Assembly (NCBI GenBank): GCA_945867815.1
Contig: CAMBIX010000001.1
Coordinates: forward strand, 1 to 64,000
Origin: an uncultured Veillonellaceae bacterium
Lineage (GTDB): Bacteria > Bacillota > Negativicutes > Veillonellales > Veillonellaceae
Length of the DNA: 64,000 nucleotides
Reading direction: 5' to 3'
Of the stretch, positions 1 through 64,000 are shown piece by piece; position 1 is the stretch's first letter, and each line of letters begins with the position of its first letter. The position numbers and the translations under genes are program-made. The notes below the pieces were generated by a model. That model was not told the origin of the DNA, made no database searches, and saw only the letters and a list, made by a program, of their open reading frames with translations.

Positions 1-690
1 CAAGTAGCATTAGTAGCGTAAGTTCCTCGTTAACTAGTGGGATTAACTCAAATGCATCCGCCATAAGTAATGTGAACTCCTCGTTGAGCAATGTAAGTTC
101 TTCGCTGGCAAGTAGTATTAGTAACGTAAGTTCTTCGCTGACAAGTAGTATCAGTAATGTAAGTTCATCGTTGACAAGTAGCATTAGCACTGTAAGCTCC
201 TCGTTAACGAGTGGAATTAATTCAAATGCGTCAGCCATAAGTAATGTAAACTCATCGTTGAGCAATGTAAGTTCATCGCTGACAAGTAGTATCAGTAATG
301 TAAGTTCTTCGTTAACAAGTAGCATAAGTAACGTAAGTTCATCGCTGACAAGTAGTATTAGCAACGTAAACTCTTCCTTAACAAGTAGTATCAGTAACGT
401 AAGCTCCTCGTTAACGAGTGGAATTAATTCAAATGCGTCGGCTATAAGTAATGTGAACTCATCCTTGAGCAATGCAAGTTCAGCGTTGACAAGTAGCATT
501 AGTAGCGTAAGTTCCTCGTTAACTAGTGGGATTAACTCAAATGCGTCAGCCATAAGTAATGTAAACTCATTTTTGAGCAATGTAAGTTCTTCGCTGACAA
601 GTAGTATCAGTAATGTAAGTTCATCGTTGACAAGTAGCATTAGCACTGTAAGTTCCTCGTTAATGAGTGGTATTAATTCAAATGCATCGG
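1..690 (+). repeat. Short coding tandem repeats of the adhesin stalk
   Basis: Degenerate 42-base (14-codon) units read as SSLTSSISNV-like segments, interrupted at intervals by a unit reading TSGINSNASAISNVN. Units differ mostly at third codon positions. They encode the coiled-coil stalk, so copy number sets stalk length; repeats of this kind can expand or contract by recombination or slippage (inference). Confidence 0.85.
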
Positions 691-2753
691 CAATTAGTAA
701 TGTCAAATCTACGGCTGTTAGTGGCATTGAATCTAATAAGGCTAGTATTACATCGAATGCAACACGGATTTCGAATGTAGAATCCTCTGTAAGCAGTAAT
801 ACAGCAGCTATACAAGTAAATGCATCCAATATAGTAAAGGCAAAGACAACGGTATCGGCGTTAGATAGTAATATCACTGTTGTATCGGCTGTAGCTAGTG
901 ATGGGCATATGAACTATGGTGTTGGCCTAGCACCGAGTATTACTGTTAATCAGGTAACAGCAAGTAACGTGATAGCAAGCAACGTGACCGTATCTGATGG
1001 AACGAATAGTACAGTTGTAACAGGTAATGGGGTTACTATTTCTAATGTAAAATTAACCACTAGTGGTTTAGACAATGGTGGAAATAAGATTATAAATGTG
1101 GCATCTGGGGTAGCTCCAACTGATGCTGTTAATGTAGGGCAATTAACAAGTGCAACAGCAAGCACATTAAATACAGCTAATAGTACGATGACAAGTTCAG
1201 TAACAGTATTAAGTACGGCTGTGGCTAGTGTAGTAAGTAATGTCAAATCTACGGCTGTCAGTGGCATTGAATCTAATAAGGCTAGTATTACATCGAATGC
1301 AACACGGATTTCGAATGTAGAATCCTCTGTAAGCAGTAATACAGCAGCTATACAAGTAAATGCATCCAATATAGTAAAGGCAAAGACAACGGTATCGGCG
1401 TTAGATAGTAATATCACTGTTGTATCGGCTGTAGCTAGTGATGGACATATGAACTATGGTGTTGGCTTAGCACCGAGTATTACTGTTAATCAGGTAACAG
1501 CAAGTAATGTGATAGCAAGCAATGTGACTGTATCTGATGGAACGAATAGTACAGTCGTAACAGCGAATGGCGTTACCGTTTCTAATGTAAAAGTAACAGC
1601 TAGCGGTTTAAATAATGGTGGCAATAAGATTACAAATGTGGCTGCCGGCACGGAAGATAATGATGCAGTAAATTATGGACAATTATCGAATGTGGCGGTA
1701 GGTGTGGCTTCGAATGCAACACGGATTTTAAATGTAGAAAATACGGTAAGCTCAATTAGCAATGCTATAGGTGGGGTTGTTTCTAGTGCACAGCCAACGG
1801 TAACAGCATTAAATTCTAACATAGCCGTTATTGCATCTACTGTTTCGACTACTCTTTCTAATGGCTCAATAGTTAATCATACAGAATATCAGGTTGGTTT
1901 AGCTTCTAATATTAGTGTTAATCAAGTAAGTGCCTCTGATGGCAATAATACGACAATAATGAATGGCAGTGGAATAACCATTGGTTCTGGTAGTAATGTT
2001 GTATCTTTAACCACTGGAGGTTTAAATAATGGTGGCAATAAGATTACGAATGTAGCTGCTGGTACGTCGGATACAGATGCGGTCAATGTAGGTCAGCTTA
2101 ATAAAGTAAGTAGTCAAGTTATTTATAATACAACGCAGATTAACAATAATACGACACAAATTAATAATAATACCTATAATATCCAGCAAAACACGAAACG
2201 TATTAACCGTGTTGGCGCCTTAAGTGCAGCTATGGGATCCTTACATACGTATTATGGTTACAATGATAAGGATAAGGGCCAAGTGATGATGGGCGTTGGT
2301 GGCTATCATGGTGAACGGGCCTTGGCTGTTGGTTACGCTTATGCACCAAATCATGACTTAATGTTAAATGGGTCTATGGCTATAACATCTAAAAAAGACA
2401 GTATGTATGGTTTTGGCGCTACATGGCGTATTGGCGTATCGCCAGCGGCTCCACAAGGCTTTGCACCAATTGATACGGTCAATGAATTAAAGAAACGTAT
2501 TGATAAGTTAGAAGCTGAAGGTAAAGCTAAAGATAAGCAGCACGCGGAAGAAATTAAGCAGTTGCAACAGCAAACGTCACAGCAACAAGTAGCTCAGGAA
2601 AGTGCTCAAAACAAGGCCTTAGAAGACAAGGTAACTACCTTGCAGAGTCAGCTGGAAGTTAAAAATAGAGAACTAGAAGCAAAGGATAAGGCTATGGAAG
2701 AACAGATGAAGTGGATGCAGGAACAAATTAATGAATTGAAGAATAAGAAATAA
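3..2753 (+). CDS. Trimeric autotransporter adhesin (YadA-like), 5' end outside the window
   Basis: Open frame enters from the left edge; the first in-frame GTG (72) lies inside the repeats and is not a real start, so the N-terminus, signal peptide and head are missing. The first ~690 bases encode Ser/Asn/Val-rich heptad-like repeats typical of a trimeric coiled-coil stalk. They are followed by two ~180-residue neck/stalk modules containing GGNKI-NVA-DAVN-GQL signatures (known of YadA/Hia-type adhesins). The YadA membrane anchor (about 2206-2450; GALSAAMGSL then alternating strands ending WRIGV) would form the outer-membrane beta-barrel. Unusually, about 100 residues follow the anchor (2451-2750): a short Pro/Ala linker and a Lys/Glu/Gln-rich coiled coil ending NELKKK-like. 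In canonical members the protein ends at the last barrel strand. Role: surface adhesion (inference from family). Confidence 0.93.
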   Translation, partial: SSISSVSSSLTSGINSNASAISNVNSSLSNVSSSLASSISNVSSSLTSSISNVSSSLTSSISTVSSSLTSGINSNASAISNVNSSLSNVSSSLTSSISNVSSSLTSSISNVSSSLTSSISNVNSSLTSSISNVSSSLTSGINSNASAISNVNSSLSNASSALTSSISSVSSSLTSGINSNASAISNVNSFLSNVSSSLTSSISNVSSSLTSSISTVSSSLMSGINSNASAISNVKSTAVSGIESNKASITSNATRISNVESSVSSNTAAIQVNASNIVKAKTTVSALDSNITVVSAVASDGHMNYGVGLAPSITVNQVTASNVIASNVTVSDGTNSTVVTGNGVTISNVKLTTSGLDNGGNKIINVASGVAPTDAVNVGQLTSATASTLNTANSTMTSSVTVLSTAVASVVSNVKSTAVSGIESNKASITSNATRISNVESSVSSNTAAIQVNASNIVKAKTTVSALDSNITVVSAVASDGHMNYGVGLAPSITVNQVTASNVIASNVTVSDGTNSTVVTANGVTVSNVKVTASGLNNGGNKITNVAAGTEDNDAVNYGQLSNVAVGVASNATRILNVENTVSSISNAIGGVVSSAQPTVTALNSNIAVIASTVSTTLSNGSIVNHTEYQVGLASNISVNQVSASDGNNTTIMNGSGITIGSGSNVVSLTTGGLNNGGNKITNVAAGTSDTDAVNVGQLNKVSSQVIYNTTQINNNTTQINNNTYNIQQNTKRINRVGALSAAMGSLHTYYGYNDKDKGQVMMGVGGYHGERALAVGYAYAPNHDLMLNGSMAITSKKDSMYGFGATWRIGVSPAAPQGFAPIDTVNELKKRIDKLEAEGKAKDKQHAEEIKQLQQQTSQQQVAQESAQNKALEDKVTTLQSQLEVKNRELEAKDKAMEEQMKWMQEQINELKNKK
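696..1671 (+). repeat. 540-bp near-identical tandem duplication within the adhesin
   Basis: The stretch beginning at 696 recurs 540 bp (180 codons) downstream at 1236. Bases 721-900 and 1261-1440 are identical on line-by-line reading, and 901-1020 against 1441-1560 differ at only a few positions. Divergence rises after about 1020/1560. The high identity suggests a recent duplication or ongoing gene conversion. Confidence 0.9.
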
Positions 2754-2864
2754 GTTTTAGAAAGTAGGAGATGACAGCCTAATTTTCATAGTGGGGATTA
2801 GGCTAGTACCTAGTTATTTGTAGTTAGCCTAACTATGTGGAGTAAGGTTGTCTTTGAATACGCC

Positions 2865-2893
2865 TTGCAATACAAGGCTTGCTATGGTATAAT
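2865..2893 (+). promoter_or_regulatory. Sigma-A promoter of rpsT
   Basis: TTGCAA (2865-2870), 17-bp spacer, TATAAT (2888-2893), 41 bases ahead of the S20 start codon. The upstream gap (2754-2864) holds an 8-bp hairpin (2776-2783 with 2797-2804) without a T run. Confidence 0.75.
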
Positions 2894-2934
2894 TGCCAAG
2901 GTATACGGAACGGACGTTTAAGGAGGTGACTCAA

Positions 2935-3195
2935 TTGCCAAATATTATATCCAGTGTAAGAAGCGTGAAGACAGATGCTGAACGTCGCGAAAAGAATGCA
3001 GCTGTTAAATCTAAGATTCGTACAGCTACTCGTCGTACAGTAGAAGCTGTTAAAGCAGGTGCAGTCGAAGAAGCTAAACAAGCATTAGTTAATGCAACTA
3101 GCGTAATTGATAAAGCAGCCTCCAAAGGAGTAATTCATAAAAATACAGCAGCCCGTAAGAAATCTAGTTTAGCTGCTAAGGTTAACTCCTTATAA
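2935..3195 (+). CDS. rpsT: 30S ribosomal protein S20
   Basis: Small basic protein of 86 residues that binds 16S rRNA early in 30S assembly. The start MPNIISSVRSVKTDAERR and the Lys/Arg/Ala-rich helices match S20. Translation begins at TTG 2935, 5 bases after a strong AGGAGGTGA (2921-2929). The longer frame opening at 2893 overlaps the -10 box and is rejected. A rare TTG start on a ribosomal gene fits a gene whose translation is tuned, as S20 is in other bacteria. Monocistronic: own promoter and terminator. Confidence 0.96.
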   Translation: MPNIISSVRSVKTDAERREKNAAVKSKIRTATRRTVEAVKAGAVEEAKQALVNATSVIDKAASKGVIHKNTAARKKSSLAAKVNSL

Positions 3196-3226
3196 TAAAT
3201 AGAGATATTTATTATTGGCAATAGAT

Positions 3227-3270
3227 AGAAGGTCTAAGAAAAGTCATTACTTTTCTTAGACCTTCTTTTT
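3227..3270 (+). terminator. Intrinsic terminator of rpsT
   Basis: Perfect 17-bp stem, 3227-3243 with 3250-3266, 6-base loop, then a T run to 3270. Confidence 0.93.
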
Positions 3271-3279
3271 GTAATAAAA

Positions 3280-3308
3280 TTGATAAATGTGGCTGAATAA
3301 AGTACAAT
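3280..3308 (+). promoter_or_regulatory. Probable promoter of polA-coaE
   Basis: TTGATA (3280-3285), 17-bp spacer, TACAAT (3303-3308), directly after the rpsT terminator and about 130 bases ahead of polA. Confidence 0.55.
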
Positions 3309-3435
3309 CGTAAGTGCGAGAGGTAATGATGCTCTATTAGATGAGGTTGTTACTAAAAAATATATATATTGTATTTATAGAAAAGATACTATTTATTGGC
3401 ACATGTTACAGTGCTAGTTGAACGAGGATAATGTA

Positions 3436-6078
3436 GTGAAAAAATTAATGATTATCGATGGCAGCAGTCTCTTGTACCGCGCCTTTTTTGCCTTGCCCCC
3501 ATTAAAGAATGCCTTGGGCATACCAACAAATGCGGTGTACGGCTTTTTGACCATGCTAGTAAAGTTATATGAAACTATAGGACCAGATTATGTGGCCATT
3601 GCTTTTGATAAGGGCAAGCAGACCTTTCGGACGGAGTTATATCCAGACTATAAGGGTAATCGGCCAGAAGCGCCAGATGACTTAAGGCCTCAGTTTGCCT
3701 TGATTCGAGAAGTCTTAGCCGCCTTAGGCTTGCCTGTCATTGAAGAAGAAGGCTTCGAAGGTGACGACATTATGGGGTCCTTAAGTCGGCAGTGGGCGTC
3801 GAAGGACTTACTTGTTTATATTGTGTCTGGTGACCGCGATACCTTGCAGCTAGTGACAGATACGACGACGGTCTATATTACAAAAAAAGGCATATCCGAT
3901 ATGCTGGAAGTAACGCCAGAGACGATGCCTTTTGCTTATGGTTATGTGCCTAATCAGGTGATAGATATGAAGGCCTTAATGGGTGATTTATCAGATAATA
4001 TTCCAGGTGTGCCTGGGGTAGGGGAAAAGACCGCCCTTAAGCTCTTAATCCAGTTCGGAAGCTTAGATGAAGTTTATGCCCATCTTGATCAGGTGAGTGG
4101 TAAAAAGTTAAAAGAGAAATTAGCTGATAATAAGGATAAAGCCTATTTGTCTAAAGAACTGGCAACTATTAAGACGGATATGAAGTTGGCTTATCAATTA
4201 GAGGATTTTCTGCCTCAAGTTCATGTGGAAGAGGTGAAGCCTTTATTTGAAAAATTAGGTTTTCATAAGGTTACGCCTAAGCTCTTGCAGGCCATGCATG
4301 TTAATGATCAAATGGCTTTAGATGATGGTAGTGGGGATTCCTTATTTGCTAGCCCCAAACCAATAGACATAGCTTTTATTACTAGTGACCAAGTAAAAGA
4401 AGAGTTTTATAAAGATAAGATGCTTAGCTTTTATCTACGTATAGAGGGAAAACTACCTTTTCCTAAGAATTTAGCTACTTATGTCTATAATGGGGCGGAT
4501 TGGGTCAAAATAGCTGGATCTAAGGAAGAGAATATAAACCTATTACTTACTATGACTCGGCGGGCTAAGGCACTAGTGACCGATTCGTATAAGACATTGC
4601 TTGAGCTATTGGGTCAGAGCCTACCAGCGGCTATTCCTTATAGGGACGAAAAGGGAGAGCCTCGCGTGTGGGACGTAAGTCTTATGGCCTATCTTTTGGA
4701 TCCAACACGAACTAATTATGGGATTTCTTATCTGTGTGAACGTTTTGGCCTATCGCAGGTGCCATCATCGGGGTTGGATGAGGAGTTTGCCTTAACAGCT
4801 AAGGCTTTTCATGATATGTATCTATCTGCATTAAAGGCTTTAGAAGAGCAAGGCTTATATGACTTATATAAGATGATAGAATTGCCACTCGTACATACTT
4901 TAGCAGTTATGGAGAAAAATGGTATCTATATTGACCCAGAAGCACTGGCAGCCACTAAGGTTCGTTTTGAGGTAGAAGTTAAAGCCTTACAAGAAGAGAT
5001 TTACCAATTGGCTGGTAGTACCTTTAATATTAGTTCACCTAAGCAATTAGGTGTCGTACTCTTTGAGACCTTAGGCTTGCCCGTTATTAAAAAGACAAAA
5101 ACTGGTTATTCAACGGATGCGGAAGTGTTAGATACTTTACGGACAGAGCATCCAATTGTAGATAAGATTTTAGCCTATCGGTCGGTCGTTAAATTAGTAT
5201 CTACTTATTTGGATGGTTTGAAGCCTTTGATTAATCCAGTAACGCATCGCATTCATACGAGTTTTAATCAGATGGTGACGGCAACGGGTCGTTTAAGTAG
5301 TTCCGAACCTAATTTGCAGAACATTCCCGTACGGACAGAGAAAGGTAAGGAGATTCGGGCGCTTTTCTTGCCTGGCCGAGGTTATGATTGGCTAATGAGT
5401 GCTGATTATTCACAGATTGAGCTTCGTATATTGGCTCATTTATCCGAAGATGAGGCTTTAATTAAGGCCTTTAATGATGGGGCTGATATTCATCGCTTTA
5501 CCGCATCAGAAGTCTTAGGTAAAAAACCAGAAGAGGTAACGGCAGAGGAACGCTCTCATGCTAAGGCAGTTAACTTTGGTATTATTTATGGCATTAGTGA
5601 TTATGGTTTGTCTCGGGATTTAGGGATTAGTCGTAAGGCGGCGAAAGACTATATTGACCTTTATTTTAGTCGTTACCCAAAGGTAAAGGCTTATATGGAT
5701 GCTATGATAGCGAAAGCTCATGAAACAGGGGAAGTCCACACCATGTTTGGCCGTGTACGGTCATTGCCGGATATTAATAGTCGAAATTTTAATCGTCGCT
5801 CTTTTGCGGAACGGACGGCCATGAATACGCCTATACAGGGGACGGCAGCAGATATTATTAAGTTAGCCATGAATCAAGTGGAAAATCGACTAGAGGCGGA
5901 AGGCTATCAGTCGCGTTTGCTTTTACAGGTGCATGATGAACTTGTCCTGGAGGTCCTTGATAGTGAGGCGGAAGCTATAGAAGCCTTGTTAAACGAAATC
6001 ATGGACAAGGTTGTGGAATTAAGGGTACCATTGATTGTGGATGTCCATAAGGCAAAGAACTGGGCAGCTATTAAATAA
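3436..6078 (+). CDS. polA: DNA polymerase I
   Basis: 880 residues. N-terminal 5'-3' exonuclease/flap domain (starts MKKLMIIDGSSLLYRAF; acidic motif FEGDDIMG; H3TH motif around GVPGVGEKTA). The middle 3'-5' exonuclease-like domain lacks the DxE and downstream Asp residues, so it is probably inactive for proofreading, as in Bacillus and Taq. C-terminal polymerase domain carries motif A (ADYSQIELR, ~655), motif B (KAVNFGIIYG, ~710) and motif C (VHDELVLE, ~831). Fills gaps and removes RNA primers. Start GTG 3436 is preferred over TTG 3418 because GAGGAT (3424-3429) sits 6 bases upstream and it aligns with the family N-terminus. Followed by coaE and a transglycosylase. Confidence 0.97.
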   Translation: MKKLMIIDGSSLLYRAFFALPPLKNALGIPTNAVYGFLTMLVKLYETIGPDYVAIAFDKGKQTFRTELYPDYKGNRPEAPDDLRPQFALIREVLAALGLPVIEEEGFEGDDIMGSLSRQWASKDLLVYIVSGDRDTLQLVTDTTTVYITKKGISDMLEVTPETMPFAYGYVPNQVIDMKALMGDLSDNIPGVPGVGEKTALKLLIQFGSLDEVYAHLDQVSGKKLKEKLADNKDKAYLSKELATIKTDMKLAYQLEDFLPQVHVEEVKPLFEKLGFHKVTPKLLQAMHVNDQMALDDGSGDSLFASPKPIDIAFITSDQVKEEFYKDKMLSFYLRIEGKLPFPKNLATYVYNGADWVKIAGSKEENINLLLTMTRRAKALVTDSYKTLLELLGQSLPAAIPYRDEKGEPRVWDVSLMAYLLDPTRTNYGISYLCERFGLSQVPSSGLDEEFALTAKAFHDMYLSALKALEEQGLYDLYKMIELPLVHTLAVMEKNGIYIDPEALAATKVRFEVEVKALQEEIYQLAGSTFNISSPKQLGVVLFETLGLPVIKKTKTGYSTDAEVLDTLRTEHPIVDKILAYRSVVKLVSTYLDGLKPLINPVTHRIHTSFNQMVTATGRLSSSEPNLQNIPVRTEKGKEIRALFLPGRGYDWLMSADYSQIELRILAHLSEDEALIKAFNDGADIHRFTASEVLGKKPEEVTAEERSHAKAVNFGIIYGISDYGLSRDLGISRKAAKDYIDLYFSRYPKVKAYMDAMIAKAHETGEVHTMFGRVRSLPDINSRNFNRRSFAERTAMNTPIQGTAADIIKLAMNQVENRLEAEGYQSRLLLQVHDELVLEVLDSEAEAIEALLNEIMDKVVELRVPLIVDVHKAKNWAAIK

Positions 6079-6135
6079 GTAATACGTATATTTGCTGTAG
6101 GCATGACTGTGTATAAGAGTAAGAGATGGTAAGGG

Positions 6136-6741
6136 ATGTATAAAATAGGATTAACAGGTGGCATTGCATCTGGTAAAAGTACCGTATCGGCTTGGCTGGC
6201 TAAGCAAGGAGCGCCTATTATTGACGCGGATATCATAGCGAGACAAGTCGTTGAAAAGGGGCAGCCTTGTTTGAAGCAGTTAGTCGAAGCCTTTGGCCAG
6301 ACTATTTTATTAGCTGATGGCCGTTTAAATCGCCCGTTAGTGGGACAACTGGTTTTTACGGATAAGGCTAAACGGCAAAAACTTAATCAAATTATGCATA
6401 AGGCCATTAAAGAAAAAATGGCTGAGCAGGCCGCTATATATGAAAAAACAGGGCAGACAGCCGCTATTTATGATGTGCCGCTTTTAGTGGAGACGGGTTG
6501 GTACCAGTGGATGGATGAAGTCTGGGTTGTGGCTGTATCACCGAAGACCCAGCTTAAGCGTTTGATGCTACGTAATCAGTATACAGAGGTAGAGGCTAAG
6601 GAGCGAATAGCTAGTCAGATGGCTTTAGCTGATAAGATAAAAGTAGCTGATAAAGTCATAGCAAATGACGGGACAGAAGACGATTTATATAAAGAATTAG
6701 GGCTGTTATGGCAGCAGAAAAAAGGTTTGTTTGGTAAGTAG
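6136..6741 (+). CDS. coaE: Dephospho-CoA kinase
   Basis: 201 residues; the last step of coenzyme A synthesis, phosphorylating the ribose 3'-OH of dephospho-CoA. P-loop GGIASGKST near the N-terminus, DADIIAR motif at ~33, and the LID/CoA region with YDVPLLVETGW at ~112. Length is normal for the family. polA-coaE adjacency is common in Firmicutes. Start ATG 6136 follows a weak GGTAAGGG. Confidence 0.96.
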   Translation: MYKIGLTGGIASGKSTVSAWLAKQGAPIIDADIIARQVVEKGQPCLKQLVEAFGQTILLADGRLNRPLVGQLVFTDKAKRQKLNQIMHKAIKEKMAEQAAIYEKTGQTAAIYDVPLLVETGWYQWMDEVWVVAVSPKTQLKRLMLRNQYTEVEAKERIASQMALADKIKVADKVIANDGTEDDLYKELGLLWQQKKGLFGK

Positions 6742-6754
6742 GAGGACTGCTGTT

Positions 6755-7324
6755 TTGAAAGGGAAAACGGTATTAGCCATAGCAGCTGTGGCCGGTTGTG
6801 TCTTTTATTATATGCATGGGCAGGCATGGATTGAACGGACCTATGCCTATCCTTTTACCCATAGGGAAGTGGTAGTAGAAGCAGCTGAGGAAAATCATAT
6901 ATCGCCAGCCTTGGTAGCCGGGGTTATTTTGGCAGAGAGTAAGTTTAATGAAAGGGCGCAGTCGGCGCCGGGAGCCATTGGGCTTATGCAGCTTATGCCA
7001 GATACAGCAGACTGGATTGTTAAGAATATGAAGGATCCGAATGTAACGGATGCTGACTTAAAGGAACCAGCAACGAATATACAGATTGGTAGTTGGTATT
7101 TGGCTTATTTGTTAAAGCAGTATAATGGAAATGAGATTTTGGCTTTAGCGGCTTATAATGCAGGACGGGGACACGTAGAGGAATGGATGCATCAAAATGA
7201 TTGGGATGATTCTTTCTCTGATGTCGATAAGATTCCTTTTCCAGAGACACGGGAGTATGTTAAGGCGGTTTTAGCTAATGAGGCGCAGTATAAAGAGCTT
7301 TATATGGGACAAAAAGCGCAATAG
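6755..7324 (+). CDS. Lytic transglycosylase, SLT domain
   Basis: 189 residues with an N-terminal hydrophobic anchor or signal (residues 4-20) followed by a soluble SLT lysozyme-like domain. The catalytic Glu is in ILAESKFNERA; then GAIGLMQLMPDTA and AAYNAGRG, the three classic SLT motifs. Cleaves peptidoglycan with 1,6-anhydro product formation, in the periplasm. Start TTG 6755 is chosen because TAGGAGGA lies 8 bases upstream, over the coaE stop; the frame opening at 6731 would begin inside coaE without a ribosome site. Co-transcribed with coaE. Confidence 0.9.
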   Translation: MKGKTVLAIAAVAGCVFYYMHGQAWIERTYAYPFTHREVVVEAAEENHISPALVAGVILAESKFNERAQSAPGAIGLMQLMPDTADWIVKNMKDPNVTDADLKEPATNIQIGSWYLAYLLKQYNGNEILALAAYNAGRGHVEEWMHQNDWDDSFSDVDKIPFPETREYVKAVLANEAQYKELYMGQKAQ

Positions 7325-7342
7325 CTTTATTGGCTAGGATGC

Positions 7343-7419
7343 GGAAGCACCTTATACTTCTCTAGGGCTCCTGACTAGCGTAGTCGCCTGCGAGAGAAGC
7401 ATAAGGCGCTTCGTGACAT
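7343..7419 (+). repeat. Palindromic intergenic element, copy 1
   Basis: Begins GGAAGC, ends GCTTCGTGACAT. The outer arms pair GAAGC/GCTTC and the inner arms CCTTAT/ATAAGG and CTTCTCT/AGAGAAG, with two A-C mismatches. The core is about 35 bases with a GGGCTC motif. It shares ends and core, but not inner-arm sequence, with the copies at 19464, 19587, 25114 and 25223. Confidence 0.85.
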
Positions 7420-7488
7420 GGAGCTAATAGATAGTTATGCTTCGTAATTTAAAGCTAATGAGTTAGTGCTTTTAGTTTAGGAGTATAT

Positions 7489-8148
7489 ATGAAGGATGAG
7501 ATAAAGGAGCCTTTTAGTCAGATAGACTTGTCTTGGTGTCCGCCTCAAATAGGGGATTTTGTTTTTAAAGAAGATAAAAAGGATGATGGAGACAATTATT
7601 TGTTGTTCCATTATACGAATGCTAAGGGATGGCGCTGGCAGGCTTTTTATGATGCAGAGGTAGAGGATTATACGGTGCATATATATATGCCTTTGTTTTC
7701 TTTTGCTGATATTAGTTTCGTTAATGAAAATCTTGCTGATTATGAAGCGGGGTTACGCGCTCGTTTAGAGATGCAGATACAAAAGGTCTTAGTTAATCCA
7801 GCAGATAATTTTACGTATCCTTATAAGGTAAAGGGCTTGCCGGAATGGGACTATCAGGAGTCCTTGCCGGAGCAGATAGGTGGATACACTAGGGATATAG
7901 CACCTGATAAGGCGATACGCATGATTAATGGGTCTTATATTATTGCGGAGTATGTAAAGGACGATGATGATAAGTCAGGCCTTTTGCTTTTTTATAATGT
8001 TCTTCGTGATGAATTTTTTGCGGAACTTAGGGCTCATAATTACCCAGAGATTAATCATGAAGTGGACGCTAAGTCGTTAACTGCTTTTGAAAAGGTGTTA
8101 AAAGAGAAGTTACCTCTTATTTTAGATGAATTAACTAAGCGTCTATAG
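7489..8148 (+). CDS. Uncharacterised acidic protein, 219 aa
   Basis: Family not recognised. ATG 7489 follows TTTAGGAG at 7 bases. Soluble, acidic and rich in aromatic residues, without signal peptide or membrane segment. Two halves can be seen: a Trp/Tyr-rich N-terminal part (residues 1-110, with WRWQAFYDAEVEDYTVH) and a C-terminal part (120-219) of mixed alpha/beta character ending in a charged helix. Codon use resembles the neighbours, so it is a resident gene. The next gene encodes an MmcQ/YjbR-fold protein, but a 200-base gap separates them and no shared function is implied. Confidence 0.75.
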   Translation: MKDEIKEPFSQIDLSWCPPQIGDFVFKEDKKDDGDNYLLFHYTNAKGWRWQAFYDAEVEDYTVHIYMPLFSFADISFVNENLADYEAGLRARLEMQIQKVLVNPADNFTYPYKVKGLPEWDYQESLPEQIGGYTRDIAPDKAIRMINGSYIIAEYVKDDDDKSGLLLFYNVLRDEFFAELRAHNYPEINHEVDAKSLTAFEKVLKEKLPLILDELTKRL

Positions 8149-8354
8149 TGGGTTAGTGGTAGTGCATTAGAATATATAGTTTTTAAAGATAGGGCTGTTT
8201 TCAAAGAGCAAAAGTTAATGCTTGTCGGTCAGTAAAGTATATGCAAATATGTACTGAGAGAATCGTTAAAGGATTAGTGACCTAGTAAACATTGATGGAA
8301 ATAGTGATAGCATAGTGTTTGTAGATATGCTATCTATGAGTGGAGATGTTAGAT

Positions 8355-8708
8355 ATGACTAGAGTGGATTTGTTAGGTTATATAGAATCCACGTATGACA
8401 CGAAAGCAGAATATTTATGGGCTAAGTATCCAGATTATGCGGTATTTCGTCATAAGAAAAATCGTAAATGGTTTGCTATTCTTATGCATGTGACGTATAA
8501 ACAGGTTGGTTTATCAGGTGATGGTTCTATGGATGTACTGGATGTAAAGCTAGATTCAGAGAAAGTGGACTTTCTTAAGCAGCAAGAAGGCTATTTACCA
8601 GCTTACCATATGAATAAGAGGAATTGGTTATCTATTTGTTTGGACCAAGTGCTAGAGGCAGATGTAAAAGAATTATTGGGAGAAAGTTATCTTTTAACTC
8701 GCAAGTGA
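8355..8708 (+). CDS. MmcQ/YjbR family protein
   Basis: 117 residues. The N-terminus MTRVDLLGYIESTYDTKAEY and the run PDYAVFRHKKNRKWFAILM are the hallmark of the MmcQ/YjbR (DUF419) family, which adopts a cyaY/double-wing-like DNA-binding fold; function is unknown. Ends with a helix after NWLSICLD. ATG 8355 matches the family start and has GGAG (8342-8345) 9 bases upstream; starts at 8340 and 8346 are possible but less good. Confidence 0.85.
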   Translation: MTRVDLLGYIESTYDTKAEYLWAKYPDYAVFRHKKNRKWFAILMHVTYKQVGLSGDGSMDVLDVKLDSEKVDFLKQQEGYLPAYHMNKRNWLSICLDQVLEADVKELLGESYLLTRK

Positions 8709-8894
8709 GGTGAGTAATAGGTATTACTTGTTAGTTTATAGGTAGTAGGGAGATAGGTTTTATTTAAGGAAGGAATAATTTTAATTATTATGTAATTATG
8801 ATTTGAACTCAGTTTTGTAATAATTGATTTAAAGATAGTTAAGATTACTATTTTTACTGAGATAGTCTTTATATATCTTCTTAAAAGGTAGTCT

Positions 8895-8924
8895 TTGTCA
8901 TATAGTGGTAAAGTATGTTATAAT
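8895..8924 (+). promoter_or_regulatory. Promoter of the rimP-nusA-infB operon
   Basis: TTGTCA (8895-8900), 18-bp spacer, TATAAT (8919-8924). The ~300-base gap before rimP otherwise holds AT-rich sequence and the leader hairpin. Confidence 0.7.
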
Positions 8925-8951
8925 AATTTTTGACTTAAATAGATTTTATTT

Positions 8952-8977
8952 AAAGAGTGAGCTCCGGCTCACTCTTT
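8952..8977 (+). promoter_or_regulatory. rimP leader hairpin
   Basis: Perfect stem (8952-8962 with 8967-8977; GAGTGAGC/GCTCACTC core) closed by a TCCG tetraloop, about 20 bases after the expected transcription start and 30 bases before the rimP ribosome site. It is followed by CCCTTTA rather than a clear U run, so it may be a 5'-stabilising or regulatory leader rather than a full attenuator. Hairpins at this place ahead of rimP/nusA operons are common in Firmicutes. Confidence 0.65.
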
Positions 8978-9010
8978 CCCTTTATAGTTAGACCAAAGGA
9001 GGGGAGAAGG

Positions 9011-9469
9011 GTGAAACGTATAGATGTAGAAAATTTGGTATCTAGCTGGGTTGAAGAAATTATCGCTGGGACGGAGCTAGAGCTGGTAGATGTAGAATAT
9101 GTGCGTGAACGAGATTGGTATTTGCGTGTGTATTTAGATAAACCAGGGCATATAGATCTTGATGATTGCCAGAAGGTGAGCGAACAGTTAAGTGCACGGC
9201 TGGATAAGGAAGATCCTATTGCTGAAAATTATCTATTAGAGGTCTCTTCGCCAGGGTTGGATCGAGTGTTGAAGAAGGAAAAGGACTTTATCCGCTATAA
9301 GGGACGAGATGTAGATGTGCAGTTATTTAAACCTATTGATGGTAAGAAGTTATTTGTCGGCGCCTTAGGACCAGTAACAGAGGATGAGGTAACGCTTATC
9401 ATTGACGGGCAGAAAAAAGTGATTGAACGGACGGCGGTAGCGCAGATTCGATTACATTTAGATTTTTAA
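9011..9469 (+). CDS. rimP: Ribosome maturation factor RimP
   Basis: 152 residues, required for 30S subunit maturation. N-terminal alpha/beta domain with LELVDVEYVRERDWYLRVYLDK, the conserved YLLEVSSPGLDR motif at ~79, and a C-terminal SH3-like barrel. Start GTG 9011 follows AGGAGGGG; the frame extending up to 8957 would run through the leader hairpin and is rejected. First gene of the operon rimP-nusA-rnpM-ylxQ-infB-rbfA-nrnA-truB(-ribF). Confidence 0.96.
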   Translation: MKRIDVENLVSSWVEEIIAGTELELVDVEYVRERDWYLRVYLDKPGHIDLDDCQKVSEQLSARLDKEDPIAENYLLEVSSPGLDRVLKKEKDFIRYKGRDVDVQLFKPIDGKKLFVGALGPVTEDEVTLIIDGQKKVIERTAVAQIRLHLDF

Positions 9470-9489
9470 TTACGTGTGGAGGAATACAA

Positions 9490-10563
9490 GTGAGTCAGGA
9501 ATTAGTACAGGCAGTTATGGTGTTAACCAAGCAGAAAGGATTTTCACCAGAAGTCATCTTTGATTCCTTAGAAGCAGCGCTTTTACAAGCCTATAAAAAA
9601 GAAACAGATGCAAATGATCAAGCCTATGTAGAATTGAATCGTGAAACCGGTGATTTTAGGGTGTTTGCCAAAAAGACGGTGGTAGAAACGGTAGAAGATT
9701 CTAATACACAGATTGATTTGGATTCAGCACGTAAGTTGGATCTTCGTTATGAATTGGGCGATACGATTGAAGTCGATATTACGCCTAAGAACTTCGGCCG
9801 TAGCGCAGCGCATACAGCTAAGCAGATGCTTATGCAGCGCCTAAGAGAAGCGGAACGTAGTATTGTCTATGAAGAATATTATAGCCGGGAAGGCGATATC
9901 ATTACGGCCACGGTGGAACGGATTGAAGGTCGCAATATTTTCATTAATTTAGGCAAAACAGAAGCTATTTTGCCACCAACGGAACAGATTCCTGGTGAAA
10001 CCTATCAGGTAGGCGACCGTATTCGCTGCTATATAGTGGAAGTAAAACGGACAACAAAAGGGCCACAGGTTATGATTTCAAGGACGCATCCAGGTCTATT
10101 AAAACGCCTCTTTGAATTAGAAGTACCTGAAATTTATGAAGGAGTTGTTGAACTTAAATCAGTAGCTCGTGAACCAGGTATGCGGTCTAAGATTGCTGTC
10201 TATTCGCGTGATGAAAATGTAGATGCTGTTGGCGCTTGTGTAGGACCTAAGGGGCAGCGAGTACAGAATATCGTTGATGAACTGCATGATGAAAAAATCG
10301 ATATTGTTAAATGGAATGAAGATCCAACCATTTATATAGCCAACTCCTTAAGTCCAGCCAAGGTGGTATCTGTAACAGTTAACGAAGACGATAAGACGTC
10401 TCGTGTTATTGTGCCTGATTACCAGTTATCTTTAGCTATTGGTAAGGCTGGTCAGAATGCAAGACTAGCTGCTAAGTTAACTAATTGGAAGATTGATATT
10501 AAGAGTGAATCACAGGCAGCTGAAGCAGGTGAAACGGCAGCGGAAGGAGAAGTCTCCTTATGA
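9490..10563 (+). CDS. nusA: Transcription termination/antitermination factor NusA
   Basis: 357 residues: N-terminal RNA-polymerase-binding domain (1-125), S1 domain (~132-200, DIITATVERIEGRNIFINLG), then KH1 and KH2 (~205-345, with SKIAVYSRD, GACVGPKGQRVQ and LAIGKAGQNARLAAKLT). The acidic C-terminal repeats of enterobacterial NusA are absent, as normal in Firmicutes. GTG start with GGAGG 7 bases upstream. The TGA stop overlaps the next ATG, indicating translational coupling. Confidence 0.98.
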   Translation: MSQELVQAVMVLTKQKGFSPEVIFDSLEAALLQAYKKETDANDQAYVELNRETGDFRVFAKKTVVETVEDSNTQIDLDSARKLDLRYELGDTIEVDITPKNFGRSAAHTAKQMLMQRLREAERSIVYEEYYSREGDIITATVERIEGRNIFINLGKTEAILPPTEQIPGETYQVGDRIRCYIVEVKRTTKGPQVMISRTHPGLLKRLFELEVPEIYEGVVELKSVAREPGMRSKIAVYSRDENVDAVGACVGPKGQRVQNIVDELHDEKIDIVKWNEDPTIYIANSLSPAKVVSVTVNEDDKTSRVIVPDYQLSLAIGKAGQNARLAAKLTNWKIDIKSESQAAEAGETAAEGEVSL

Positions 10564-10841
10564 GGCAACGTAAGAAACCCATGCGAGTCTGCCTTGGCTG
10601 TGGTCAAGTAAAGGAAAAAAGCCATTTGCTTCGGGTCGTCTTATCTCCAGATGGTCAGATTCATATTGATCCAACAGGGAAGGCGCCAGGGCGAGGAGCT
10701 TATGTGGAAGCTTCTAAAGATTGCTTACTAGCTGCTTATGAAGACCATAAGTTGGAACGTTCATTGAAGCATGCAGTCAGTGAAGATGTATATAAGCAAT
10801 TATTGGAGGAGTTGGCTAATGAATCAGGCCAAGATTCTTAA
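10560..10841 (+). CDS. rnpM: YlxR/RnpM RNA-binding protein (DUF448)
   Basis: 93 residues. MRVCLGCGQVKEKSHLLRVV and the basic motif GKAPGRGAYV identify the YlxR family, recently described as an RNase P modulator. The first two Cys (CLGC) are seen; a later Cys lies in KDCLLAAY. Start overlaps the nusA stop by 4 bases; its 3' end overlaps ylxQ. Confidence 0.93.
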   Translation: MRQRKKPMRVCLGCGQVKEKSHLLRVVLSPDGQIHIDPTGKAPGRGAYVEASKDCLLAAYEDHKLERSLKHAVSEDVYKQLLEELANESGQDS

Positions 10842-11124
10842 TCTGCTTGGACTGGCACAACGAGCTAGACAGCTTGTGTCAGGCGATTTTATAGTAGAAG
10901 CGACGTTAAAAAAGCATAAAGGGTATTTGCTTCTTTTAGCCAGCGATTGTGCAGCCAATAATCGAGATAAATATAAACAATTAACGAATATATATAAAAT
11001 CCCACTTATAGAGGTAGCAACAAAGGCTCAGTTAGGACAGGCACTGGGCAAGGAACAGCGCGTTGTTGTCTTACTCTTAGACAAGGGGTTTAGTCAAGCT
11101 ATACAAAAGGAAATGCTCTCTTGA
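10819..11124 (+). CDS. rplGA: YlxQ, L7Ae-family RNA-binding protein
   Basis: 101 residues. LGLAQRARQLVSGDF and LLLASDCAANNRDKY followed by IPLIEV are the L7Ae/L30e kink-turn-binding signature; YlxQ is a small ribosome-associated relative. Start ATG 10819 has GGAGGA 8 bases upstream and lies within rnpM; the upstream extension to 10771 is out of family. Confidence 0.92.
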   Translation: MNQAKILNLLGLAQRARQLVSGDFIVEATLKKHKGYLLLLASDCAANNRDKYKQLTNIYKIPLIEVATKAQLGQALGKEQRVVVLLLDKGFSQAIQKEMLS

Positions 11125-11137
11125 AGGGGGAATGTAG

Positions 11138-13606
11138 ATGTCCAAAAAACGTATCTATGAAGTAGCCAAAGAATTAGGTGTAGAGAATAAGAAAATATTA
11201 GATGTTTTACATAGTAAAAATATTGCTGCCAAAAGTCATATGAGCAGTATTGATGAATCCACAGTAACGATGGTTAAATCAGCCTTAAAGGGCGGTACAA
11301 ATGAGACTAAGGCTAAATTAGCTAAACCGGCACAGGCTGTTAAGCCGGTGCCTAAGAAGCCGGCGGTTAAAGAAGCGGTTAAGAAGGATGATAAACCACT
11401 TATCACCTTACGCAAAATTGCAGATCCAGATCCTAAGGACAAAGAACGTTTAGAAAAGCAACAAGCTGGTCGTAAGCAGAATAAACAAGATAATCGCAAC
11501 GATCGTAATAATCGTCATAGTGACCGTAAGAATCAAGGCGCAGATGGACGTAATCGTAATGGTGGCAATGGACAAGGCCACAATGCAGCAAGTAGTCAAC
11601 GTAACGGTGGTAATGGGCAGAATCAACAAAACCGTAATGGCCAAGGCCGTAATGGACAGGCTAACGACCGCCATAACGATAATCGTAATGACCGCCGTAA
11701 TGATCGAAAAAATAAAAAGAAAGACCGTAAAAACCGCAATAATGGTCGTCCTCAATCCTTATTATCTGCGTCCATGCAGAAGAATAAGAATCGCGTAAAA
11801 CAGCGTAATGAACAAAACCGTCAACATAAGGAAGAAGAAAAACGTAAAGCAGAAGCAGCGATTGCTACAGCTATCGAATTATCAGGATCATTAACTGTTA
11901 AAGAATTGGCTGAAAAAATGGGTCGTGAAGTTAGCGAAATCATTAAAAAATTAATGATGCTTGGCGTTATGGCTACCATTAACCAGGAAATCGATATGGA
12001 TACGGCTACTATCGTAGCGGAAGATTTTGGCGTTACGGTAACCGAAGCAGAACCAGAAGAAGATCCGACGGAAATTCAAGAAATTGTCGATGCGCCAGAA
12101 ACCTTAAAACCAAGGCCACCAGTTGTTACGATTATGGGGCATGTTGACCATGGTAAAACATCGCTATTGGACGTTATTCGTCAGAGCCATGTAACGGCAT
12201 CGGAAGCTGGCGGTATTACTCAGCATATTGGGGCTTATCAGGTACGGTATCATAATAACAAGATTACTTTCTTAGATACACCAGGTCATGAAGCGTTTAC
12301 AGCTATGCGTTTACGTGGTGCTCAATCTACAGATATTGCTGTTCTTGTTGTTGCTGCTGATGATGGGGTTATGCCTCAGACCATTGAAGCTATTAATCAT
12401 GCTAAATCGGCAGATGTGCCAATTATTGTAGCTATCAATAAGATGGATAAACCAGGTGCCAACCCAGACCATGTTAAACAACAATTAACGGAACAAGGCC
12501 TGATTTGTGAAGAATGGGGCGGGGATACCATTATGGTGCCTGTATCAGCTAAGAAAAAAGAAGGTATTGATGATTTACTAGAAAATATCTTGCTTGTAGC
12601 TGAAGTCTTAGAATTAAAGGCTAATCCTAACCGAACTGCTGAAGGCGTTGTTATTGAAGCTAAGTTAGATAAGGGTCGTGGTCCTGTGTGCAGTGTATTG
12701 GTACAGAAAGGTACCTTGCGCGTAGGCGATACTGTCTTAGCTGGTACGGCTTATGGTAAGGTTCGCGCTATGACTAATGAACGTGGTGAAAAGGTTAAAT
12801 TAGCTCGTCCATCTACACCAGTAGAAGTGTTGGGCCTTAATGATGTACCACAGGCTGGGGAAATCCTATATGCGGTTGATGATAATGAAGCACGCACGAT
12901 TGCAGAAAAACGTTTAGAAAAACAACGGGAAACAGAATTGCAGAGCAATCATAAGGTAACTCTTGATGATATTTTCAACCAGATTAAGGAAGGCGAATTA
13001 AAGGACTTAAACATTATTATTAAGGCCGATGTACAAGGGTCTGTAGAAGCTCTTCGTCAATCTTTGGGATCTATTGAAAATCCAGAAGTTCGCATTGTTA
13101 TTGTTCATGCAGCTGTTGGGGCTATTAATGAATCAGATGTTATGTTAGCTTCTGCATCCAATGCCATTATTATTGGTTTTAATGTACGGCCTGATGCTAT
13201 GGTCCGTAAGGTAGCGGAAAAGGAAAATGTAGATTTACGGACTTATCGTGTTATTTATGATGCGATTAATGATGTGGAAAGCGCTATGAAGGGCTTATTG
13301 GCACCTAAGTTTAAGGAAGTTATCTTAGGTCGTGCCGAAGTTCGTCAAGTTATTTCTACGCCGAAGGCGATTGTTGCTGGTTCGTATGTAACGGAAGGTA
13401 AGATTACGAATAATGCGGATATTCGTTTAATTCGTGATGGTGTGGTTGTTTTTGAAGGCCATATCGATTCCTTGCGTCGCTTTAAAGATGAAGTAAAAGA
13501 AGTTAGAAGCAATTTCGAATGTGGTATTTCCCTAGAAAACTATCGAGATATCAAGGAAGGTGACGTTATCGAAGCCTATGTAATGGAAGAAATTGCTCCT
13601 GAATAA
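11138..13606 (+). CDS. infB: Translation initiation factor IF-2
   Basis: 822 residues. N-terminal IF2_N helix domain ([20 protein letters not shown]), then a long low-complexity linker (~60-230) very rich in Asn, Arg, Lys, Asp and Gly, a second IF2_N (~245-295), and the GTPase with GHVDHGKT (~334), DTPGH and NKMD (~434). Domains II, III (DIFNQIKEG then [10 protein letters not shown]) and IV follow. Places initiator tRNA on the 30S subunit. The linker codons are enriched in AAT/CGT/GGT, giving a spurious overlapping reading frame. Confidence 0.98.
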
Positions 13607-13617
13607 TAGGAGACAGT

Positions 13618-13986
13618 ATGAGTAGTGATGTACGCGTACGTAAGTTGCAAGGTTTTATTAAAGAAGAAGTCAGTCGCATGCTTATGCATGGATTGAAAGA
13701 TCCACGTATTGGTTTTGTAACGGTAACGGATGTAAAAGTAACAGGTGACTTAAGAGAGGCAACTATTTACGTTAGCCTCTTTGGGTCTGACCAAGAAAAG
13801 AAGGATTCCTTGCAGGCTTTAAAGCATGCGAGAGGCCATATTCGTTCTGAAATTGGTAAGGTCTTAAATATCCGTTATACACCAAGTATTGATTTTGAAA
13901 TGGATACTAGTCTTGACTATAGTATGCATATTGATGCCTTGTTGAAGGATATTAAAAAGGATCAAACGAATGACCAAGATAAGTAA
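13618..13986 (+). CDS. rbfA: Ribosome-binding factor A
   Basis: 122 residues, KH-fold 30S maturation factor. VRKLQGFIKEEVSRML, DPRIGFVTVTDVKVTGDLREATIYVSL and the IRSEIGK-RYTPSIDFEMDTSLDYSMHID pattern are diagnostic. ATG 13618 follows TAGGAGACAGT. Overlaps nrnA by 17 bases. Confidence 0.96.
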   Translation: MSSDVRVRKLQGFIKEEVSRMLMHGLKDPRIGFVTVTDVKVTGDLREATIYVSLFGSDQEKKDSLQALKHARGHIRSEIGKVLNIRYTPSIDFEMDTSLDYSMHIDALLKDIKKDQTNDQDK

Positions 13987-14920
13987 GTCAGATATAAAGG
14001 ATATGTTAGCGAAAGCTGAACACTTGGTATTGACGGTTCACGTAAGCCCTGATGGGGATGCAATTGGTTCTATGGCAGCCTTGTATGAGTATTTAATTGG
14101 GCAAGGTAAAAGTGTAACTATGGTGGTCGATGATGAGGTGCCATCTAAGTTCCATTTTTTATCGGTGACGGCTTATATAAAGGATGTATCTCAAGAGGCT
14201 TCAATCTTGGATGGATTAGAACAACCAGATTTAGTCGTTGTTTTGGATGCGTCTACAAGAGAACGAATTGGAAAAGTCGCTGCTTGGTGCCAGACGCCCA
14301 TTCTTAATATTGATCATCATATATCTAATTCCCAGTTTGCCGATTATCTTTATTTAGATGCTGAGGCAGCCGCAACAGGTGAGATTTTGGCTGATTTATT
14401 TATGACTTGGCAGGCTAAGGTAACGCCAGCCATGGCTAATGCCTTGTATTTAGCCATGGGAACGGACTCAGGTTTTTTCAAGTATTCCAATACGACGGCT
14501 CATACGCTGCAGATGGGGGCTTATTGCTTAGAAAAGGGTGCTCAGCCCGACCTTGTATCGGAGCAGGCAGAAGAAATAACGGTTAAGGCTTTGGAAGGTA
14601 TGAAAGAAGCCTTGCAGACCGTTACTTTTCACAAGGATGGGCACGTGGCTTGTATGTCCATACCCTATGCCTTGATGGAAAAAGTACAAGGGCAGACCGA
14701 TGGGTTTATTGAATGGATTCGTCATGTGGATACGGTAGATATTGCTATTCTATTAAAGGAAAAAGAACCAGGGCAAACACGAGTTAGTCTTCGCTCTAAG
14801 GGGGCTGATGTCAATCGAGTGGCCGCTGTTTTTGGTGGCGGTGGTCATATACGTGCGGCCGGTTGTTCCATTTCCTTACCGCTTGAAGAGGCCAAGAAGA
14901 AGCTCTTGGAGGCTATATAA
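13970..14920 (+). CDS. nrnA: DHH-family nanoRNase/pAp phosphatase
   Basis: 316 residues. DHH domain motifs in order: HVSPDGDAIGS, VVLDAS (Asp), NIDHHISN and GTDSGFFKYSNT; the C-terminal DHHA1 domain has VSLRSKG and GGGGHIRAAGCS. Degrades 2-5-mer RNA and dephosphorylates 3'-phosphoadenosine 5'-phosphate. Located between rbfA and truB, as in other Firmicutes; its stop overlaps the truB start (TAATG). Confidence 0.95.
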   Translation: MTKISKSDIKDMLAKAEHLVLTVHVSPDGDAIGSMAALYEYLIGQGKSVTMVVDDEVPSKFHFLSVTAYIKDVSQEASILDGLEQPDLVVVLDASTRERIGKVAAWCQTPILNIDHHISNSQFADYLYLDAEAAATGEILADLFMTWQAKVTPAMANALYLAMGTDSGFFKYSNTTAHTLQMGAYCLEKGAQPDLVSEQAEEITVKALEGMKEALQTVTFHKDGHVACMSIPYALMEKVQGQTDGFIEWIRHVDTVDIAILLKEKEPGQTRVSLRSKGADVNRVAAVFGGGGHIRAAGCSISLPLEEAKKKLLEAI

Positions 14921-15804
14921 TGGATGGTGTCTTTCCTTTTTTAAAGCCACCAGGTATTACCAGCCATGATACGGTAGGTATTTGCCGGCGCCTCCTGCAT
15001 GAACGACGGATTGGTCATAGTGGTACCTTAGATCCCTTGGCCTATGGCGTGCTTCCCTTGTATTTAGGACGAGCGACGCGACTCATTGAATATGCAGAAG
15101 GACAGGACAAGACTTATATTGCCGAATGTAAGTTAGGCTTTTTTACCGATACAGAAGATAGTACGGGACAGGTTTTGCCATTTTCAGCAGTAGCGCCGGC
15201 TGGTCAAATAGAGAAAGAGACTAAGTCCGTTACCTTAGAACAGATAGAGGCTGTGTTACCTCGTTTTAGAGGGGCTATTGAGCAAACTCCTTCACGGTAT
15301 TCAGCCATTAAGGTGAATGGCCGGCGGGCTTATGAATGGGCTCGCCAGGGGATTGTAGTGACTATGCCTAAAAGGCAGGTTGCAATTTCTGAATTAAGTT
15401 TAGTCGCTTTTGCCTATCCTTTTTTCACTCTTAAAATTACTTGCTCTTCTGGTACTTATGTAAGAGCTTTGTTGCGGGATATTTGTCTAGTTTTAGGCCT
15501 AGCTGGGCATATGACTCAGTTGGTACGGACGCGGGTAGGAGCCTTTACTATTGATCAAGCGCTTACGGGAGAAGAGGTAGAAGTCTTGCAGGAAAAGGCT
15601 CTTCTGCCAGCGGATACGGTAGTCGCTTTTTTACCCAAGTTGGACTTATCTGATGATTCGGTCCAAACTTTAGTGCGAGGTCAGGTTAGACCTATTGAGC
15701 AGGCAGATGGGTTATATAGGACTTATGGGTCACATGGCTTTTTAGGCTTGGCTAAGGTTACTAATGGTCAATTAAAAGTAGAGAAGAATGTATTTCTTCC
15801 TTAG
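14920..15804 (+). CDS. truB: tRNA pseudouridine(55) synthase
   Basis: 294 residues. Makes pseudouridine in the T-loop of tRNAs. FLKPPGITSHDTV, the catalytic-Asp motif GTLDPLAYGVLP, and SGTYVRALLRDI are characteristic; a shortened C-terminal PUA-like part follows. ATG overlaps the nrnA stop by one base. Confidence 0.96.
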   Translation: MDGVFPFLKPPGITSHDTVGICRRLLHERRIGHSGTLDPLAYGVLPLYLGRATRLIEYAEGQDKTYIAECKLGFFTDTEDSTGQVLPFSAVAPAGQIEKETKSVTLEQIEAVLPRFRGAIEQTPSRYSAIKVNGRRAYEWARQGIVVTMPKRQVAISELSLVAFAYPFFTLKITCSSGTYVRALLRDICLVLGLAGHMTQLVRTRVGAFTIDQALTGEEVEVLQEKALLPADTVVAFLPKLDLSDDSVQTLVRGQVRPIEQADGLYRTYGSHGFLGLAKVTNGQLKVEKNVFLP

Positions 15805-15839
15805 TATATTTGTGGTTATGACAGTAGGTAGGATTATAG

Positions 15840-16793
15840 ATGAATGTATTAGCGTCTTTTTCGGAATATACAGATACCAATACGCCTTTAGTGGTCGTGT
15901 TAGGTACCTTTGATGGATTTCATAAAGGGCATCAATCCTTACTCTGTCAGGCCCATAAATTGGCAGAAAAGCAGGAGGCTAAGGTAGCGATTGTTACCTT
16001 TTCAGCCCATCCTATGCAGGTGCTAAATCCTAGTCAGCAGCCGCTTACCATTTGCCAAGATTGGGAAAAAAAACGTATTGAAGAAGACTTAGGTGTATCG
16101 ATTGTTTTTTCTCTGCCTATGTCGACTAAGCTTTTGCAGGTAACAGCCGCTTCCTTTATGGAGGCTTTATGGCATTTGCCCTTGGCTGGACTTGTGGTAG
16201 GAGAAAATTTTACCTTTGGTAAAGGTGGCTTAGGTACGCCTGATCAATTGATAGCTTATGGTAAGAAGTGGCAAACACCAGTTGTGATAAGCCCTTTGTT
16301 GGTAGATAAAAAAGCAGGGCGGCCTATATCTAGTACCTGGATACGCCAATTGATCATTAAGGGTGATTTAGAAGAAGCACGGCGTTTATTGGGGCGGCCC
16401 TTTATGTTTCGGGGAGAAATTATACATGGAGATGAACGAGGGCGTACCTTGGGCTTTCCAACTTTAAATTTTTTACTCCCTAAGGAACTGGCAGTACCGC
16501 CTGATGGCGTCTATGCTAATCGGATTTATTTAGGTGGTTCTTGGTATAATGGCGTTGGTAATATAGGAGATAATCCGACTTTTTCTAATCAGTATTATCG
16601 GTGTGAAGTGCATGTATTTGACTTTAATCAAAATGTATATGGTCAAGAAGCGGTTGTTACTTTTGAAAAACAATTACGTGGAGAAGTAAAATTTGTCTCT
16701 TTAGCTGAGTTAGTGGCACAGATGGCTCTTGATAAGCAAAAAGCAAGAGAGTATTTAGCTATGCTAGAGCCTGTTGATTTGTCCCTATCTTGA
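15840..16793 (+). CDS. ribF: Bifunctional riboflavin kinase/FAD synthetase
   Basis: 317 residues. N-terminal nucleotidyltransferase (FMN adenylyltransferase) with GTFDGFHKGHQSLL and ISSTWIRQLI; C-terminal riboflavin kinase with RGEIIHGDERGRTLGFPTLNF and YANRIYLGG. Produces FMN and FAD. truB-ribF adjacency is typical of Firmicutes. ATG 15840 follows TAGGATTATAG. The 190 bases after it hold repeated TAGGATAG words but no gene. Confidence 0.96.
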   Translation: MNVLASFSEYTDTNTPLVVVLGTFDGFHKGHQSLLCQAHKLAEKQEAKVAIVTFSAHPMQVLNPSQQPLTICQDWEKKRIEEDLGVSIVFSLPMSTKLLQVTAASFMEALWHLPLAGLVVGENFTFGKGGLGTPDQLIAYGKKWQTPVVISPLLVDKKAGRPISSTWIRQLIIKGDLEEARRLLGRPFMFRGEIIHGDERGRTLGFPTLNFLLPKELAVPPDGVYANRIYLGGSWYNGVGNIGDNPTFSNQYYRCEVHVFDFNQNVYGQEAVVTFEKQLRGEVKFVSLAELVAQMALDKQKAREYLAMLEPVDLSLS

Positions 16794-16983
16794 TGGCAGT
16801 CGTGTAGACAGGTCTTACATCAGTGTTGTTTTGATAGGCGTAATGTGGGTAGCTTTAGTAGAAACTAATAGTAGGATAGTAGTTGATAGATAGTCAGTAA
16901 AAAGCATTGTAGGATAGATAGTTAATTAAGATGTGTAGGAATTATTTAGTTAACTTAGTGTAGGATAGTAAGGAGAGAGAAAA

Positions 16984-17283
16984 ATGGATTTACAAGAAAC
17001 GCGTAAACGTATTGATGCTATGGATAAAGAATTAGTAGGGCAATTTGAAGAACGCCTACTCGCTGTTATCGATGTAATCACTTATAAGATGCAGGAAAAT
17101 TTGCCCGTATATGATTCCAGACGGGAAGATGAAGTGGTAGCTAAGTGTTTGCAATATGTAAAACATCCAGAGTTAAAGACATATATATCGTCTTACGTAA
17201 AAGCTATTATGGATATAAGTAAAGAGTATCAGCATGATTATAAGGAACAGCAAGAGTCAGTAGTTAGCCCTAAGAATAAGTAA
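16984..17283 (+). CDS. Stand-alone AroQ-type chorismate mutase
   Basis: 99 residues, all helical. LQETRKRIDAMDKELVGQFEERL, then K at the second helix and PVYDSRREDEVVAK correspond to the AroQ chorismate mutase active-site pattern (Arg, Arg, Lys, Asp, Arg/Glu). Would convert chorismate to prephenate for Phe/Tyr synthesis. ATG 16984 follows AAGGAGAGAG. Its neighbour recD2 is 12 bases downstream, so they are probably co-transcribed although unrelated. Confidence 0.85.
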   Translation: MDLQETRKRIDAMDKELVGQFEERLLAVIDVITYKMQENLPVYDSRREDEVVAKCLQYVKHPELKTYISSYVKAIMDISKEYQHDYKEQQESVVSPKNK

Positions 17284-17295
17284 TGGAAGTGGGTA

Positions 17296-19440
17296 ATGGA
17301 TACAATACGAGGTACGGTCCACCGTGTCATTTACACCAATGAGACAAATACATATACGGTTTTTCTATTGCGTGATTATGATGAAGACACCATTACTTGT
17401 GTGACTTATCAAGAGGCACCTCGTGAGGGGGATGAGTTAGAACTTGCTGGTCAGTTTGTAGAACATCCTAAGTATGGCCATCAATTTAAGGTTAAGCAGC
17501 AGGATAAGGTAAAACCAGATACCCTAGGTGGGGCAAAGCAATATTTGCTTAATTTAGGTGTTAAGGGTTTTGGCGAAAAATCTGTAGATAAGGTGATTGC
17601 TTATTTTGAAGATGATATTCTTAGCTTATTAAAAGAAGAGAATCCAGTAGCTATCTTAGAGGTACCTCACTTACGGAAATCGGTAAAACAAGAAGTTTAT
17701 GACACCCTTCGAGGGGAAGGAGCCTTACAGGATATTAATCATTTCTTAGATGCTTGTGGTTTGAGCCCTAAGTGGAGTCGTATTTTATTTCAAACCTATG
17801 GTCTAGCGGCGGTTGATGTTTTAAAAGATAACCCGTATGTCTTGCTAACCGTTGACACATCTATGCATTTTTCAGTGGCGGATCGAATAAGTAGTCGTTT
17901 GGGTTTATCGCCTACAGATACTAATCGGTTGGAAGCGGGGATTCGTTGGCTTTTACGCTTTTTATCGGACAATGGACATACTTGTTATCCTATGGAAGAG
18001 TTTATTCCTGAGGCCTGTCATCTCCTTGGGGATTATGCGGATGAGATTGTAGCAGCTCTTGAAAATATGCTATCTTTTGGTGAGTTATATTTAAAAGCCT
18101 ATGATGGTATGCAGTTTCTTTATACGCCGTCTTTGTATATAGCAGAAACAGAAGGTGTACGCTTGACAGAGGGGCTTAAAGAAGAAGGGGCCAGTGTAAG
18201 TTTAGCTATTGAGGCCTTCCTTTCGCGTTTTGAAGAGGCTAATGCTATGGAGCTCAGTCAGGAGCAAAGGGCAGCTATTAGCTTAGCCTTAGAAGAAAAA
18301 GTAGCCCTAATTACGGGTGGTCCTGGCACAGGAAAGACAACGATTATAAAGGTTTTAGTGGATGCTTTTCAAGAAAGCGGTTTATCACGGATTCTTTTAT
18401 GTGCGCCTACAGGGCGGGCAGCTAAGCGGTTATCAGAAGCAACAGGCTCGGAGGCAACGACTATTCATCGCCTGCTTATGCCTGTACAAGGCAGTGAAGC
18501 CTATGATTTTCTTAAAAATGAAGATGACCCTTTAGAAGCCGATGTCGTTATTATTGATGAAGCGTCGATGCTCAATATTCAGTTGTATTATTCATTGGTA
18601 TCAGCCATTCCGCCCTCTTGCCATGTGATTATTGTTGGTGACGTAGATCAATTGCCACCGATTGGGGCTGGCTTTGTGTTGCGGGATATTTTGGATAGTC
18701 AAGCTATTCCTTATCAGCGTTTGACGCAGATTTATCGCCAGCAGAAGGGGAATCGTATTGTAGAAAACGCTCATCGCATTAATGCAGGGCAAATGCCTAT
18801 ATTAGATGCATGCGATGATTTTTCTTTTCATGAAGTTCATACGGTCAAAGACATGTTGCAAACCGTTATTGCCCTTTATCAGCAAGAGCTTCAGTTGGTG
18901 GATGATGAATTAGATGCGCAAATTATATCGCCCATGCGTAAGGGTTCAGCAGGAAGTACCCATATTTCTGAAATTGTGCAGGCACAGTTAAATCCCTTAG
19001 TAAAGGGAAAAACTGGTATTACCGTTAATGGGGTATCTTATCGTGTAGGGGATAAGGTTATTCAGGTTACTAATGATTATGATTTGGATGTCTTTAATGG
19101 AGAGATTGGCTCTGTTTTTGCGGTATCTAAGTCTATGATACAGATTCGTTTTCCTGATAAAGAAGTAAAAGTCCCTTTAGATAGTTTGCCGTCGATTCGA
19201 CCAGCTTATGCGATTACGGTGCATAAGAGCCAGGGGAGTGAATATGATGTGGTCATCATTCCCTTTATTCCGCCTTATGGACCTATGCTGCAGCGCAATT
19301 TGTTATATACGGCTATTACGCGGGCTAGGCGGAAGGTGATTCTTGTGGGGACAGAATCGGCGATTGAAAGGGCTGTGAATACAGTGGAGCATACGAAGCG
19401 GTATTCGCTTTTTAAGGAGCGGTTGCAACATAAAGTTTAG
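17296..19440 (+). CDS. recD2: RecD2-type 5'-3' DNA helicase
   Basis: 714 residues, SF1B helicase without RecB/RecC partners. N-terminal OB-like and helix-hairpin-helix region (LNLGVKGFGEKSVDKVI), Walker A GGPGTGKTT (~340), GRAAKRL, Walker B VVIIDEASM (~416), VGDVDQLPPIG, and C-terminal motif VHKSQGSEYD (~640) with TAITRAR. Acts in replication-fork repair and recombination. ATG 17296 follows GGAAGTGGG. Confidence 0.95.
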   Translation: MDTIRGTVHRVIYTNETNTYTVFLLRDYDEDTITCVTYQEAPREGDELELAGQFVEHPKYGHQFKVKQQDKVKPDTLGGAKQYLLNLGVKGFGEKSVDKVIAYFEDDILSLLKEENPVAILEVPHLRKSVKQEVYDTLRGEGALQDINHFLDACGLSPKWSRILFQTYGLAAVDVLKDNPYVLLTVDTSMHFSVADRISSRLGLSPTDTNRLEAGIRWLLRFLSDNGHTCYPMEEFIPEACHLLGDYADEIVAALENMLSFGELYLKAYDGMQFLYTPSLYIAETEGVRLTEGLKEEGASVSLAIEAFLSRFEEANAMELSQEQRAAISLALEEKVALITGGPGTGKTTIIKVLVDAFQESGLSRILLCAPTGRAAKRLSEATGSEATTIHRLLMPVQGSEAYDFLKNEDDPLEADVVIIDEASMLNIQLYYSLVSAIPPSCHVIIVGDVDQLPPIGAGFVLRDILDSQAIPYQRLTQIYRQQKGNRIVENAHRINAGQMPILDACDDFSFHEVHTVKDMLQTVIALYQQELQLVDDELDAQIISPMRKGSAGSTHISEIVQAQLNPLVKGKTGITVNGVSYRVGDKVIQVTNDYDLDVFNGEIGSVFAVSKSMIQIRFPDKEVKVPLDSLPSIRPAYAITVHKSQGSEYDVVIIPFIPPYGPMLQRNLLYTAITRARRKVILVGTESAIERAVNTVEHTKRYSLFKERLQHKV

Positions 19441-19463
19441 ATTAAAACGGTAGGTCAGGGGAC

Positions 19464-19538
19464 GGAAGTGTCTGAAGTTCTTTCAGAGCTCCGTTCTTCG
19501 CAAGTCGTATTCAAGAATCTTTAGGTGCTTTGTGACAT
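19464..19538 (+). repeat. Palindromic intergenic element, copy 2
   Basis: GGAAGTGTC...TGCTTTGTGACAT. Arms pair through several G-T wobbles on this strand; the most degraded of the five clear copies. Core GAGCTCCGTTCTTCGC matches copy 5. Confidence 0.7.
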
Positions 19539-19586
19539 AGAGCCAAAAGTTCTTTTAGGGCTCTGTTTACCGCAAGTTCAGAGTAT

Positions 19587-19662
19587 GGAAGCGGTTCACG
19601 CATCTCTCGGGCTCATGCCTTCGTCAATTCGCCTACGAGAAAGGTGAACCGCTTCTTGACAT
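19587..19662 (+). repeat. Palindromic intergenic element, copy 3
   Basis: GAAGCGGTTCAC pairs perfectly with GTGAACCGCTTC (12 bp) and CTCG with CGAG further in. Ends CTTCTTGACAT. The inner-arm sequence differs from copies 1, 4 and 5 while pairing is kept. Confidence 0.85.
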
Positions 19663-19772
19663 AATGCCAAGAAGATTAGGAATAGTTTTAATAGTTCTTG
19701 GGTTTTATGTTTATGTTAATTCGCTTAGGGGAAAAGTGAATAGCTTTTAATATAGAAATAGGAGAGAGCAGT

Positions 19773-20429
19773 ATGTGGGATTTAGTAAAGGATATATTGT
19801 ATCCGCCGGCGTGTGCGCATTGTGGAAAATCGGTAACGCGGCTTGGTGATTGGTGTCCGCAGTGTTTTGCTGACTTGTATGATGGTAAGGCTTTGGCTTC
19901 GTCTGTTAAGGGTGTACAGGCTATTTGGTCAGTAGCCCATTATAGTGGAGGTGTACGAAGTCTTATACATGATATAAAATTTAATAAAAAGAAGGAGTTA
20001 GGCAAAAGCCTAACTCCTTTTTTAGAACGGTTTTCTTTTCTGTGGCAAAGGGAAGGTAAACGATTACCTTGGGATTATGTTGTGCCTATACCGGTATCGG
20101 AATCTAGGCGGCAGGCACGAGGTTACAATCAAGTAGATGTTATTTTTAAGCCATGGGTAGAGAATAATGGCCTAGTATGGCTAGATTGTTTGCATAAATG
20201 GGATACGGCTAGTGATATGTGGAAATTAACGGGTCGTGAACGACTAGCTAATATGAAGGGGGCTTTTAGTTTAAAGGATGAATACAAAAAGACCTTCCAA
20301 GAAGGAAGGTCTCATATCTTACTTGTGGATGATATTTATACGACAGGGGCGACCTTAGCAGAGGCTGCTAGTGTCTTAAAGGGGGGACCAGTAATTTGTG
20401 ATGCCCTCGTTATCGGTGGTAGTCGATAA
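19773..20429 (+). CDS. comF: ComF-family phosphoribosyltransferase-like protein
   Basis: 218 residues. N-terminal four-Cys zinc finger (CAHC and CPQC) followed by a type I PRTase fold; WDYVVPIPVSESRRQARGYNQ and the PRPP-loop motif LLVDDIYTTGAT are typical of ComF, needed for DNA uptake during transformation. ATG 19773 follows AGGAGAGAG. Two strong hairpins lie within the reading frame (19992-20023 and 20286-20312). The gene converges with the HD-GYP gene, 12 bases away. Confidence 0.92.
   Translation: MWDLVKDILYPPACAHCGKSVTRLGDWCPQCFADLYDGKALASSVKGVQAIWSVAHYSGGVRSLIHDIKFNKKKELGKSLTPFLERFSFLWQREGKRLPWDYVVPIPVSESRRQARGYNQVDVIFKPWVENNGLVWLDCLHKWDTASDMWKLTGRERLANMKGAFSLKDEYKKTFQEGRSHILLVDDIYTTGATLAEAASVLKGGPVICDALVIGGSR
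19992..20023 (+). terminator. Terminator-like hairpin inside comF
   Basis: Perfect 12-bp stem (19992-20003 with 20008-20019), AAAA loop, followed by six T. The 5' side is preceded by an A-rich run, so the structure would also work on the opposite strand. It is translated through in frame (KKKELGKSLTPF), about one third into the gene. Confidence 0.75.
20286..20312 (-). terminator. Probable terminator of the HD-GYP gene, inside comF
   Basis: 9-bp stem 20290-20298 with 20304-20312, loop of 5. On the minus strand it is followed by a T run (the complement of CAAAAA at 20284-20289), so it can end transcription of the convergent HD-GYP gene that stops at 20442. Confidence 0.65.
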
Positions 20430-20441
20430 TTGCTTTCGTTT

Positions 20442-21044
20442 TTATCCTAAGATAGCAATAAAGGCTTTTACTATATCGGGATCAAAATAGATACCAGAAC
20501 CACTAAAGAGTTCTTGCGTAGCTGTTCGCTTTGTCTTGGTCCACATTTCTGTTGATGGATTAATAGCATTGTCATAGTATTCAGCGATACCAATAATGCG
20601 GGCTCCTAAAGGAATGTTAGGCCCTACGAGGTGCTTAGGGTAGCCAGAACCATCCCAACGTTCGTGATGGTAACGGATATAAGGGAGAATACCCTGGCAA
20701 CAAGGAATATTTTCAATCATATTGGCACCGTTAGCTGGATGCTGATGGTAGCGAGATTTTTCTTGTCGATTCAGATAGGGTACCTTTTGTAAGGTTGTAT
20801 AAGGTAGGGTGATAAGACCGACATCATGTAAGAGAGCTGCATGGCGGATTTGTTCCACTTCATTAGTAGGTAAACCTAGTTTGGCAGCTGTACTAACAGC
20901 TAGATTGGCTACACGCAGGGAATGAGTATATAAGTCATAGCTTTTCATGCGTATAAGTTGTAATAGCTGGCCACTAACAGCTTCGAGTTCAGAATGTTCT
21001 TCCTCGTATAAACCTGATGGCTGCATTAATGATAACATAAACAT
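20442..21044 (-). CDS. Single-domain HD-GYP protein
   Basis: 200 residues forming one HD-GYP phosphodiesterase-like domain without sensory or receiver module. Seen: H (YTHSLRVAN), HD in ALLHDVGLITLP, later H and HH in YIRYHHERWDGSGYP, and GARIIGIAEYYD. HD-GYP enzymes degrade cyclic di-GMP or related dinucleotides. In the usual HDxGK motif the Lys is replaced by Leu here (HDVGL), so activity is uncertain. ATG 21044 has AGGTG 5 bases upstream. No GGDEF protein is seen in the window. Confidence 0.85.
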   Translation of the reverse strand: MFMLSLMQPSGLYEEEHSELEAVSGQLLQLIRMKSYDLYTHSLRVANLAVSTAAKLGLPTNEVEQIRHAALLHDVGLITLPYTTLQKVPYLNRQEKSRYHQHPANGANMIENIPCCQGILPYIRYHHERWDGSGYPKHLVGPNIPLGARIIGIAEYYDNAINPSTEMWTKTKRTATQELFSGSGIYFDPDIVKAFIAILG

Positions 21045-21178
21045 GAAAACACCTGACTATCCTTTCTTACTCCAACGTCTTATTTCTTCTCACAAAGTAT
21101 ATACATTATACAATACTTTGTGTCGTTTGAGTATGCCCCAATCGTGTAAATTCGGTCATCGTTTATGCAAAATTTGTA

Positions 21179-21208
21179 TAGACAGTTTTATTGACATATT
21201 TGTATAAT
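21179..21208 (+). promoter_or_regulatory. Promoter of the structured RNA
   Basis: TAGACA (21179-21184), 18-bp spacer, TATAAT (21203-21208). A TTGACA word at 21191 is too close to the -10 to be its partner. Confidence 0.7.
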
Positions 21209-21214
21209 ATTTGT

Positions 21215-21440
21215 GCGGGTCTGTGGTTGAAAGTCGAGGCCAGTCGCAGGCAAAACGATCCACATAAGCAATGAAGAATTGTGAGCATGGTGCGGCTTAG
21301 ATGTCAGTCCTGCCGGGTTAACCCGAGAGAAGTAGTAGTGGGGAATGTTGCATTTATGAGCGAACCTTCCAGCAGGCGAGTGTGGGGGCAAAGACCAGGT
21401 CAGCCGTGGCGCATCGGATTTTCGATGCGCTTATTTTTTT
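21215..21440 (+). ncRNA. Free-standing structured RNA, ~225 nt, possibly 6S-type
   Basis: More G+C-rich than its surroundings, no convincing reading frame, bounded by a sigma-A promoter and a strong intrinsic terminator. The downstream gene has its own promoter, so this is not simply its leader. Nested colinear pairings form one long interrupted hairpin: 21225-21230 with 21400-21405, 21233-21235 with 21393-21395, 21239-21241 with 21387-21389, 21244-21247 with 21376-21379, 21263-21267 with 21354-21358, and 21268-21271 with 21348-21351. A palindrome CGGGTTAACCCG lies at 21314-21325. A long rod with internal bulges and a central open region is the architecture of 6S RNA; family membership is inference. 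tmRNA, RNase P, SRP and T-box signatures are absent. Confidence 0.7.
21409..21440 (+). terminator. Intrinsic terminator of the structured RNA
   Basis: 8-bp stem GCGCATCG/CGATGCGC (21409-21416 with 21423-21430), 6-base loop, then TTATTTTTTT. Confidence 0.92.
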
Positions 21441-21481
21441 TATATAAATGCAAGAATATTTACAAAACGTGCATAAATATG

Positions 21482-21510
21482 TTGCTTTTTGTGGACTAGG
21501 TCGTTATAAT
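21482..21510 (+). promoter_or_regulatory. Promoter of the first amino-acid-binding lipoprotein gene
   Basis: TTGCTT (21482-21487), 17-bp spacer, TATAAT (21505-21510), 58 bases ahead of the start codon. Confidence 0.7.
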
Positions 21511-21567
21511 AGAGAATATATTATTGAAAACTTAATGAGAGTTGTTGGTTTAGATAGGAAGGGTAGT

Positions 21568-22383
21568 ATGAAGTTTACAAAAAAATGGAAGACATATATC
21601 GCAACGGGGTTAATTATTGCTTCTTTTGGTATGCTGGCAGCTGGATGCGGGTCCAGTTCTGGTTCGGCTGATACAGATAAGCCCTTAATCGTAGGTACGA
21701 ATGCAACGTTTGTACCATTTGAATCGAAAGATGATAAGACGCAGCAGTTGACTGGTTTTGATATTGATATGGTGAATGCGATTGCTCAGCATTTACATCG
21801 TAAGGTGGAATTTAAGAATGTAACCTTTGATTCGTTGATTCCGAGTTTGAATACACATGATATTGATATGGCGGCGTCTGGTATGACGATTACACCAGAA
21901 CGGGCACAGAAAGTATTATTTTCTATGCCTTATTATCAATCGGGCATGGCTATTATGGTAAAGGATAATTCACCTATTAAGAATTATGAAGAGTTAGCAG
22001 GAAAGACAATTGCTGTACAGTTAGGATCAACAGGGGCTACGTTAGCTCATAAAATTCCAGGTGCTCAGGTTAAGGAATTTAATCATTCCAATGAAGCCTT
22101 GCTAGAATTACAAAATGGTGGTGCTGATGCGGTGCTTGTCGATTTGCCAGTAGCTCAGTATTATGTAGCGCATCACAAGGAATCACATGAAAAGGTCATT
22201 CCTTATGCCAATACAAAGGAATATTTTGGTTTTGCTATAGCTAAGAATAATCCAGAATTACAAAAGGCTGTTAATGAAGCGTTAACAGAAATGAAGAAAG
22301 ACGGCGAGCTTAATAAGATTTACCAAAAATGGTTCCATGTAGATGCGCCAGATATGCCAATACAATGGCCAGAAAGTAAATAA
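21568..22383 (+). CDS. Polar amino-acid ABC transporter, substrate-binding lipoprotein
   Basis: 271 residues. Lipoprotein signal with lipobox LAAGC (Cys ~28), Ser/Gly-rich tether, then an SBP family 3 fold: GTNATFVPFE, TGFDIDMVNAIA, FDSLIPSLNTHDIDMAASGMTITPER, LAGKTIAVQLGSTGA and YQKWF near the C-terminus. Likely binds a polar or basic amino acid and delivers it to the permease encoded downstream. ATG 21568 follows GGAAGGG. Own promoter and terminator, separate from the second binding protein; substrate cannot be told from sequence. Confidence 0.9.
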   Translation: MKFTKKWKTYIATGLIIASFGMLAAGCGSSSGSADTDKPLIVGTNATFVPFESKDDKTQQLTGFDIDMVNAIAQHLHRKVEFKNVTFDSLIPSLNTHDIDMAASGMTITPERAQKVLFSMPYYQSGMAIMVKDNSPIKNYEELAGKTIAVQLGSTGATLAHKIPGAQVKEFNHSNEALLELQNGGADAVLVDLPVAQYYVAHHKESHEKVIPYANTKEYFGFAIAKNNPELQKAVNEALTEMKKDGELNKIYQKWFHVDAPDMPIQWPESK

Positions 22384-22406
22384 GTGGTATGGTGATTTGA
22401 AGTAGT

Positions 22407-22450
22407 AAGAAAGGGCTCTCCTTTAAAGGATGGAGTCTTTCTTAGTTTTT
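22407..22450 (+). terminator. Intrinsic terminator after the first binding-protein gene
   Basis: AAGAAAG (22407-22413) pairs with CTTTCTT (22437-22443), extended inwards by GCTC/GAGT-type pairs, followed by AGTTTTT. Confidence 0.75.
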
Positions 22451-22451
22451 C

Positions 22452-22480
22452 TTGGTTTTTTATAAGTAATCTTGTATAAT
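22452..22480 (+). promoter_or_regulatory. Promoter of the second binding protein-permease-ATPase operon
   Basis: TTGGTT (22452-22457), 17-bp spacer, TATAAT (22475-22480). Confidence 0.65.
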
Positions 22481-22531
22481 AATAAGGATATTATAGGTTA
22501 AGTGGTATCTTGTTTGTGGGAGGATGTTACA

Positions 22532-23299
22532 ATGAATTGGAAAAAAGGATTAGCCATAGCCTTTAGTGCACTAGTGATTGTAGGAGCGGTAGCTGGTTGT
22601 GGCAATAGTTCTAGTAATGATGCGAATAAGCCGATTATTTTTGCTGGGGAAACGACATATCCACCGTTTGAATATGCAGATGGCGATAAGTATAAGGGAT
22701 TTGAAGTTGACTTAGCCGAAGCCTTAGGTAAGGAAATGGGGCGCAAGGTTGAATATAAGAGCATGGGCTTTGATGCTTTAATTCCAGCTTTGCAGAGCAA
22801 TCAGATTGATGCGATTGCATCAGGTATGGTTATTACCCCAGAAAGAGAAAAGCAGATTTCTTTTACAAAACCATATTATGATGTAGCTATTGCTATTATT
22901 GTAAAAGATTCCGTTAATAATATTAAAAATGAAAAAGATTTAGCTGGGAAGGTCGTTGGTGTACAAATTGGTACGACAGGGGCTGACGTAGCTCATGAAC
23001 AAAAAGGTGCGACTGTTAAAGAATTTGACCAAGTTACCACTTGTTTACAGGACTTAGAAAACGGTAATGTACAGGCTGTTGTTACAGATGAACCAGTAGC
23101 TGATTATTACATCCACCAAGGTCATATGCAGGGGCTAAAGGTTATTCCATTAGGCATTCAGAAACAGCAGGTGGCTATCGGTGTTAACAAGAAGAACACC
23201 GAATTGTTAGAACAGTTAAATGCAGCGTTAGAAAAATTAAAAGCAAATGGTACCTATGCTAAATTAGAACAGAAATGGTTTGGTAAGGTACAACAGTAA
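22532..23299 (+). CDS. Amino-acid ABC transporter, substrate-binding lipoprotein (second)
   Basis: 255 residues, SBP family 3, clearly homologous to the preceding binding protein (shared FDALIPALQSNQIDAIASGMVITPER, IGTTGADVAHE, KLEQKWFG). Lipobox VAGC with Cys ~21. GETTYPPFEY is the ligand-pocket start typical of GlnH/ArtJ-like proteins. ATG 22532 with GGGAGGATG upstream; the earlier GTG frame at 22502 lacks a site. First gene of the operon with permease and ATPase. Confidence 0.92.
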   Translation: MNWKKGLAIAFSALVIVGAVAGCGNSSSNDANKPIIFAGETTYPPFEYADGDKYKGFEVDLAEALGKEMGRKVEYKSMGFDALIPALQSNQIDAIASGMVITPEREKQISFTKPYYDVAIAIIVKDSVNNIKNEKDLAGKVVGVQIGTTGADVAHEQKGATVKEFDQVTTCLQDLENGNVQAVVTDEPVADYYIHQGHMQGLKVIPLGIQKQQVAIGVNKKNTELLEQLNAALEKLKANGTYAKLEQKWFGKVQQ

Positions 23300-23316
23300 G
23301 GAGGGGTTAGTCATAC

Positions 23317-23970
23317 ATGTCTTTTGATTGGTTAATTATATGGAATAATATAGGTTTATTATTGCATGGTGCATTAATAACTATTGAAATCACTATACTT
23401 AGTGTTGGCTTTGGTTTCTGTATTGGTTTATTTGTGTCCATGGCTAATTTATCACACTTTAAGCCTTTGCGGATTTTAATGAAGTGTTATGTAGAAATTT
23501 TCCGTGGCACGCCATTATTGGTACAGATTTTTATGATTTATTTTGCTTTGCCTGTTTTGATTGGGCACCGTATTGATCCATTTATAGCCGCTGTAGCTGC
23601 TTGTAGTATTAACTCCGGTGCCTATGTATCTGAAATCTTTCGGGCAGGCATACAGTCTATTGATAAAGGACAGATGGAAGCGGGTCGTTCGTTAGGTTTG
23701 TCTTGGGGACAGACTATGCGCTATATTATTTGGCCACAGGCTTTTAAGGCCATTATTCCTCCATTGGGCAATGAATTTATTGCTATGTTAAAGGATACGT
23801 CACTTGTATCAGTTATTGGTTTTGAAGAATTGACGCGTACAGGTCAGTTGATTATTGCCCGTACATATGGCGCTTTTGAAATTTGGTCAGCTGTATCCGT
23901 GATTTATTTGGCCATGACGCTTAGTATCTCTCGGTTTGTAGCTTATCTCGAAAGGAGATATAAGATTTAA
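23317..23970 (+). CDS. Polar amino-acid ABC transporter permease (GlnP/HisM type)
   Basis: 217 residues with about five membrane segments. N-terminal [19 protein letters not shown] and [16 protein letters not shown] are typical; the EAA loop reads [34 protein letters not shown]. Forms a homodimeric channel in the inner membrane. Its TAA overlaps the ATG of the ATPase. Confidence 0.95.
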
Positions 23971-24701
23971 TGGATACACCAATGATTCAAATGGTTGATG
24001 TAGTTAAGAGTTTTGGTTCCAATACGGTACTTAAGGGGGTTAATTTATCTGTAGCACAAGGTGAAGTGGTTGTTATTATTGGCCCGTCAGGATCTGGTAA
24101 AAGTACGATTTTGCGGTGTATGAATTATTTAGAGCAGCCCACATCAGGTGATGTGATTGTTGATGGTATGAATTTAAATCGCAAGGAAAATATTAATAAG
24201 GTGCGTACAGAAGTGGGCATGGTATTCCAGCGCTTTAATTTATTCCCGCACATGACGGTTTTGGAAAATATTATATTAGCCCCTAAAAAGGTGCGTGGTA
24301 TAAGTGCAGACGAAGCCAAAGAACGGGCTATGGAGCTCTTGAAAAAGGTCGGTCTTGCTGATAAGGCGGATGCCTATCCAGAACAGTTGTCTGGTGGCCA
24401 GCAACAACGGGTAGCCATTGCTCGGGCTTTGGCTATGCGCCCTAAGGCTTTGCTATTTGATGAACCTACATCAGCTCTTGACCCAGAAATGGTACATGAA
24501 GTACTTGATGTTATGAAGAAACTGGCTGATGAAGGTATGACCATGGTTGTGGTTACGCATGAAATGGGCTTTGCTAAGGAAGTGGCTACACGTGTTTTAT
24601 TTGTTGATGAAGGTAAAATTCTAGAAGAAGGCACACCATATGATGTCTTTGATGCCCCTAAAAACGATCGGACAAAATTATTTTTATCAAAAATTTTATA
24701 A
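23970..24701 (+). CDS. Polar amino-acid ABC transporter ATPase (GlnQ type)
   Basis: 243 residues. Walker [10 protein letters not shown] (~38), Q-loop [18 protein letters not shown], signature [15 protein letters not shown], Walker [15 protein letters not shown]-loop [23 protein letters not shown]. Powers the importer encoded directly upstream. Translationally coupled to the permease by a TAATG overlap. Confidence 0.97.
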
Positions 24702-24740
24702 GAATTGACAACAATCTTGATAAATAACGTCAAGTTTTAA

Positions 24741-24769
24741 TTGACAGCCACTAGCGTCGATGTTAGACT
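24741..24769 (+). promoter_or_regulatory. Promoter of the cold-shock gene
   Basis: TTGACA (24741-24746), 17-bp spacer, TAGACT (24764-24769), leaving a ~70-base untranslated leader, which cold-shock genes often use for temperature control. Confidence 0.65.
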
Positions 24770-24842
24770 ATGAATTGTAATGTTACTAATTATTTCGGTT
24801 AGGTATAGAAAACGTTACAAGAGTTACTAGGAGGTAATTATT

Positions 24843-25040
24843 ATGGTAGGCAAGGTAAAATGGTTTAGCGCAGAAAAAGGTTATGGATTTATTGAACGTC
24901 CAGATGGTGATGATGTATTCGTACATTTTTCTGCTATTAAGGAAGATGGTTTTAAGTCTTTGAACGAAGGTCAGGAAGTAACGTTTGATATCGTTGATGG
25001 GGAACGTGGGCCACAAGCTACTAATGTAGTTAAAGCATAA
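24843..25040 (+). CDS. Cold-shock domain protein
   Basis: 65 residues, a single cold-shock domain with RNP1 KGYGFIE and RNP2 DVFVHFSAI. Binds single-stranded RNA/DNA and melts RNA structure. ATG 24843 follows AGGAGGTAATT. Monocistronic with its own terminator. Confidence 0.97.
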
Positions 25041-25059
25041 ACATAAATCGATTTACTAG

Positions 25060-25088
25060 GAGATCGCTTTTAAGCGGTCTCTTTTTTT
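25060..25088 (+). terminator. Intrinsic terminator of the cold-shock gene
   Basis: 10-bp stem GAGATCGCTT/AAGCGGTCTC (25060-25069 with 25072-25081), then seven T. Confidence 0.92.
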
Positions 25089-25113
25089 GTATCTGTAGTA
25101 GAGTATGGAGTAC

Positions 25114-25194
25114 GGAAGCGTCCTATGCATTCTCTCGAGGCTGATTACCTGCGGCAAAGGCTCTCTGCGAGAAGCATAGGGCGCTTCGTGATAT
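25114..25194 (+). repeat. Palindromic intergenic element, copy 4
   Basis: GAAGCG plus CCTATGC pair with GCATAGG plus CGCTTC (one U-G wobble), then TTCTC/GAGAA. Ends CGCTTCGTGATAT. Same orientation as the others. Confidence 0.85.
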
Positions 25195-25222
25195 AGAACT
25201 ATGAGTATAGTAATCAAAGAAC

Positions 25223-25307
25223 GGAAGCACCTGATGGTCTTCAAAAGCTCCGCCCTTCGCTACGCTCCGTAAGTCGCTTTGAAGAAATAACAGGTGCTTC
25301 GTAACAT
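25223..25307 (+). repeat. Palindromic intergenic element, copy 5
   Basis: GAAGCACCTG pairs perfectly with CAGGTGCTTC, then an internal loop, then TCTTCAAA with TTTGAAGA. Core AGCTCCGCCCTTCGC. Ends GTGCTTCGTAACAT. Confidence 0.85.
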
Positions 25308-25446
25308 GGTGCAACAGGAAAAAGAATTTTTAATACTTAGCAGGAACTACAAATGTACTTGTGGAATTATTTAAATATAGATGATGTGAGCATGGCGCTC
25401 ATATCAGTAAGGCTTTTGGCCTTCATTTGTAGAAAGGGTGTTTAGT

Positions 25447-25977
25447 ATGAAATTTACGGTACGTGGAAAGAATATTGAAGTTACACCGGCTTTACGTGAT
25501 TATTTAGAAAAGAAAAGTGAAAAGTTAGCTCGTTATTTCGATGATGAAATGACGGTTCAGGCTGTTTTGTCTGTAGAACGGCAGCAGCAGACGATAGAAT
25601 TAACCTGTTTTGTAGGCAGTATTGTATTGCGCAGCGTAGAAAAGAATGCTGATTTATATGCGGCTATTGATATATCGGTAGATAAGATTGTTCGTCAGAT
25701 TCATAAGTATAAAACACGTTTGGCTAAACGTTTTAAGAAGACTGGCGGCTTCCATGCTGATGCTGAACCATTAGCTGAACCAGTACAGGAAGCAACGATT
25801 AAGATTGAACGGCGTAAACATTTTATGATTCGTCCTATGGATGTAGAAGAAGCGGTTATGCAGATGAATTTAATTGGTCATGACTTCTTTATGTTCTTTA
25901 ATGCACAGACAGAAACGATGAACGTTGTATATCGTCGTAAAAATGGTACGTATGGTTTGATTGAACCAGAAGAATAA
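25447..25977 (+). CDS. hpf: Long-form ribosome hibernation promoting factor
   Basis: 176 residues. N-terminal S30AE domain (KFTVRGKNIEVTPALRDYLEKKSEKL...KIVRQIHKYKTRL), a short linker, and the C-terminal dimerisation domain of long HPF (FMIRPMDVEEAVMQMNLIGHDFFMFFNA...VVYRRKNGTYGLIEPE). Pairs 70S ribosomes into inactive 100S dimers in stationary phase. ATG 25447 preferred over GTG 25438, with GAAAGGG upstream. Next to secA, as in many Firmicutes. Confidence 0.96.
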   Translation: MKFTVRGKNIEVTPALRDYLEKKSEKLARYFDDEMTVQAVLSVERQQQTIELTCFVGSIVLRSVEKNADLYAAIDISVDKIVRQIHKYKTRLAKRFKKTGGFHADAEPLAEPVQEATIKIERRKHFMIRPMDVEEAVMQMNLIGHDFFMFFNAQTETMNVVYRRKNGTYGLIEPEE

Positions 25978-25997
25978 GTTAATTTATTAGTCGTAGA

Positions 25998-26034
25998 GAA
26001 AGCGTCGTATCCTTTGGATATGGCGTTTTCTTGC
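25998..26034 (+). terminator. Probable intrinsic terminator of hpf
   Basis: 15-bp stem with G-T pairs (25998-26012 with 26016-26030), a TTT loop, and only a short T stretch. Confidence 0.6.
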
Positions 26035-26045
26035 GTAAGGAATAC

Positions 26046-26074
26046 TTTACTATTTAACAGGGATTTGCTAAAAT
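26046..26074 (+). promoter_or_regulatory. Candidate promoter of secA
   Basis: TTTACT (26046-26051), 17-bp spacer, TAAAAT (26069-26074) with a TG two bases upstream of the -10. Confidence 0.5.
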
Positions 26075-26120
26075 AAATTGATATATATACAAAATACATA
26101 CCAATAAGGAGTTGATTTAT

Positions 26121-28559
26121 TTGTTCGATTTCATACAACGGATGCTAGGCAATTCCAGTGCCCGTGAAGTTCGTAAGATGCGTGTCATTGTTGATGAAAT
26201 TAATAGTTTAGAAGATAGCATGGTGGCTTTGAGCGATTCATCATTAGTGGCCAAGACAGGCGAATTCAAAAAACGCTTAGCTGATGGGGAAACGTTGGAT
26301 GATATCTTGCCGGAAGCTTTTGCTGTCGTTAGAGAAGCTTCTAAGCGTGTGCTTGGCATGCGTCATTTTGATGTACAGCTCATTGGTGGTATTATCTTGC
26401 ATCGTGGTAATATTGCTGAAATGCGTACTGGTGAAGGTAAGACCTTGGTTGCTACACTACCAGTGTATTTAAATGCTTTATCTGGTAAGGGTGTACATGT
26501 TATTACCGTTAATGACTATTTGGCTAAGCGCGATAGCGAACAGATGGGTCAGTTGTATCAGTTCTTAGGGTTAACAACAGGCTTGATTGTTAATGGCATG
26601 GATTATAATCAGAGAAAGCAGTCCTATGCCGCTGATATTACTTATGGGACGAATAATGAATTTGGATTTGACTATTTGCGTGACAATATGGTCGTTCACC
26701 CAGAACAGATGGTGCAGCGTGGTCTAAATTACTCCATCGTCGATGAAGTGGACTCTATTCTTATTGATGAAGCACGTACGCCACTTATTATTTCCGGTCC
26801 TGGGCAAAAATCAACCGATAGATACTATACCTTAGCTCGTATTGTGCCTAAACTTATTAAAGATGAAGATTACACGATGGATGAAAAGGAAAAGACCATC
26901 GCCCCAACAGAAGAAGGGATTGCTAAGGTTGAAAAGATGTTAAAAGTAGAAAACTTATATACATCTGAAAACTTAGAATTAAATCATTTATTATCAGCCT
27001 CTCTTCGTGCCTATGCGATGATGCACCGTGACCAGGATTATGTAGTCAAGGATGGGCAAGTTGTTATTGTCGATGAGTTTACTGGTCGTTTGATGTTTGG
27101 TCGTCGTTATGGTGAAGGTTTACACCAAGCGATTGAAGCTAAGGAAGGGCTTAAGGTAGAACGAGAAAGTCAGACTTTGGCATCTATTACCTTCCAGAAT
27201 TACTTCCGTATGTATGATAAATTGGCTGGTATGACAGGTACAGCTAAGACGGAAGAAAAAGAATTTAATGATATTTATGGGTTAGAGGTTATTGAAGTAC
27301 CAACGAACAAGCCTAACAAACGTATTGATATGCCAGACTTAGTCTTTAAGACAAAACGGGCTAAGTACAAGGCAGTTGTTAAAGACGTAGTGGCTCGTCA
27401 TGCAAAAGGGCAGCCGGTTTTAGTTGGGACAACATCCATTACCCAATCAGAAGAATTGAGTGCGGCTTTAACCAAAGAAGGTATTGTTCATAATGTTTTA
27501 AATGCTAAAAATCATGAACACGAAGCCGAAATTATTACCAATGCAGGGCAACGTGGTATGGTAACCATAGCGACCAATATGGCTGGCCGTGGTACAGATA
27601 TCAGCCTAGGTGAAGGGGTAGCTGAAGTTGGCGGGTTACATATTTTAGGTACGGAACGCCATGAAAGCCGTCGTATTGATAATCAGTTACGAGGCCGTGC
27701 CGGTCGTCAAGGGGATCCAGGTTCAACACAGTTCTTTTTGTCTTTGGAAGATGATTTGATGCGTATTTTTGGGGCGTCTAATATTTCATCTATGATGGAT
27801 CGATTAGGGATGGATGAAGATGAACCAATTAAGCATTCCATGATTACAAAATCTATTGAAAAAGCACAAAAGAAGGTAGAAAATCATAACTACAGTATTC
27901 GTAAGTATATCCTTGAATATGATGATGTTATGAATCAACAGCGTGAAGTCTTATATGACCAGCGCCGTAAGATTTTAACGAAAGACTCCCTAAAGGATAC
28001 GGTTATGGAAATGGTTGATACCATGATTAAGGCCGCTATGGACCAATATGCGGATGAAAAATTATACCCAGAACAATGGGATTATGATGGTTTGTATCGG
28101 CAGATGAAGAACTATTTCTTAACGAATGAGTTAATGACTCGTGAAGAAATGGAAGAATATGGCCGTATGGACTTACTTGATGAATTAATTGATATTGCGC
28201 ATGATGAATATGACAAACGAGAAGAAATGATTGGTTCTGTTAACATGCGTGAATTAGAAAAAGCTATTATGTTGCGTGTCGTAGATAATAAATGGATGGA
28301 ACATTTAGATGCTATGGATATGTTACGTGATGGTATTGGTTTGCGGTCTTATGGACAGCGCAATCCAATTGTTGAATATAAATTTGAAGCGTATGATATG
28401 TTTCAGGAAATGATTGCAGCTATTCAGGATGATACCTTGATGTATTTATATCGTATTCAAATTAATCCAACTGATATTGAGCAGGAAGAAGCGCCTGTGG
28501 ATCATTTGGAAGGGGCACAAACCCATCATGAAGATGTGTTGGAGCCGGGCAATAACTAA
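26121..28559 (+). CDS. secA: Preprotein translocase ATPase SecA
   Basis: 812 residues. NBD1 with Walker A MRTGEGKT (~100), [18 protein letters not shown] region, preprotein cross-linking domain, NBD2 with GRGTDI and [12 protein letters not shown], helical scaffold and wing. Drives proteins through SecYEG. The C-terminus (ending [11 protein letters not shown]) lacks the zinc-binding Cys motif that binds SecB, as in some other Firmicutes. TTG 26121 is chosen since AAGGAG lies about 10 bases upstream and the product then starts [10 protein letters not shown], like the family; TTG 26112 would sit on the ribosome site. Confidence 0.97.
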
Positions 28560-28566
28560 TAGACTA

Positions 28567-28605
28567 GAACCCGCTGTGACAGGTAGTATCACAGCGGTTC
28601 TTCTG
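28567..28605 (+). terminator. Intrinsic terminator of secA
   Basis: Stem GAACCCGCTGTGA/TCACAGCGGTTC (28567-28579 with 28589-28600), then TTCTGTTTT. Confidence 0.8.
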
Positions 28606-28663
28606 TTTTATAGACTAGTAACTAGAAGAGTATAGTATTAAATAAAGAAAAGAGGTGCTACCT

Positions 28664-29771
28664 ATGTTGGAAGACTTAAAAGGTCCTATCGATGAATTAG
28701 GTGAGCGTATATATGGAATGAGGGATTCACTTTAACATCGCTCAGAAGGAAGATCGTATTTTTACTTTAGATACAAAGATGAGTGCGCCAGATTTCTGGG
28801 ATAATCCTGACACGGCCAAGGCTGTATCTCAAGAAGCGACCCAGCTAAAAGATACCGTTGATGGTTATAATCAATTGGTTGGGCAAATTGAAGATGCTAA
28901 GATGATGCTGGAAATGGCTATTGATGATAATGACACGTCCTTAGAAGACGAATTAACAGAGATGGTTGACCAGATTAGACAAGACGTGGAGCATAGAGAG
29001 GTTTTACTCTTATTAGGTGGCGAGTATGATAAGAATAATGCTATCTTGACTTTTCATTCTGGCGCAGGTGGTACAGAAGCACAGGATTGGACATCCATGT
29101 TAATTCGTATGTATCTGCGTTGGGCTGAGCAGCATCATTTTGTGATTACTATGATGGATGAGCAGATTGGTGATGAAGCAGGGATTAAGAGCGCTACGTT
29201 TTTAATTTCTGGGCCTAATGCATTTGGCTATTTAAAATCAGAAAAAGGGGTTCATCGTTTGGTTCGTATTTCTCCTTTTGATGCGGCTAAACGGCGTCAT
29301 ACTTCCTTTGCCGCTGTCGATGTTATGCCTGAAATTGATGATACCATTGAGGTTCATTTGGATATGAAAGATGTTGATGTCGATACCTATCGGGCTAGCG
29401 GAGCTGGCGGTCAGCATGTTAATAAAACAAGTTCTGCTGTACGTATGACCCATAGACCAACAGGTATTGTTGTACAGTGTCAAAATGAACGGTCTCAATT
29501 ACAAAATCGGGAACAAGCTTTAAAGCTCTTGCGGGCTAAATTGTTTGAATTAGAATTAGAAAAACAAGAAGCCTTAAAAGAAAAAATAGGTGGTAATTAT
29601 CAAGCGATTGAATGGGGCAGTCAAATTCGTTCTTATGTATTCCATCCTTATAATTTAGTTAAAGACCATCGAACTGGTGTTGAGACAGGTAATATTCAAG
29701 CGGTTATGGATGGTGATTTAGATCCTTTTATTGAAGGGTATTTGAAACAACAAGCCCATTTAAAAATATAG
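28664..29771 (+). CDS. prfB: Peptide chain release factor 2, made by programmed +1 frameshift
   Basis: Two frames joined: 28664-28732 encodes 23 residues up to CTT, followed by in-frame TAA (28733-28735). Reading on from 28734 in the +1 frame gives the rest (NIAQKEDRIFTLDTKMSAPDFWDN...). Joined length is about 369 residues, right for RF2. Peptide anticodon SPF is seen (RISPFDAAKRRHTSFAAV), and the GGQ motif is in GAGGQHVNKTSSAVR. Releases peptides at UGA and UAA. Upstream AGAGGTG gives the start ATG 28664. The +1 frame alone from 28779 would lack the conserved N-terminal helix. Confidence 0.93.
28721..28736 (+). other. prfB programmed +1 frameshift site with UAA stop
   Basis: AGGGAT TCA CTT TAA C has the same layout as the classical prfB site (AGGGGG, 3-base spacer, CTT, TGA, C). 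The internal Shine-Dalgarno-like AGGG and slippery CTT-T are present, but the stop is TAA rather than TGA. Low RF2 makes the ribosome pause there and slip forward, giving autoregulation. Confidence 0.88.
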
Positions 29772-29780
29772 GAGCTATCG

Positions 29781-30473
29781 GTGAAAAAATTTTTAACCTT
29801 TATTATTATCGTAGTAGCGGTCGTTTATTTTGGCAGTCAGTACTATTTGCCTCAATATGTAGGCAATCGTATAGCGACGCAATTAGAGTCTAAGTTATCA
29901 GCTGATGACGCTACAGTGCGGGTGGATTCTTCTCCAGCTATGGCCTTGTTATGGGGCCAAATTGATGTCTTTCGTGGTGATGTAGAGAATGTACAACTTG
30001 GAAAATTAGTTGTTTCGGATATTCATTTTGATTTATCTCATTTGTCTATTTCACCGCAAGCGTTACTGCTTAATCACCAGGTTGTCTTAACAAGTATGGG
30101 GACGGGCAGTATTGAAGGAACGGTAACACAGGCGAATCTGAAGACCTTTTTAGAGTCGTCCATATCGGGCTTTAAGGTGGAAGAGGTACATATTCGAACA
30201 AATACGATTTCTATGAGCGGACCCATTAACTTAGGTGGTTTAATTCAAGGTCGCGCGACCATTACGGGTGAATTAGAAATAAAAAATAATGCCCTGTATT
30301 TTGCACCAGAGCATTTTGCCATTAATGGCATGGATGTGAGTGGTATGAATATGTCGGTTATGAAAAGTCTAAGATTGTATAATTTTTCAACATTCCCAAT
30401 TCCAGTGACAGCTTATAAAATTGAAAGCAGTGGAGGGGCTATTCATATTTTTGTAAAGCCACGTGCTAATTAA
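29781..30473 (+). CDS. DUF2993 (LmeA-like) secreted/anchored protein
   Basis: 230 residues. N-terminal hydrophobic helix (residues 4-20) then a soluble beta-rich region: VGNRIATQLESKLSADDATVRVDSSPAMALLWGQIDVFRGDVENVQLG is characteristic of DUF2993, whose members resemble lipid-transfer (tubular) folds and act at the envelope. Ends with a run of beta strands. GTG 29781 follows TAGGAGC. Four genes from prfB to csaB are closely packed; with its neighbours it suggests an envelope operon (inference). Confidence 0.75.
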   Translation: MKKFLTFIIIVVAVVYFGSQYYLPQYVGNRIATQLESKLSADDATVRVDSSPAMALLWGQIDVFRGDVENVQLGKLVVSDIHFDLSHLSISPQALLLNHQVVLTSMGTGSIEGTVTQANLKTFLESSISGFKVEEVHIRTNTISMSGPINLGGLIQGRATITGELEIKNNALYFAPEHFAINGMDVSGMNMSVMKSLRLYNFSTFPIPVTAYKIESSGGAIHIFVKPRAN

Positions 30474-30487
30474 GGAAGGTAAGTATT

Positions 30488-32527
30488 GTGAACGAAACAA
30501 AACGTTGGACAGATAGGTATTCACCTGTATTAATCTTTTTTATCATTGTAGGGCTCTTGGCTTCTATATGGTTAGTTTATCAGCGTAATCAAGTGGAACA
30601 ACAACAGTCACAGATTGAAAATATCGTTGATTATGATGCGTTTATGCGGGCGGCGTCATTTGAAAAGCGACCAACTGCTGAAGCGGTAGAGGCCTTGAAA
30701 AAAGCACATGTGACAGCCATGGCTGTGTACGATCAGACCTTGACTAAAGCATCTGATGCTGGGGATATTGTTATTTACTATGGAGCCTCTTCTAATCAGT
30801 TAGCTTTAGAAGGAGTAAATGTTGATCCTGGTTATACCTATGTAGGTATGGCACAAGGTAAAGCAGCCTATTTTGATGAAATTAAGCAAGCCTTAATTCA
30901 TCGTTTGGGGCAAGAAAAAGTGCATGTATATCAATCGAATCATGGACCAGTCATTGCCTTAACACAACCTCATGAACAGTTGATGGATATGAATTTGGGC
31001 ATTTCTCATTTACAAGCTATGGCTGTTAGTCAAATGGGCTTTAATGTTATTGCTCGTCCAACTAACTATCATGATGTAACTAAGGCTGATGTAGATTATG
31101 TATTTGACCAATTGAATGGGGTACCCCATGTAACAGGCATGGTCTTTGTTGGCAAAGAAGTGCTAGGTTATCCGAGTGCTTTACCGACGACCTTAAGTCA
31201 GTTACAAGAACGTCATATTCCTGTTATTGGGATTGAAGCGGTTAACCAATTACAGTATGACCAACAGTTAGGTTTTATGGACTTAGCGGCACGGTCTCAT
31301 TACAGCACGGGTCGTTTGTATACGGTCACCAAGGATGAGTTAAAAAAACTATCACCGGCTGAAGTGTCGCAATGGTTCTATATTAGCGACTTAGAACGTA
31401 ATATTCGTTTTAATTTATTCCCTATTTATAGTAATGGGGTAGGTAATAAAACAGCTCTTGCAACGAGCATTGATTACATTAAGATGACCACAGATAAGTT
31501 GGCAGCACGTGGTTTTACCTTTGGCCCAGCTTCTGTCTATCCTGTTTATGGTCCAGCAACTATCCCTGATTATTTAGTCATGGTAGGGGCGATTGCCTTA
31601 TTTGTCTTCTTTCTTCGTCGCTTCTTTGTTTTCTCGCAAGGTAAGCAGATAGGAGCTTTTGTTGTTTTAGCTGTCTTAGGTGGTTTGATTTTCTATTTCA
31701 CGACAGGGACTAAATTGTCCCAGTTGTTAGCCTTATCATCGGCTATCTGTGCACCTGTAAGTGCTATTTGTATTTTGATGGATTGTTGGACTGCTAGAGC
31801 CAATAAAAAAGAACCAGGGGCTTGGACAGCTGCCTTCGAAGCGGTTGTTTATGTTATTGCTGGAGCAGCCATGGCTGTTATTGGCGGCTTGTATATTGCC
31901 TCTCTCTTAGGGTCTACGAAGTTCTTTATGGAATTTGATTTATTCCGTGGTGTTAAATTAATCTTTGTGGCACCTATTTTATTGACCATTATTGCTTACT
32001 TCCAGCGTTTCCCTCTGTGGCATGGCAAGACCATTCGTACCTGGGCTGATTGCAAGTCAGCTATTAAAGAGTTCTTGCTGCTTGATATTAAGATGTACTA
32101 TGTGGCTATTTTAATTATTATAGGTATTGTAGGTATTATCTTCGTGGGCCGAAGTGGACATACGGCGGGGATACCGGTACCAGGTGTAGAAGTAACGCTT
32201 CGGCGGTTCTTAGAAAATGTTCTTTATGCACGCCCGCGTGAAAAAGAATTCCTAATTGGTCATCCTTTATTATTGTTGGCTGCTTTTGGGGCTCTTCGTC
32301 GTTGGCCAAAAGCCATTCATTTCATCTTAACGGTAGGTGGCGTTATTGGTATTTCTTCTATGGTAGAAACTTTCTGCCACATTCGGACACCGGTCCTTAT
32401 GTCATTAGCTCGTGGTTTAGATGGCTTGTGGATTGGCATTCTTATCGGCCTTGTTATTTTGATTCTTGTTCGTATTATTATGTATTTAAATCACCGTTTA
32501 TATGCACGGGGGACACGGCATGAATAG
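30488..32527 (+). CDS. DUF5693 polytopic membrane protein
   Basis: 679 residues. One N-terminal membrane segment (~16-34), an extracytoplasmic domain of ~320 residues (contains QVEQQQSQIENIVDYDAFMRAASFEKR and a region resembling polysaccharide-deacetylase/TIM-like folds, inference), then about eight to ten C-terminal membrane segments (~350-670). DUF5693 genes often precede csaB in SLH-bearing Firmicutes, so a role in wall-polymer assembly or pyruvylation is possible. GTG 30488 has GGAAGG upstream. Overlaps csaB by 8 bases. Confidence 0.8.
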   Translation: MNETKRWTDRYSPVLIFFIIVGLLASIWLVYQRNQVEQQQSQIENIVDYDAFMRAASFEKRPTAEAVEALKKAHVTAMAVYDQTLTKASDAGDIVIYYGASSNQLALEGVNVDPGYTYVGMAQGKAAYFDEIKQALIHRLGQEKVHVYQSNHGPVIALTQPHEQLMDMNLGISHLQAMAVSQMGFNVIARPTNYHDVTKADVDYVFDQLNGVPHVTGMVFVGKEVLGYPSALPTTLSQLQERHIPVIGIEAVNQLQYDQQLGFMDLAARSHYSTGRLYTVTKDELKKLSPAEVSQWFYISDLERNIRFNLFPIYSNGVGNKTALATSIDYIKMTTDKLAARGFTFGPASVYPVYGPATIPDYLVMVGAIALFVFFLRRFFVFSQGKQIGAFVVLAVLGGLIFYFTTGTKLSQLLALSSAICAPVSAICILMDCWTARANKKEPGAWTAAFEAVVYVIAGAAMAVIGGLYIASLLGSTKFFMEFDLFRGVKLIFVAPILLTIIAYFQRFPLWHGKTIRTWADCKSAIKEFLLLDIKMYYVAILIIIGIVGIIFVGRSGHTAGIPVPGVEVTLRRFLENVLYARPREKEFLIGHPLLLLAAFGALRRWPKAIHFILTVGGVIGISSMVETFCHIRTPVLMSLARGLDGLWIGILIGLVILILVRIIMYLNHRLYARGTRHE

Positions 32528-33611
32528 AATTGTTATCTCCGGCTATTATGGTTTTGGCAATGCCGGTGATGAGGCTATGCTGGCTGCCATATTAGAGGCC
32601 ATCTTAGAGGTACTGCCCGATGCGGACATTACCGTTATTTCTGGTAATCCTTCCTATACAAAGAAAAAGCATGGTGTACGGGCTATTGGACGCTTTTCCA
32701 TGTTTCGTATTTTGTATGCTATGGCTCGCTGTGACATACTCATTAGTGGAGGAGGCAGCCTCTTGCAAGATGTGACGAGTAAACGGAGTCTTTACTATTA
32801 TTTGAGTATTATTCGATTAGCTACTTTCTTTGGTAAGAAGGTTATGCTCTATGCACAAGGTATAGGCCCCCTGCGGAGACCTTTAGCTAGGCATATGGTA
32901 CGGAAGGTACTTGATAAGGTGTCTATGATTACTGTGCGTGATGAAAGGTCTAAGTCGGAACTTAAGGATATAGGCATTGCCGAGCATGTGCCTATACAGG
33001 TAACAGCAGATGCTGTATTAGCTATGCATCCTGTTGATATAGAACTAGGCAAACGCTTGTTATCTGATTATCATATTAGTGGCGTTAAACCGCGCATTGG
33101 TGTATCGGTAAGGGCTTGGAAGAAGGAACGAGCTTATCGAAAAGAATTGGCACAGGCCTTAGATCGCTTGCAAGATGAACTCGATACGGATATTGTTTTT
33201 ATTCCTATGCAGTATCCTAGTGATGCAGAGGAGGCACAAGCCGTGGCTGATTTGATGGAGCATCAGCCGATTATATTAAAGAAGCAATATACAACGACAG
33301 AGCTATTAGCCTTATGTGGTTATATGGATGTTTTAATTGGCGTTCGCCTTCATGCTTTAGTTTTTGCATCTCTTATGATGAAGCCTGTTGTTGGCATATC
33401 CTATGATCCTAAAATATTAAATTTCTTACATATGATTGGTGAAGATGCGGTAGGTACCTTGGATAATGTAGAAGCACATACCATTTATACGCAAGCACGA
33501 GAGGCTCTGGTTAATCAGACGATAAAAGAACATGTACGAGCACGTATAACCTATCTTCGAGAAGAGTCATTAAAAAATGCACATATTGCATTAACTTTAT
33601 TGGATAAATAG
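32520..33611 (+). CDS. csaB: Polysaccharide pyruvyl transferase CsaB
   Basis: 363 residues. ISGYYGFGNAGDEAMLAAIL at the N-terminus and ISGGGSLLQD, MLYAQGIGPLRRP and VRLHALVFA identify the CsaB pyruvyltransferase family (GT-B-like fold). It adds ketal-pyruvate to secondary cell-wall polymer, the ligand of SLH domains. In Negativicutes SLH domains on OmpM-type porins hold the outer membrane to peptidoglycan, so this gene supports a diderm host. ATG 32520 has GGGGGA 6 bases upstream. Confidence 0.92.
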   Translation: MNRIVISGYYGFGNAGDEAMLAAILEAILEVLPDADITVISGNPSYTKKKHGVRAIGRFSMFRILYAMARCDILISGGGSLLQDVTSKRSLYYYLSIIRLATFFGKKVMLYAQGIGPLRRPLARHMVRKVLDKVSMITVRDERSKSELKDIGIAEHVPIQVTADAVLAMHPVDIELGKRLLSDYHISGVKPRIGVSVRAWKKERAYRKELAQALDRLQDELDTDIVFIPMQYPSDAEEAQAVADLMEHQPIILKKQYTTTELLALCGYMDVLIGVRLHALVFASLMMKPVVGISYDPKILNFLHMIGEDAVGTLDNVEAHTIYTQAREALVNQTIKEHVRARITYLREESLKNAHIALTLLDK

Positions 33612-33631
33612 TGAATAAAGGAGGATTTTTT

Positions 33632-34465
33632 ATGAGTCAGTTAAGTAAAGAGCAGGTTAGCTTAGTAACTAATATGGCTAAACAGCTACGTTTGGACATT
33701 GTAAAAGAAGTAACAGAGGCTAAATCAGGTCATCCAGGTGGGTCCCTATCGATTGCAGATCTTGTATCTCTGTTATATTTTGTAGAAATGAATATTGACC
33801 CGAAAGATCCTCATAAAGCTGATCGTGACCGTTTGGTTTTGTCAAAAGGCCATGCGGCACCAGCCGTGTATGCTGCTTTAGCGGAACGGGGCTATTTTGA
33901 TAAGGGTGAATTATGGAAATTGCGTAAGATTAATGAAATGCTTCAAGGCCATCCAGATATGAAGCATACCCCAGGTATTGATATGTCAACAGGTTCCTTG
34001 GGACAGGGCATTAGTGCAGCCTGTGGTATGGCCTTAGCTGGTCAAATCGATAAGGCCGCTTATCGTGTATTTGCTATCTTAGGTGACGGCGAATTGGAAG
34101 AAGGGCAAGTTTGGGAAGCAGCTATGTTTGCGGCTCATTATAAATTAGCTAATTTAACGGCTTTCATTGACGCTAATGGTTTGCAGATTGATGGACCTGT
34201 TGCCTCCGTTATGAACGTTAATCCTATTGACGAAAAATTTAAGGCCTTTGGCTGGCATGTGCTAGTTGTTAATGGTCATGATGTAGAAGCTCTTCATCAG
34301 GCTATTGAAGAAGCTAAACAGGTAACAGATAAGCCAACAGCTATTGTTATGCATACGGTAAAAGGTAAAGGTGTACCAGCTATGGAAAACCAAGTTGGCT
34401 GGCATGGTAAGGCACCATCAGAAGAACAGTGTGAAGAATTTCTTAAAGCAATTGAGGAGGCTTAA
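33632..34465 (+). CDS. Transketolase, N-terminal (TPP-binding) subunit
   Basis: 277 residues. AKSGHPGGSLSIADLVSLLYF, LSKGHAAPAVYA, GSLGQGISAACGMALAG, GDGELEEGQVWEAAMFA and a thiamine-diphosphate motif with DANGLQIDG. Split-gene transketolase as in many Firmicutes and archaea; it works with the next gene in the non-oxidative pentose phosphate pathway. ATG 33632 follows AAAGGAGG. Confidence 0.95.
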   Translation: MSQLSKEQVSLVTNMAKQLRLDIVKEVTEAKSGHPGGSLSIADLVSLLYFVEMNIDPKDPHKADRDRLVLSKGHAAPAVYAALAERGYFDKGELWKLRKINEMLQGHPDMKHTPGIDMSTGSLGQGISAACGMALAGQIDKAAYRVFAILGDGELEEGQVWEAAMFAAHYKLANLTAFIDANGLQIDGPVASVMNVNPIDEKFKAFGWHVLVVNGHDVEALHQAIEEAKQVTDKPTAIVMHTVKGKGVPAMENQVGWHGKAPSEEQCEEFLKAIEEA

Positions 34466-34467
34466 TC

Positions 34468-35400
34468 ATGGGTAAAGCAACAAGAGAAGCATACGGCGCA
34501 ACATTGGTAAAGGTAGGAGCAACACATCCAGATATCGTTGTTCTTGATGCCGATTTATCTAAGTCAACGAAGACAAATGAATTTCAGAAGGCTTATCCAG
34601 ATCGTTTCTTCGATGTAGGGATTGCAGAACAGAATTTAATTAGTGTAGGAGCCGGTCTAGCAGCAGCAGGCAAGAAACCTTTTGTTTCCTCTTTTGCTAT
34701 GTTTGCTACGGGGCGTGCCTTTGAACAGGTACGTAATGCTGTTTGCTATCCTAAGTTAAATGTAAAAATCTGTGCCACTCATGCAGGGATTACAGTAGGA
34801 GAAGATGGAGCTACCCATCAAAGTCTTGAAGATATTGCTTGCATGAGGGTATTACCGAATATGACTGTCGTTGTACCAGCTGATGCAAAGGAAACAGAAG
34901 CAGTTATTACGTGGGCTGCTGATTATGTAGGACCTGCTTATGTACGCTTAGGTCGTGCAGGCGTAGATGATACAACACCAGATGGTTATGTATTTACACC
35001 AGGTAAATCTTTGCAGCTACGTGATGGTAAGGATGCTACAATTATTGCTTGTGGTGCCTTAGTTGGTTCGGCTATAGAGGCGGCAGAAATACTAGCTAAA
35101 GAAGGCATCGATGTACGTGTTATCAATATGGCTTCCATAAAACCAATTGATAAGGTAGCTATTGCGCAAGCAGCTAAGGATACAGGAGCTATTGTAACCG
35201 CTGAAGAACACAATGTGATTGGTGGATTAGGTGCAGCTGTAGCTGAAGTTGTTACAGAAACGACACCAGTACCAATGGAACGTATTGGCACGCAAGATAC
35301 GTTTGGTGAATCGGGTACGCCAAAAGAATTATTGGCTAAGTACGGCTTATCGGCAGAAGCTATTGGTCAGGCCGTTAAAAAAGTTATAGCTCGTAAATAA
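34468..35400 (+). CDS. Transketolase, C-terminal subunit
   Basis: 310 residues. DADLSKSTKT, GIAEQNLISVGAGLAAAGKKPFVSSFAMFATGRAFEQVRN (catalytic pyrimidine-domain Glu in IAEQN), THAGITVGEDGATHQS, and a C-terminal domain ending in GLSAEAIGQAV. Two bases separate it from the N-terminal subunit gene; the pair forms the active enzyme. Confidence 0.95.
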   Translation: MGKATREAYGATLVKVGATHPDIVVLDADLSKSTKTNEFQKAYPDRFFDVGIAEQNLISVGAGLAAAGKKPFVSSFAMFATGRAFEQVRNAVCYPKLNVKICATHAGITVGEDGATHQSLEDIACMRVLPNMTVVVPADAKETEAVITWAADYVGPAYVRLGRAGVDDTTPDGYVFTPGKSLQLRDGKDATIIACGALVGSAIEAAEILAKEGIDVRVINMASIKPIDKVAIAQAAKDTGAIVTAEEHNVIGGLGAAVAEVVTETTPVPMERIGTQDTFGESGTPKELLAKYGLSAEAIGQAVKKVIARK

Positions 35401-35430
35401 GGTGATTTGATAAGGAAAAGGACGGTTTGG

Positions 35431-36117
35431 ATGATTGAGTTTAATCATGTCAATAAAGTATATGATAATGGTGCGGTAGCACTGCAAGATGTAACCTTAC
35501 ATGTTGATAAAGGCGAATTTGTTCTTGTTTGTGGACCAAGTGGGGCTGGTAAATCAACATTTATAAAATTGTTGTCCCATGAAATTTTGCCAGAATCTGG
35601 TACTGTTATGGTTAATGATATGGATATAACCCGATTGAAGAAACGGAAAATTCCTTATCTGCGCCGCCGTTTAGGTATTGTATTTCAAGACTTTCGTTTA
35701 TTACCTAATAAAACAGTTTTTGAAAATGTAGCTTTTGCTTTGGAAGTTATTGAAGAAAAGCCTTCTGTTATTAAGAAGAAGGTATCTCATGTATTAGAAT
35801 TAGTAGGCCTAGCGCATAAGGCGAATGACTTACCAGAAGATTTAAGTGGTGGAGAACAACAGCGAGTGGCTATTGCTCGGGCTATTGTTAATAATCCTTT
35901 GGTTTTAATTGCTGATGAACCAACGGGTAATTTAGATCCAAATACAAGTCGAGATATTGTTGATTTGTTTAAGCAGATTAATAATGCAGGTACAACAGTT
36001 GTTATGGTTACTCATGATATGGATATTGTGAGTTATTTAGATAAACGTGTTATTGCTATTGAAGAAGGCCGCGTAGTGAGTGATCGAATGAGAGGTGCTG
36101 AATATCGTGAAGATTAG
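35431..36117 (+). CDS. ftsE: Cell division ATP-binding protein FtsE
   Basis: 228 residues. [20 protein letters not shown], Walker [10 protein letters not shown] (~36), [20 protein letters not shown], signature [15 protein letters not shown], Walker [14 protein letters not shown]. With FtsX it controls periplasmic peptidoglycan hydrolases at the septum. ATG 35431 matches the family start. Overlaps ftsX. Confidence 0.96.
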
Positions 36118-36994
36118 AACATTCCGTTATTTTGTAAAAGAAGCCGTTAAGTCCATGCGGCGTAATGGGCTTATGACAATAGCTTCTATTTCTACGGTTG
36201 CTCTGTCTTTATTTATTCTAGGCATTTTCACCTGTGGTGTAGTGAATCTGGATAATTTAGCATCTAACCTGGAAAGTCAGGTTGAAGTCAGTGTGTACTT
36301 GCAAGATAATTTAACAACGCCAGAAATTATGGATGTAGGCAAGAAGTTAAAAGTTATGCCAGGCCTTACTAAGATGGAATTTGTATCTAAGCAGGAAGCT
36401 TTACAGCGCTTCGAACAACGGCTAGGTGATCAAAAAGACATGTTGCAGGCTTTAGATGGGAATAACCCTTTACCTAATGCTTATGTCTTAACCTTTGAAA
36501 CGCCAGAACAGGTAAAAGATACGGCTGCGACGGTAACAAAATTTAAAGGTGTTGACAGTGTCCATTATGGGCAGGATGTAGTAGAACAAATTTTTAAGAT
36601 TACACAAATTATCCGTATTGGCGGTATTATTTTGATTGTTTTCTTGGCTTGTGCTACCTTATTTATTATTTCTAATACCATTCGGTTAACCGTATTTGCC
36701 CGTCGTAAGGAAATTGCCATTATGAAATATGTAGGGGCAACGAATGGTTTTATTCGTTGGCCATTCCTATTAGAGGGCGTTATTTTAGGCTTCATTGGTG
36801 CAGCTATTGCTAGTGCCTGTGTTTGGGAATTCTATCTATTTGTCACAGGGGAAGTGCAGAACTCCTTAGCCTTTTTACCAATTGTACCGATTGTGCCATT
36901 TTTCTATAAATTGGCGGGTGGCTTGTTTGCCGTTGGTATTTTGGTTGGTGCTGTCGGGAGTGCTATCTCCATCAAACAGTATATGAAAGTATGA
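36107..36994 (+). CDS. ftsX: Cell division protein FtsX
   Basis: 295 residues with four membrane segments: one after RRNGLMTIASIS, an extracytoplasmic loop (~45-165, VEVSVYLQDNLTTPEI...), then three more with the conserved RLTVFARRKEIAIMKYVGATNGFIRWPFLLEG between them. The loop likely binds the M23 protein encoded next. GTG 36107, with AGAGGTG upstream inside ftsE. Confidence 0.95.
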   Translation: MKIRTFRYFVKEAVKSMRRNGLMTIASISTVALSLFILGIFTCGVVNLDNLASNLESQVEVSVYLQDNLTTPEIMDVGKKLKVMPGLTKMEFVSKQEALQRFEQRLGDQKDMLQALDGNNPLPNAYVLTFETPEQVKDTAATVTKFKGVDSVHYGQDVVEQIFKITQIIRIGGIILIVFLACATLFIISNTIRLTVFARRKEIAIMKYVGATNGFIRWPFLLEGVILGFIGAAIASACVWEFYLFVTGEVQNSLAFLPIVPIVPFFYKLAGGLFAVGILVGAVGSAISIKQYMKV

Positions 36995-37005
36995 TGGGGG
37001 CTTTT

Positions 37006-38178
37006 ATGAGAAAGAATAGTTGGCACCGTAAAACAGCTGCGGCCTTAGTTTGTACGACCCTAATGACATCTCTATTAATTTGGCCTGTACTAGCAGAAGA
37101 TGAGGATTTAAATAATCAGCTCAATACTGTTCAGCAGCAGATGCAGGTGGAATCAACAAAAAAGGCTAAGGCAGAGGCAACCATTGGCTCTGTATCCCAA
37201 CAGCTTCATCAAATTGAAAACCAATTGGAGACAGCGACAAGTCAGTTAAAAGAAGCCCAAAAGCAGCGTGGCTTAGCGGAACAGGATATTGCTAAAAATA
37301 CAAAACTCTTAAAAGAAGCTCAAGTGAAGTTAGATAAAAGAGAAAAAATCTTTTTAAAGCGAGCTCGTGATATTTATATTAATGGCCGCCTAAGTTATTT
37401 GGATGTTATCTTAGGGGCTAAGAACTTTAGTGATTTTGCTAATCGTGTGGAAATGTTAAAACGTATTTTGGATTCAGATATTAAGTTAATTAAAGAAATC
37501 CAGGCGGAAAAACAAGAAATTACGACACGGCAGGAAGCCCTAGAAGCTGCTAAGGCTAAGCGCGTTAAAGTCGAAAAAGAAGCTAAAGAAAAACAAATTG
37601 TTATTGCCCAGAAAAAAGCGGAACGTAATGCTGTTTTACAAAAAGCTATGACCGATAAAGCTGCTGCTGAACAGGCTCAGCGTGAACTTGAAGCTTCATC
37701 AGCTAATATTAAGGCTATGTTGCAGCAACGGGCAGCCGCACGGGCGGCACAGGCTTCAGCAGCTTCCTCTGGGGGCGGTAGTTATGTGCAGGGCTCTGGG
37801 CAGTTGTCTTGGCCGGCTAATGGGCCTGTTACCTCTCCTTTTGGCTGGCGTGAGCATCCGATTTTTGGACGACAGATTTTACATTCGGGTATTGATATTG
37901 GTGTACCTGAAGGGACACCTGTTCATGCCGCTGATAGTGGCACCGTTGTTGACGCTGGCTGGATTGATGGTTATGGTAATTGTGTCATTATTGATCATGG
38001 TAACGGCATATCAACCTTGTATGGGCATAATTCAGAAATTGCTGTCAGTGCTGGTCAATCTGTTTCTAAGGGACAGGTTATTGCTTATGCTGGCATGACG
38101 GGGAATGCGACAGGACCACATATTCATTTTGAAGTACGTGTAAATGGCGATCCAGTGGATCCAATGGGATATTTATAA
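37006..38178 (+). CDS. EnvC/PcsB-like murein hydrolase activator, M23 domain
   Basis: 390 residues. Signal peptide (to ~LAEDED), long coiled coil (~35-245), Ser/Gly linker, C-terminal LytM/M23 domain with HSGIDIGVP, DHGNGISTLYGH and HIHFEVR (the zinc ligands H, D and HxH are present, so it may be active itself). Sits directly after ftsEX, the expected partner of FtsX. ATG 37006 with GGGGG at 5 bases; the ATG at 36991 overlaps the ftsX stop. Confidence 0.93.
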   Translation: MRKNSWHRKTAAALVCTTLMTSLLIWPVLAEDEDLNNQLNTVQQQMQVESTKKAKAEATIGSVSQQLHQIENQLETATSQLKEAQKQRGLAEQDIAKNTKLLKEAQVKLDKREKIFLKRARDIYINGRLSYLDVILGAKNFSDFANRVEMLKRILDSDIKLIKEIQAEKQEITTRQEALEAAKAKRVKVEKEAKEKQIVIAQKKAERNAVLQKAMTDKAAAEQAQRELEASSANIKAMLQQRAAARAAQASAASSGGGSYVQGSGQLSWPANGPVTSPFGWREHPIFGRQILHSGIDIGVPEGTPVHAADSGTVVDAGWIDGYGNCVIIDHGNGISTLYGHNSEIAVSAGQSVSKGQVIAYAGMTGNATGPHIHFEVRVNGDPVDPMGYL

Positions 38179-38181
38179 TTG

Positions 38182-39324
38182 ATGAAGAATAAACGATATT
38201 GGTTAGCTTGTAAATGGTGGTTACTGCATGGCTTGTATGCTGCTCTTAGTGGCTTGGCTGTTATGTGGCTGACCTTTTGGTATTTGTCAGGTAGTTTTTC
38301 TGGCCTGCCTCGGTATTTATATACTTATTATGCAGCGTCACATTTTTTTATGACGCCACCTAGTAAAGACCAGTTATTTACTGGCTCTTTGGAAGGGATG
38401 ATTGCTTCCTTAGGTGATGCACATAGTCAGTATTTGGACTCTAAAGCTTATGAAGATTTGCTTATGCAAACTAGTGGCACCTATACAGGCATTGGTATTG
38501 TACTAGGTAAGGTGGACAATCAGATAGGTGTTGTATCGGCCTTAGAAGGACAACCAGCGGCTAAAGCAGGCATTCAAAGTGGTGACCAGATTATGGCTAT
38601 TGATGGTAAGCCGACAAAAGACATGGCCTTAGAAAAGGCTTCATCTCTTATACGGGGTGAAGCGGGTACGTCAGTTAGTTTGACGATTCGCCATGAAGGG
38701 GTCGATAAGACCTATACCATTACGAGAGAAAAGATTACCTTGCCAACGGTTAGTGGGCATATGCTGACAGACCATATAGGCTATATACGAATTAGTGAGT
38801 TTACGGAACAGACAGGTAGTGAATTTGCTAAGACCTATAAGGACTTACGGCAAAAGGGTATGACTAAGTTAATTCTTGACTTACGTAATAATCCTGGTGG
38901 GTTAGTAACGGCAGCTCAAGCTGTAGCCGATTATATTTTACCGAAAGGTCCTATTGTAACGGTAGAAAATCGAGTGACAGGGACAGAAGTCTATGCATCA
39001 CAAGGTCTGGGTGATAATTTGCCTTTAGTCGTTCTTATTAATAAGGGATCGGCTAGTGCATCGGAAATTATAGCGGGTGCGGTACAAGATGAAAAGGCAG
39101 GTACCATTATTGGCACTAATAGTTATGGTAAGGGAACGGTACAAACAGTGCTGAAAGAATTTGGTGGTACCGGTATAAAAATTACCATTGCCCAATATCG
39201 AACACCCGCTAACCGTATGATTGATGGACAGGGGATTAAACCAGATATATTGGTTACTTTACCTAATCCGCCAACAGAGGATAGTCAATTGCAAAAGGCT
39301 ATTGAAGTCTTACAGGAAAAATAA
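38182..39324 (+). CDS. C-terminal processing peptidase (S41, CtpA/PcsB-partner type)
   Basis: 380 residues. N-terminal membrane anchor (~17-37), PDZ domain (~95-180, GIGIVLGKVDNQIGVVSALEGQPAAKAGIQSGDQI), S41 catalytic core with GSASASEIIAGAVQD (Ser nucleophile) and GTNSYGKGTVQ (Lys general base). Periplasmic serine protease. The gene order ftsE-ftsX-M23-ctp is common in Firmicutes and suggests that Ctp trims or degrades hydrolases (inference). Confidence 0.94.
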   Translation: MKNKRYWLACKWWLLHGLYAALSGLAVMWLTFWYLSGSFSGLPRYLYTYYAASHFFMTPPSKDQLFTGSLEGMIASLGDAHSQYLDSKAYEDLLMQTSGTYTGIGIVLGKVDNQIGVVSALEGQPAAKAGIQSGDQIMAIDGKPTKDMALEKASSLIRGEAGTSVSLTIRHEGVDKTYTITREKITLPTVSGHMLTDHIGYIRISEFTEQTGSEFAKTYKDLRQKGMTKLILDLRNNPGGLVTAAQAVADYILPKGPIVTVENRVTGTEVYASQGLGDNLPLVVLINKGSASASEIIAGAVQDEKAGTIIGTNSYGKGTVQTVLKEFGGTGIKITIAQYRTPANRMIDGQGIKPDILVTLPNPPTEDSQLQKAIEVLQEK

Positions 39325-39379
39325 TAAGAAATAGGCGTCTCTATCATAAGGCGCTGATTAATTAGATGAGGTTAAATAT

Positions 39380-40651
39380 ATGTTTATAGATAGAGCACGT
39401 ATTTTTGTTAAAGCCGGCGATGGTGGTAATGGCATGAGTAGCTTTCGGCGTGAAAAATTTGTGCCTAAGGGCGGTCCTAGTGGTGGCGATGGCGGTCATG
39501 GAGCCAATATTATCTTGGAAGCAGATAAGAATATAAATACTTTGGTTGATTTTAGATATCGTCGCCAGTTTAAGGGCTCTAAAGGCGAGAATGGTCAAAG
39601 CAGCAATAAATATGGGCGTAATGCTGAAGACTGTCTTATCAAAGTCCCGATGGGTACAACGGTTATTGATGAAGAAAGTGGCGCCCAAATGGCAGATCTT
39701 GTGGAAGATGGGCAGCAGTATATCGTGGCTAAGGGTGGCCGTGGTGGTCGTGGCAATGTTCATTTTCAGACCAGTGCCAATCGGGCTCCTACTTTTGCAG
39801 AAAAGGGCGAACCAGGTGAAGAACGATGGGTTCGTTTAGAGTTAAAAGTCTTAGCTGATGTAGGTCTGTTAGGTTACCCTAGTGTAGGTAAGTCAAGTAT
39901 TATTCGGAAGGTGTCATCGGCTAAGCCTGATGTAGCAGCTTATCACTTTACAACCTTAACACCTGTTTTAGGTGTTGTGTCGGTGCGACCAGGTGAAAGC
40001 TTTATTATGGCGGATATTCCCGGTCTTATTGAAGGTGCTGGGGAAGGGGTTGGCCTCGGGCATGCCTTTTTACGCCATGTAGAACGAAGTAATATTTTAA
40101 TTCATGTCTTAGATGCGGCCGGCAGTGAAGGACGAGATCCTAAGGAAGATTTTAAGGCTATTAATGCAGAATTGAAGAAATATAGTGAAAAACTAAGTAA
40201 GAAGAAGCAGCTCATAGCTTTAAATAAGATTGATTTAATTCAAGATCCAAAACAATTAGATGAATTAAAGATTTATTTTACGGACCTTGGTTATGAAGTA
40301 TTTCCTGTTAATGCCTTAAGTGGAGAAGGACTATCGGCTTTAATTGAACGAGCTTGCTATTATGTACAAAATTATGTGCCTGCTCCAGAAGCTAAGGATG
40401 ATGTCGTCCTCTATGAAGCTAAGAAGGATGTTGACTTTGTTATTAGTCGTGGTGATGATGCGTCTTATATTATTACAGGCCCACGTATTGAAAAGTTAGT
40501 GGCTATGACTAATTTAGATGATGAACAATCCTTACGGCGTTTCCAGAAGATTTGGACCTATATGGGCTTAGATGAAAAATTAAAAGAGCGTGGTTGTAAA
40601 GATGGTGATGAAGTCGTTATTGGCGATCAGCGCTTTGTATATCATGAATAG
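39380..40651 (+). CDS. obgE: GTPase Obg/CgtA
   Basis: 423 residues. Glycine-rich Obg fold at the N-terminus (FVKAGDGGNGMSSFRREKFVPKGGPSGGDGG), G domain with GYPSVGKSS (~168), DIPGLIEGA and NKIDL, and the Gram-positive-type C-terminal OCT domain (~345-423). Acts in 50S assembly and stress signalling. ATG 39380 follows GATGAGGTT. Confidence 0.97.
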   Translation: MFIDRARIFVKAGDGGNGMSSFRREKFVPKGGPSGGDGGHGANIILEADKNINTLVDFRYRRQFKGSKGENGQSSNKYGRNAEDCLIKVPMGTTVIDEESGAQMADLVEDGQQYIVAKGGRGGRGNVHFQTSANRAPTFAEKGEPGEERWVRLELKVLADVGLLGYPSVGKSSIIRKVSSAKPDVAAYHFTTLTPVLGVVSVRPGESFIMADIPGLIEGAGEGVGLGHAFLRHVERSNILIHVLDAAGSEGRDPKEDFKAINAELKKYSEKLSKKKQLIALNKIDLIQDPKQLDELKIYFTDLGYEVFPVNALSGEGLSALIERACYYVQNYVPAPEAKDDVVLYEAKKDVDFVISRGDDASYIITGPRIEKLVAMTNLDDEQSLRRFQKIWTYMGLDEKLKERGCKDGDEVVIGDQRFVYHE

Positions 40652-40660
40652 GAGTTAGGA

Positions 40661-40948
40661 ATGAAGGGAAAACAAAAACGCTTTTTGCGAGCCTTAGCGG
40701 CGACAATGCCTGCCGTTGTTATGATTGGTAAGGGCGGTCTTGAAGAGGCTGTTATTGACAGTGCTCGTAAGGCTATTACGGCAAGAGAATTAATTAAAGT
40801 GAAGGTTCTAAATAACTGTCCAGAAGAAGGCAGGCCTATGCTTACTAAATTGGCTACTATGCTAGGTGCTGATTTAGTTCAGGTTATTGGGCATAATGGT
40901 GTTTTATATAAGGCCAAGAAAGAGCCTAAGATTATATTGCCGGAGTAA
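40661..40948 (+). CDS. yhbY: YhbY-family RNA-binding protein (CRM domain)
   Basis: 95 residues. MKGKQKRFLRALAATMPAVVMIGKGGL, ELIKVKVLNNCPEEG and IGHNGVLYK define the CRM/YhbY fold that associates with pre-50S particles. obgE-yhbY is a standard Firmicute pair. ATG 40661 follows TAGGAGTTAGGA. Confidence 0.95.
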   Translation: MKGKQKRFLRALAATMPAVVMIGKGGLEEAVIDSARKAITARELIKVKVLNNCPEEGRPMLTKLATMLGADLVQVIGHNGVLYKAKKEPKIILPE

Positions 40949-40952
40949 ACAG

Positions 40953-41111
40953 GTGATAGGATGGTCTTGGCTGGATGCTTTGCAGGCTTACTGGCAATAT
41001 ATGCATTCGCCAAAAGGAAGGTATGAGTGGCGTGGTTATTGTTTAGTTATAGGCGCCCTGCTTATATCGGTTCTCTTAGTAATACTAATGGTATGGAAAT
41101 ACGAGGGATAA
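40953..41111 (+). CDS. Small membrane protein, 52 aa
   Basis: GTG 40953 with CCGGAG upstream, overlapping no other gene. MIGWSWLDALQAYWQYMHSPKGRYEWRG followed by one hydrophobic helix (CLVIGALLISVLLVILMVW) and KYEG. Not recognised. Fits exactly between yhbY and yqeK with 4- and 1-base gaps, which favours a real co-transcribed gene. Topology would put the Trp/Tyr-rich N-terminus and one membrane helix; function unknown. Confidence 0.6.
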   Translation: MIGWSWLDALQAYWQYMHSPKGRYEWRGYCLVIGALLISVLLVILMVWKYEG

Positions 41112-41112
41112 T

Positions 41113-41682
41113 ATGTATTCGATGTATGAGGATTTACAAAAACGCTTAAGCCCTAAGCGCTTTACTCATAGCTTGGGCGTAGCTAAAACGGCTGTTTTAT
41201 TAGCTAGACAGTATGGAGTTGATGAAGAGACGGCTTACATAGCGGGTTTAGCTCATGATTGTGCTAAGGAACTGCCCTTACCAATTATGCAACAGGTAGT
41301 TAATGAAGCGGGCTTATTGATAGATCCTTATATGTTAGCCAGTACGGCTCTTTTACATGGCGCAGCTGGTGCGGTTGTAGCCGCTAACCGCTATGGTATT
41401 GATGATGAAGATATATTAGAGGCGATTCGGGTACATACTACAGGTAAGGTAGGGATGACGACCTTAGAAAAGATTATATTTCTAGCTGATTATATTGAAC
41501 CAAGTCGCACCTATCCAGCGGTAACAGCTATACGGGAGGCAACTAAGGAAGGTCTTAATCAAGGCGTTTTAGCTGGTTATAACAGTACAATTTCTTTACT
41601 TATTAGGCAGAATTCGTCCATTTATTTCAAAACGGTACTTGGGCGTAATGATATCTTACAAGAGATAATGGATGGTAGATAG
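41113..41682 (+). CDS. yqeK: YqeK-type HD-domain diadenosine tetraphosphatase
   Basis: 189 residues. RFTHSLGVAKTAVLLARQYG, AGLAHDCAKELP (HD) and LLHGAAGAVVA, IRVHTTGKVGMTTLEKIIFLADYIEPSR are the YqeK signature. Hydrolyses Ap4A symmetrically (known for the family). Normally clustered with nadD, which is absent here. Followed by an LCP gene and rsfS. Confidence 0.93.
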   Translation: MYSMYEDLQKRLSPKRFTHSLGVAKTAVLLARQYGVDEETAYIAGLAHDCAKELPLPIMQQVVNEAGLLIDPYMLASTALLHGAAGAVVAANRYGIDDEDILEAIRVHTTGKVGMTTLEKIIFLADYIEPSRTYPAVTAIREATKEGLNQGVLAGYNSTISLLIRQNSSIYFKTVLGRNDILQEIMDGR

Positions 41683-42898
41683 AATGGATGATACAAATAA
41701 AAAAGGGACGAAACGATTTAGGCGGAGACGAAAAAAACCATTAAAAAAGACGGCTGCTGTTAGTAAAGTAAAGAAGCGTTTTACCTCTACATTAGGTCCT
41801 ATGACACATAAGAGATGGGGCTTTTTAGGCTTAGGGATTATTATTATTTTGCTTCTTTTATCTCTAATCATTCATGGATTAACGATGTCTTCTACTAATA
41901 CGCCGGCAGGCAGCGACAATGGATCAGCTCCTATTACAGAGACTGTTTCTTTAGAGCAGAAGGCTCTTGATAAGCCTATGTATATCTTGGTTGTGGGTAT
42001 TAATGATAAGAAAGAAGCAGATGCGGTTTACCTGTTATCAGTTAATAAGGAAGATGTGGGCGTTGATGTTATTGGTATTCCATCGAATAGTAAGATTGAA
42101 AATCGAGATCATACCGCTTCACAGCCTTTGTCTTCTATTTATGCGTCAGGTGGTATTTCTCTAACTAAGGCTGTTGTAGAAGATATGTTTCATATCTCTA
42201 TTCCTTATTATATCGTTATGGATGAACCGGCTTTTGAAAAGGTTGTTAATGTAACGGGTGATCGGCCTTTGTATGTAGAAGAGAATATGACTCATACGGA
42301 CGCAGCTAGTGGACAAACAGATATTAATTTAAAACAAGGTTATCAAAGTTTAGATGCTGAGGCGGCTTTAGGTTATGCTAGGTATGTAGATAAGGATACT
42401 AATGCTTTCCCTCGGACCCAGCGACAGGAACGTTTAATTAAGGATATGTTTAGTGAGTTTACTGGTCGGACTTCCTTACGAAAAATGTTTGATATATGGC
42501 GCATTTGGAGCCATTTAGATACTAATATTTCTACGTGGAGTGCTATGAAGCTGATGGCGTCTTTACATGCCTTGACGCTTAGTGAAATCCATTATTATAT
42601 TGTGCCTGGCAGTACAGAAATTGATAAGGCTCATGCCATTATATATTGGTCAATTGACCCAACCGGAGTACAGCAATTAGTAGGTATTACTATGGGCATG
42701 TTAGATGCAGATACACCGATGAAGGCTAATGTGAATGCGCAGCCAGCACCGGTACAGACAATTGATAGCCAGACAGCAGCTAGTGATGCAAATGATTCGG
42801 CTATTAAGGGTGTGAATGATAAACAAAATGGATCTTCTTTAGCTGGGGGTAGTCAACCAAGTAAAAAAGCAACAGAACCAGGCACACCAGCAGAATAA
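41672..42898 (+). CDS. LytR-CpsA-Psr (LCP) family protein
   Basis: 408 residues (ATG 41672; ATG 41684 is an equal alternative). Basic cytoplasmic tail (~1-50), one membrane segment (~50-70, WGFLGLGIIIILLLLSLIIHG), extracytoplasmic LCP domain (ADAVYLLSVNKEDVGVDVIGIPSNSKI, LTKAVVEDMFHISIPYYIVMD, ALGYARYVDKDTNAFPRTQRQERLI), and a Ser/Thr/Pro/Gln-rich tail. LCP enzymes attach undecaprenyl-linked polymers to peptidoglycan; with csaB this fits secondary wall-polymer assembly. Usually the middle gene between yqeK and rsfS. Confidence 0.88.
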   Translation: MVDRMDDTNKKGTKRFRRRRKKPLKKTAAVSKVKKRFTSTLGPMTHKRWGFLGLGIIIILLLLSLIIHGLTMSSTNTPAGSDNGSAPITETVSLEQKALDKPMYILVVGINDKKEADAVYLLSVNKEDVGVDVIGIPSNSKIENRDHTASQPLSSIYASGGISLTKAVVEDMFHISIPYYIVMDEPAFEKVVNVTGDRPLYVEENMTHTDAASGQTDINLKQGYQSLDAEAALGYARYVDKDTNAFPRTQRQERLIKDMFSEFTGRTSLRKMFDIWRIWSHLDTNISTWSAMKLMASLHALTLSEIHYYIVPGSTEIDKAHAIIYWSIDPTGVQQLVGITMGMLDADTPMKANVNAQPAPVQTIDSQTAASDANDSAIKGVNDKQNGSSLAGGSQPSKKATEPGTPAE

Positions 42899-42919
42899 AA
42901 ATAGAAAGGAATTAATTCT

Positions 42920-43276
42920 ATGCAGGAAAAAGAATTTGAACAGGTGGCTAAAGACTTAGCCCAAGCGGCCTATGATAAAAAAGGGATAGATATTTCCATT
43001 TTAGCTATGGGTGAGTTAACATCTATAGCCGAATATTTTGTTATTGTTAGCGCCAATAACCGTAAGCAAGCACAAAGTATTGCTGATGAAATTGAAGATA
43101 AGGGAGCTGAATTAGGTTTGTCCGTTCTTCACACAGAAGGCTACCGTGAAGGTGAATGGGTTCTTGTTGATTTTGGAGATATCATTTGCCATATCTTTAC
43201 AGGCCAGGCTCGTCACTTTTATGGTCTAGAAGACTTGTGGAATGACGCACCAACCCTTCCTTTTGAAGGAGTTTAA
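42920..43276 (+). CDS. rsfS: Ribosome silencing factor RsfS
   Basis: 118 residues. AAYDKKGIDISILAMGELTSIAEYFVIVSANNRKQAQSIADEIEDK then GYREGEWVLVDFGDIICHIFTGQARHFYGLEDLW. Binds L14 and blocks subunit joining under starvation. ATG 42920 follows AAGGAATT. End of the yqeK-lcp-rsfS cluster. Confidence 0.96.
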   Translation: MQEKEFEQVAKDLAQAAYDKKGIDISILAMGELTSIAEYFVIVSANNRKQAQSIADEIEDKGAELGLSVLHTEGYREGEWVLVDFGDIICHIFTGQARHFYGLEDLWNDAPTLPFEGV

Positions 43277-43278
43277 TC

Positions 43279-44142
43279 ATGAAGTTAGTAGAAAATACTA
43301 TCGTTACCTTGCCTGTATTACGGACGAGTGATTATGGTGCCTTTTTAGATGGGCAAACAGGTAATTCGGATCAAGATATACTGCTTCATCATGACCAACA
43401 GACTCATGCGGTAGCCGTGGGCGACCAAGTGGAGGTATTTCTCTATAAGGATCCTAAGGGGCGGTTAACGGCTAGCATGCGTTTACCAGCTATGAAGGTT
43501 GGGCAGATTGGCTATGTAGAAGTTGTAAATGTAACGAATTTTGGTTGTTTTGTTGACGTGGGAACTGAACGAGGTATTTTTATGCCTCATGCGGAAATGC
43601 GTGGCCGACCTAAGGTGGGGGAACACGTATGGGTGCGCTTATATACGGATAAATCGGGTCGTTTGGCTGTATCTATGTATGTAGATGATGAAATGCGCCG
43701 CGCTTCTAAGCCTGCTGAGGAGGCTAAGGTAGGTCAGAAGGTTAGGGGCGCTGTCTATAATTTAACTGATGAAGGGGCTTTTTTTATTACACCGGAACGA
43801 TGGATTGCCTTTTTACATCGGTCAGAAATGACTAAGGTACCAAAGGTAGGGCAAATGGTGACAGCCCGCGTAGCTTATAAGCGTAAGGATGGGCGTCTTA
43901 ATGTATCTATGCGGCCTGTGAAGGAAGAAGCTTTAGTTGAAGATAGTAAGGTTCTTTTAGATTATCTAAAACAGCGTCATGGCCGTATGCCTTATAGTGA
44001 TGATACATCAGCTGATATTATAAAGACGACCTTTGGCTTTAGTAAGGCCGCCTTTAAGCGGGCCTTAGGGCACTTAATGAAAGAAGATAAAGTCATTCAA
44101 GTTGATGGCTGGACAGAGTTAAAGGATTCAAATCAGGTATGA
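43279..44142 (+). CDS. CvfB-like protein with S1 domains
   Basis: 287 residues. Three S1/OB-like segments (~1-65, 68-135, 145-212) ending in LNVSMRP, then a winged-helix C-terminus (LLDYLKQRHGRMPYSDDTSADIIKTTFGFSKAAFKRALGHLMKEDKV), the layout of CvfB/YitL. Family members bind RNA and influence virulence factor expression in Staphylococcus. ATG 43279 follows GAAGGAGTT. Overlaps trkA by 4 bases. Confidence 0.88.
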   Translation: MKLVENTIVTLPVLRTSDYGAFLDGQTGNSDQDILLHHDQQTHAVAVGDQVEVFLYKDPKGRLTASMRLPAMKVGQIGYVEVVNVTNFGCFVDVGTERGIFMPHAEMRGRPKVGEHVWVRLYTDKSGRLAVSMYVDDEMRRASKPAEEAKVGQKVRGAVYNLTDEGAFFITPERWIAFLHRSEMTKVPKVGQMVTARVAYKRKDGRLNVSMRPVKEEALVEDSKVLLDYLKQRHGRMPYSDDTSADIIKTTFGFSKAAFKRALGHLMKEDKVIQVDGWTELKDSNQV

Positions 44143-45476
44143 AAATAATTGTGGTTGGTGCTGGTAAGGTAGGCTATTCCTTGGCTAAGCGCCTTATACA
44201 AGATGATCATGATGTGTATATGATTGATAAATCAGCTGAGCGGATTCATAATTTGGAAAGCACCTTAGATGTGAGTCTCTTACAGGGTAATGGTAGTCAG
44301 TTATCTGTTTTAAATGAAATAGGCTTATCTGATGTAGGAATGTTTATTGCTGTTACTGATTCAGATGAAGTCAATTTATTAGCTTGTGCTGTTGCCAAAT
44401 TAGGTGGTGTAGCCAGAACCATTGCTCGCGTACGTGATACGGATTATGCTAAAAAAGATAACCAGCAGTTGCAGTCACAATTAGGTATTGATTTATTTAT
44501 TAATCCCGAAATGGTTACGGCACAGGCTTTATTAGAAATCTTACAGACACCAGCTGCCCTTGATGTTGAAGATTTTGCTAGTGGGGCTGTTCGTTTATTA
44601 GAATTTAAGGCCAAAAAACATTGGGATATACTCGATCAGCCTTTAAAAGATATTACCTTACCAGATCGCGTATTAGCTGTAGGAATACTTCGTAATGGGG
44701 ATATGATTATTCCCCATGGGGATACCATGGTAGAAGCAGGGGATAATGTTTTTTTTCTTGGTGCCAAGGAAGGGATTCAGCAGTTAGAAAAACGTTTTCA
44801 AGAATTAAACCAACAGATTAAATATGTGGTTATTATTGGGGCTGGTCTCATTGGTCGTAATCTGACTTGTCTATTAGAAAAAGCCGGCTACAATGTGAAG
44901 GTTATAGAGAAAAATCGCGCTCGTTGTGAACTCTTAGCGTCAATAACCAATACAGCTATGGTTATTGAAGGGGATGGCACCAATTTGGATCTTTTGGAAG
45001 CTGAAGAAATTGGTGATGGTGATGTCATTATTTGTTTGACTGATGATGATAAGTTAAATCTTTTAGTGGCTTTACTAGCTAAACACATGGGTATACCTAA
45101 AGCCTTTGTTAGGGTGGGACGACCAGAGTATATTTCTCTTATGGAACAAGTGGGTATTGATGTCGTCTTCTCACCACGTTTGTTAACATCTGGAGAGATT
45201 TTACGAGCGGTTCGTAGTGATTCGAATTTAGTTAGTATTTCTACCTTTGAAGGGTCTAAGGCTGAAGCCGTTGAGATTGCTTTGCCCGCAGAGTCGACCT
45301 TAGTAGGCCGTGCGTTACGAGATATTCGCTTACCTGGTGAGGCCTTGGTAGGTGCTATTGTTAGAGACAATACGACGATTGTACCATCAGGGGATACCTT
45401 TTTATATGAAGGGGATCATATTATATTCTTTACATTGCCACAGTATGTTAATCGCCTCTTAAAGGCTATCAAGTAA
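44139..45476 (+). CDS. trkA: Trk potassium uptake regulator TrkA
   Basis: 445 residues: two repeats of RCK_N (NAD-binding GAGKVGYSLA at ~7 and GAGLIGRNLT at ~235) plus RCK_C. Forms the cytoplasmic gating ring for TrkH. Start ATGA overlaps the previous stop, showing coupling. Confidence 0.95.
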   Translation: MKIIVVGAGKVGYSLAKRLIQDDHDVYMIDKSAERIHNLESTLDVSLLQGNGSQLSVLNEIGLSDVGMFIAVTDSDEVNLLACAVAKLGGVARTIARVRDTDYAKKDNQQLQSQLGIDLFINPEMVTAQALLEILQTPAALDVEDFASGAVRLLEFKAKKHWDILDQPLKDITLPDRVLAVGILRNGDMIIPHGDTMVEAGDNVFFLGAKEGIQQLEKRFQELNQQIKYVVIIGAGLIGRNLTCLLEKAGYNVKVIEKNRARCELLASITNTAMVIEGDGTNLDLLEAEEIGDGDVIICLTDDDKLNLLVALLAKHMGIPKAFVRVGRPEYISLMEQVGIDVVFSPRLLTSGEILRAVRSDSNLVSISTFEGSKAEAVEIALPAESTLVGRALRDIRLPGEALVGAIVRDNTTIVPSGDTFLYEGDHIIFFTLPQYVNRLLKAIK

Positions 45477-45491
45477 GAAAGGATAGGACTT

Positions 45492-46979
45492 ATGCGGATT
45501 CAAATTGTTATGCGCTTAATTGGCGGTTTGTTGCTTATTATAGCGGGTGTAACAGTGATTCCTTTTCTTTATGGTATAACCATAGGTGAAGTGTATTGGT
45601 CCTTTCCTGTAACCGCTGTGGCAATAGCCCTTTTGGGGGGCTTACTTGTTTACTTTGGTGAGAAAAGTAGCAGTTACAGCCTACGGGATGGTTTCCTTGT
45701 TGTGAGTGCTATGTGGGTACTGTCGGCTCTTTTTATGGCTGTTCCTTTTTATGCGAGTCATATTATTCCTCATTTTACAGATGCCCTGTTTGAAAGCACA
45801 TCGGGTATTACGGCTACAGGAGCTAGTATTATAGATGACGTTGATTCCCTGCCTAAGTCCTTTATTTTGTGGCGCAGCTTAACCCATTGGTTAGGTGGTA
45901 TGGGGATTGTTGTTTTAATGCTAGCTTTTTTGCGTAATTTGGGGGCTGATTCGGCTCACTTATTTAATGCGGAGGCGTCAGTACCAAGACCGGGTGTTAT
46001 TTTGCCACGTATACAGTCGACAGCGTCTAAGTTATGGCGTATTTACATTGCTTTTACAGTCATGTGTTGCTTGGCTCTCTGGCTGGCAGGTATGAATTTT
46101 TTTGATTCTTTGAATTTTACTTTTTCAACGATTGCGACAGGTGGTTTTGCGCCTACGTCTTCTGGTCTTTTTGCTTATAAAGATGATACCTTGATTCGGG
46201 TTATTTTTATTATCTTTATGATTTTGGCTGGTGGTAATTTTACCGTTTATGATAAGGTTTTACGGCATGGGCCTATGGAGATTATTAGGGACTATGAATA
46301 CCGTATGTATCTAATCGTCTTAGCAATTGGGATTCTTATTATTATGTTTGCCCGCGTGATGCAACAGGGAGATAGTCTAGGTGGGGCCTTTTCAGATAGT
46401 GCCTTTATGTTAATTTCTATGCAGACGGGTAGTGGGTTTGCCTTATCCGATTATGACTATTGGGCGCCATTAGCACAGATGATGCTCTTTTTGTCGACCT
46501 TCTTTGGTGGTTGTAGTGGGTCAACAACGGGTGGGATTAAGATTATCCGTATCATCATTTTGATTAAGAGTGGTATTATTTACTTGCGTAAATCTATTCA
46601 TCCTGAATTAGTACAAGCTGTACGTTTGAGTGGTAAAGTCTTGCCTGCTAAGTGGATACAGCTGTCACAGCAGTTTTTTTTCTTATACATGCTGGTATTT
46701 GCTGTTTCAGCTGTTGGTATTGCAGGGACGGGATTGAGTGTAGGTGAATCCTTGCAATGTGTGGCTGGTATACTAGGGAATGTAGGCTTAGCTTTTGGCA
46801 CCTTAGGACCGACAGATTCTTTTAGTGTATTGCATCCTTTTGCTAAGTGGATTTGTGTCGTAGATATGCTATTAGGACGTTTGGAATTGTTTACCTTGCT
46901 TGTTTTATTGCATCCAGGATTTTGGCGAGGTTATTTTGTTAAACGTCATAAGCAGTCTTACCGGATAGTTAGTGAATAA
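45492..46979 (+). CDS. trkH: Trk potassium transporter membrane subunit TrkH
   Basis: 495 residues, about ten membrane segments and four pore loops carrying Gly filters: SGITATGASI, IATGGFAPTSSG, MQTGSGFALSDY and LGNVGLAFGTLGP. Conserved GGCSGSTTGGIKIIRI after the third loop. Imports K+ with TrkA, 15 bases downstream of it. Confidence 0.96.
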   Translation: MRIQIVMRLIGGLLLIIAGVTVIPFLYGITIGEVYWSFPVTAVAIALLGGLLVYFGEKSSSYSLRDGFLVVSAMWVLSALFMAVPFYASHIIPHFTDALFESTSGITATGASIIDDVDSLPKSFILWRSLTHWLGGMGIVVLMLAFLRNLGADSAHLFNAEASVPRPGVILPRIQSTASKLWRIYIAFTVMCCLALWLAGMNFFDSLNFTFSTIATGGFAPTSSGLFAYKDDTLIRVIFIIFMILAGGNFTVYDKVLRHGPMEIIRDYEYRMYLIVLAIGILIIMFARVMQQGDSLGGAFSDSAFMLISMQTGSGFALSDYDYWAPLAQMMLFLSTFFGGCSGSTTGGIKIIRIIILIKSGIIYLRKSIHPELVQAVRLSGKVLPAKWIQLSQQFFFLYMLVFAVSAVGIAGTGLSVGESLQCVAGILGNVGLAFGTLGPTDSFSVLHPFAKWICVVDMLLGRLELFTLLVLLHPGFWRGYFVKRHKQSYRIVSE

Positions 46980-47010
46980 GTATGGCCTTATAAAATTTTA
47001 TCGATAGGTA

Positions 47011-47039
47011 TTGACAGATAGATAAAAGCTGTGTATGAT
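47011..47039 (+). promoter_or_regulatory. Promoter of the tryptophan T-box transcript
   Basis: TTGACA (47011-47016), 17-bp spacer, TATGAT (47034-47039): near-consensus and intact. Confidence 0.8.
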
Positions 47040-47045
47040 ATAAAC

Positions 47046-47418
47046 AATTTATCAGTGATACATACAAATGTGTTGTGATGAGAGACAAAAAGAATAGGAA
47101 CTTTATAAACCTATGAGATGGAGATAAGAATAGGAAATGCACGTACAGAGAGTGAGCGACGCTGAGAGTCTCATCGTAAACAGCCTATTAAATGGACCAT
47201 TGGGGGTGTGGGGAAAGGCTTGGCCGAGTATTCTACAACGCAACATCTGCGTTATTGATGAGGGATTTGTTGGAATCCTGCGAGAGAGAATAACGAGTAA
47301 TCGGTATTTCAAACAAGGTGGCACCACGTATAGAGTAGGAGTAGTGTGTAGTTTACATTCTATTTATGAACATATGACGTCCTTGGTAAAGAGTAAGTTC
47401 TTTACTGAGGGCGTTTTT
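47046..47418 (+). promoter_or_regulatory. T-box riboswitch, tryptophan-specific
   Basis: Stem I begins near AGATGGAGATAAG and contains AGAGAGTGAGCGACGCTGAGAG. The specifier-loop codon is TGG (47193-47195), followed by ACC. The T-box sequence AAGGTGGCACCACG is at 47315-47328; its TGGC bulge would pair with the GCCA end of an uncharged tRNA, matching the G73 discriminator of bacterial tRNA-Trp. A terminator follows: 12-bp stem 47381-47392 with 47399-47410, then GCGTTTTT. Uncharged tRNA-Trp would allow read-through. What lies downstream are only trp gene fragments. Confidence 0.93.
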
Positions 47419-47524
47419 GTCGTTAGAAAGATATGTATTGCCTGTTAGGAGATAGGAGAAATAGTAGGTATGAAATCGATAAAAAGACTAGGGATCTAGA
47501 GCTGTGAGATTATAGAATGTACCC

Positions 47525-47694
47525 TTAGAAGGAGTAAAAGCATTAGCTCAGGCTAAGTATGTAGAAGAGAGAAAGAGTCCATCTTATCGTGCCTTTCCGT
47601 TTGAAGAGGCCAAGCTTATACGTCAGAGTATGCCCGTTTACATGGGGGCGGTGGGTGTCTTTGTGAATGAAGAGCTCAGTCAACTTATAAAAAT
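47525..47694 (+). pseudogene. trpF: trpF fragment (phosphoribosylanthranilate isomerase)
   Basis: The frame starting LEGVKALAQAKYVEE reads KSPSYRAF (family KSPRY-) and AKLIRQSMPVYMGAVGVFVNEE, the N-terminal third of TrpF with its GVFVN strand. The upstream start (MK-CGL motif) is disrupted by a stop and the frame runs into trpA sequence at about 47695. Cannot encode an enzyme. Confidence 0.8.
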
Positions 47695-47695
47695 A

Positions 47696-47907
47696 CAGGT
47701 CGGTATATACAAGTCATAGCTGAGGCTGGTGCTGATTTGATTGAAATAGGGATTCCTTTTTCTGATCCTGTTGCTGAGGGTGGTGTCATACAAGAGGCAT
47801 CTATGCAGGCTTTAGCTAAAGGGGTAACAACAGATAAAATTTTTAATATGGTAGAATCTATCAGAGATAAGGTGAATATACCACGGCAATATCTGTCCAT
47901 CTTTTGA
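47696..47907 (+). pseudogene. trpA: trpA fragment (tryptophan synthase alpha)
   Basis: RYIQVIAEAGADLIEIGIPFSDPVAEGG and VIQEASMQALAKGVTT then IFNMVESIRDKVNIP are diagnostic of TrpA residues ~25-95, including the catalytic Glu in IEIG. It lacks the start and ends at TGA 47905-47907 after ~70 codons. Joined directly to the trpF piece, so trpB and the rest were deleted. Confidence 0.85.
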
Positions 47908-48184
47908 AGAACCGCATGAACACGGGCTTTGTGGCATATCAGAATAGAAAAATACTACTGTTTTACTACCAACATACAATATGCAGTAGTTAATAAAACT
48001 ATATATACAATATAATGATAAAAAGAGCTATCATATGGTGACGGCTCTTTTTTTATGAATCAGTGAAAGATATAGGCATCATGGTAAAGAATATTGAAGA
48101 GCGCTAGATTAACGTTGATGAGGCAGTGGGATGTTTTGTATAAAATCAACTGCAATCTGGAAATACAACAAAACAAATCAATTG
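47908..48184. other. Non-coding gap between trp remnants and defence island
   Basis: AT-rich, no gene seen. It holds a terminator-like hairpin (48021-48054). Short in-frame words (DIGIMVKNIEER near 48066-48107) could be further trpA debris but are too short to assign. Confidence 0.5.
48021..48054 (+). terminator. Intrinsic terminator after the trp remnants
   Basis: AGAGCTATCA/TGACGGCTCT stem (one mismatch, one wobble) flanked by A and T runs (seven T from 48048). Confidence 0.75.
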
Positions 48185-48214
48185 TATATTTTGGTATTTA
48201 AATACCAAAATATA
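48185..48214. promoter_or_regulatory. 30-bp perfect palindrome, probable operator
   Basis: Each 15-base half reads TATATTTTGGTATTT and its complement, centred between 48199 and 48200. It ends one base before the -35 box of the next promoter. The TTTGGTATT/AATACCAAA core looks like a dimeric repressor or activator site. No regulator gene is adjacent. Confidence 0.75.
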
Positions 48215-48215
48215 G

Positions 48216-48244
48216 TTGACAAAAATATTGAGCCGTGATATTAT
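48216..48244 (+). promoter_or_regulatory. Promoter of the methylase-like island genes
   Basis: TTGACA (48216-48221), 17-bp spacer, TATTAT (48239-48244); start codon 36 bases downstream. Confidence 0.8.
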
Positions 48245-48280
48245 GTTTTCAAGGAAGAAGAAAAGTCAGAGGTGATCGCA

Positions 48281-49885
48281 ATGAGTCAGACGAAAATCAA
48301 TGATAGTACATGGAGGTATATCGATTCATTAAAGGGGTATATGACGCCGGAAGCATATCTATCTGCTGCCTTGCTTACAGATGAGGTAATGCATTCAGCA
48401 AAGGACAAATCGTCATCATCCTTATATACAAGGCTGCTTCAATGTGCTGATAAGGCTGGTGTGGCTAACCCATTTCCAAACGAGGGTGTGTTCTATGATT
48501 TTTACAGGCTTGTGTCGGAGGGTGGAAAGTTTAATTGGGGTCAGCTTTTGAAGTTGACCATGGAATATATAAGGATACCGGTTCTTCCTAAAGCATTGGT
48601 AACACTTATGATGGAAGCATTTAGAAAGAAGCGCGGAACGGTAATGATTACGGAAGCAGAGAAGTTTGCTGCTTATTTATCCGGGATCATTGAAGAACAT
48701 CCTGATTCAAAATTCCTTTTGACAACACAGGATCAAGATTATCAAAAAGTCTTGGAGAAGATGTGTGATGGATATAAGAACGTTAGCGTCACCCTTACTA
48801 ATATCTATCACTATGAGTTTATCAATAAGCGTTTCGATTTAATCCTTTCAAATCCCATATTTGGTGGAAGAGATCTTGTTGATGACTCTCATTTCATTTG
48901 CCGGGAGACAGACTTTGTCGCCTTAGAAAATCTGTCCCTGCATTTAAATACTGGAGGATTACTTGAAATCGTGCTTCCAGCAAGGATTTCCTTTGCCGCG
49001 GGAAAGGCTGCTGATTTAAGACAGTTCATTCAGTCAAATTACTCTATTCGGGAACTGTCCGAACTTCCGGAAGGGACCTTCAATCGCACGAATATAAAAA
49101 CTTACCTGCTTAAAGTAGAGAATACAAGACCCTCTGAGGATGAAGATATCGATATAAAGAGATATTCGGCCGGCGATCGAAAGAACCGAAGAGAACAGCT
49201 CTCTTCACTGAATGTTGAGGATGATACATTTGTGATGCTCCCAGAACTTGAAGAACAGGGGAACTGGAGTGTTGATCGAATCTTTGCAAAGCAAGATGAG
49301 GATTTTGTAGCCTTTCAGAATTCAGCTACTAGAAAAGAACTATTAAAAAATGTAGCTGAAGTTTTTAGAGGAAAAGCCGTGAGAGGCAAAGACCCGGATG
49401 GCAATGTTGGTGTTGTCAACATCTCAAACATAGAAGCTTTCGATATTGATTATGACGGCCTTGATAAGATTTCACTTGATGATCGTAAAATCGCAACCTA
49501 TATTCTTGAAGACGGAGACATCCTTCTTCCAGCTAGAGGTACGGCAATACGAACAGCGGTTTTTCACAAACAGCCATATACATGTATTGCTTCTTCAAAT
49601 CTGATTGTGATCAGGCCCAATAGTGAGCTATTAGACAGTACTTATCTGAAAATTTTCATTGATAGTCCAATCGGAAAAAAACTGGTGACCGGAACACAGC
49701 AAGGATTATCAACGATGAATATCAGTTACAAAGATCTGGGAGATATTGAAATCCCGCTGCCGCCGCTCGAAAAGCAACAGCGCATAGCAAAAACATATTT
49801 AGAAGAATTAAAAAATTATCAAGAAACCGTTCGGAATGCCGAAAGACGGTGGGAATCGGTGTTGAAAAAAGTTCAGCAATTTTGA
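48281..49885 (+). CDS. Methylase-specificity fusion protein related to type I R-M
   Basis: 535 residues. N-terminal helical region (1-130); a methyltransferase-like region with motif IV DLILSNPIFGG (~186-196) and LNTGGLLEIVLPARISF; then a single type I S-subunit-like target-recognition domain (~350-500, with NVAEVFRGKAV, ILEDGDILLPARG, LSTMNISYKDLGDIEIPLPPLEKQQRIA) and a closing helix. The SAM-binding motif I (FxGxG) expected ahead of NPIF is not visible: that place reads KFLLTTQDQDYQKV. It may therefore be a degenerate or non-catalytic partner, or bind SAM atypically. ATG 48281 follows AGAGGTGAT; the earlier GTG is part of that site. Next gene is 18 bases downstream. Confidence 0.8.
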   Translation: MSQTKINDSTWRYIDSLKGYMTPEAYLSAALLTDEVMHSAKDKSSSSLYTRLLQCADKAGVANPFPNEGVFYDFYRLVSEGGKFNWGQLLKLTMEYIRIPVLPKALVTLMMEAFRKKRGTVMITEAEKFAAYLSGIIEEHPDSKFLLTTQDQDYQKVLEKMCDGYKNVSVTLTNIYHYEFINKRFDLILSNPIFGGRDLVDDSHFICRETDFVALENLSLHLNTGGLLEIVLPARISFAAGKAADLRQFIQSNYSIRELSELPEGTFNRTNIKTYLLKVENTRPSEDEDIDIKRYSAGDRKNRREQLSSLNVEDDTFVMLPELEEQGNWSVDRIFAKQDEDFVAFQNSATRKELLKNVAEVFRGKAVRGKDPDGNVGVVNISNIEAFDIDYDGLDKISLDDRKIATYILEDGDILLPARGTAIRTAVFHKQPYTCIASSNLIVIRPNSELLDSTYLKIFIDSPIGKKLVTGTQQGLSTMNISYKDLGDIEIPLPPLEKQQRIAKTYLEELKNYQETVRNAERRWESVLKKVQQF

Positions 49886-49903
49886 TTATGAGGAGGTTTT
49901 AGT

Positions 49904-51478
49904 GTGCTAGGCGCGATAATTGGAGATACGGTTGGTTCCCGCTTTGAGTGGCACAACCATAGAAGTAAAGAGTTTGATTTCCTTACATATAAATGTGAAC
50001 TGACAGATGACAGTATTATAACTCTTGCTATAGCAAAGGCTGTTTTGAAAAGTGAAGGTGACATAAACAAACTGCCGAATCTGGCGGTGCGCTATATGCA
50101 GCAGCTTGGCCATCTTTACCCGGATGCTGGTTACGGCGGAGCTTTTCGAAAATGGCTCAACTCAAACAATCCAAAGCCATACGGCAGTTTTGGGAACGGA
50201 GCAGCGATGCGTGTTTCTCCGGTAGGATTTGCAGCGGACAGCCTGGATGAAGCAATAGCAATGTCCAAGGCCGTAACCATGGTGACACATAATCATCCGG
50301 AAGGCCTGAAAGGCGCAGAAGCAACGACAGTCGCTATTTTTATGGCGCTGCATGGAAAGAGCATGCTGGAGATTCGTGATTATATCGATAAGAACTACTA
50401 TCCGATGAACTTCACACTTGATGGTATCCGAGACAGTTATCAGTTTAATGAGACTTGCCAGAACACCGTGCCCCAGGCAATGATGGCATTTTTCGAATCT
50501 ACAGGATTTGAGGATGCAATCAGAAACGCCATCTCTATTGGCGGTGACAGTGATACCCTTGCGGCAATTACAGGGGGAATTGCGGAGGCTTATTATGGCA
50601 TACCTTCTGAAATCAGAAAACATGAGCTTACTTTCCTAGACGAAAGTAAGCTCGCTATACTGGTCGAATTCGAGAATAAGTACAAGCCGATCATGGAAAA
50701 GAAGATTGGAAATGATGTGAGTGTTCCTATCGAACGAAGTGCAGACATCAAGGTTGAGAAGGGCTCCAGGGAATCGATGATGGAAAAAGCGGTTCAGGCA
50801 GCCGATAAGGATATAGAAAACGCTGAGGTGTCCGTAGAAGAAACATCCAGTCAGAAACTTTTCAATTTCTTATACGAGGACTGCAATATCCTTCGCGGGC
50901 CGATCAACCAAGATGAGTACAAATCTTATGTAACGCCTATTCTGTTTTTCAAACGCCTGTCTGATGTATATGATGAGGAACATGAGAAGGCATTGAAGGA
51001 ATCTGGAGGCGACGAGGAGTTTGCAAGTTTTGACGAAAATTACAGCTTTGTTATTCCGAAAGGTTGCCATTGGAATGATGTGAGAAATGTCACACAGAAT
51101 GTTGGACAAGCAATCGTAAAAGCGATGAGTGGCATTGAGCGTGCTAATCCGGAGTACCTTTCTGGGGTGTTCTCAAGTTTCGACGACGCGAACTGGACGG
51201 ATAAGAATAAGCTCAGCGACGAAAGACTGAAAAACCTGATCGAGCATATGTCCAAGTTAAAGGTGGGTAATAACAATTACTCCGCTGACGTGATGGGCGA
51301 TGCTTATGAGTACCTGATCAAAAAGTTTGCAGACTTATCAAAGAAGAACGCCGGAGAATTCTATACACCGCGAACAGTTGTGAAGCTCATGGTTATGCTC
51401 TTGGACCCGCAAGCTGGAGATACAGTTTATGAGCAAAGATGCTTGGGATTGATACAATTTAAAGGAAGGTATGCATAG
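49904..51478 (+). CDS. ADP-ribosylglycohydrolase-HsdM fusion, truncated
   Basis: 524 residues. Residues 1-245: ADP-ribosylglycohydrolase (DraG-like) with GAIIGDTVGSRFE (3-15), TDDS (34-37), HNHPEG (129-134) and GGDSDT (213-218), the metal- and substrate-binding motifs, all present. Residues 246-314: charged linker. Residues 315-524: HsdM N-terminal domain (LFNFLYEDCNILRGPI...VTPILFFKRLSDVYDEE) running into the methylase core GEFYTPRTVVKLMVMLLDPQAGDTVYE. It then breaks just where the SAM motif (DPxCGTGG) should follow, ending EQRCLGLIQFKGRYA. The rest of hsdM plus hsdS and hsdR are missing. GTG 49904 follows AGGAGG by 8 bases. Could be a pseudogene for methylation while the hydrolase part remains intact. 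Confidence 0.85.
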   Translation: MLGAIIGDTVGSRFEWHNHRSKEFDFLTYKCELTDDSIITLAIAKAVLKSEGDINKLPNLAVRYMQQLGHLYPDAGYGGAFRKWLNSNNPKPYGSFGNGAAMRVSPVGFAADSLDEAIAMSKAVTMVTHNHPEGLKGAEATTVAIFMALHGKSMLEIRDYIDKNYYPMNFTLDGIRDSYQFNETCQNTVPQAMMAFFESTGFEDAIRNAISIGGDSDTLAAITGGIAEAYYGIPSEIRKHELTFLDESKLAILVEFENKYKPIMEKKIGNDVSVPIERSADIKVEKGSRESMMEKAVQAADKDIENAEVSVEETSSQKLFNFLYEDCNILRGPINQDEYKSYVTPILFFKRLSDVYDEEHEKALKESGGDEEFASFDENYSFVIPKGCHWNDVRNVTQNVGQAIVKAMSGIERANPEYLSGVFSSFDDANWTDKNKLSDERLKNLIEHMSKLKVGNNNYSADVMGDAYEYLIKKFADLSKKNAGEFYTPRTVVKLMVMLLDPQAGDTVYEQRCLGLIQFKGRYA

Positions 51479-51514
51479 CCTAAAATTCCATATTTAGCGA
51501 GGTTTTAATGTATC

Positions 51515-51537
51515 CCGGCAGAAAGCCGGCTTTTTTT
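51515..51537 (+). terminator. Terminator hairpin after the truncated fusion gene
   Basis: CCGGC/GCCGG stem with AGAAA loop followed by a run of seven T. Confidence 0.7.
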
Positions 51538-51597
51538 ATGCCCGAAAATAGAGCTGACGTATGTTGAGGATGAAAACTGGTGGGGAGCAATATGAAT

Positions 51598-51638
51598 ACG
51601 GCAGTAACGATAGCTTTTTATCGTTACTGCCGTTTTTT
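51598..51638 (+). terminator. Strong intrinsic terminator between convergent operons
   Basis: Perfect 15-bp stem (51598-51612 with 51619-51633), 6-base loop, six T. It separates the rightward methylase cassette from the leftward ABC-3C operon. Confidence 0.9.
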
Positions 51639-51658
51639 CATATTACAAAAGGGTAATC

Positions 51659-53491
51659 TTATTCGATATTAAATACATCATTTAAAAAACCGTATCGGCC
51701 TACATATTTATTTCCGGTGAACTCAATTATATGAATCCCATTGGCTGGATTTTCCTTAGGAATAAAAGGCATCCGTTCTTTTTGTTCAATCATGATTACT
51801 TGGCGAGATAACGCATGTTCGACCAGATACTGAATGAAATTATGCTTAATAGTGTTTGCTTTCTGGATTTGTTCAGATTCTGATAATTGGGTTAACGATG
51901 AGTCGGATGCAAAGAAATATGGAGCATAGCCGTTTTGCTCGATAATGTATTCACTCATAGCATAAGTAGTTATTGTGTTAAGAAGTGCACAAAAGCCACC
52001 GCCCATTGTAGCTGGCTTACTCTTACCATTTATTTCAATGTCGAAATTTTGCATGTTTAATCGCGCGGTATTGGCGCCACCAATCTTGGACGCAGTTAGA
52101 ATCTTTATTAGATTTTCTTCGAATCCGTGAATAAGATCATAGTCAAAGAAATCGGCTATTTTTCGTTTAGTGATAACTGGGTCTTCTTCAGTTTCTTTAT
52201 CGAACAATTCCTTCCTATATTGAAGTTCATTTTGCTGTAGACATTCCAGTTCGCCAGAAATTCGCATGAAATTCATTTTTTCTTCCAATTCTTGTTGAAT
52301 ATTGAATAACTGGGGAGTAAGTTCATTCGATATCAATGAATCAATTTTATTTTTTTGTTCCTCTAGCTTGTTTATATTCAGTAGCACCCCCTGTCTCTTT
52401 TTTTCGACGCTTTCTTTAGCTTTGAATAATCCTTCAATATGAGTCTTTATTTTTTTCAGTTCTACAGAAGATGCTTCTATGTATTTAGTATCAGGTGGGG
52501 TGGTGATTTTGGAATTGCAAAACGGACAGTGTGCAACTGTAGGAAATTTCTGAGATGCTAAGCTACCATCTATTATGAATTCTAATCTATGTATATCTGA
52601 TTGATATTGTTGATGGAGAATGGAAAAATTGTGAATTACAGTTTCGCATTCAGAGAGTTTACCATTTAAATCATAAATCTTAGACATGATGGAATGTCCT
52701 TTGGATACGGCTGTATCAATGTGATTTTTAATTTGTTGAATTTGTTTTTTCAATTCTTTTATGGCATTAGGAATATCTACAATTTCACATTGAGATGCGG
52801 CTTTTTCTAATTCAGCCCGTCGCTTACTTAAATCATCTAATTTCTCTTGTATGTATGTGAGAAGAGCTTTTTTCTTTGCCTTGCTTATAGCCGGATCTTC
52901 TTGCTTTTGCAAATTATTAGCGTCTTTACCAGTTAATAAAAATAAAAGGGTAGCTATTGACGGTGTCGGTGCGTTCCATCCGGGCGTGATAAGTGGAGAG
53001 GTTTCTCTGGCAATATCAGCCTGGCGAAGAAAGAAAAAATGTAATATGGTTCGCCAGGATAAATTTTGGGTGGTTCCTTTCTCTGAAGATAGGATTTTAT
53101 GCTCAGAATCAATCCCCAAAAGAGATAGAAATACAGAATTAATATTTTTTTTAGCTGTATTGGAAACACTATAACGTCCGTTTTTAATAGATGGATCTGA
53201 ACTGATTACTTCTATTTTACTATCACCAATTTTTCTATTAAGTGTTACGGACCCTCCTTGAGTTGTAAGTTCCAGTGATATTAATTCATATCCATTATTG
53301 GCATCAAGAACTTTAGATGGATGCGTTTTGCTTGGTGATGCTCCAAGAGCATAGTCCAAACAATCCATTATAAAGCTTTTCCCGGTATTGGATGGGCCAA
53401 TGATAAGGTTGAATCCTGGATTAAATTCAATTATGGAACTTTGGTGTTGTCCACCAGAAACTATCAATTTATTCAAATAAAATCTATTCAT
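51659..53491 (-). CDS. ABC-3C system SMC/Rad50-like ATPase (DUF3732)
   Basis: 610 residues. Walker A GPSNTGKS (32-39) after FNPGFNLII, long coiled-coil arms (~200-440), and a CPFC motif near 322-325 at the arm tip resembling a Rad50 zinc hook. The C-terminal lobe has an ABC signature-like MGGGFCALLNTITTYAMSEYI and FFASDSSLTQL at the Walker B/D-loop position, without the usual Glu after Asp. Matches the ATPase of ABC-three-component conflict systems, thought to act as DNA- or complex-sensing motor. ATG 53491 is preferred because AGGAGG lies 6 bases upstream; the ATG at 53497 is too close. Last gene of a three-gene operon, overlapping the middle gene by 8 bases. Confidence 0.88.
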   Translation of the reverse strand: MNRFYLNKLIVSGGQHQSSIIEFNPGFNLIIGPSNTGKSFIMDCLDYALGASPSKTHPSKVLDANNGYELISLELTTQGGSVTLNRKIGDSKIEVISSDPSIKNGRYSVSNTAKKNINSVFLSLLGIDSEHKILSSEKGTTQNLSWRTILHFFFLRQADIARETSPLITPGWNAPTPSIATLLFLLTGKDANNLQKQEDPAISKAKKKALLTYIQEKLDDLSKRRAELEKAASQCEIVDIPNAIKELKKQIQQIKNHIDTAVSKGHSIMSKIYDLNGKLSECETVIHNFSILHQQYQSDIHRLEFIIDGSLASQKFPTVAHCPFCNSKITTPPDTKYIEASSVELKKIKTHIEGLFKAKESVEKKRQGVLLNINKLEEQKNKIDSLISNELTPQLFNIQQELEEKMNFMRISGELECLQQNELQYRKELFDKETEEDPVITKRKIADFFDYDLIHGFEENLIKILTASKIGGANTARLNMQNFDIEINGKSKPATMGGGFCALLNTITTYAMSEYIIEQNGYAPYFFASDSSLTQLSESEQIQKANTIKHNFIQYLVEHALSRQVIMIEQKERMPFIPKENPANGIHIIEFTGNKYVGRYGFLNDVFNIE

Positions 53492-53945
53492 GAGCATCCT
53501 CCTGCAAAGACTGGAGTGTATATCGATTGATTTCTTTTAACATATATGACTCTGACAACCTATAGGCATCTACTACAGTTTCAACAGCTAATCGATATTC
53601 TTCAGCATATGAAACTTTAAGTTCGTTAACAAAATCAAGACCCTTAGGAGTTATTTGGAATAAATAACCTTTTTTGGATGTCTTAAACCTTATGCATCTT
53701 TTAAGAACTAGGTTTTTCACGGCTTTCGATACAATTGACTTTCGTGCTAAAAATTCGCTGAATCTGTAAGTTCCGTACCCATGCAGATTTTCGTCCAGCA
53801 ATCCAAAATCTGCTGCGTATACGGCAATGAAATCAACTTCACATATTTGCATAATCGTTATTGAACGATTTTTAACTTTGCTTAATAAGAGCAGGACACG
53901 CAATGCCATTTCAAAGGCAGAGCTAATAGCCTTAGTATTATCCAT
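53484..53945 (-). CDS. ABC-3C system middle component
   Basis: 153 residues. Small, basic, mostly helical with a winged-helix look: FEMALRVLLLLSKVKNRSITIMQICEVDFIAVYAADFG, then RFSEFLARKSIVSKAVKNLVLKRCIRFKTSKKGYLFQITPKGLDFV. This layout corresponds to the middle component (MC2-like) of ABC-3C systems, which connects the ATPase with the effector protein. Overlaps the upstream gene by 8 bases and the ATPase gene by 8. Confidence 0.8.
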   Translation of the reverse strand: MDNTKAISSAFEMALRVLLLLSKVKNRSITIMQICEVDFIAVYAADFGLLDENLHGYGTYRFSEFLARKSIVSKAVKNLVLKRCIRFKTSKKGYLFQITPKGLDFVNELKVSYAEEYRLAVETVVDAYRLSESYMLKEINRYTLQSLQEDAHE

Positions 53946-54879
53946 GTTTTTTCTTGACCCACCTTAATTTATGATCATTGACAAGATAATGACATACTCC
54001 CTTTTTTATTTTCCCGCTAATCCAATAAGGGGATGAGCTTAATAGATAATTTGGGGCAGATATTTTTACGGCTTGTTCCATTACCGACAGCATTCGTTCG
54101 TATCCATTGGGGTGGGATTTTCTGGCTGTATCTTTTACCCCATCAAAAATTTCTTCTTTGAGTACGTCAAACTGATTGGAAAGTCTATTGCTACCTAATT
54201 CCAAGACGCCCCTTTGAATAGAAGCGGCAGAATAATAGTCAACTCGACGATCATCGAGGTCATCGGCATAATCAGGATAATCACCTAAATCGTTTTTTGA
54301 AAATGATGGGAGACCTTCTGCATCACCATAGGCTCTATATAATTCATCAATATATATTTTTTCGTTTTCAGTTGCTTCTTTCGGAACCGGGATAGAACTC
54401 GGACGAGGAAGCAATTTTATTTTTTTCTCAATATCCTCAATTAAAGATATGTCGTGAGTAAAACCGGAGGAATCATTAGAAAACTCACTATTTGTTGCTG
54501 AGTTGTCTATAAGCGACAAAATAATATTTTCAAGTAAATCAGCACAAGCGTCGTCGACACAAGAATTGCCTATTCCATTATCGTGCAGCCATTTTGCTAC
54601 CGCATCATAAGAATCACATTCTTCGGTTCTATCAGCAATCCAATGAGAAAACTTTTCCTTGTCACGATTAGCGTAAAGGTATTTCGCATCTGCAGGTTGG
54701 ATTTTACGAGTACCTCTTAAAAATCGATATTTTGTATCGGCTTTCTTATGAAGGATAGGACATGAGTCCATAGCAGCATCTTGGATGAAATTCCCGATGA
54801 TTTCATTAAAATATTGTTCTTTCTTCATTTGTCCGATGCAAAAAGGAAGTAAGCCAGAAGTAAACTCTGAAAATTTCAA
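53938..54879 (-). CDS. ABC-3C system effector/C-terminal-domain protein
   Basis: 313 residues, acidic. N-terminal ~130 residues: FCIGQMKKEQYFNEIIGNFIQDAAMDSCPILHKKADTKYRFLRGTRKI... (no nuclease, protease or NTPase motif recognised). The C-terminal ~130 residues (GVLELGSNRLSNQFDVLKEEIFDGVKDTARKSHPNGYERMLSVMEQAVKIS...HKLRWVKKKHG) resemble the conserved CTD of ABC-3C proteins, where the N-terminal part is the variable effector. First gene of the operon: TTG 54879 with AAAGGTGGTG upstream. Effector activity is not assignable by eye. Confidence 0.75.
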   Translation of the reverse strand: MKFSEFTSGLLPFCIGQMKKEQYFNEIIGNFIQDAAMDSCPILHKKADTKYRFLRGTRKIQPADAKYLYANRDKEKFSHWIADRTEECDSYDAVAKWLHDNGIGNSCVDDACADLLENIILSLIDNSATNSEFSNDSSGFTHDISLIEDIEKKIKLLPRPSSIPVPKEATENEKIYIDELYRAYGDAEGLPSFSKNDLGDYPDYADDLDDRRVDYYSAASIQRGVLELGSNRLSNQFDVLKEEIFDGVKDTARKSHPNGYERMLSVMEQAVKISAPNYLLSSSPYWISGKIKKGVCHYLVNDHKLRWVKKKHG

Positions 54880-54900
54880 GTGCTACACCACCTTTAAAGT

Positions 54901-54941
54901 AGTCCAGTCCGAAATTGTCCGAGGCTGTCCGTCCAGTCCGA
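54901..54941. repeat. Clustered GTCCG repeats upstream of the ABC-3C operon
   Basis: Four to five GTCCG/GTCCA words spaced about 10 bases apart (one helical turn); TCCAGTCCGA occurs twice (54903-54912, 54932-54941). The cluster lies directly upstream of the ribosome site of the first ABC-3C gene, where operators or a promoter are expected. No clear sigma-A promoter is seen. Confidence 0.6.
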
Positions 54942-55260
54942 TTTTTAATGAGCGTGAATTGCTAGAATTAAGGCAGAACCAATGAGCAAGCATCTGGACA
55001 ACCAAGGAAACACCATGAATTACTTATATTTTATCATACCTTGGGGAATTAGATGAGCTTATAAAGACATTTGAATGAAATTTCCGTCTCAACGTTCACA
55101 TCCGGACGCGGATGTGCCCAGAACTGGGAGACGGTCTGGAAAGTTAATCACGTCAGCCTACTGGGATGGTTGGCCATAGAAGCGAGGATGCATCTTATGG
55201 TCAATTTCGACAGGCTGCCTGCGTGGATTCTCGCTTCGCATTATGCGAAGGAGATCGCGC
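54942..55260. other. Boundary between the defence island and the phage-like module
   Basis: No supportable gene. AT-rich up to about 55070, after which base composition becomes G+C-rich and stays so to the right edge. Open frames here (for example reading RLPAWILASHYAKEIAHGQ) overlap the start of the sigma-like gene and are probably remnants or shadows. No integrase, direct-repeat att site or tRNA end was found. Confidence 0.55.
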
Positions 55261-55761
55261 ATGGCCAATCTACAGACAAACAAAGACAAAAAGTACTACA
55301 TTCCTCTGGAACTCACTTCAGAAAACGTCATCACCGAGGAGTACAAGGACTGTGAAGTCCGCTGGTCAAAAATCGGCTGCCGTAAGGTACGTACTGTCCT
55401 GATTCCGGCAACTGAAGAACAGTATCGCGCTTACATGCGGCCAATCTGGCGTGAAGACAAAAGAAAACAGCGACATGGAGATGATGAAGTATCCGCTGAC
55501 AAGCTCCATGATGAATTCAAGCTGGAACCGGAATGTGACTTCAACTTGGAGGAGATTGTCCTGAAAAAAGAGTTGCTGACAGCTCTCCGGCGAGAACTAG
55601 TTGCACTGCAAGACATTGACCGGACCATCCTGACGATGATTGCCGATGGCTTCAGCGAAGCGGCGGTCGGGGAGTCAGTCGGGCTGAGTCAGAAAGCCGT
55701 CAACAAGCGGAAACATAAGCTTTACGCGTTACTGCAGGACCGTCTCAAGGATTATCGCTAA
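55261..55761 (+). CDS. Phage sigma-70-region-4-like regulator
   Basis: 166 residues. The N-terminal half (KKYYIPLELTSENVITEEYKDCEVRWSKIGCRKVRTVLIPATEEQYRAYMRPIWRE) is a prophage-type domain without sigma region 2. The C-terminal ~60 residues form a sigma region-4 helix-turn-helix (LQDIDRTILTMIADGFSEAAVGESVGLSQKAVNKRKHKLYALL). Such proteins head the early operon in Firmicute prophages and probably control element transcription. ATG 55261 follows GAAGGAGATC. G+C-rich codons, unlike the left part of the window. Confidence 0.8.
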   Translation: MANLQTNKDKKYYIPLELTSENVITEEYKDCEVRWSKIGCRKVRTVLIPATEEQYRAYMRPIWREDKRKQRHGDDEVSADKLHDEFKLEPECDFNLEEIVLKKELLTALRRELVALQDIDRTILTMIADGFSEAAVGESVGLSQKAVNKRKHKLYALLQDRLKDYR

Positions 55762-55771
55762 ACAGCCAGGG

Positions 55772-55805
55772 AATCCGGCTGCGAACAAAGCGGCCGGATT
55801 TTTTT
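55772..55805 (+). terminator. Terminator after the sigma-like gene
   Basis: AATCCGGC.GC/GC.GCCGGATT stem with a 6-7-base loop followed by seven T. Confidence 0.88.
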
Positions 55806-55813
55806 GGAAAATC

Positions 55814-55840
55814 GGTACTTAACGATGATGCGGTTGTCCT
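55814..55840 (+). promoter_or_regulatory. Two-box promoter-like motif, copy 1
   Basis: GGTACTTAAC, 11 bases, TGTCCT. The same boxes with the same spacing recur at 60310-60336. GGTACTT-N15-GTCCT resembles ECF-sigma promoters (GGAACTT, ~16 bases, GTC). It lies ahead of the operon beginning at 55892. Confidence 0.55.
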
Positions 55841-55891
55841 ATTACTGGTGGAGGGCGAACGAAGAAGCCCTTTAGGAAGGAGGAACCCAAG

Positions 55892-56062
55892 ATGATGTAC
55901 ACACAGACACCTGAAAAACTGGCTCAGCAGCAAAAGCTGGACCGGGAACTGGCGGCGGTGCTGATGACCATCAGCGCCACGACCCGCAGTATCGCTAGGA
56001 ACATCCATCTCTTATCAATGCAAAGATGTGCGAAAGGAGTCAATCCGTATGACAAACGATGA
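55892..56062 (+). CDS. Small phage protein, 56 aa
   Basis: ATG 55892 with AAGGAGG 8 bases upstream; MMYTQTPEKLAQQQKLDREL then a helical, basic C-terminus ending NPYDKR. Overlaps the next gene by 14 bases. Family not recognised; a start at the second Met (55895) is possible. Confidence 0.65.
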   Translation: MMYTQTPEKLAQQQKLDRELAAVLMTISATTRSIARNIHLLSMQRCAKGVNPYDKR

Positions 56063-56360
56063 ACTGCAGAAACTGGCAGCGGCCCTGGGCGATTGCGGCA
56101 AGGCACTGCTGAAGATTTCCGAGGCCATGGCGGTGAAAGAAGATAATCCGACAGCTTCGGAAGCGAAATCAGAGAAATTGGAAAAGCCGCTGACACTGGA
56201 AGATGTCCGCAAAGTCGCTGCCGACAAGGCCCGCAAGGGATTCACGGACGAAGTTCGCAGCCTTATCCAGAAGTACGGGGCGGACAAGCTGTCCGGCATT
56301 GATGCGGCACAGTATGAAGCGTTCCTGAAGGAACTGGAGGTGATTGGCCATGCCGGATAA
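56049..56360 (+). CDS. Conserved phage hypothetical protein, 103 aa
   Basis: ATG 56049 preceded by AAAGGAG. Helical N-terminus (NDELQKLAAALGDCGKALLKISEAMA), Glu/Lys linker, and a C-terminal segment LEDVRKVAADKARKGFTDEVRSLIQKYGADKLSGID...YEAFLKELEVIG that resembles rRNA-biogenesis-style or Rho-like helical motifs of prophage operons (weak). Always seen (from memory) directly ahead of DUF2800 genes. Stop overlaps the next start by 11 bases. Confidence 0.75.
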   Translation: MTNDELQKLAAALGDCGKALLKISEAMAVKEDNPTASEAKSEKLEKPLTLEDVRKVAADKARKGFTDEVRSLIQKYGADKLSGIDAAQYEAFLKELEVIGHAG

Positions 56361-57477
56361 ACATGCGGTGCTGTCCGCATCTTCTTGCTACCGCTGGCTG
56401 GCCTGCCCGCCGTCTGCGAAGGAATGTGCCAAGCTGCCGGATACCTCCAGTGAATTCGCCCGCCAGGGAACGGATGCCCATACGCTCTGCGAATTCAAGG
56501 TGAAGACGGCGCTGGGGCAGAAACTGGAAGATCCGACGAAGGGACTCACGTACTTTGATGAGGAGATGGCGGAATGCACTGATGAATACGCGCAGTTCGT
56601 CATGGAATGCCTGGCCACAGCCAAAGCATCCTGCAAGGACCCGATGATCATGATCGAACAGCGGCTGGACTTTTCCCAGTGGGTGCCAGGCGGTTTTGGA
56701 ACAGGCGACTGCCTCATCGTAGCCGACGATACCCTGACAGTCATCGATTACAAGCATGGCTTGGGAGTCCTGGTGGATTCCGAGAAGAATCCGCAGATGA
56801 TGTGCTATGCCCTCGGTGCGCTGAACCTGTTTGATGGCATCTATGATATCCGCCAGGTGTCCATGACGATCTTCCAGCCCCGCCGGGACAACGTCAGCAC
56901 CTGCACCATGAGCAAGGAAGAACTGCTCCAGTGGGCCGAAACGGTGCTGAAGCCTGCGGCAGAACTGGCGGCGAAAGGTGAGGGCGAATATAAAGCCGGT
57001 GACCACTGCCGCTTCTGCAAGATCAAGGCAACCTGCCGCAAGCGGGCCGAGTACAATCTGGAACTGGCCCGGTATGATTTTGCCGTCCCGTCCACGCTGC
57101 AGGATGAAGAAATCGAAGCCGTCCTGGAGAGGGCCGATGAACTGGTGAACTGGGCCGGGGATGTCAAGGAATACGCATTGCAGCAAGCCCTTTCCGGCAA
57201 GCAGTGGGACGGATGGAAACTGGTCGAAGGCCGGTCGAACCGCCGCTACGTAAGTGAAGAAGCAGTCGCCGCCAAAGTGGAAGAAGCGGGCTTCGACCCA
57301 TATGAAAAGAAGCTGCTCGGCATCACGGCAATGACAAAACAGCTCGGCAAGAAGCGGTTCGAAGAACTGCTGTCAAATTTAGTCGAAAAGCCGCAGGGAA
57401 AACCGGTCCTGGTACCGGAATCGGACAAGCGTCCGGCGATGCATACGGCGGCTGATGATTTTAACGCTGCAAATTAA
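56350..57477 (+). CDS. DUF2800 PD-(D/E)XK nuclease-like protein
   Basis: 375 residues. SASSCYRWLACPPSAK at the N-terminus, a Cas4/RecB-type core with MIEQRLDF then DDTLTVIDYKHGLG (D-x-K) and NPQMMCYALGAL, and a Cys cluster CRFCKIKATCRKRAEY that may hold Fe-S. Phage DUF2800 proteins accompany DUF2815 and a family A polymerase, so a role in element DNA recombination or replication is inferred. ATG 56350 with GGAGGTGATT upstream. Confidence 0.88.
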   Translation: MPDKHAVLSASSCYRWLACPPSAKECAKLPDTSSEFARQGTDAHTLCEFKVKTALGQKLEDPTKGLTYFDEEMAECTDEYAQFVMECLATAKASCKDPMIMIEQRLDFSQWVPGGFGTGDCLIVADDTLTVIDYKHGLGVLVDSEKNPQMMCYALGALNLFDGIYDIRQVSMTIFQPRRDNVSTCTMSKEELLQWAETVLKPAAELAAKGEGEYKAGDHCRFCKIKATCRKRAEYNLELARYDFAVPSTLQDEEIEAVLERADELVNWAGDVKEYALQQALSGKQWDGWKLVEGRSNRRYVSEEAVAAKVEEAGFDPYEKKLLGITAMTKQLGKKRFEELLSNLVEKPQGKPVLVPESDKRPAMHTAADDFNAAN

Positions 57478-57490
57478 GGAGGAAACTACT

Positions 57491-58057
57491 ATGTCTAACA
57501 ACTACGTCAATCCGTGCAAGGTAATCACCGGAGTCAATACGCGCTGGTCTTACGCCAACGTCTGGGAACCGAAGTCCATCAACGGCGGTACGCCGAAATA
57601 CAGCGTCAGCCTGATCATCCCTAAGTCGGATACAAAGACCGTAGAAAAAATCCGCGCTGCCATCAAGGCTGCTTACGAAGAAGGCGAAAGCAAGCTCAAG
57701 GGCAATGGCCGCACTGTACCGGCTCTCGAAGCCATCAAAACGCCGCTCCGTGACGGCGACCTGGAACGCCCGGGCGATGATGCCTATAAAGACAGCTTCT
57801 TCGTCAATGCCAACTCGGCGACCAAGCCGGGCATCGTTGATGCTGACTGCCAGCATATCCTGGAACGCTCTGAAGTCTACTCCGGCGTCTATGGCCGTGC
57901 ATCCATCAACTTCTATGCCTTCAACAGCAATGGCAACAAGGGCATCGCCTGCGGCCTGAACAACCTGCAGAAAATCCGTGATGGTGAACCCCTTGGCGGC
58001 AAGCCGCGTGCAGAAGATGACTTCGCTACGGCTGACGATGATGATTTCCTGGCATAA
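57491..58057 (+). CDS. DUF2815 single-strand DNA-binding-like protein
   Basis: 188 residues. VNPCKVITGVNTRWSYANVWEPKSINGGTPKYSVSLIIPKSD and SGVYGRASINFYAFNSNGNKGIACGLNNLQKIRDG followed by an acidic tail (ATADDDDFLA) typical of ssDNA-binding proteins. ATG 57491 follows AAGGAGGAAACTACT. Located between the nuclease and the polymerase. Confidence 0.9.
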   Translation: MSNNYVNPCKVITGVNTRWSYANVWEPKSINGGTPKYSVSLIIPKSDTKTVEKIRAAIKAAYEEGESKLKGNGRTVPALEAIKTPLRDGDLERPGDDAYKDSFFVNANSATKPGIVDADCQHILERSEVYSGVYGRASINFYAFNSNGNKGIACGLNNLQKIRDGEPLGGKPRAEDDFATADDDDFLA

Positions 58058-58069
58058 GGAGGCGTGATT

Positions 58070-58258
58070 ATGGAAACTATGATGAGACTGATTCTGGATG
58101 GCCTGTACTGCCTGGTTGCACTGTGCGCCGGAGGATTCTTCGTGGCTATGATCTATACGGATATCAAAAAAGACCAGCGGGATGAAGAAATGGCTCGGCA
58201 CCGGGATGAACGGGAAGAAGAGTACCACCGCAAGCAGATGGAATCCTTCCGGAAATAA
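58070..58258 (+). CDS. Small phage membrane protein, 62 aa
   Basis: ATG 58070 with AAGGAGG 7 bases upstream. One membrane helix (LILDGLYCLVALCAGGFFVAMI) followed by a highly charged tail of Asp/Glu/Arg/Lys. Family not recognised. Confidence 0.65.
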   Translation: METMMRLILDGLYCLVALCAGGFFVAMIYTDIKKDQRDEEMARHRDEREEEYHRKQMESFRK

Positions 58259-58270
58259 GTAGTAGTGAAT

Positions 58271-58300
58271 AGCGGCGGGGCCTTGTGCCTCGCCGCTTTT
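58271..58300 (+). terminator. Terminator-like hairpin ahead of the phage polymerase gene
   Basis: Stem GCGGCGGGGC/GCCTCGCCGC with a CTTGT loop and TTTTT; lies 15 bases before the polymerase start codon, so it could reduce polymerase expression. Confidence 0.7.
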
Positions 58301-58314
58301 TCGAGGTGAAGCGT

Positions 58315-60303
58315 ATGAAAACCATCAGTATCGATATTGAAACATTCAGCGATATCAATCTGGCAAAATGCGGTGTGTACAAATATGCCGAATCGCCAGC
58401 CTTTGAAATCCTTCTCTTTGGATATTCGGTGGACGGCGGCGAAGTGCAGGTCGTTGACCTGGCGCAGGGAGAGTGCATCCCGGACGATATCCTGGATGCC
58501 CTGACCGATGAATCCGTTACCAAGTGGGCGTTCAATGCCAGCTTTGAACGGGTCTGCCTGTCGCGCTACCTGTGTGACCTGGGGATGAGCCTGGACCCGT
58601 TCCGTGACCATCATCCGCTTTCCCGGGACTGTGCCAGGTTCCTCAATCCGGCGGGATGGAAATGCTCCATGATCTGGTCGGCCTATATGGGCCTGCCTCT
58701 TTCTCTGGAAGGCGCAGGGGCCGTACTGAAGCTGGACAGCCAGAAGATGAAGGAAGGCAAAGACCTGATTCGCTATTTCTGTGTTCCCTGCAAGGAAACC
58801 AAGTCGAATGGTGGCAGGACGAGGAACCTTCCTCGGCATGCACCAGATAAATGGACACTGTTCAAGTCCTACAACAAACGGGATGTGGAAGTGGAAATGG
58901 CCATCCAGGAGCGGCTGAAGAAGTATCCCGTCCCGGAACCGATATGGGATGAATATCATCTCGACCAGGAAATCAATGACCGGGGCATCGCCATCGACAG
59001 GACGCTGGCTAAAAATGCCATCGTCATCGATGCCCGCAGCCGGGACAGCCTGATGGCTGTGCTGAAGGAAAAGACGGGTCTGGAGAACCCGAACTCCGTC
59101 ATACAGATGATCGGCTGGCTGGAACAGCATGGGATGAAGACCGATTCCTTGGGCAAAAAGCAGGTAGAAAAGCTGCTGAAGACGGCAGAAGAACCGCTGC
59201 GCAGTGTGTTGCTGCTCCGGCAGAAGCTGGCCAAATCCTCGGTCCGGAAATACCAGGCCATGGGGATGACGGCCTGCGAGGATGGCCGGGCCAGAGGGAT
59301 GTTCCAGTTCTATGGGGCCAACCGGACCGGGCGGTTTGCCGGCCGGCACATCCAGCTGCAGAATCTTCCCCAGAATCATCTGCCGGATCTTTCGGAAGCC
59401 CGGGAACTGGTACGCCAGGGAAATTACGAAGCCATGGAACTCCTGTATGATTCCATCCCCGATGTCCTTTCCCAGCTGATCCGTACGGCCTTTGTGCCCC
59501 GGCAGGGACTGAAGTTTGCCGTAGCGGATTTTTCGGCCATTGAAGCCAGGGTGCTTTCGTGGCTGGCAGGAGAAACATGGCGTTCGGATGTCTTTGCCAG
59601 GAATGGCGACATTTACTGCGCCTCGGCTAGCTCCATGTTCGGCGTTCCCGTAGAAAAGCATGGCGTCAACGGGCATCTCCGGCAGAAAGGGAAAATCGCA
59701 GAACTGGCCCTTGGCTATGGCGGCTCCGTAGGAGCGCTGAAGGCCATGGGCGCCCTGGACATGGGACTTACGGAAAATGAGCTGTATCCTCTGGTGCGGT
59801 CCTGGCGGTCAGCCAATCCGCACATCGTCGATTTCTGGTGGCAGGTGGACGCCGCCGTGAAGACAGCCATCAAGGAACGTATCCCCATGCGGACTGGCTG
59901 CATCCGCTTTCTGTATCAGAGCGGCATGCTGTTCATACAGCTCCCCAGCGGACGGCGGCTTTCCTACATAAAGCCCCGGATAGGCGAGAACCGCTTCGGT
60001 GGGGAATCCGTCACCTATGAAGGCATCGGCGCAACGAAGAAGTGGGAACGGCTCGAAAGCTATGGCCCGAAGTTCGTGGAGAACATCGTCCAGGGCATCA
60101 GCCGGGACATCCTCTGCTATGCCATGCAGACGCTGCGATGCTGCGCCATCGTCGGCCATGTCCATGATGAACTGATTATCGAGTGTTCCAAAGACACTAG
60201 CGTCGATGCCATCTGTGAGCAGATGGGCCGGACGCCGTCGTGGGCTGAAGGGCTATTACTCCGGGCAGACGGGTATGAGTGCGAATTTTATAAAAAAGAT
60301 TGA
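58315..60303 (+). CDS. Phage-type family A DNA polymerase
   Basis: 662 residues. An N-terminal 3'-5' exonuclease with active-site pair in SIDIETFSD and later WAFNASFERVC and YNKRDVEVE; the polymerase core has motif A VADFSAIEARVLSWLAGE, motif B RQKGKIAELALGYGGSVGA, and motif C VGHVHDELIIEC. No 5'-3' exonuclease domain. Unlike the chromosomal polA at 3436, proofreading residues are present. Replicates the element. ATG 58315 follows GAGGTGAAG; the frame from 58285 lies in the hairpin. Confidence 0.93.
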   Translation: MKTISIDIETFSDINLAKCGVYKYAESPAFEILLFGYSVDGGEVQVVDLAQGECIPDDILDALTDESVTKWAFNASFERVCLSRYLCDLGMSLDPFRDHHPLSRDCARFLNPAGWKCSMIWSAYMGLPLSLEGAGAVLKLDSQKMKEGKDLIRYFCVPCKETKSNGGRTRNLPRHAPDKWTLFKSYNKRDVEVEMAIQERLKKYPVPEPIWDEYHLDQEINDRGIAIDRTLAKNAIVIDARSRDSLMAVLKEKTGLENPNSVIQMIGWLEQHGMKTDSLGKKQVEKLLKTAEEPLRSVLLLRQKLAKSSVRKYQAMGMTACEDGRARGMFQFYGANRTGRFAGRHIQLQNLPQNHLPDLSEARELVRQGNYEAMELLYDSIPDVLSQLIRTAFVPRQGLKFAVADFSAIEARVLSWLAGETWRSDVFARNGDIYCASASSMFGVPVEKHGVNGHLRQKGKIAELALGYGGSVGALKAMGALDMGLTENELYPLVRSWRSANPHIVDFWWQVDAAVKTAIKERIPMRTGCIRFLYQSGMLFIQLPSGRRLSYIKPRIGENRFGGESVTYEGIGATKKWERLESYGPKFVENIVQGISRDILCYAMQTLRCCAIVGHVHDELIIECSKDTSVDAICEQMGRTPSWAEGLLLRADGYECEFYKKD

Positions 60304-60309
60304 TTTCCC

Positions 60310-60336
60310 GGTACTTAACATAGTGATTCCTGTCCT
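60310..60336 (+). promoter_or_regulatory. Two-box promoter-like motif, copy 2
   Basis: GGTACTTAAC, 11 bases, TGTCCT, same as at 55814-55840, 57 bases ahead of the Rha-like gene. Confidence 0.55.
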
Positions 60337-60392
60337 TTCACTATCAGAGGGAATTTCCTCGGATATTTATTTTAAGAAAGGCGGGATTCGCT

Positions 60393-61055
60393 ATGAAGTT
60401 TTTGATTCCAGAAGATGAATTTGGCGTGTTTGCTGATCAGAGAGGTGTACCAAGGGTCGACAGCCTGTTTGTTGCAGCGACTTTTGAAAAACAGCATTAT
60501 AACGTTCTGCGTGATATCGGACGAATCACTGCATCCAATTCTGGATTAAGCCCGGAATTCATTGCACTCAATTTTGAGGGCAATACATATCGTGATGCCA
60601 GGGGAAGAAAACTGCCACGTTACCTGCTGACCCGCGATGGGTTCACCATGCTGGTCATGGGCTACACAGGCTCGAAGGCGATGCACTTCAAGGAACTCTA
60701 TATCCAGCGTTTCAACGAGATGGAGCAGTGCATCCGGTCGCTCCTGTCTGCCCGGCAGGAATTCCCGATGCTGACGGACATGATCTGCCGGCTGCATGAA
60801 AGCCCGAAGGCATATCACTTCAGCAATGAAGCCGACATGCTGAACCGCATCGTCCTGGGGATGTCTGCCAAGCAGTTCCGGCTGGCCAACGGCATCGAAA
60901 AAGGGCAGAGCATCCGGCCTTATCTGACTGCACAGCAGATCCATGCTCTGGACCGGCTGCAGCACCTGGATTACGGCCTGCTGTATTCCTGCCCGGATTT
61001 CCAGCAGCGCAAGCAGATGCTCATGACCTATTACAAGACGGAACTGGAGGGATGA
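60393..61055 (+). CDS. Rha-family phage regulatory protein
   Basis: 220 residues. N-terminal pRha domain (VPRVDSLFVAATFEKQHYNVLRDIGRI...FIALNFEGNTYRDARGRKLPRYLLTRDGFTMLVMGYTGSKAMHFKELYIQRFNEME) and a C-terminal helical domain (NEADMLNRIVLGMSAKQFRLANGIEKGQSIRPYLTAQQIHALDRLQHLD). Rha proteins interfere with or control phage growth depending on host factors; also antirepressor-like. ATG 60393 follows AAAGGCGGGA. Confidence 0.88.
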   Translation: MKFLIPEDEFGVFADQRGVPRVDSLFVAATFEKQHYNVLRDIGRITASNSGLSPEFIALNFEGNTYRDARGRKLPRYLLTRDGFTMLVMGYTGSKAMHFKELYIQRFNEMEQCIRSLLSARQEFPMLTDMICRLHESPKAYHFSNEADMLNRIVLGMSAKQFRLANGIEKGQSIRPYLTAQQIHALDRLQHLDYGLLYSCPDFQQRKQMLMTYYKTELEG

Positions 61056-61058
61056 AAC

Positions 61059-61280
61059 ATGTTTTACGTAAAAGAACCACTTAAGGATGGTGTCGATGTG
61101 ACGGTCGAAATCAATGACGAAAACGTTTTCTGCCGTTGCCCGGTCTGTGGCAGGGAAGTACCTGTCAATCTGAAGGATGTCCTGTCAGACAGTGACGCTG
61201 ACCTGGTGGGAACGGCAGTATTGTGCGATGAATGTGCGGAGGGGTGGATGGAACTGCATGGAAAACAATCCGAAACGTAA
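61059..61280 (+). CDS. Small zinc-ribbon protein, 73 aa
   Basis: Two Cys pairs: CRCPVCG (~27-33) and CDEC (~57-60), typical of a zinc ribbon. MFYVKEPLKDGVDVTVEINDEN precedes. ATG 61059 with GGAGGGATG upstream. Overlaps the next gene by 23 bases. Confidence 0.75.
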   Translation: MFYVKEPLKDGVDVTVEINDENVFCRCPVCGREVPVNLKDVLSDSDADLVGTAVLCDECAEGWMELHGKQSET

Positions 61281-61656
61281 TGCAGAGTACTATCCGGACC
61301 CGACAGCGTATCAGGCAATCAGGAACGTGGAACCACAAAGGTTCCCGTTCATGCCTGTTGTGTACGTGTGTTCGCCCTATGCCGGGGATGTGGAAGAAAA
61401 TATCCGGAAAGCCTGTGCCTACTGCCGCTATACGGTAGACCAGGGATATATCCCTCTGGCACCGCATCTGTATCTACCGCAGTTCCTCGACGAAGAATCG
61501 GAACGGGAACTGGCACTCTTTATGGATATCGCACTATTGTCCCGCTGCGTCGAACTCTGGGTCTTTGGCGATGTGATTTCGGCGGGAATGGAAAAAGAAA
61601 TCCAGTACGCCCAAAGAAAAGGAAAAACAATTCGGTATATTAACGAGGTGAAATAA
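61258..61656 (+). CDS. DUF4406 / nucleoside 2-deoxyribosyltransferase-like protein
   Basis: 132 residues. PVVYVCSPYAGDVEENIRKACAYCRYTVDQGYIPLAPHLYLPQFLDEESERELALFMDIALLSRCVELWVFGDVISAGMEKEIQYAQRKGK is the DUF4406 pattern with the SPY and catalytic-type Glu of the deoxyribosyltransferase fold. Possibly nucleotide salvage or signalling in the element. Start ATG 61258 inferred; ATG 61228 is an alternative. Confidence 0.85.
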   Translation: MENNPKRNAEYYPDPTAYQAIRNVEPQRFPFMPVVYVCSPYAGDVEENIRKACAYCRYTVDQGYIPLAPHLYLPQFLDEESERELALFMDIALLSRCVELWVFGDVISAGMEKEIQYAQRKGKTIRYINEVK

Positions 61657-61657
61657 G

Positions 61658-63901
61658 ATGGATTTTACACTTTATAGGTCAGACTTTGCTGGCGTGGAAG
61701 CGAATTGCCGCTATCCCAGGCAGCAGAAAATCAGCTGTGCCGAGGACCTGAAGGCGGCAGCCGCCTTCGATCATGTCTGCGTAGCCTTCAAAGATTGTTA
61801 TCGGAAGCGGGAGAATTTTCTCTCCGCCGACGTCCTGGTCATGGATTGTGACAACACCCACTCGGAGAATCCTGCTGACTGGATTTCCATGGAAAAGCTC
61901 CTGGCCATACTGCCGAAAGTCTCGGTGGCCGTCGTGCCATCAAGGAATCACATGAAACCCAAGGACGGGAAGTGTGCCAGACCGCGCTTCCATGCTTATT
62001 TCGGGATCCCGGATATTACGGATGAACAGCACTATACAGAACTGAAACGGGCAATCCACCGGGCGTATCCCTTCTTCGATGAAGCGGCTCTCGATGCAGC
62101 CCGGTTCATCTATGGCTGCCCTGTCGAGAAAGTATTGTGGCAGGACGGGGAAACGACAATCGACCAGGTACTCAAAGTGGGAGATACCGAGTCACGCAGT
62201 ATCCCGGCCGGACGCCGGAACAGCACTATGAGCCGTTTTGCCGGCCGCGTCATCAAACGTTACGGGGCGACGGAAAAGGCGTACCAGATTTTCCTCGACG
62301 AAGCGGAAAAGTGCGACCCGCCGCTTCCCGACACCGAGCTGAACACTATCTGGGGCAGTGCCGTACGGTTCGGCAAGCGCATCGCAAAGCAGGAAGGTTA
62401 CGTCAGCCCGGATGAATACAACAACGATTTCGGCACCCGGGACTCCTTGCGGCCGGAGGATTATTCGGATATCGGCCAGGCCAAGGTCATCGCCAGAGAA
62501 TACGGCAACGAGCTGCGCTACACCGACAGCACGGATTTCATCCGCTACGATGGCATCTGCTGGGAAGAATCGCGGCAGGCAGCGGTCGGTGCAGCGGAAG
62601 AATTCCTGGATTTGCAGCTGGCTGATGCTAATGAACAGTCCGAGCAGGCACTCAGGGAATTAGCAGGGACAGGGATTTCGGAAGATATCATCCGTAAGGG
62701 CGGACGGAACCTGGAGAAGATGATTGAGGAAAAGCAGACCAAAGCCTACGCCGCCTACCTTGCCGCAGAAGCGTACCGGAAGTTTGTCCTGAAACGCCGC
62801 GATATGCGCTATATCCTGTCGGCCTTGCAAGCATTGAAACCCATGGTCCAGATGCCTATCCAGGCACTGGATGCAGATGAATTCCTGCTGAACACCCCGT
62901 CTTATACATATGATCTGCGGAAAGGGATGCGGGGACGGCAGGAACACCGAGCGACGGACTTCATCACGAAATGTACCTCTGTAGACCCGGGCATCGAAGG
63001 GAAAGCTATTTGGGAACAGGCCGTCCGGCAGTTCTTTACCGGCGATACGGCGCTCATCGACTACGCCCAGGAAATCAGCGGTCTCATGGCTATCGGCAAA
63101 GTCTATGTAGAAGCCCTGGTCATCGCGTACGGCGACGGCCGCAACGGCAAGTCGACCTACTGGAATTCCCTGGCCCGCGTCCTTGGCAGCTACTGCGGCG
63201 GCATCTCTGCCGATGCCCTGACGGCAGGCTGCAAGCGGAACGTCCGTCCGGAAATGGCGGAGCTGAAGGGGAAGCGCATGATCATTGCCGCCGAAATGGA
63301 AGAAGGCGTCCGGCTTTCTACGTCCATCCTGAAACAGCTCTGCTCGACGGATGAAGTGAGCGGCGAAAAGAAGTATAAGGATCCTTTTAAGTTCGTACCG
63401 ACACACACGCTGGTCCTCTACACGAACCACCTGCCCAGGGTGGGAGCCAATGACGAAGGGACATGGCGGCGTCTTATCGTCATGCCCTTCAAGGCCCAGT
63501 TCGAAGGGAAGAGCGACATCAAGAACTACGCAGACTACCTGGTGGAGAAAGCCGGTCCTGCCATCCTGCAGTGGATTATCGAAGGGGCGGAGAGGGTCAT
63601 TGCCAAGAACTATCACCTGGATACGCCTGATTGCGTCGCATCTGCCATCAATGAATACCGCGGGCAGAATGACTGGCTTCGGCATTTCCTGGATGACTGC
63701 TGTGAAGAAGATGCCTCTTTCAGCGAGAAGTCCGGGGAACTTTATACGGCCTATCGGCTGTACTGCCAGCAGATGAACGAGTATACCCGCAGTACGACGG
63801 ATTTTTACGGAGCATTAGAGAAAACTGGGTTTGACAGGCGTAAGCGGAAAGCCGGGTATTTCATTTATGGGCTGAAGCTGAAAGTCACAGATTTCCTGTA
63901 A
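61658..63901 (+). CDS. P4/D5-type primase-helicase
   Basis: 747 residues. N-terminal primase-like region (LVMDCDNTHSENPADW with acidic residues, PRFHAYFGIPDI), a PriCT-like segment (SRFAGRVIKRYGATEKAYQIFLDEAEKCDPPLPDTEL), then SF3 helicase: Walker A GDGRNGKST (~491), Walker B-like KRMIIAAEMEEG, and YTNHLPRVGANDEGTWRRLIVMPF. Unwinds and primes element DNA. ATG 61658 follows GAGGTGAAATAAG. With the polymerase and ssDNA-binding protein it forms a self-contained replication set. Confidence 0.93.
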   Translation: MDFTLYRSDFAGVEANCRYPRQQKISCAEDLKAAAAFDHVCVAFKDCYRKRENFLSADVLVMDCDNTHSENPADWISMEKLLAILPKVSVAVVPSRNHMKPKDGKCARPRFHAYFGIPDITDEQHYTELKRAIHRAYPFFDEAALDAARFIYGCPVEKVLWQDGETTIDQVLKVGDTESRSIPAGRRNSTMSRFAGRVIKRYGATEKAYQIFLDEAEKCDPPLPDTELNTIWGSAVRFGKRIAKQEGYVSPDEYNNDFGTRDSLRPEDYSDIGQAKVIAREYGNELRYTDSTDFIRYDGICWEESRQAAVGAAEEFLDLQLADANEQSEQALRELAGTGISEDIIRKGGRNLEKMIEEKQTKAYAAYLAAEAYRKFVLKRRDMRYILSALQALKPMVQMPIQALDADEFLLNTPSYTYDLRKGMRGRQEHRATDFITKCTSVDPGIEGKAIWEQAVRQFFTGDTALIDYAQEISGLMAIGKVYVEALVIAYGDGRNGKSTYWNSLARVLGSYCGGISADALTAGCKRNVRPEMAELKGKRMIIAAEMEEGVRLSTSILKQLCSTDEVSGEKKYKDPFKFVPTHTLVLYTNHLPRVGANDEGTWRRLIVMPFKAQFEGKSDIKNYADYLVEKAGPAILQWIIEGAERVIAKNYHLDTPDCVASAINEYRGQNDWLRHFLDDCCEEDASFSEKSGELYTAYRLYCQQMNEYTRSTTDFYGALEKTGFDRRKRKAGYFIYGLKLKVTDFL

Positions 63902-64000
63902 GAAAAAGGGAAGGGTGCAGGTCGGTGCAGGTCAATATATAAACCCCCTTTAGGGCTGAAAAATAGAAAAAATGTCTTTAAGGGAAGTTTATGAAACGAC
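63902..64000 (+). other. Right-edge gap with tandem repeat and possible next start
   Basis: GGTGCAGGTC occurs twice in tandem (63914-63933). AAGGGAAG precedes ATG 63991 (MKR...), the probable start of the next gene, cut by the window edge. Confidence 0.5.

Follow-up and report, generated by a model that had tools for sequence, protein, structure and literature searches.

Trp-specific T-boxes are familiar as regulators placed before trp genes (for related surveys, see PMC2494555 and PMC3766115). A Trp-related T-box apart from its usual gene and adjoining mobile DNA has been described in Bacillus thuringiensis YBT-1518, in which a transposase gene neighbors a T-box whose counterpart in relatives controls a tryptophan transporter; riboswitches beside pseudogenes have been viewed as fortuitous by-products of pseudogene origin (PMC9943018). 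The locus analyzed here is likewise a Trp-specific T-box beside mobile DNA, but whereas the YBT-1518 element is antisense to the transposase gene (PMC9943018), this one is on the same strand as the remnants of a trp operon and the genomic island that follows them. It lies in a window of 64,000 nucleotides (the whole stretch of DNA analyzed, which opens a longer contig) from an uncultured bacterium that is most likely a member of the Veillonellaceae, its Obg protein being closest, at 80 to 82%, to that of genus g3 of the same family and the nearest named relatives in a TrkH protein scan being Veillonella species. We found no report on this locus in the literature. Our reading, to which we assign a probability of about 0.88, is that it is an ordinary tRNA-Trp-sensing transcription-antitermination T-box which used to control trpE-G-D-CF-B-A in an ancestral member of the Veillonellaceae, was recently orphaned, and is now decaying passively, presumably without a function.

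The leader matched the T-box family RF00230 with 60.3 bits (E value, 2.3e-12; cmscan), and a scan of the whole genome placed the match at 47105-47384. This score is below the Rfam gathering score of 93 bits, which is a curation cut-off and not a structural feature, and the same holds for five of the eight other T-boxes of the genome, which stand before the expected genes. With a Trp-leader model, whose training set included the leader itself, the score was 97 bits; the folding z-score was -3.4, and the alignment matched the trpE leaders of relatives column for column. An earlier note, made from the letters alone, had described a complete tryptophan T-box with a near-consensus promoter, a TGG specifier, a TGGC bulge fitting the end of tRNA-Trp, and a terminator. 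All four elements were recovered (Table 1). The specifier UGG is complementary to the anticodon, CCA, of the tRNA-Trp that this genome encodes, and the T-box sequence, AAGGTGGCACCACG, carries the bulge UGGC (47319-47322), a full complement of the GCCA end of the same tRNA. Stem I with its specifier loop is present, with one C.A mismatch. The terminator and the antiterminator are both able to fold and are mutually exclusive, having the segment 47378-47385 in common. The locus thus has the architecture, UGG specifier, UGGC bulge, antiterminator/terminator pair, and place before trp genes of the RF00230 Trp-specific leaders of trpE operons, from which it differs in that no intact regulated gene follows and three or four near-invariant positions are changed. 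The canonical parts are therefore readable, but the word complete was slightly too strong. A 103-amino-acid open reading frame (ORF) at 47137-47448 spans the leader helices and was taken as a chance occurrence. The sole Rfam family above its cut-off in the window was the raiA structured RNA (RF03072; 180.5 bits) at 21210-21413.

Table 1. Coordinates of the features of the leader, the trp remnants, and the start of the island
Feature	Position	Strand	Basis or remark
Putative sigma-70-type promoter of the leader, TTGACA-17-TATGAT	47011-47039	+	consensus scan, 11/12; activity presumed
T-box leader core, stem I to antiterminator	47104-47365	+	cmscan, RF00230
Specifier codon UGG (Trp), in block TTAAATGGACC	47193-47195	+	alignments; invariant in 16 leaders
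A>G in the stem I K-turn, on its conserved 3' side (alignment column 92)	47203	+	A in 15/15 other leaders
Antiterminator, AAGG/CCUU and ACG/CGU helices flanking bulge UGGC	47315-47385	+	segment fold, -15.7 kcal/mol
Intrinsic terminator of the T-box, 17 pairs	47376-47415	+	scan; fold, -23.3 kcal/mol
Remnant of trpF (fused to trpC in relatives), in a different frame from the trpA remnant	about 47549-47701	+	weak, 12.4 bits, HMM of relatives' TrpCF
trpA 5' remnant, about 24-94 of the TrpA profile, cut at VNIP	about 47683-47889	+	PF00290, 71.7 bits; HMM, 91.9 bits
Left part of the ~77.8-kb island in trpA	47890-64000		continues beyond the window to contig ~125657
Second intrinsic-terminator-like hairpin with U run, just inside the island	48020-48052	+	fold, -14.3 kcal/mol; z, -3.3
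Separate putative promoter ahead of the first island ORF (48272-49885), TTGACA-17-TATTAT with TG extension	48216-48244	+	consensus scan, 11/12

In relatives, the same leader stands directly before an intact trpE-G-D-CF-B-A operon, which the earlier note had proposed to look for. Here it is followed by the remnants of trpF and trpA that the note had described as all that was left; both were confirmed (the trpA piece by a tblastn match of 66% over 68 amino acids), but the remainder of trpA exists as well, about 77.8 kb away and past the island, at contig positions 125658-126167 outside the window. This 3' piece has two in-frame TAG stops and is free of frameshifts within a 174-residue alignment. 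The last residues of the 5' piece are VNIP and the first of the 3' piece are LPLVIM, intact TrpA having IPLV at this place, and the halves meet at the same codon boundary (...NIP/LPLVIM...) on either side of the island. Since the end of the one and the start of the other are continuous in intact TrpA, about 77.8 kb is inserted in the gene; as judged from these alignments, trpA is split by the island and not merely truncated, which is new. The close alignment of the pieces, with two stops and no frameshift, and the intact operon of relatives agree with the note's proposal of a very recent loss. The assembly is a draft in 17 contigs, and misjoined island junctions could make an operon that is really intact appear broken; we consider this the least probable of all the explanations, since the whole assembly lacks trpE to trpB and the 3' trpA piece has stops of its own, which a misjoin leaves unexplained.

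The inserted DNA appears to be a composite island with a Tn916-type tyrosine integrase (PF02920 and PF00589) at its right end (contig 123460-124752, near the junction), and is presumed to be mobile. A 13-bp direct repeat, GTTTTACTACCAA, is found near both ends of the island, at 47960 and 125489. The island contains restriction-modification and ABC-3C genes, a terminase and other phage-like genes, two serine recombinases, a beta-lactamase-family gene, and an IS3-like transposase. Much of it is prophage-like in appearance; a comparison of its left end with phages gave no match. The left genes are partial restriction-modification pieces. One ORF in this part (49904-51478) combines an ADP-ribosylglycohydrolase domain with a truncated HsdM N terminus and the start of a methylase, as in a fusion or a rearrangement scar. 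A three-gene ABC-3C-type set on the minus strand (51659-54879), made up of an AAA ATPase, Middle Component 2, and C-terminal domain 6, is a candidate defense system, and the cargo outside the window, at contig 100.7 to 104.2 kb (L034:705-4219), includes the beta-lactamase-family protein, an RlmA-like methyltransferase, and an MFS transporter.

We then asked whether the pathway is encoded elsewhere. No intact trpA was found in the genome, which is 99.7% complete, and a joint query of the genome with trpB, trpC-F, and trpD found no gene, its single weak match covering a 68-residue stretch of TrpB (34%; 24 bits) and being consistent with another PLP enzyme. Queries with trpE and trpG returned only matches of 29 to 32%, typical of paralogues such as PabB and amidotransferases. 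The nine T-box matches of the genome included no further Trp T-box; the remaining eight lie before leuA, metA, thrS, cysK, ileS, serC/serA, glyQS, and an Lrp/aminotransferase pair (genes named by looking at their protein sequences). A complete trp operon at another site with a T-box of its own, which the earlier note had named as the finding that would overturn its view, was thus searched for in this genome and not found, and the organism is predicted to be a tryptophan auxotroph.

The distribution of the leaders was determined in 60 order-level genomes, one of them only being from this genus, and a leader was called strong at 65 bits or more with model R1. A strong Trp leader was present in all 47 genomes with an intact trpA and in 2 of the 13 without (Fisher P = 2e-10, a value that ignores relatedness), which indicates that the leaders are usually gone where the operon is gone. 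The two exceptions are the genome studied here and G002, of the sister genus g3 in the same family; the other 11 had nothing above 41 bits. G002 resembles our locus in having a readable leader before broken trp genes, namely a trpE interrupted by three stops, a deletion junction between trpE and trpD, and part of trpC (no trpA was found in it), and differs in its set of deletions and in having a very large downstream ORF in place of this island. That ORF, into which the broken operon runs (L046:3773-12001), is of at least 2,348 amino acids and reaches the end of the stretch read; together with our island it points to large insertions at the trp locus in two lineages. Since G002 is broken while its congeners G005 and G019 have an intact trpA, the orphan-leader state arose at least twice in the family, and it looks transient. 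Second Trp leaders were seen in other genomes, too. In G022, a very similar second T-box, situated 4.7 kb upstream of the genuine trp leader, precedes a 689-amino-acid ORF that is not trpE and has a weak hemagglutinin-repeat match (L044:2611-4987), and it looks like a duplicated leader; in one other family, second strong Trp-type leaders of 75 to 81 bits lie away from trpA (G037:C2:597760, G050:C125:31610, G052:C84:641, and G054:C44:3392).

The state of the leader was measured at 86 alignment columns identical in 14 other leaders (in G026 an indel displaced four columns, for which its count was adjusted). Our leader differs at 7 of the 86, compared with about 1.4% in the pooled intact relatives of the family, and the TrpA remnant differs at 7 of 84 codons invariant elsewhere, compared with about 1.3% in intact relatives; each excess is about 6-fold (P of about 0.001, ignoring relatedness). 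The working gene obg, changed at 5 of 225 positions in this genome, is inside the range of the relatives, so that the excess is not simply a matter of a fast-evolving lineage. Had the leader changed at the same rate per nucleotide as the trpA remnant, about 3.2 changes would be expected in it; 7 were observed, or 4 without those that keep pairing; the leader is thus no better preserved than the dead trpA. Three of the changes look damaging (the stem I C.A mismatch at columns 29/69, the K-turn A>G at column 92, and a distal-loop U>A at column 48), and a fourth, at column 17, is beside the specifier loop. The remaining three keep or restore pairing, by a U-A swap at columns 258/265 and by a change of G.U to A-U in the antiterminator. 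Since pairing persists in most of the leader helices and is preserved by three of the seven changes, weak selection on the leader is conceivable. A bolder version, in which the orphan RNA binds tRNA-Trp and is used in trans, with the pairing-preserving changes reflecting selection after the loss of the operon, seems to us very improbable. We think equally little of the leader as a stand-alone small RNA with, for example, a role in titrating or reporting uncharged tRNA-Trp: an active promoter would be expected to give a terminated RNA of about 370 nucleotides able to bind tRNA-Trp, but the leader is missing in 11 of the 13 genomes without an intact trpA, this one has changes in a stem I pair, in the distal loop, and at the K-turn A, and no opposite-strand ORF is listed nearby as a target (from 45.4 to 50.1 kb, the minus strand has none of at least 80 amino acids).

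The promoter, leader, and terminator are readable and face the island, and the leader might have been taken over as a tryptophan-starvation switch of the island genes by read-through. We rejected this possibility, to which we give only a slight chance, because transcripts coming from the leader would meet the hairpin and U run just inside the island and stop there, short of the first island gene, and because that gene has a near-consensus promoter of its own (Table 1). The left island genes being partial pieces and the leader having decayed as trpA has also speak against it. The hairpin itself was absent from the output of a simple terminator scan; as a member of the small RNA family AbsR25 or STnc430 it scored far below the gathering scores, the similarity appearing to be driven by the terminator. 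The suggestion in the earlier note that the leader has another use thus found no favor with the excess of changes like that of dead trpA, the disappearance of leaders in 11 of 13 genomes, and the isolation of the island genes by a terminator and a promoter.

Returning to a recently orphaned leader in passive decay, we propose that internal deletions took out trpE to trpB in a recent loss, leaving the small trpF and trpA pieces, and that the island carrying the Tn916-type integrase came to sit in trpA. The leader probably still yields a terminated RNA, given a promoter that is presumed active, and may respond in part to uncharged tRNA-Trp, yet it would have no gene under its control. It would still be there because little time has passed, and its erosion has begun. 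The locus would then offer a clean snapshot of the death of a biosynthetic operon, with genes lost by deletion and by insertion of a mobile element, and with a riboswitch that stays readable for a while after the loss of the operon and then erodes at a rate similar to that of the genes. It also calls for caution, since a T-box match alone is insufficient to infer tryptophan biosynthesis or its regulation.
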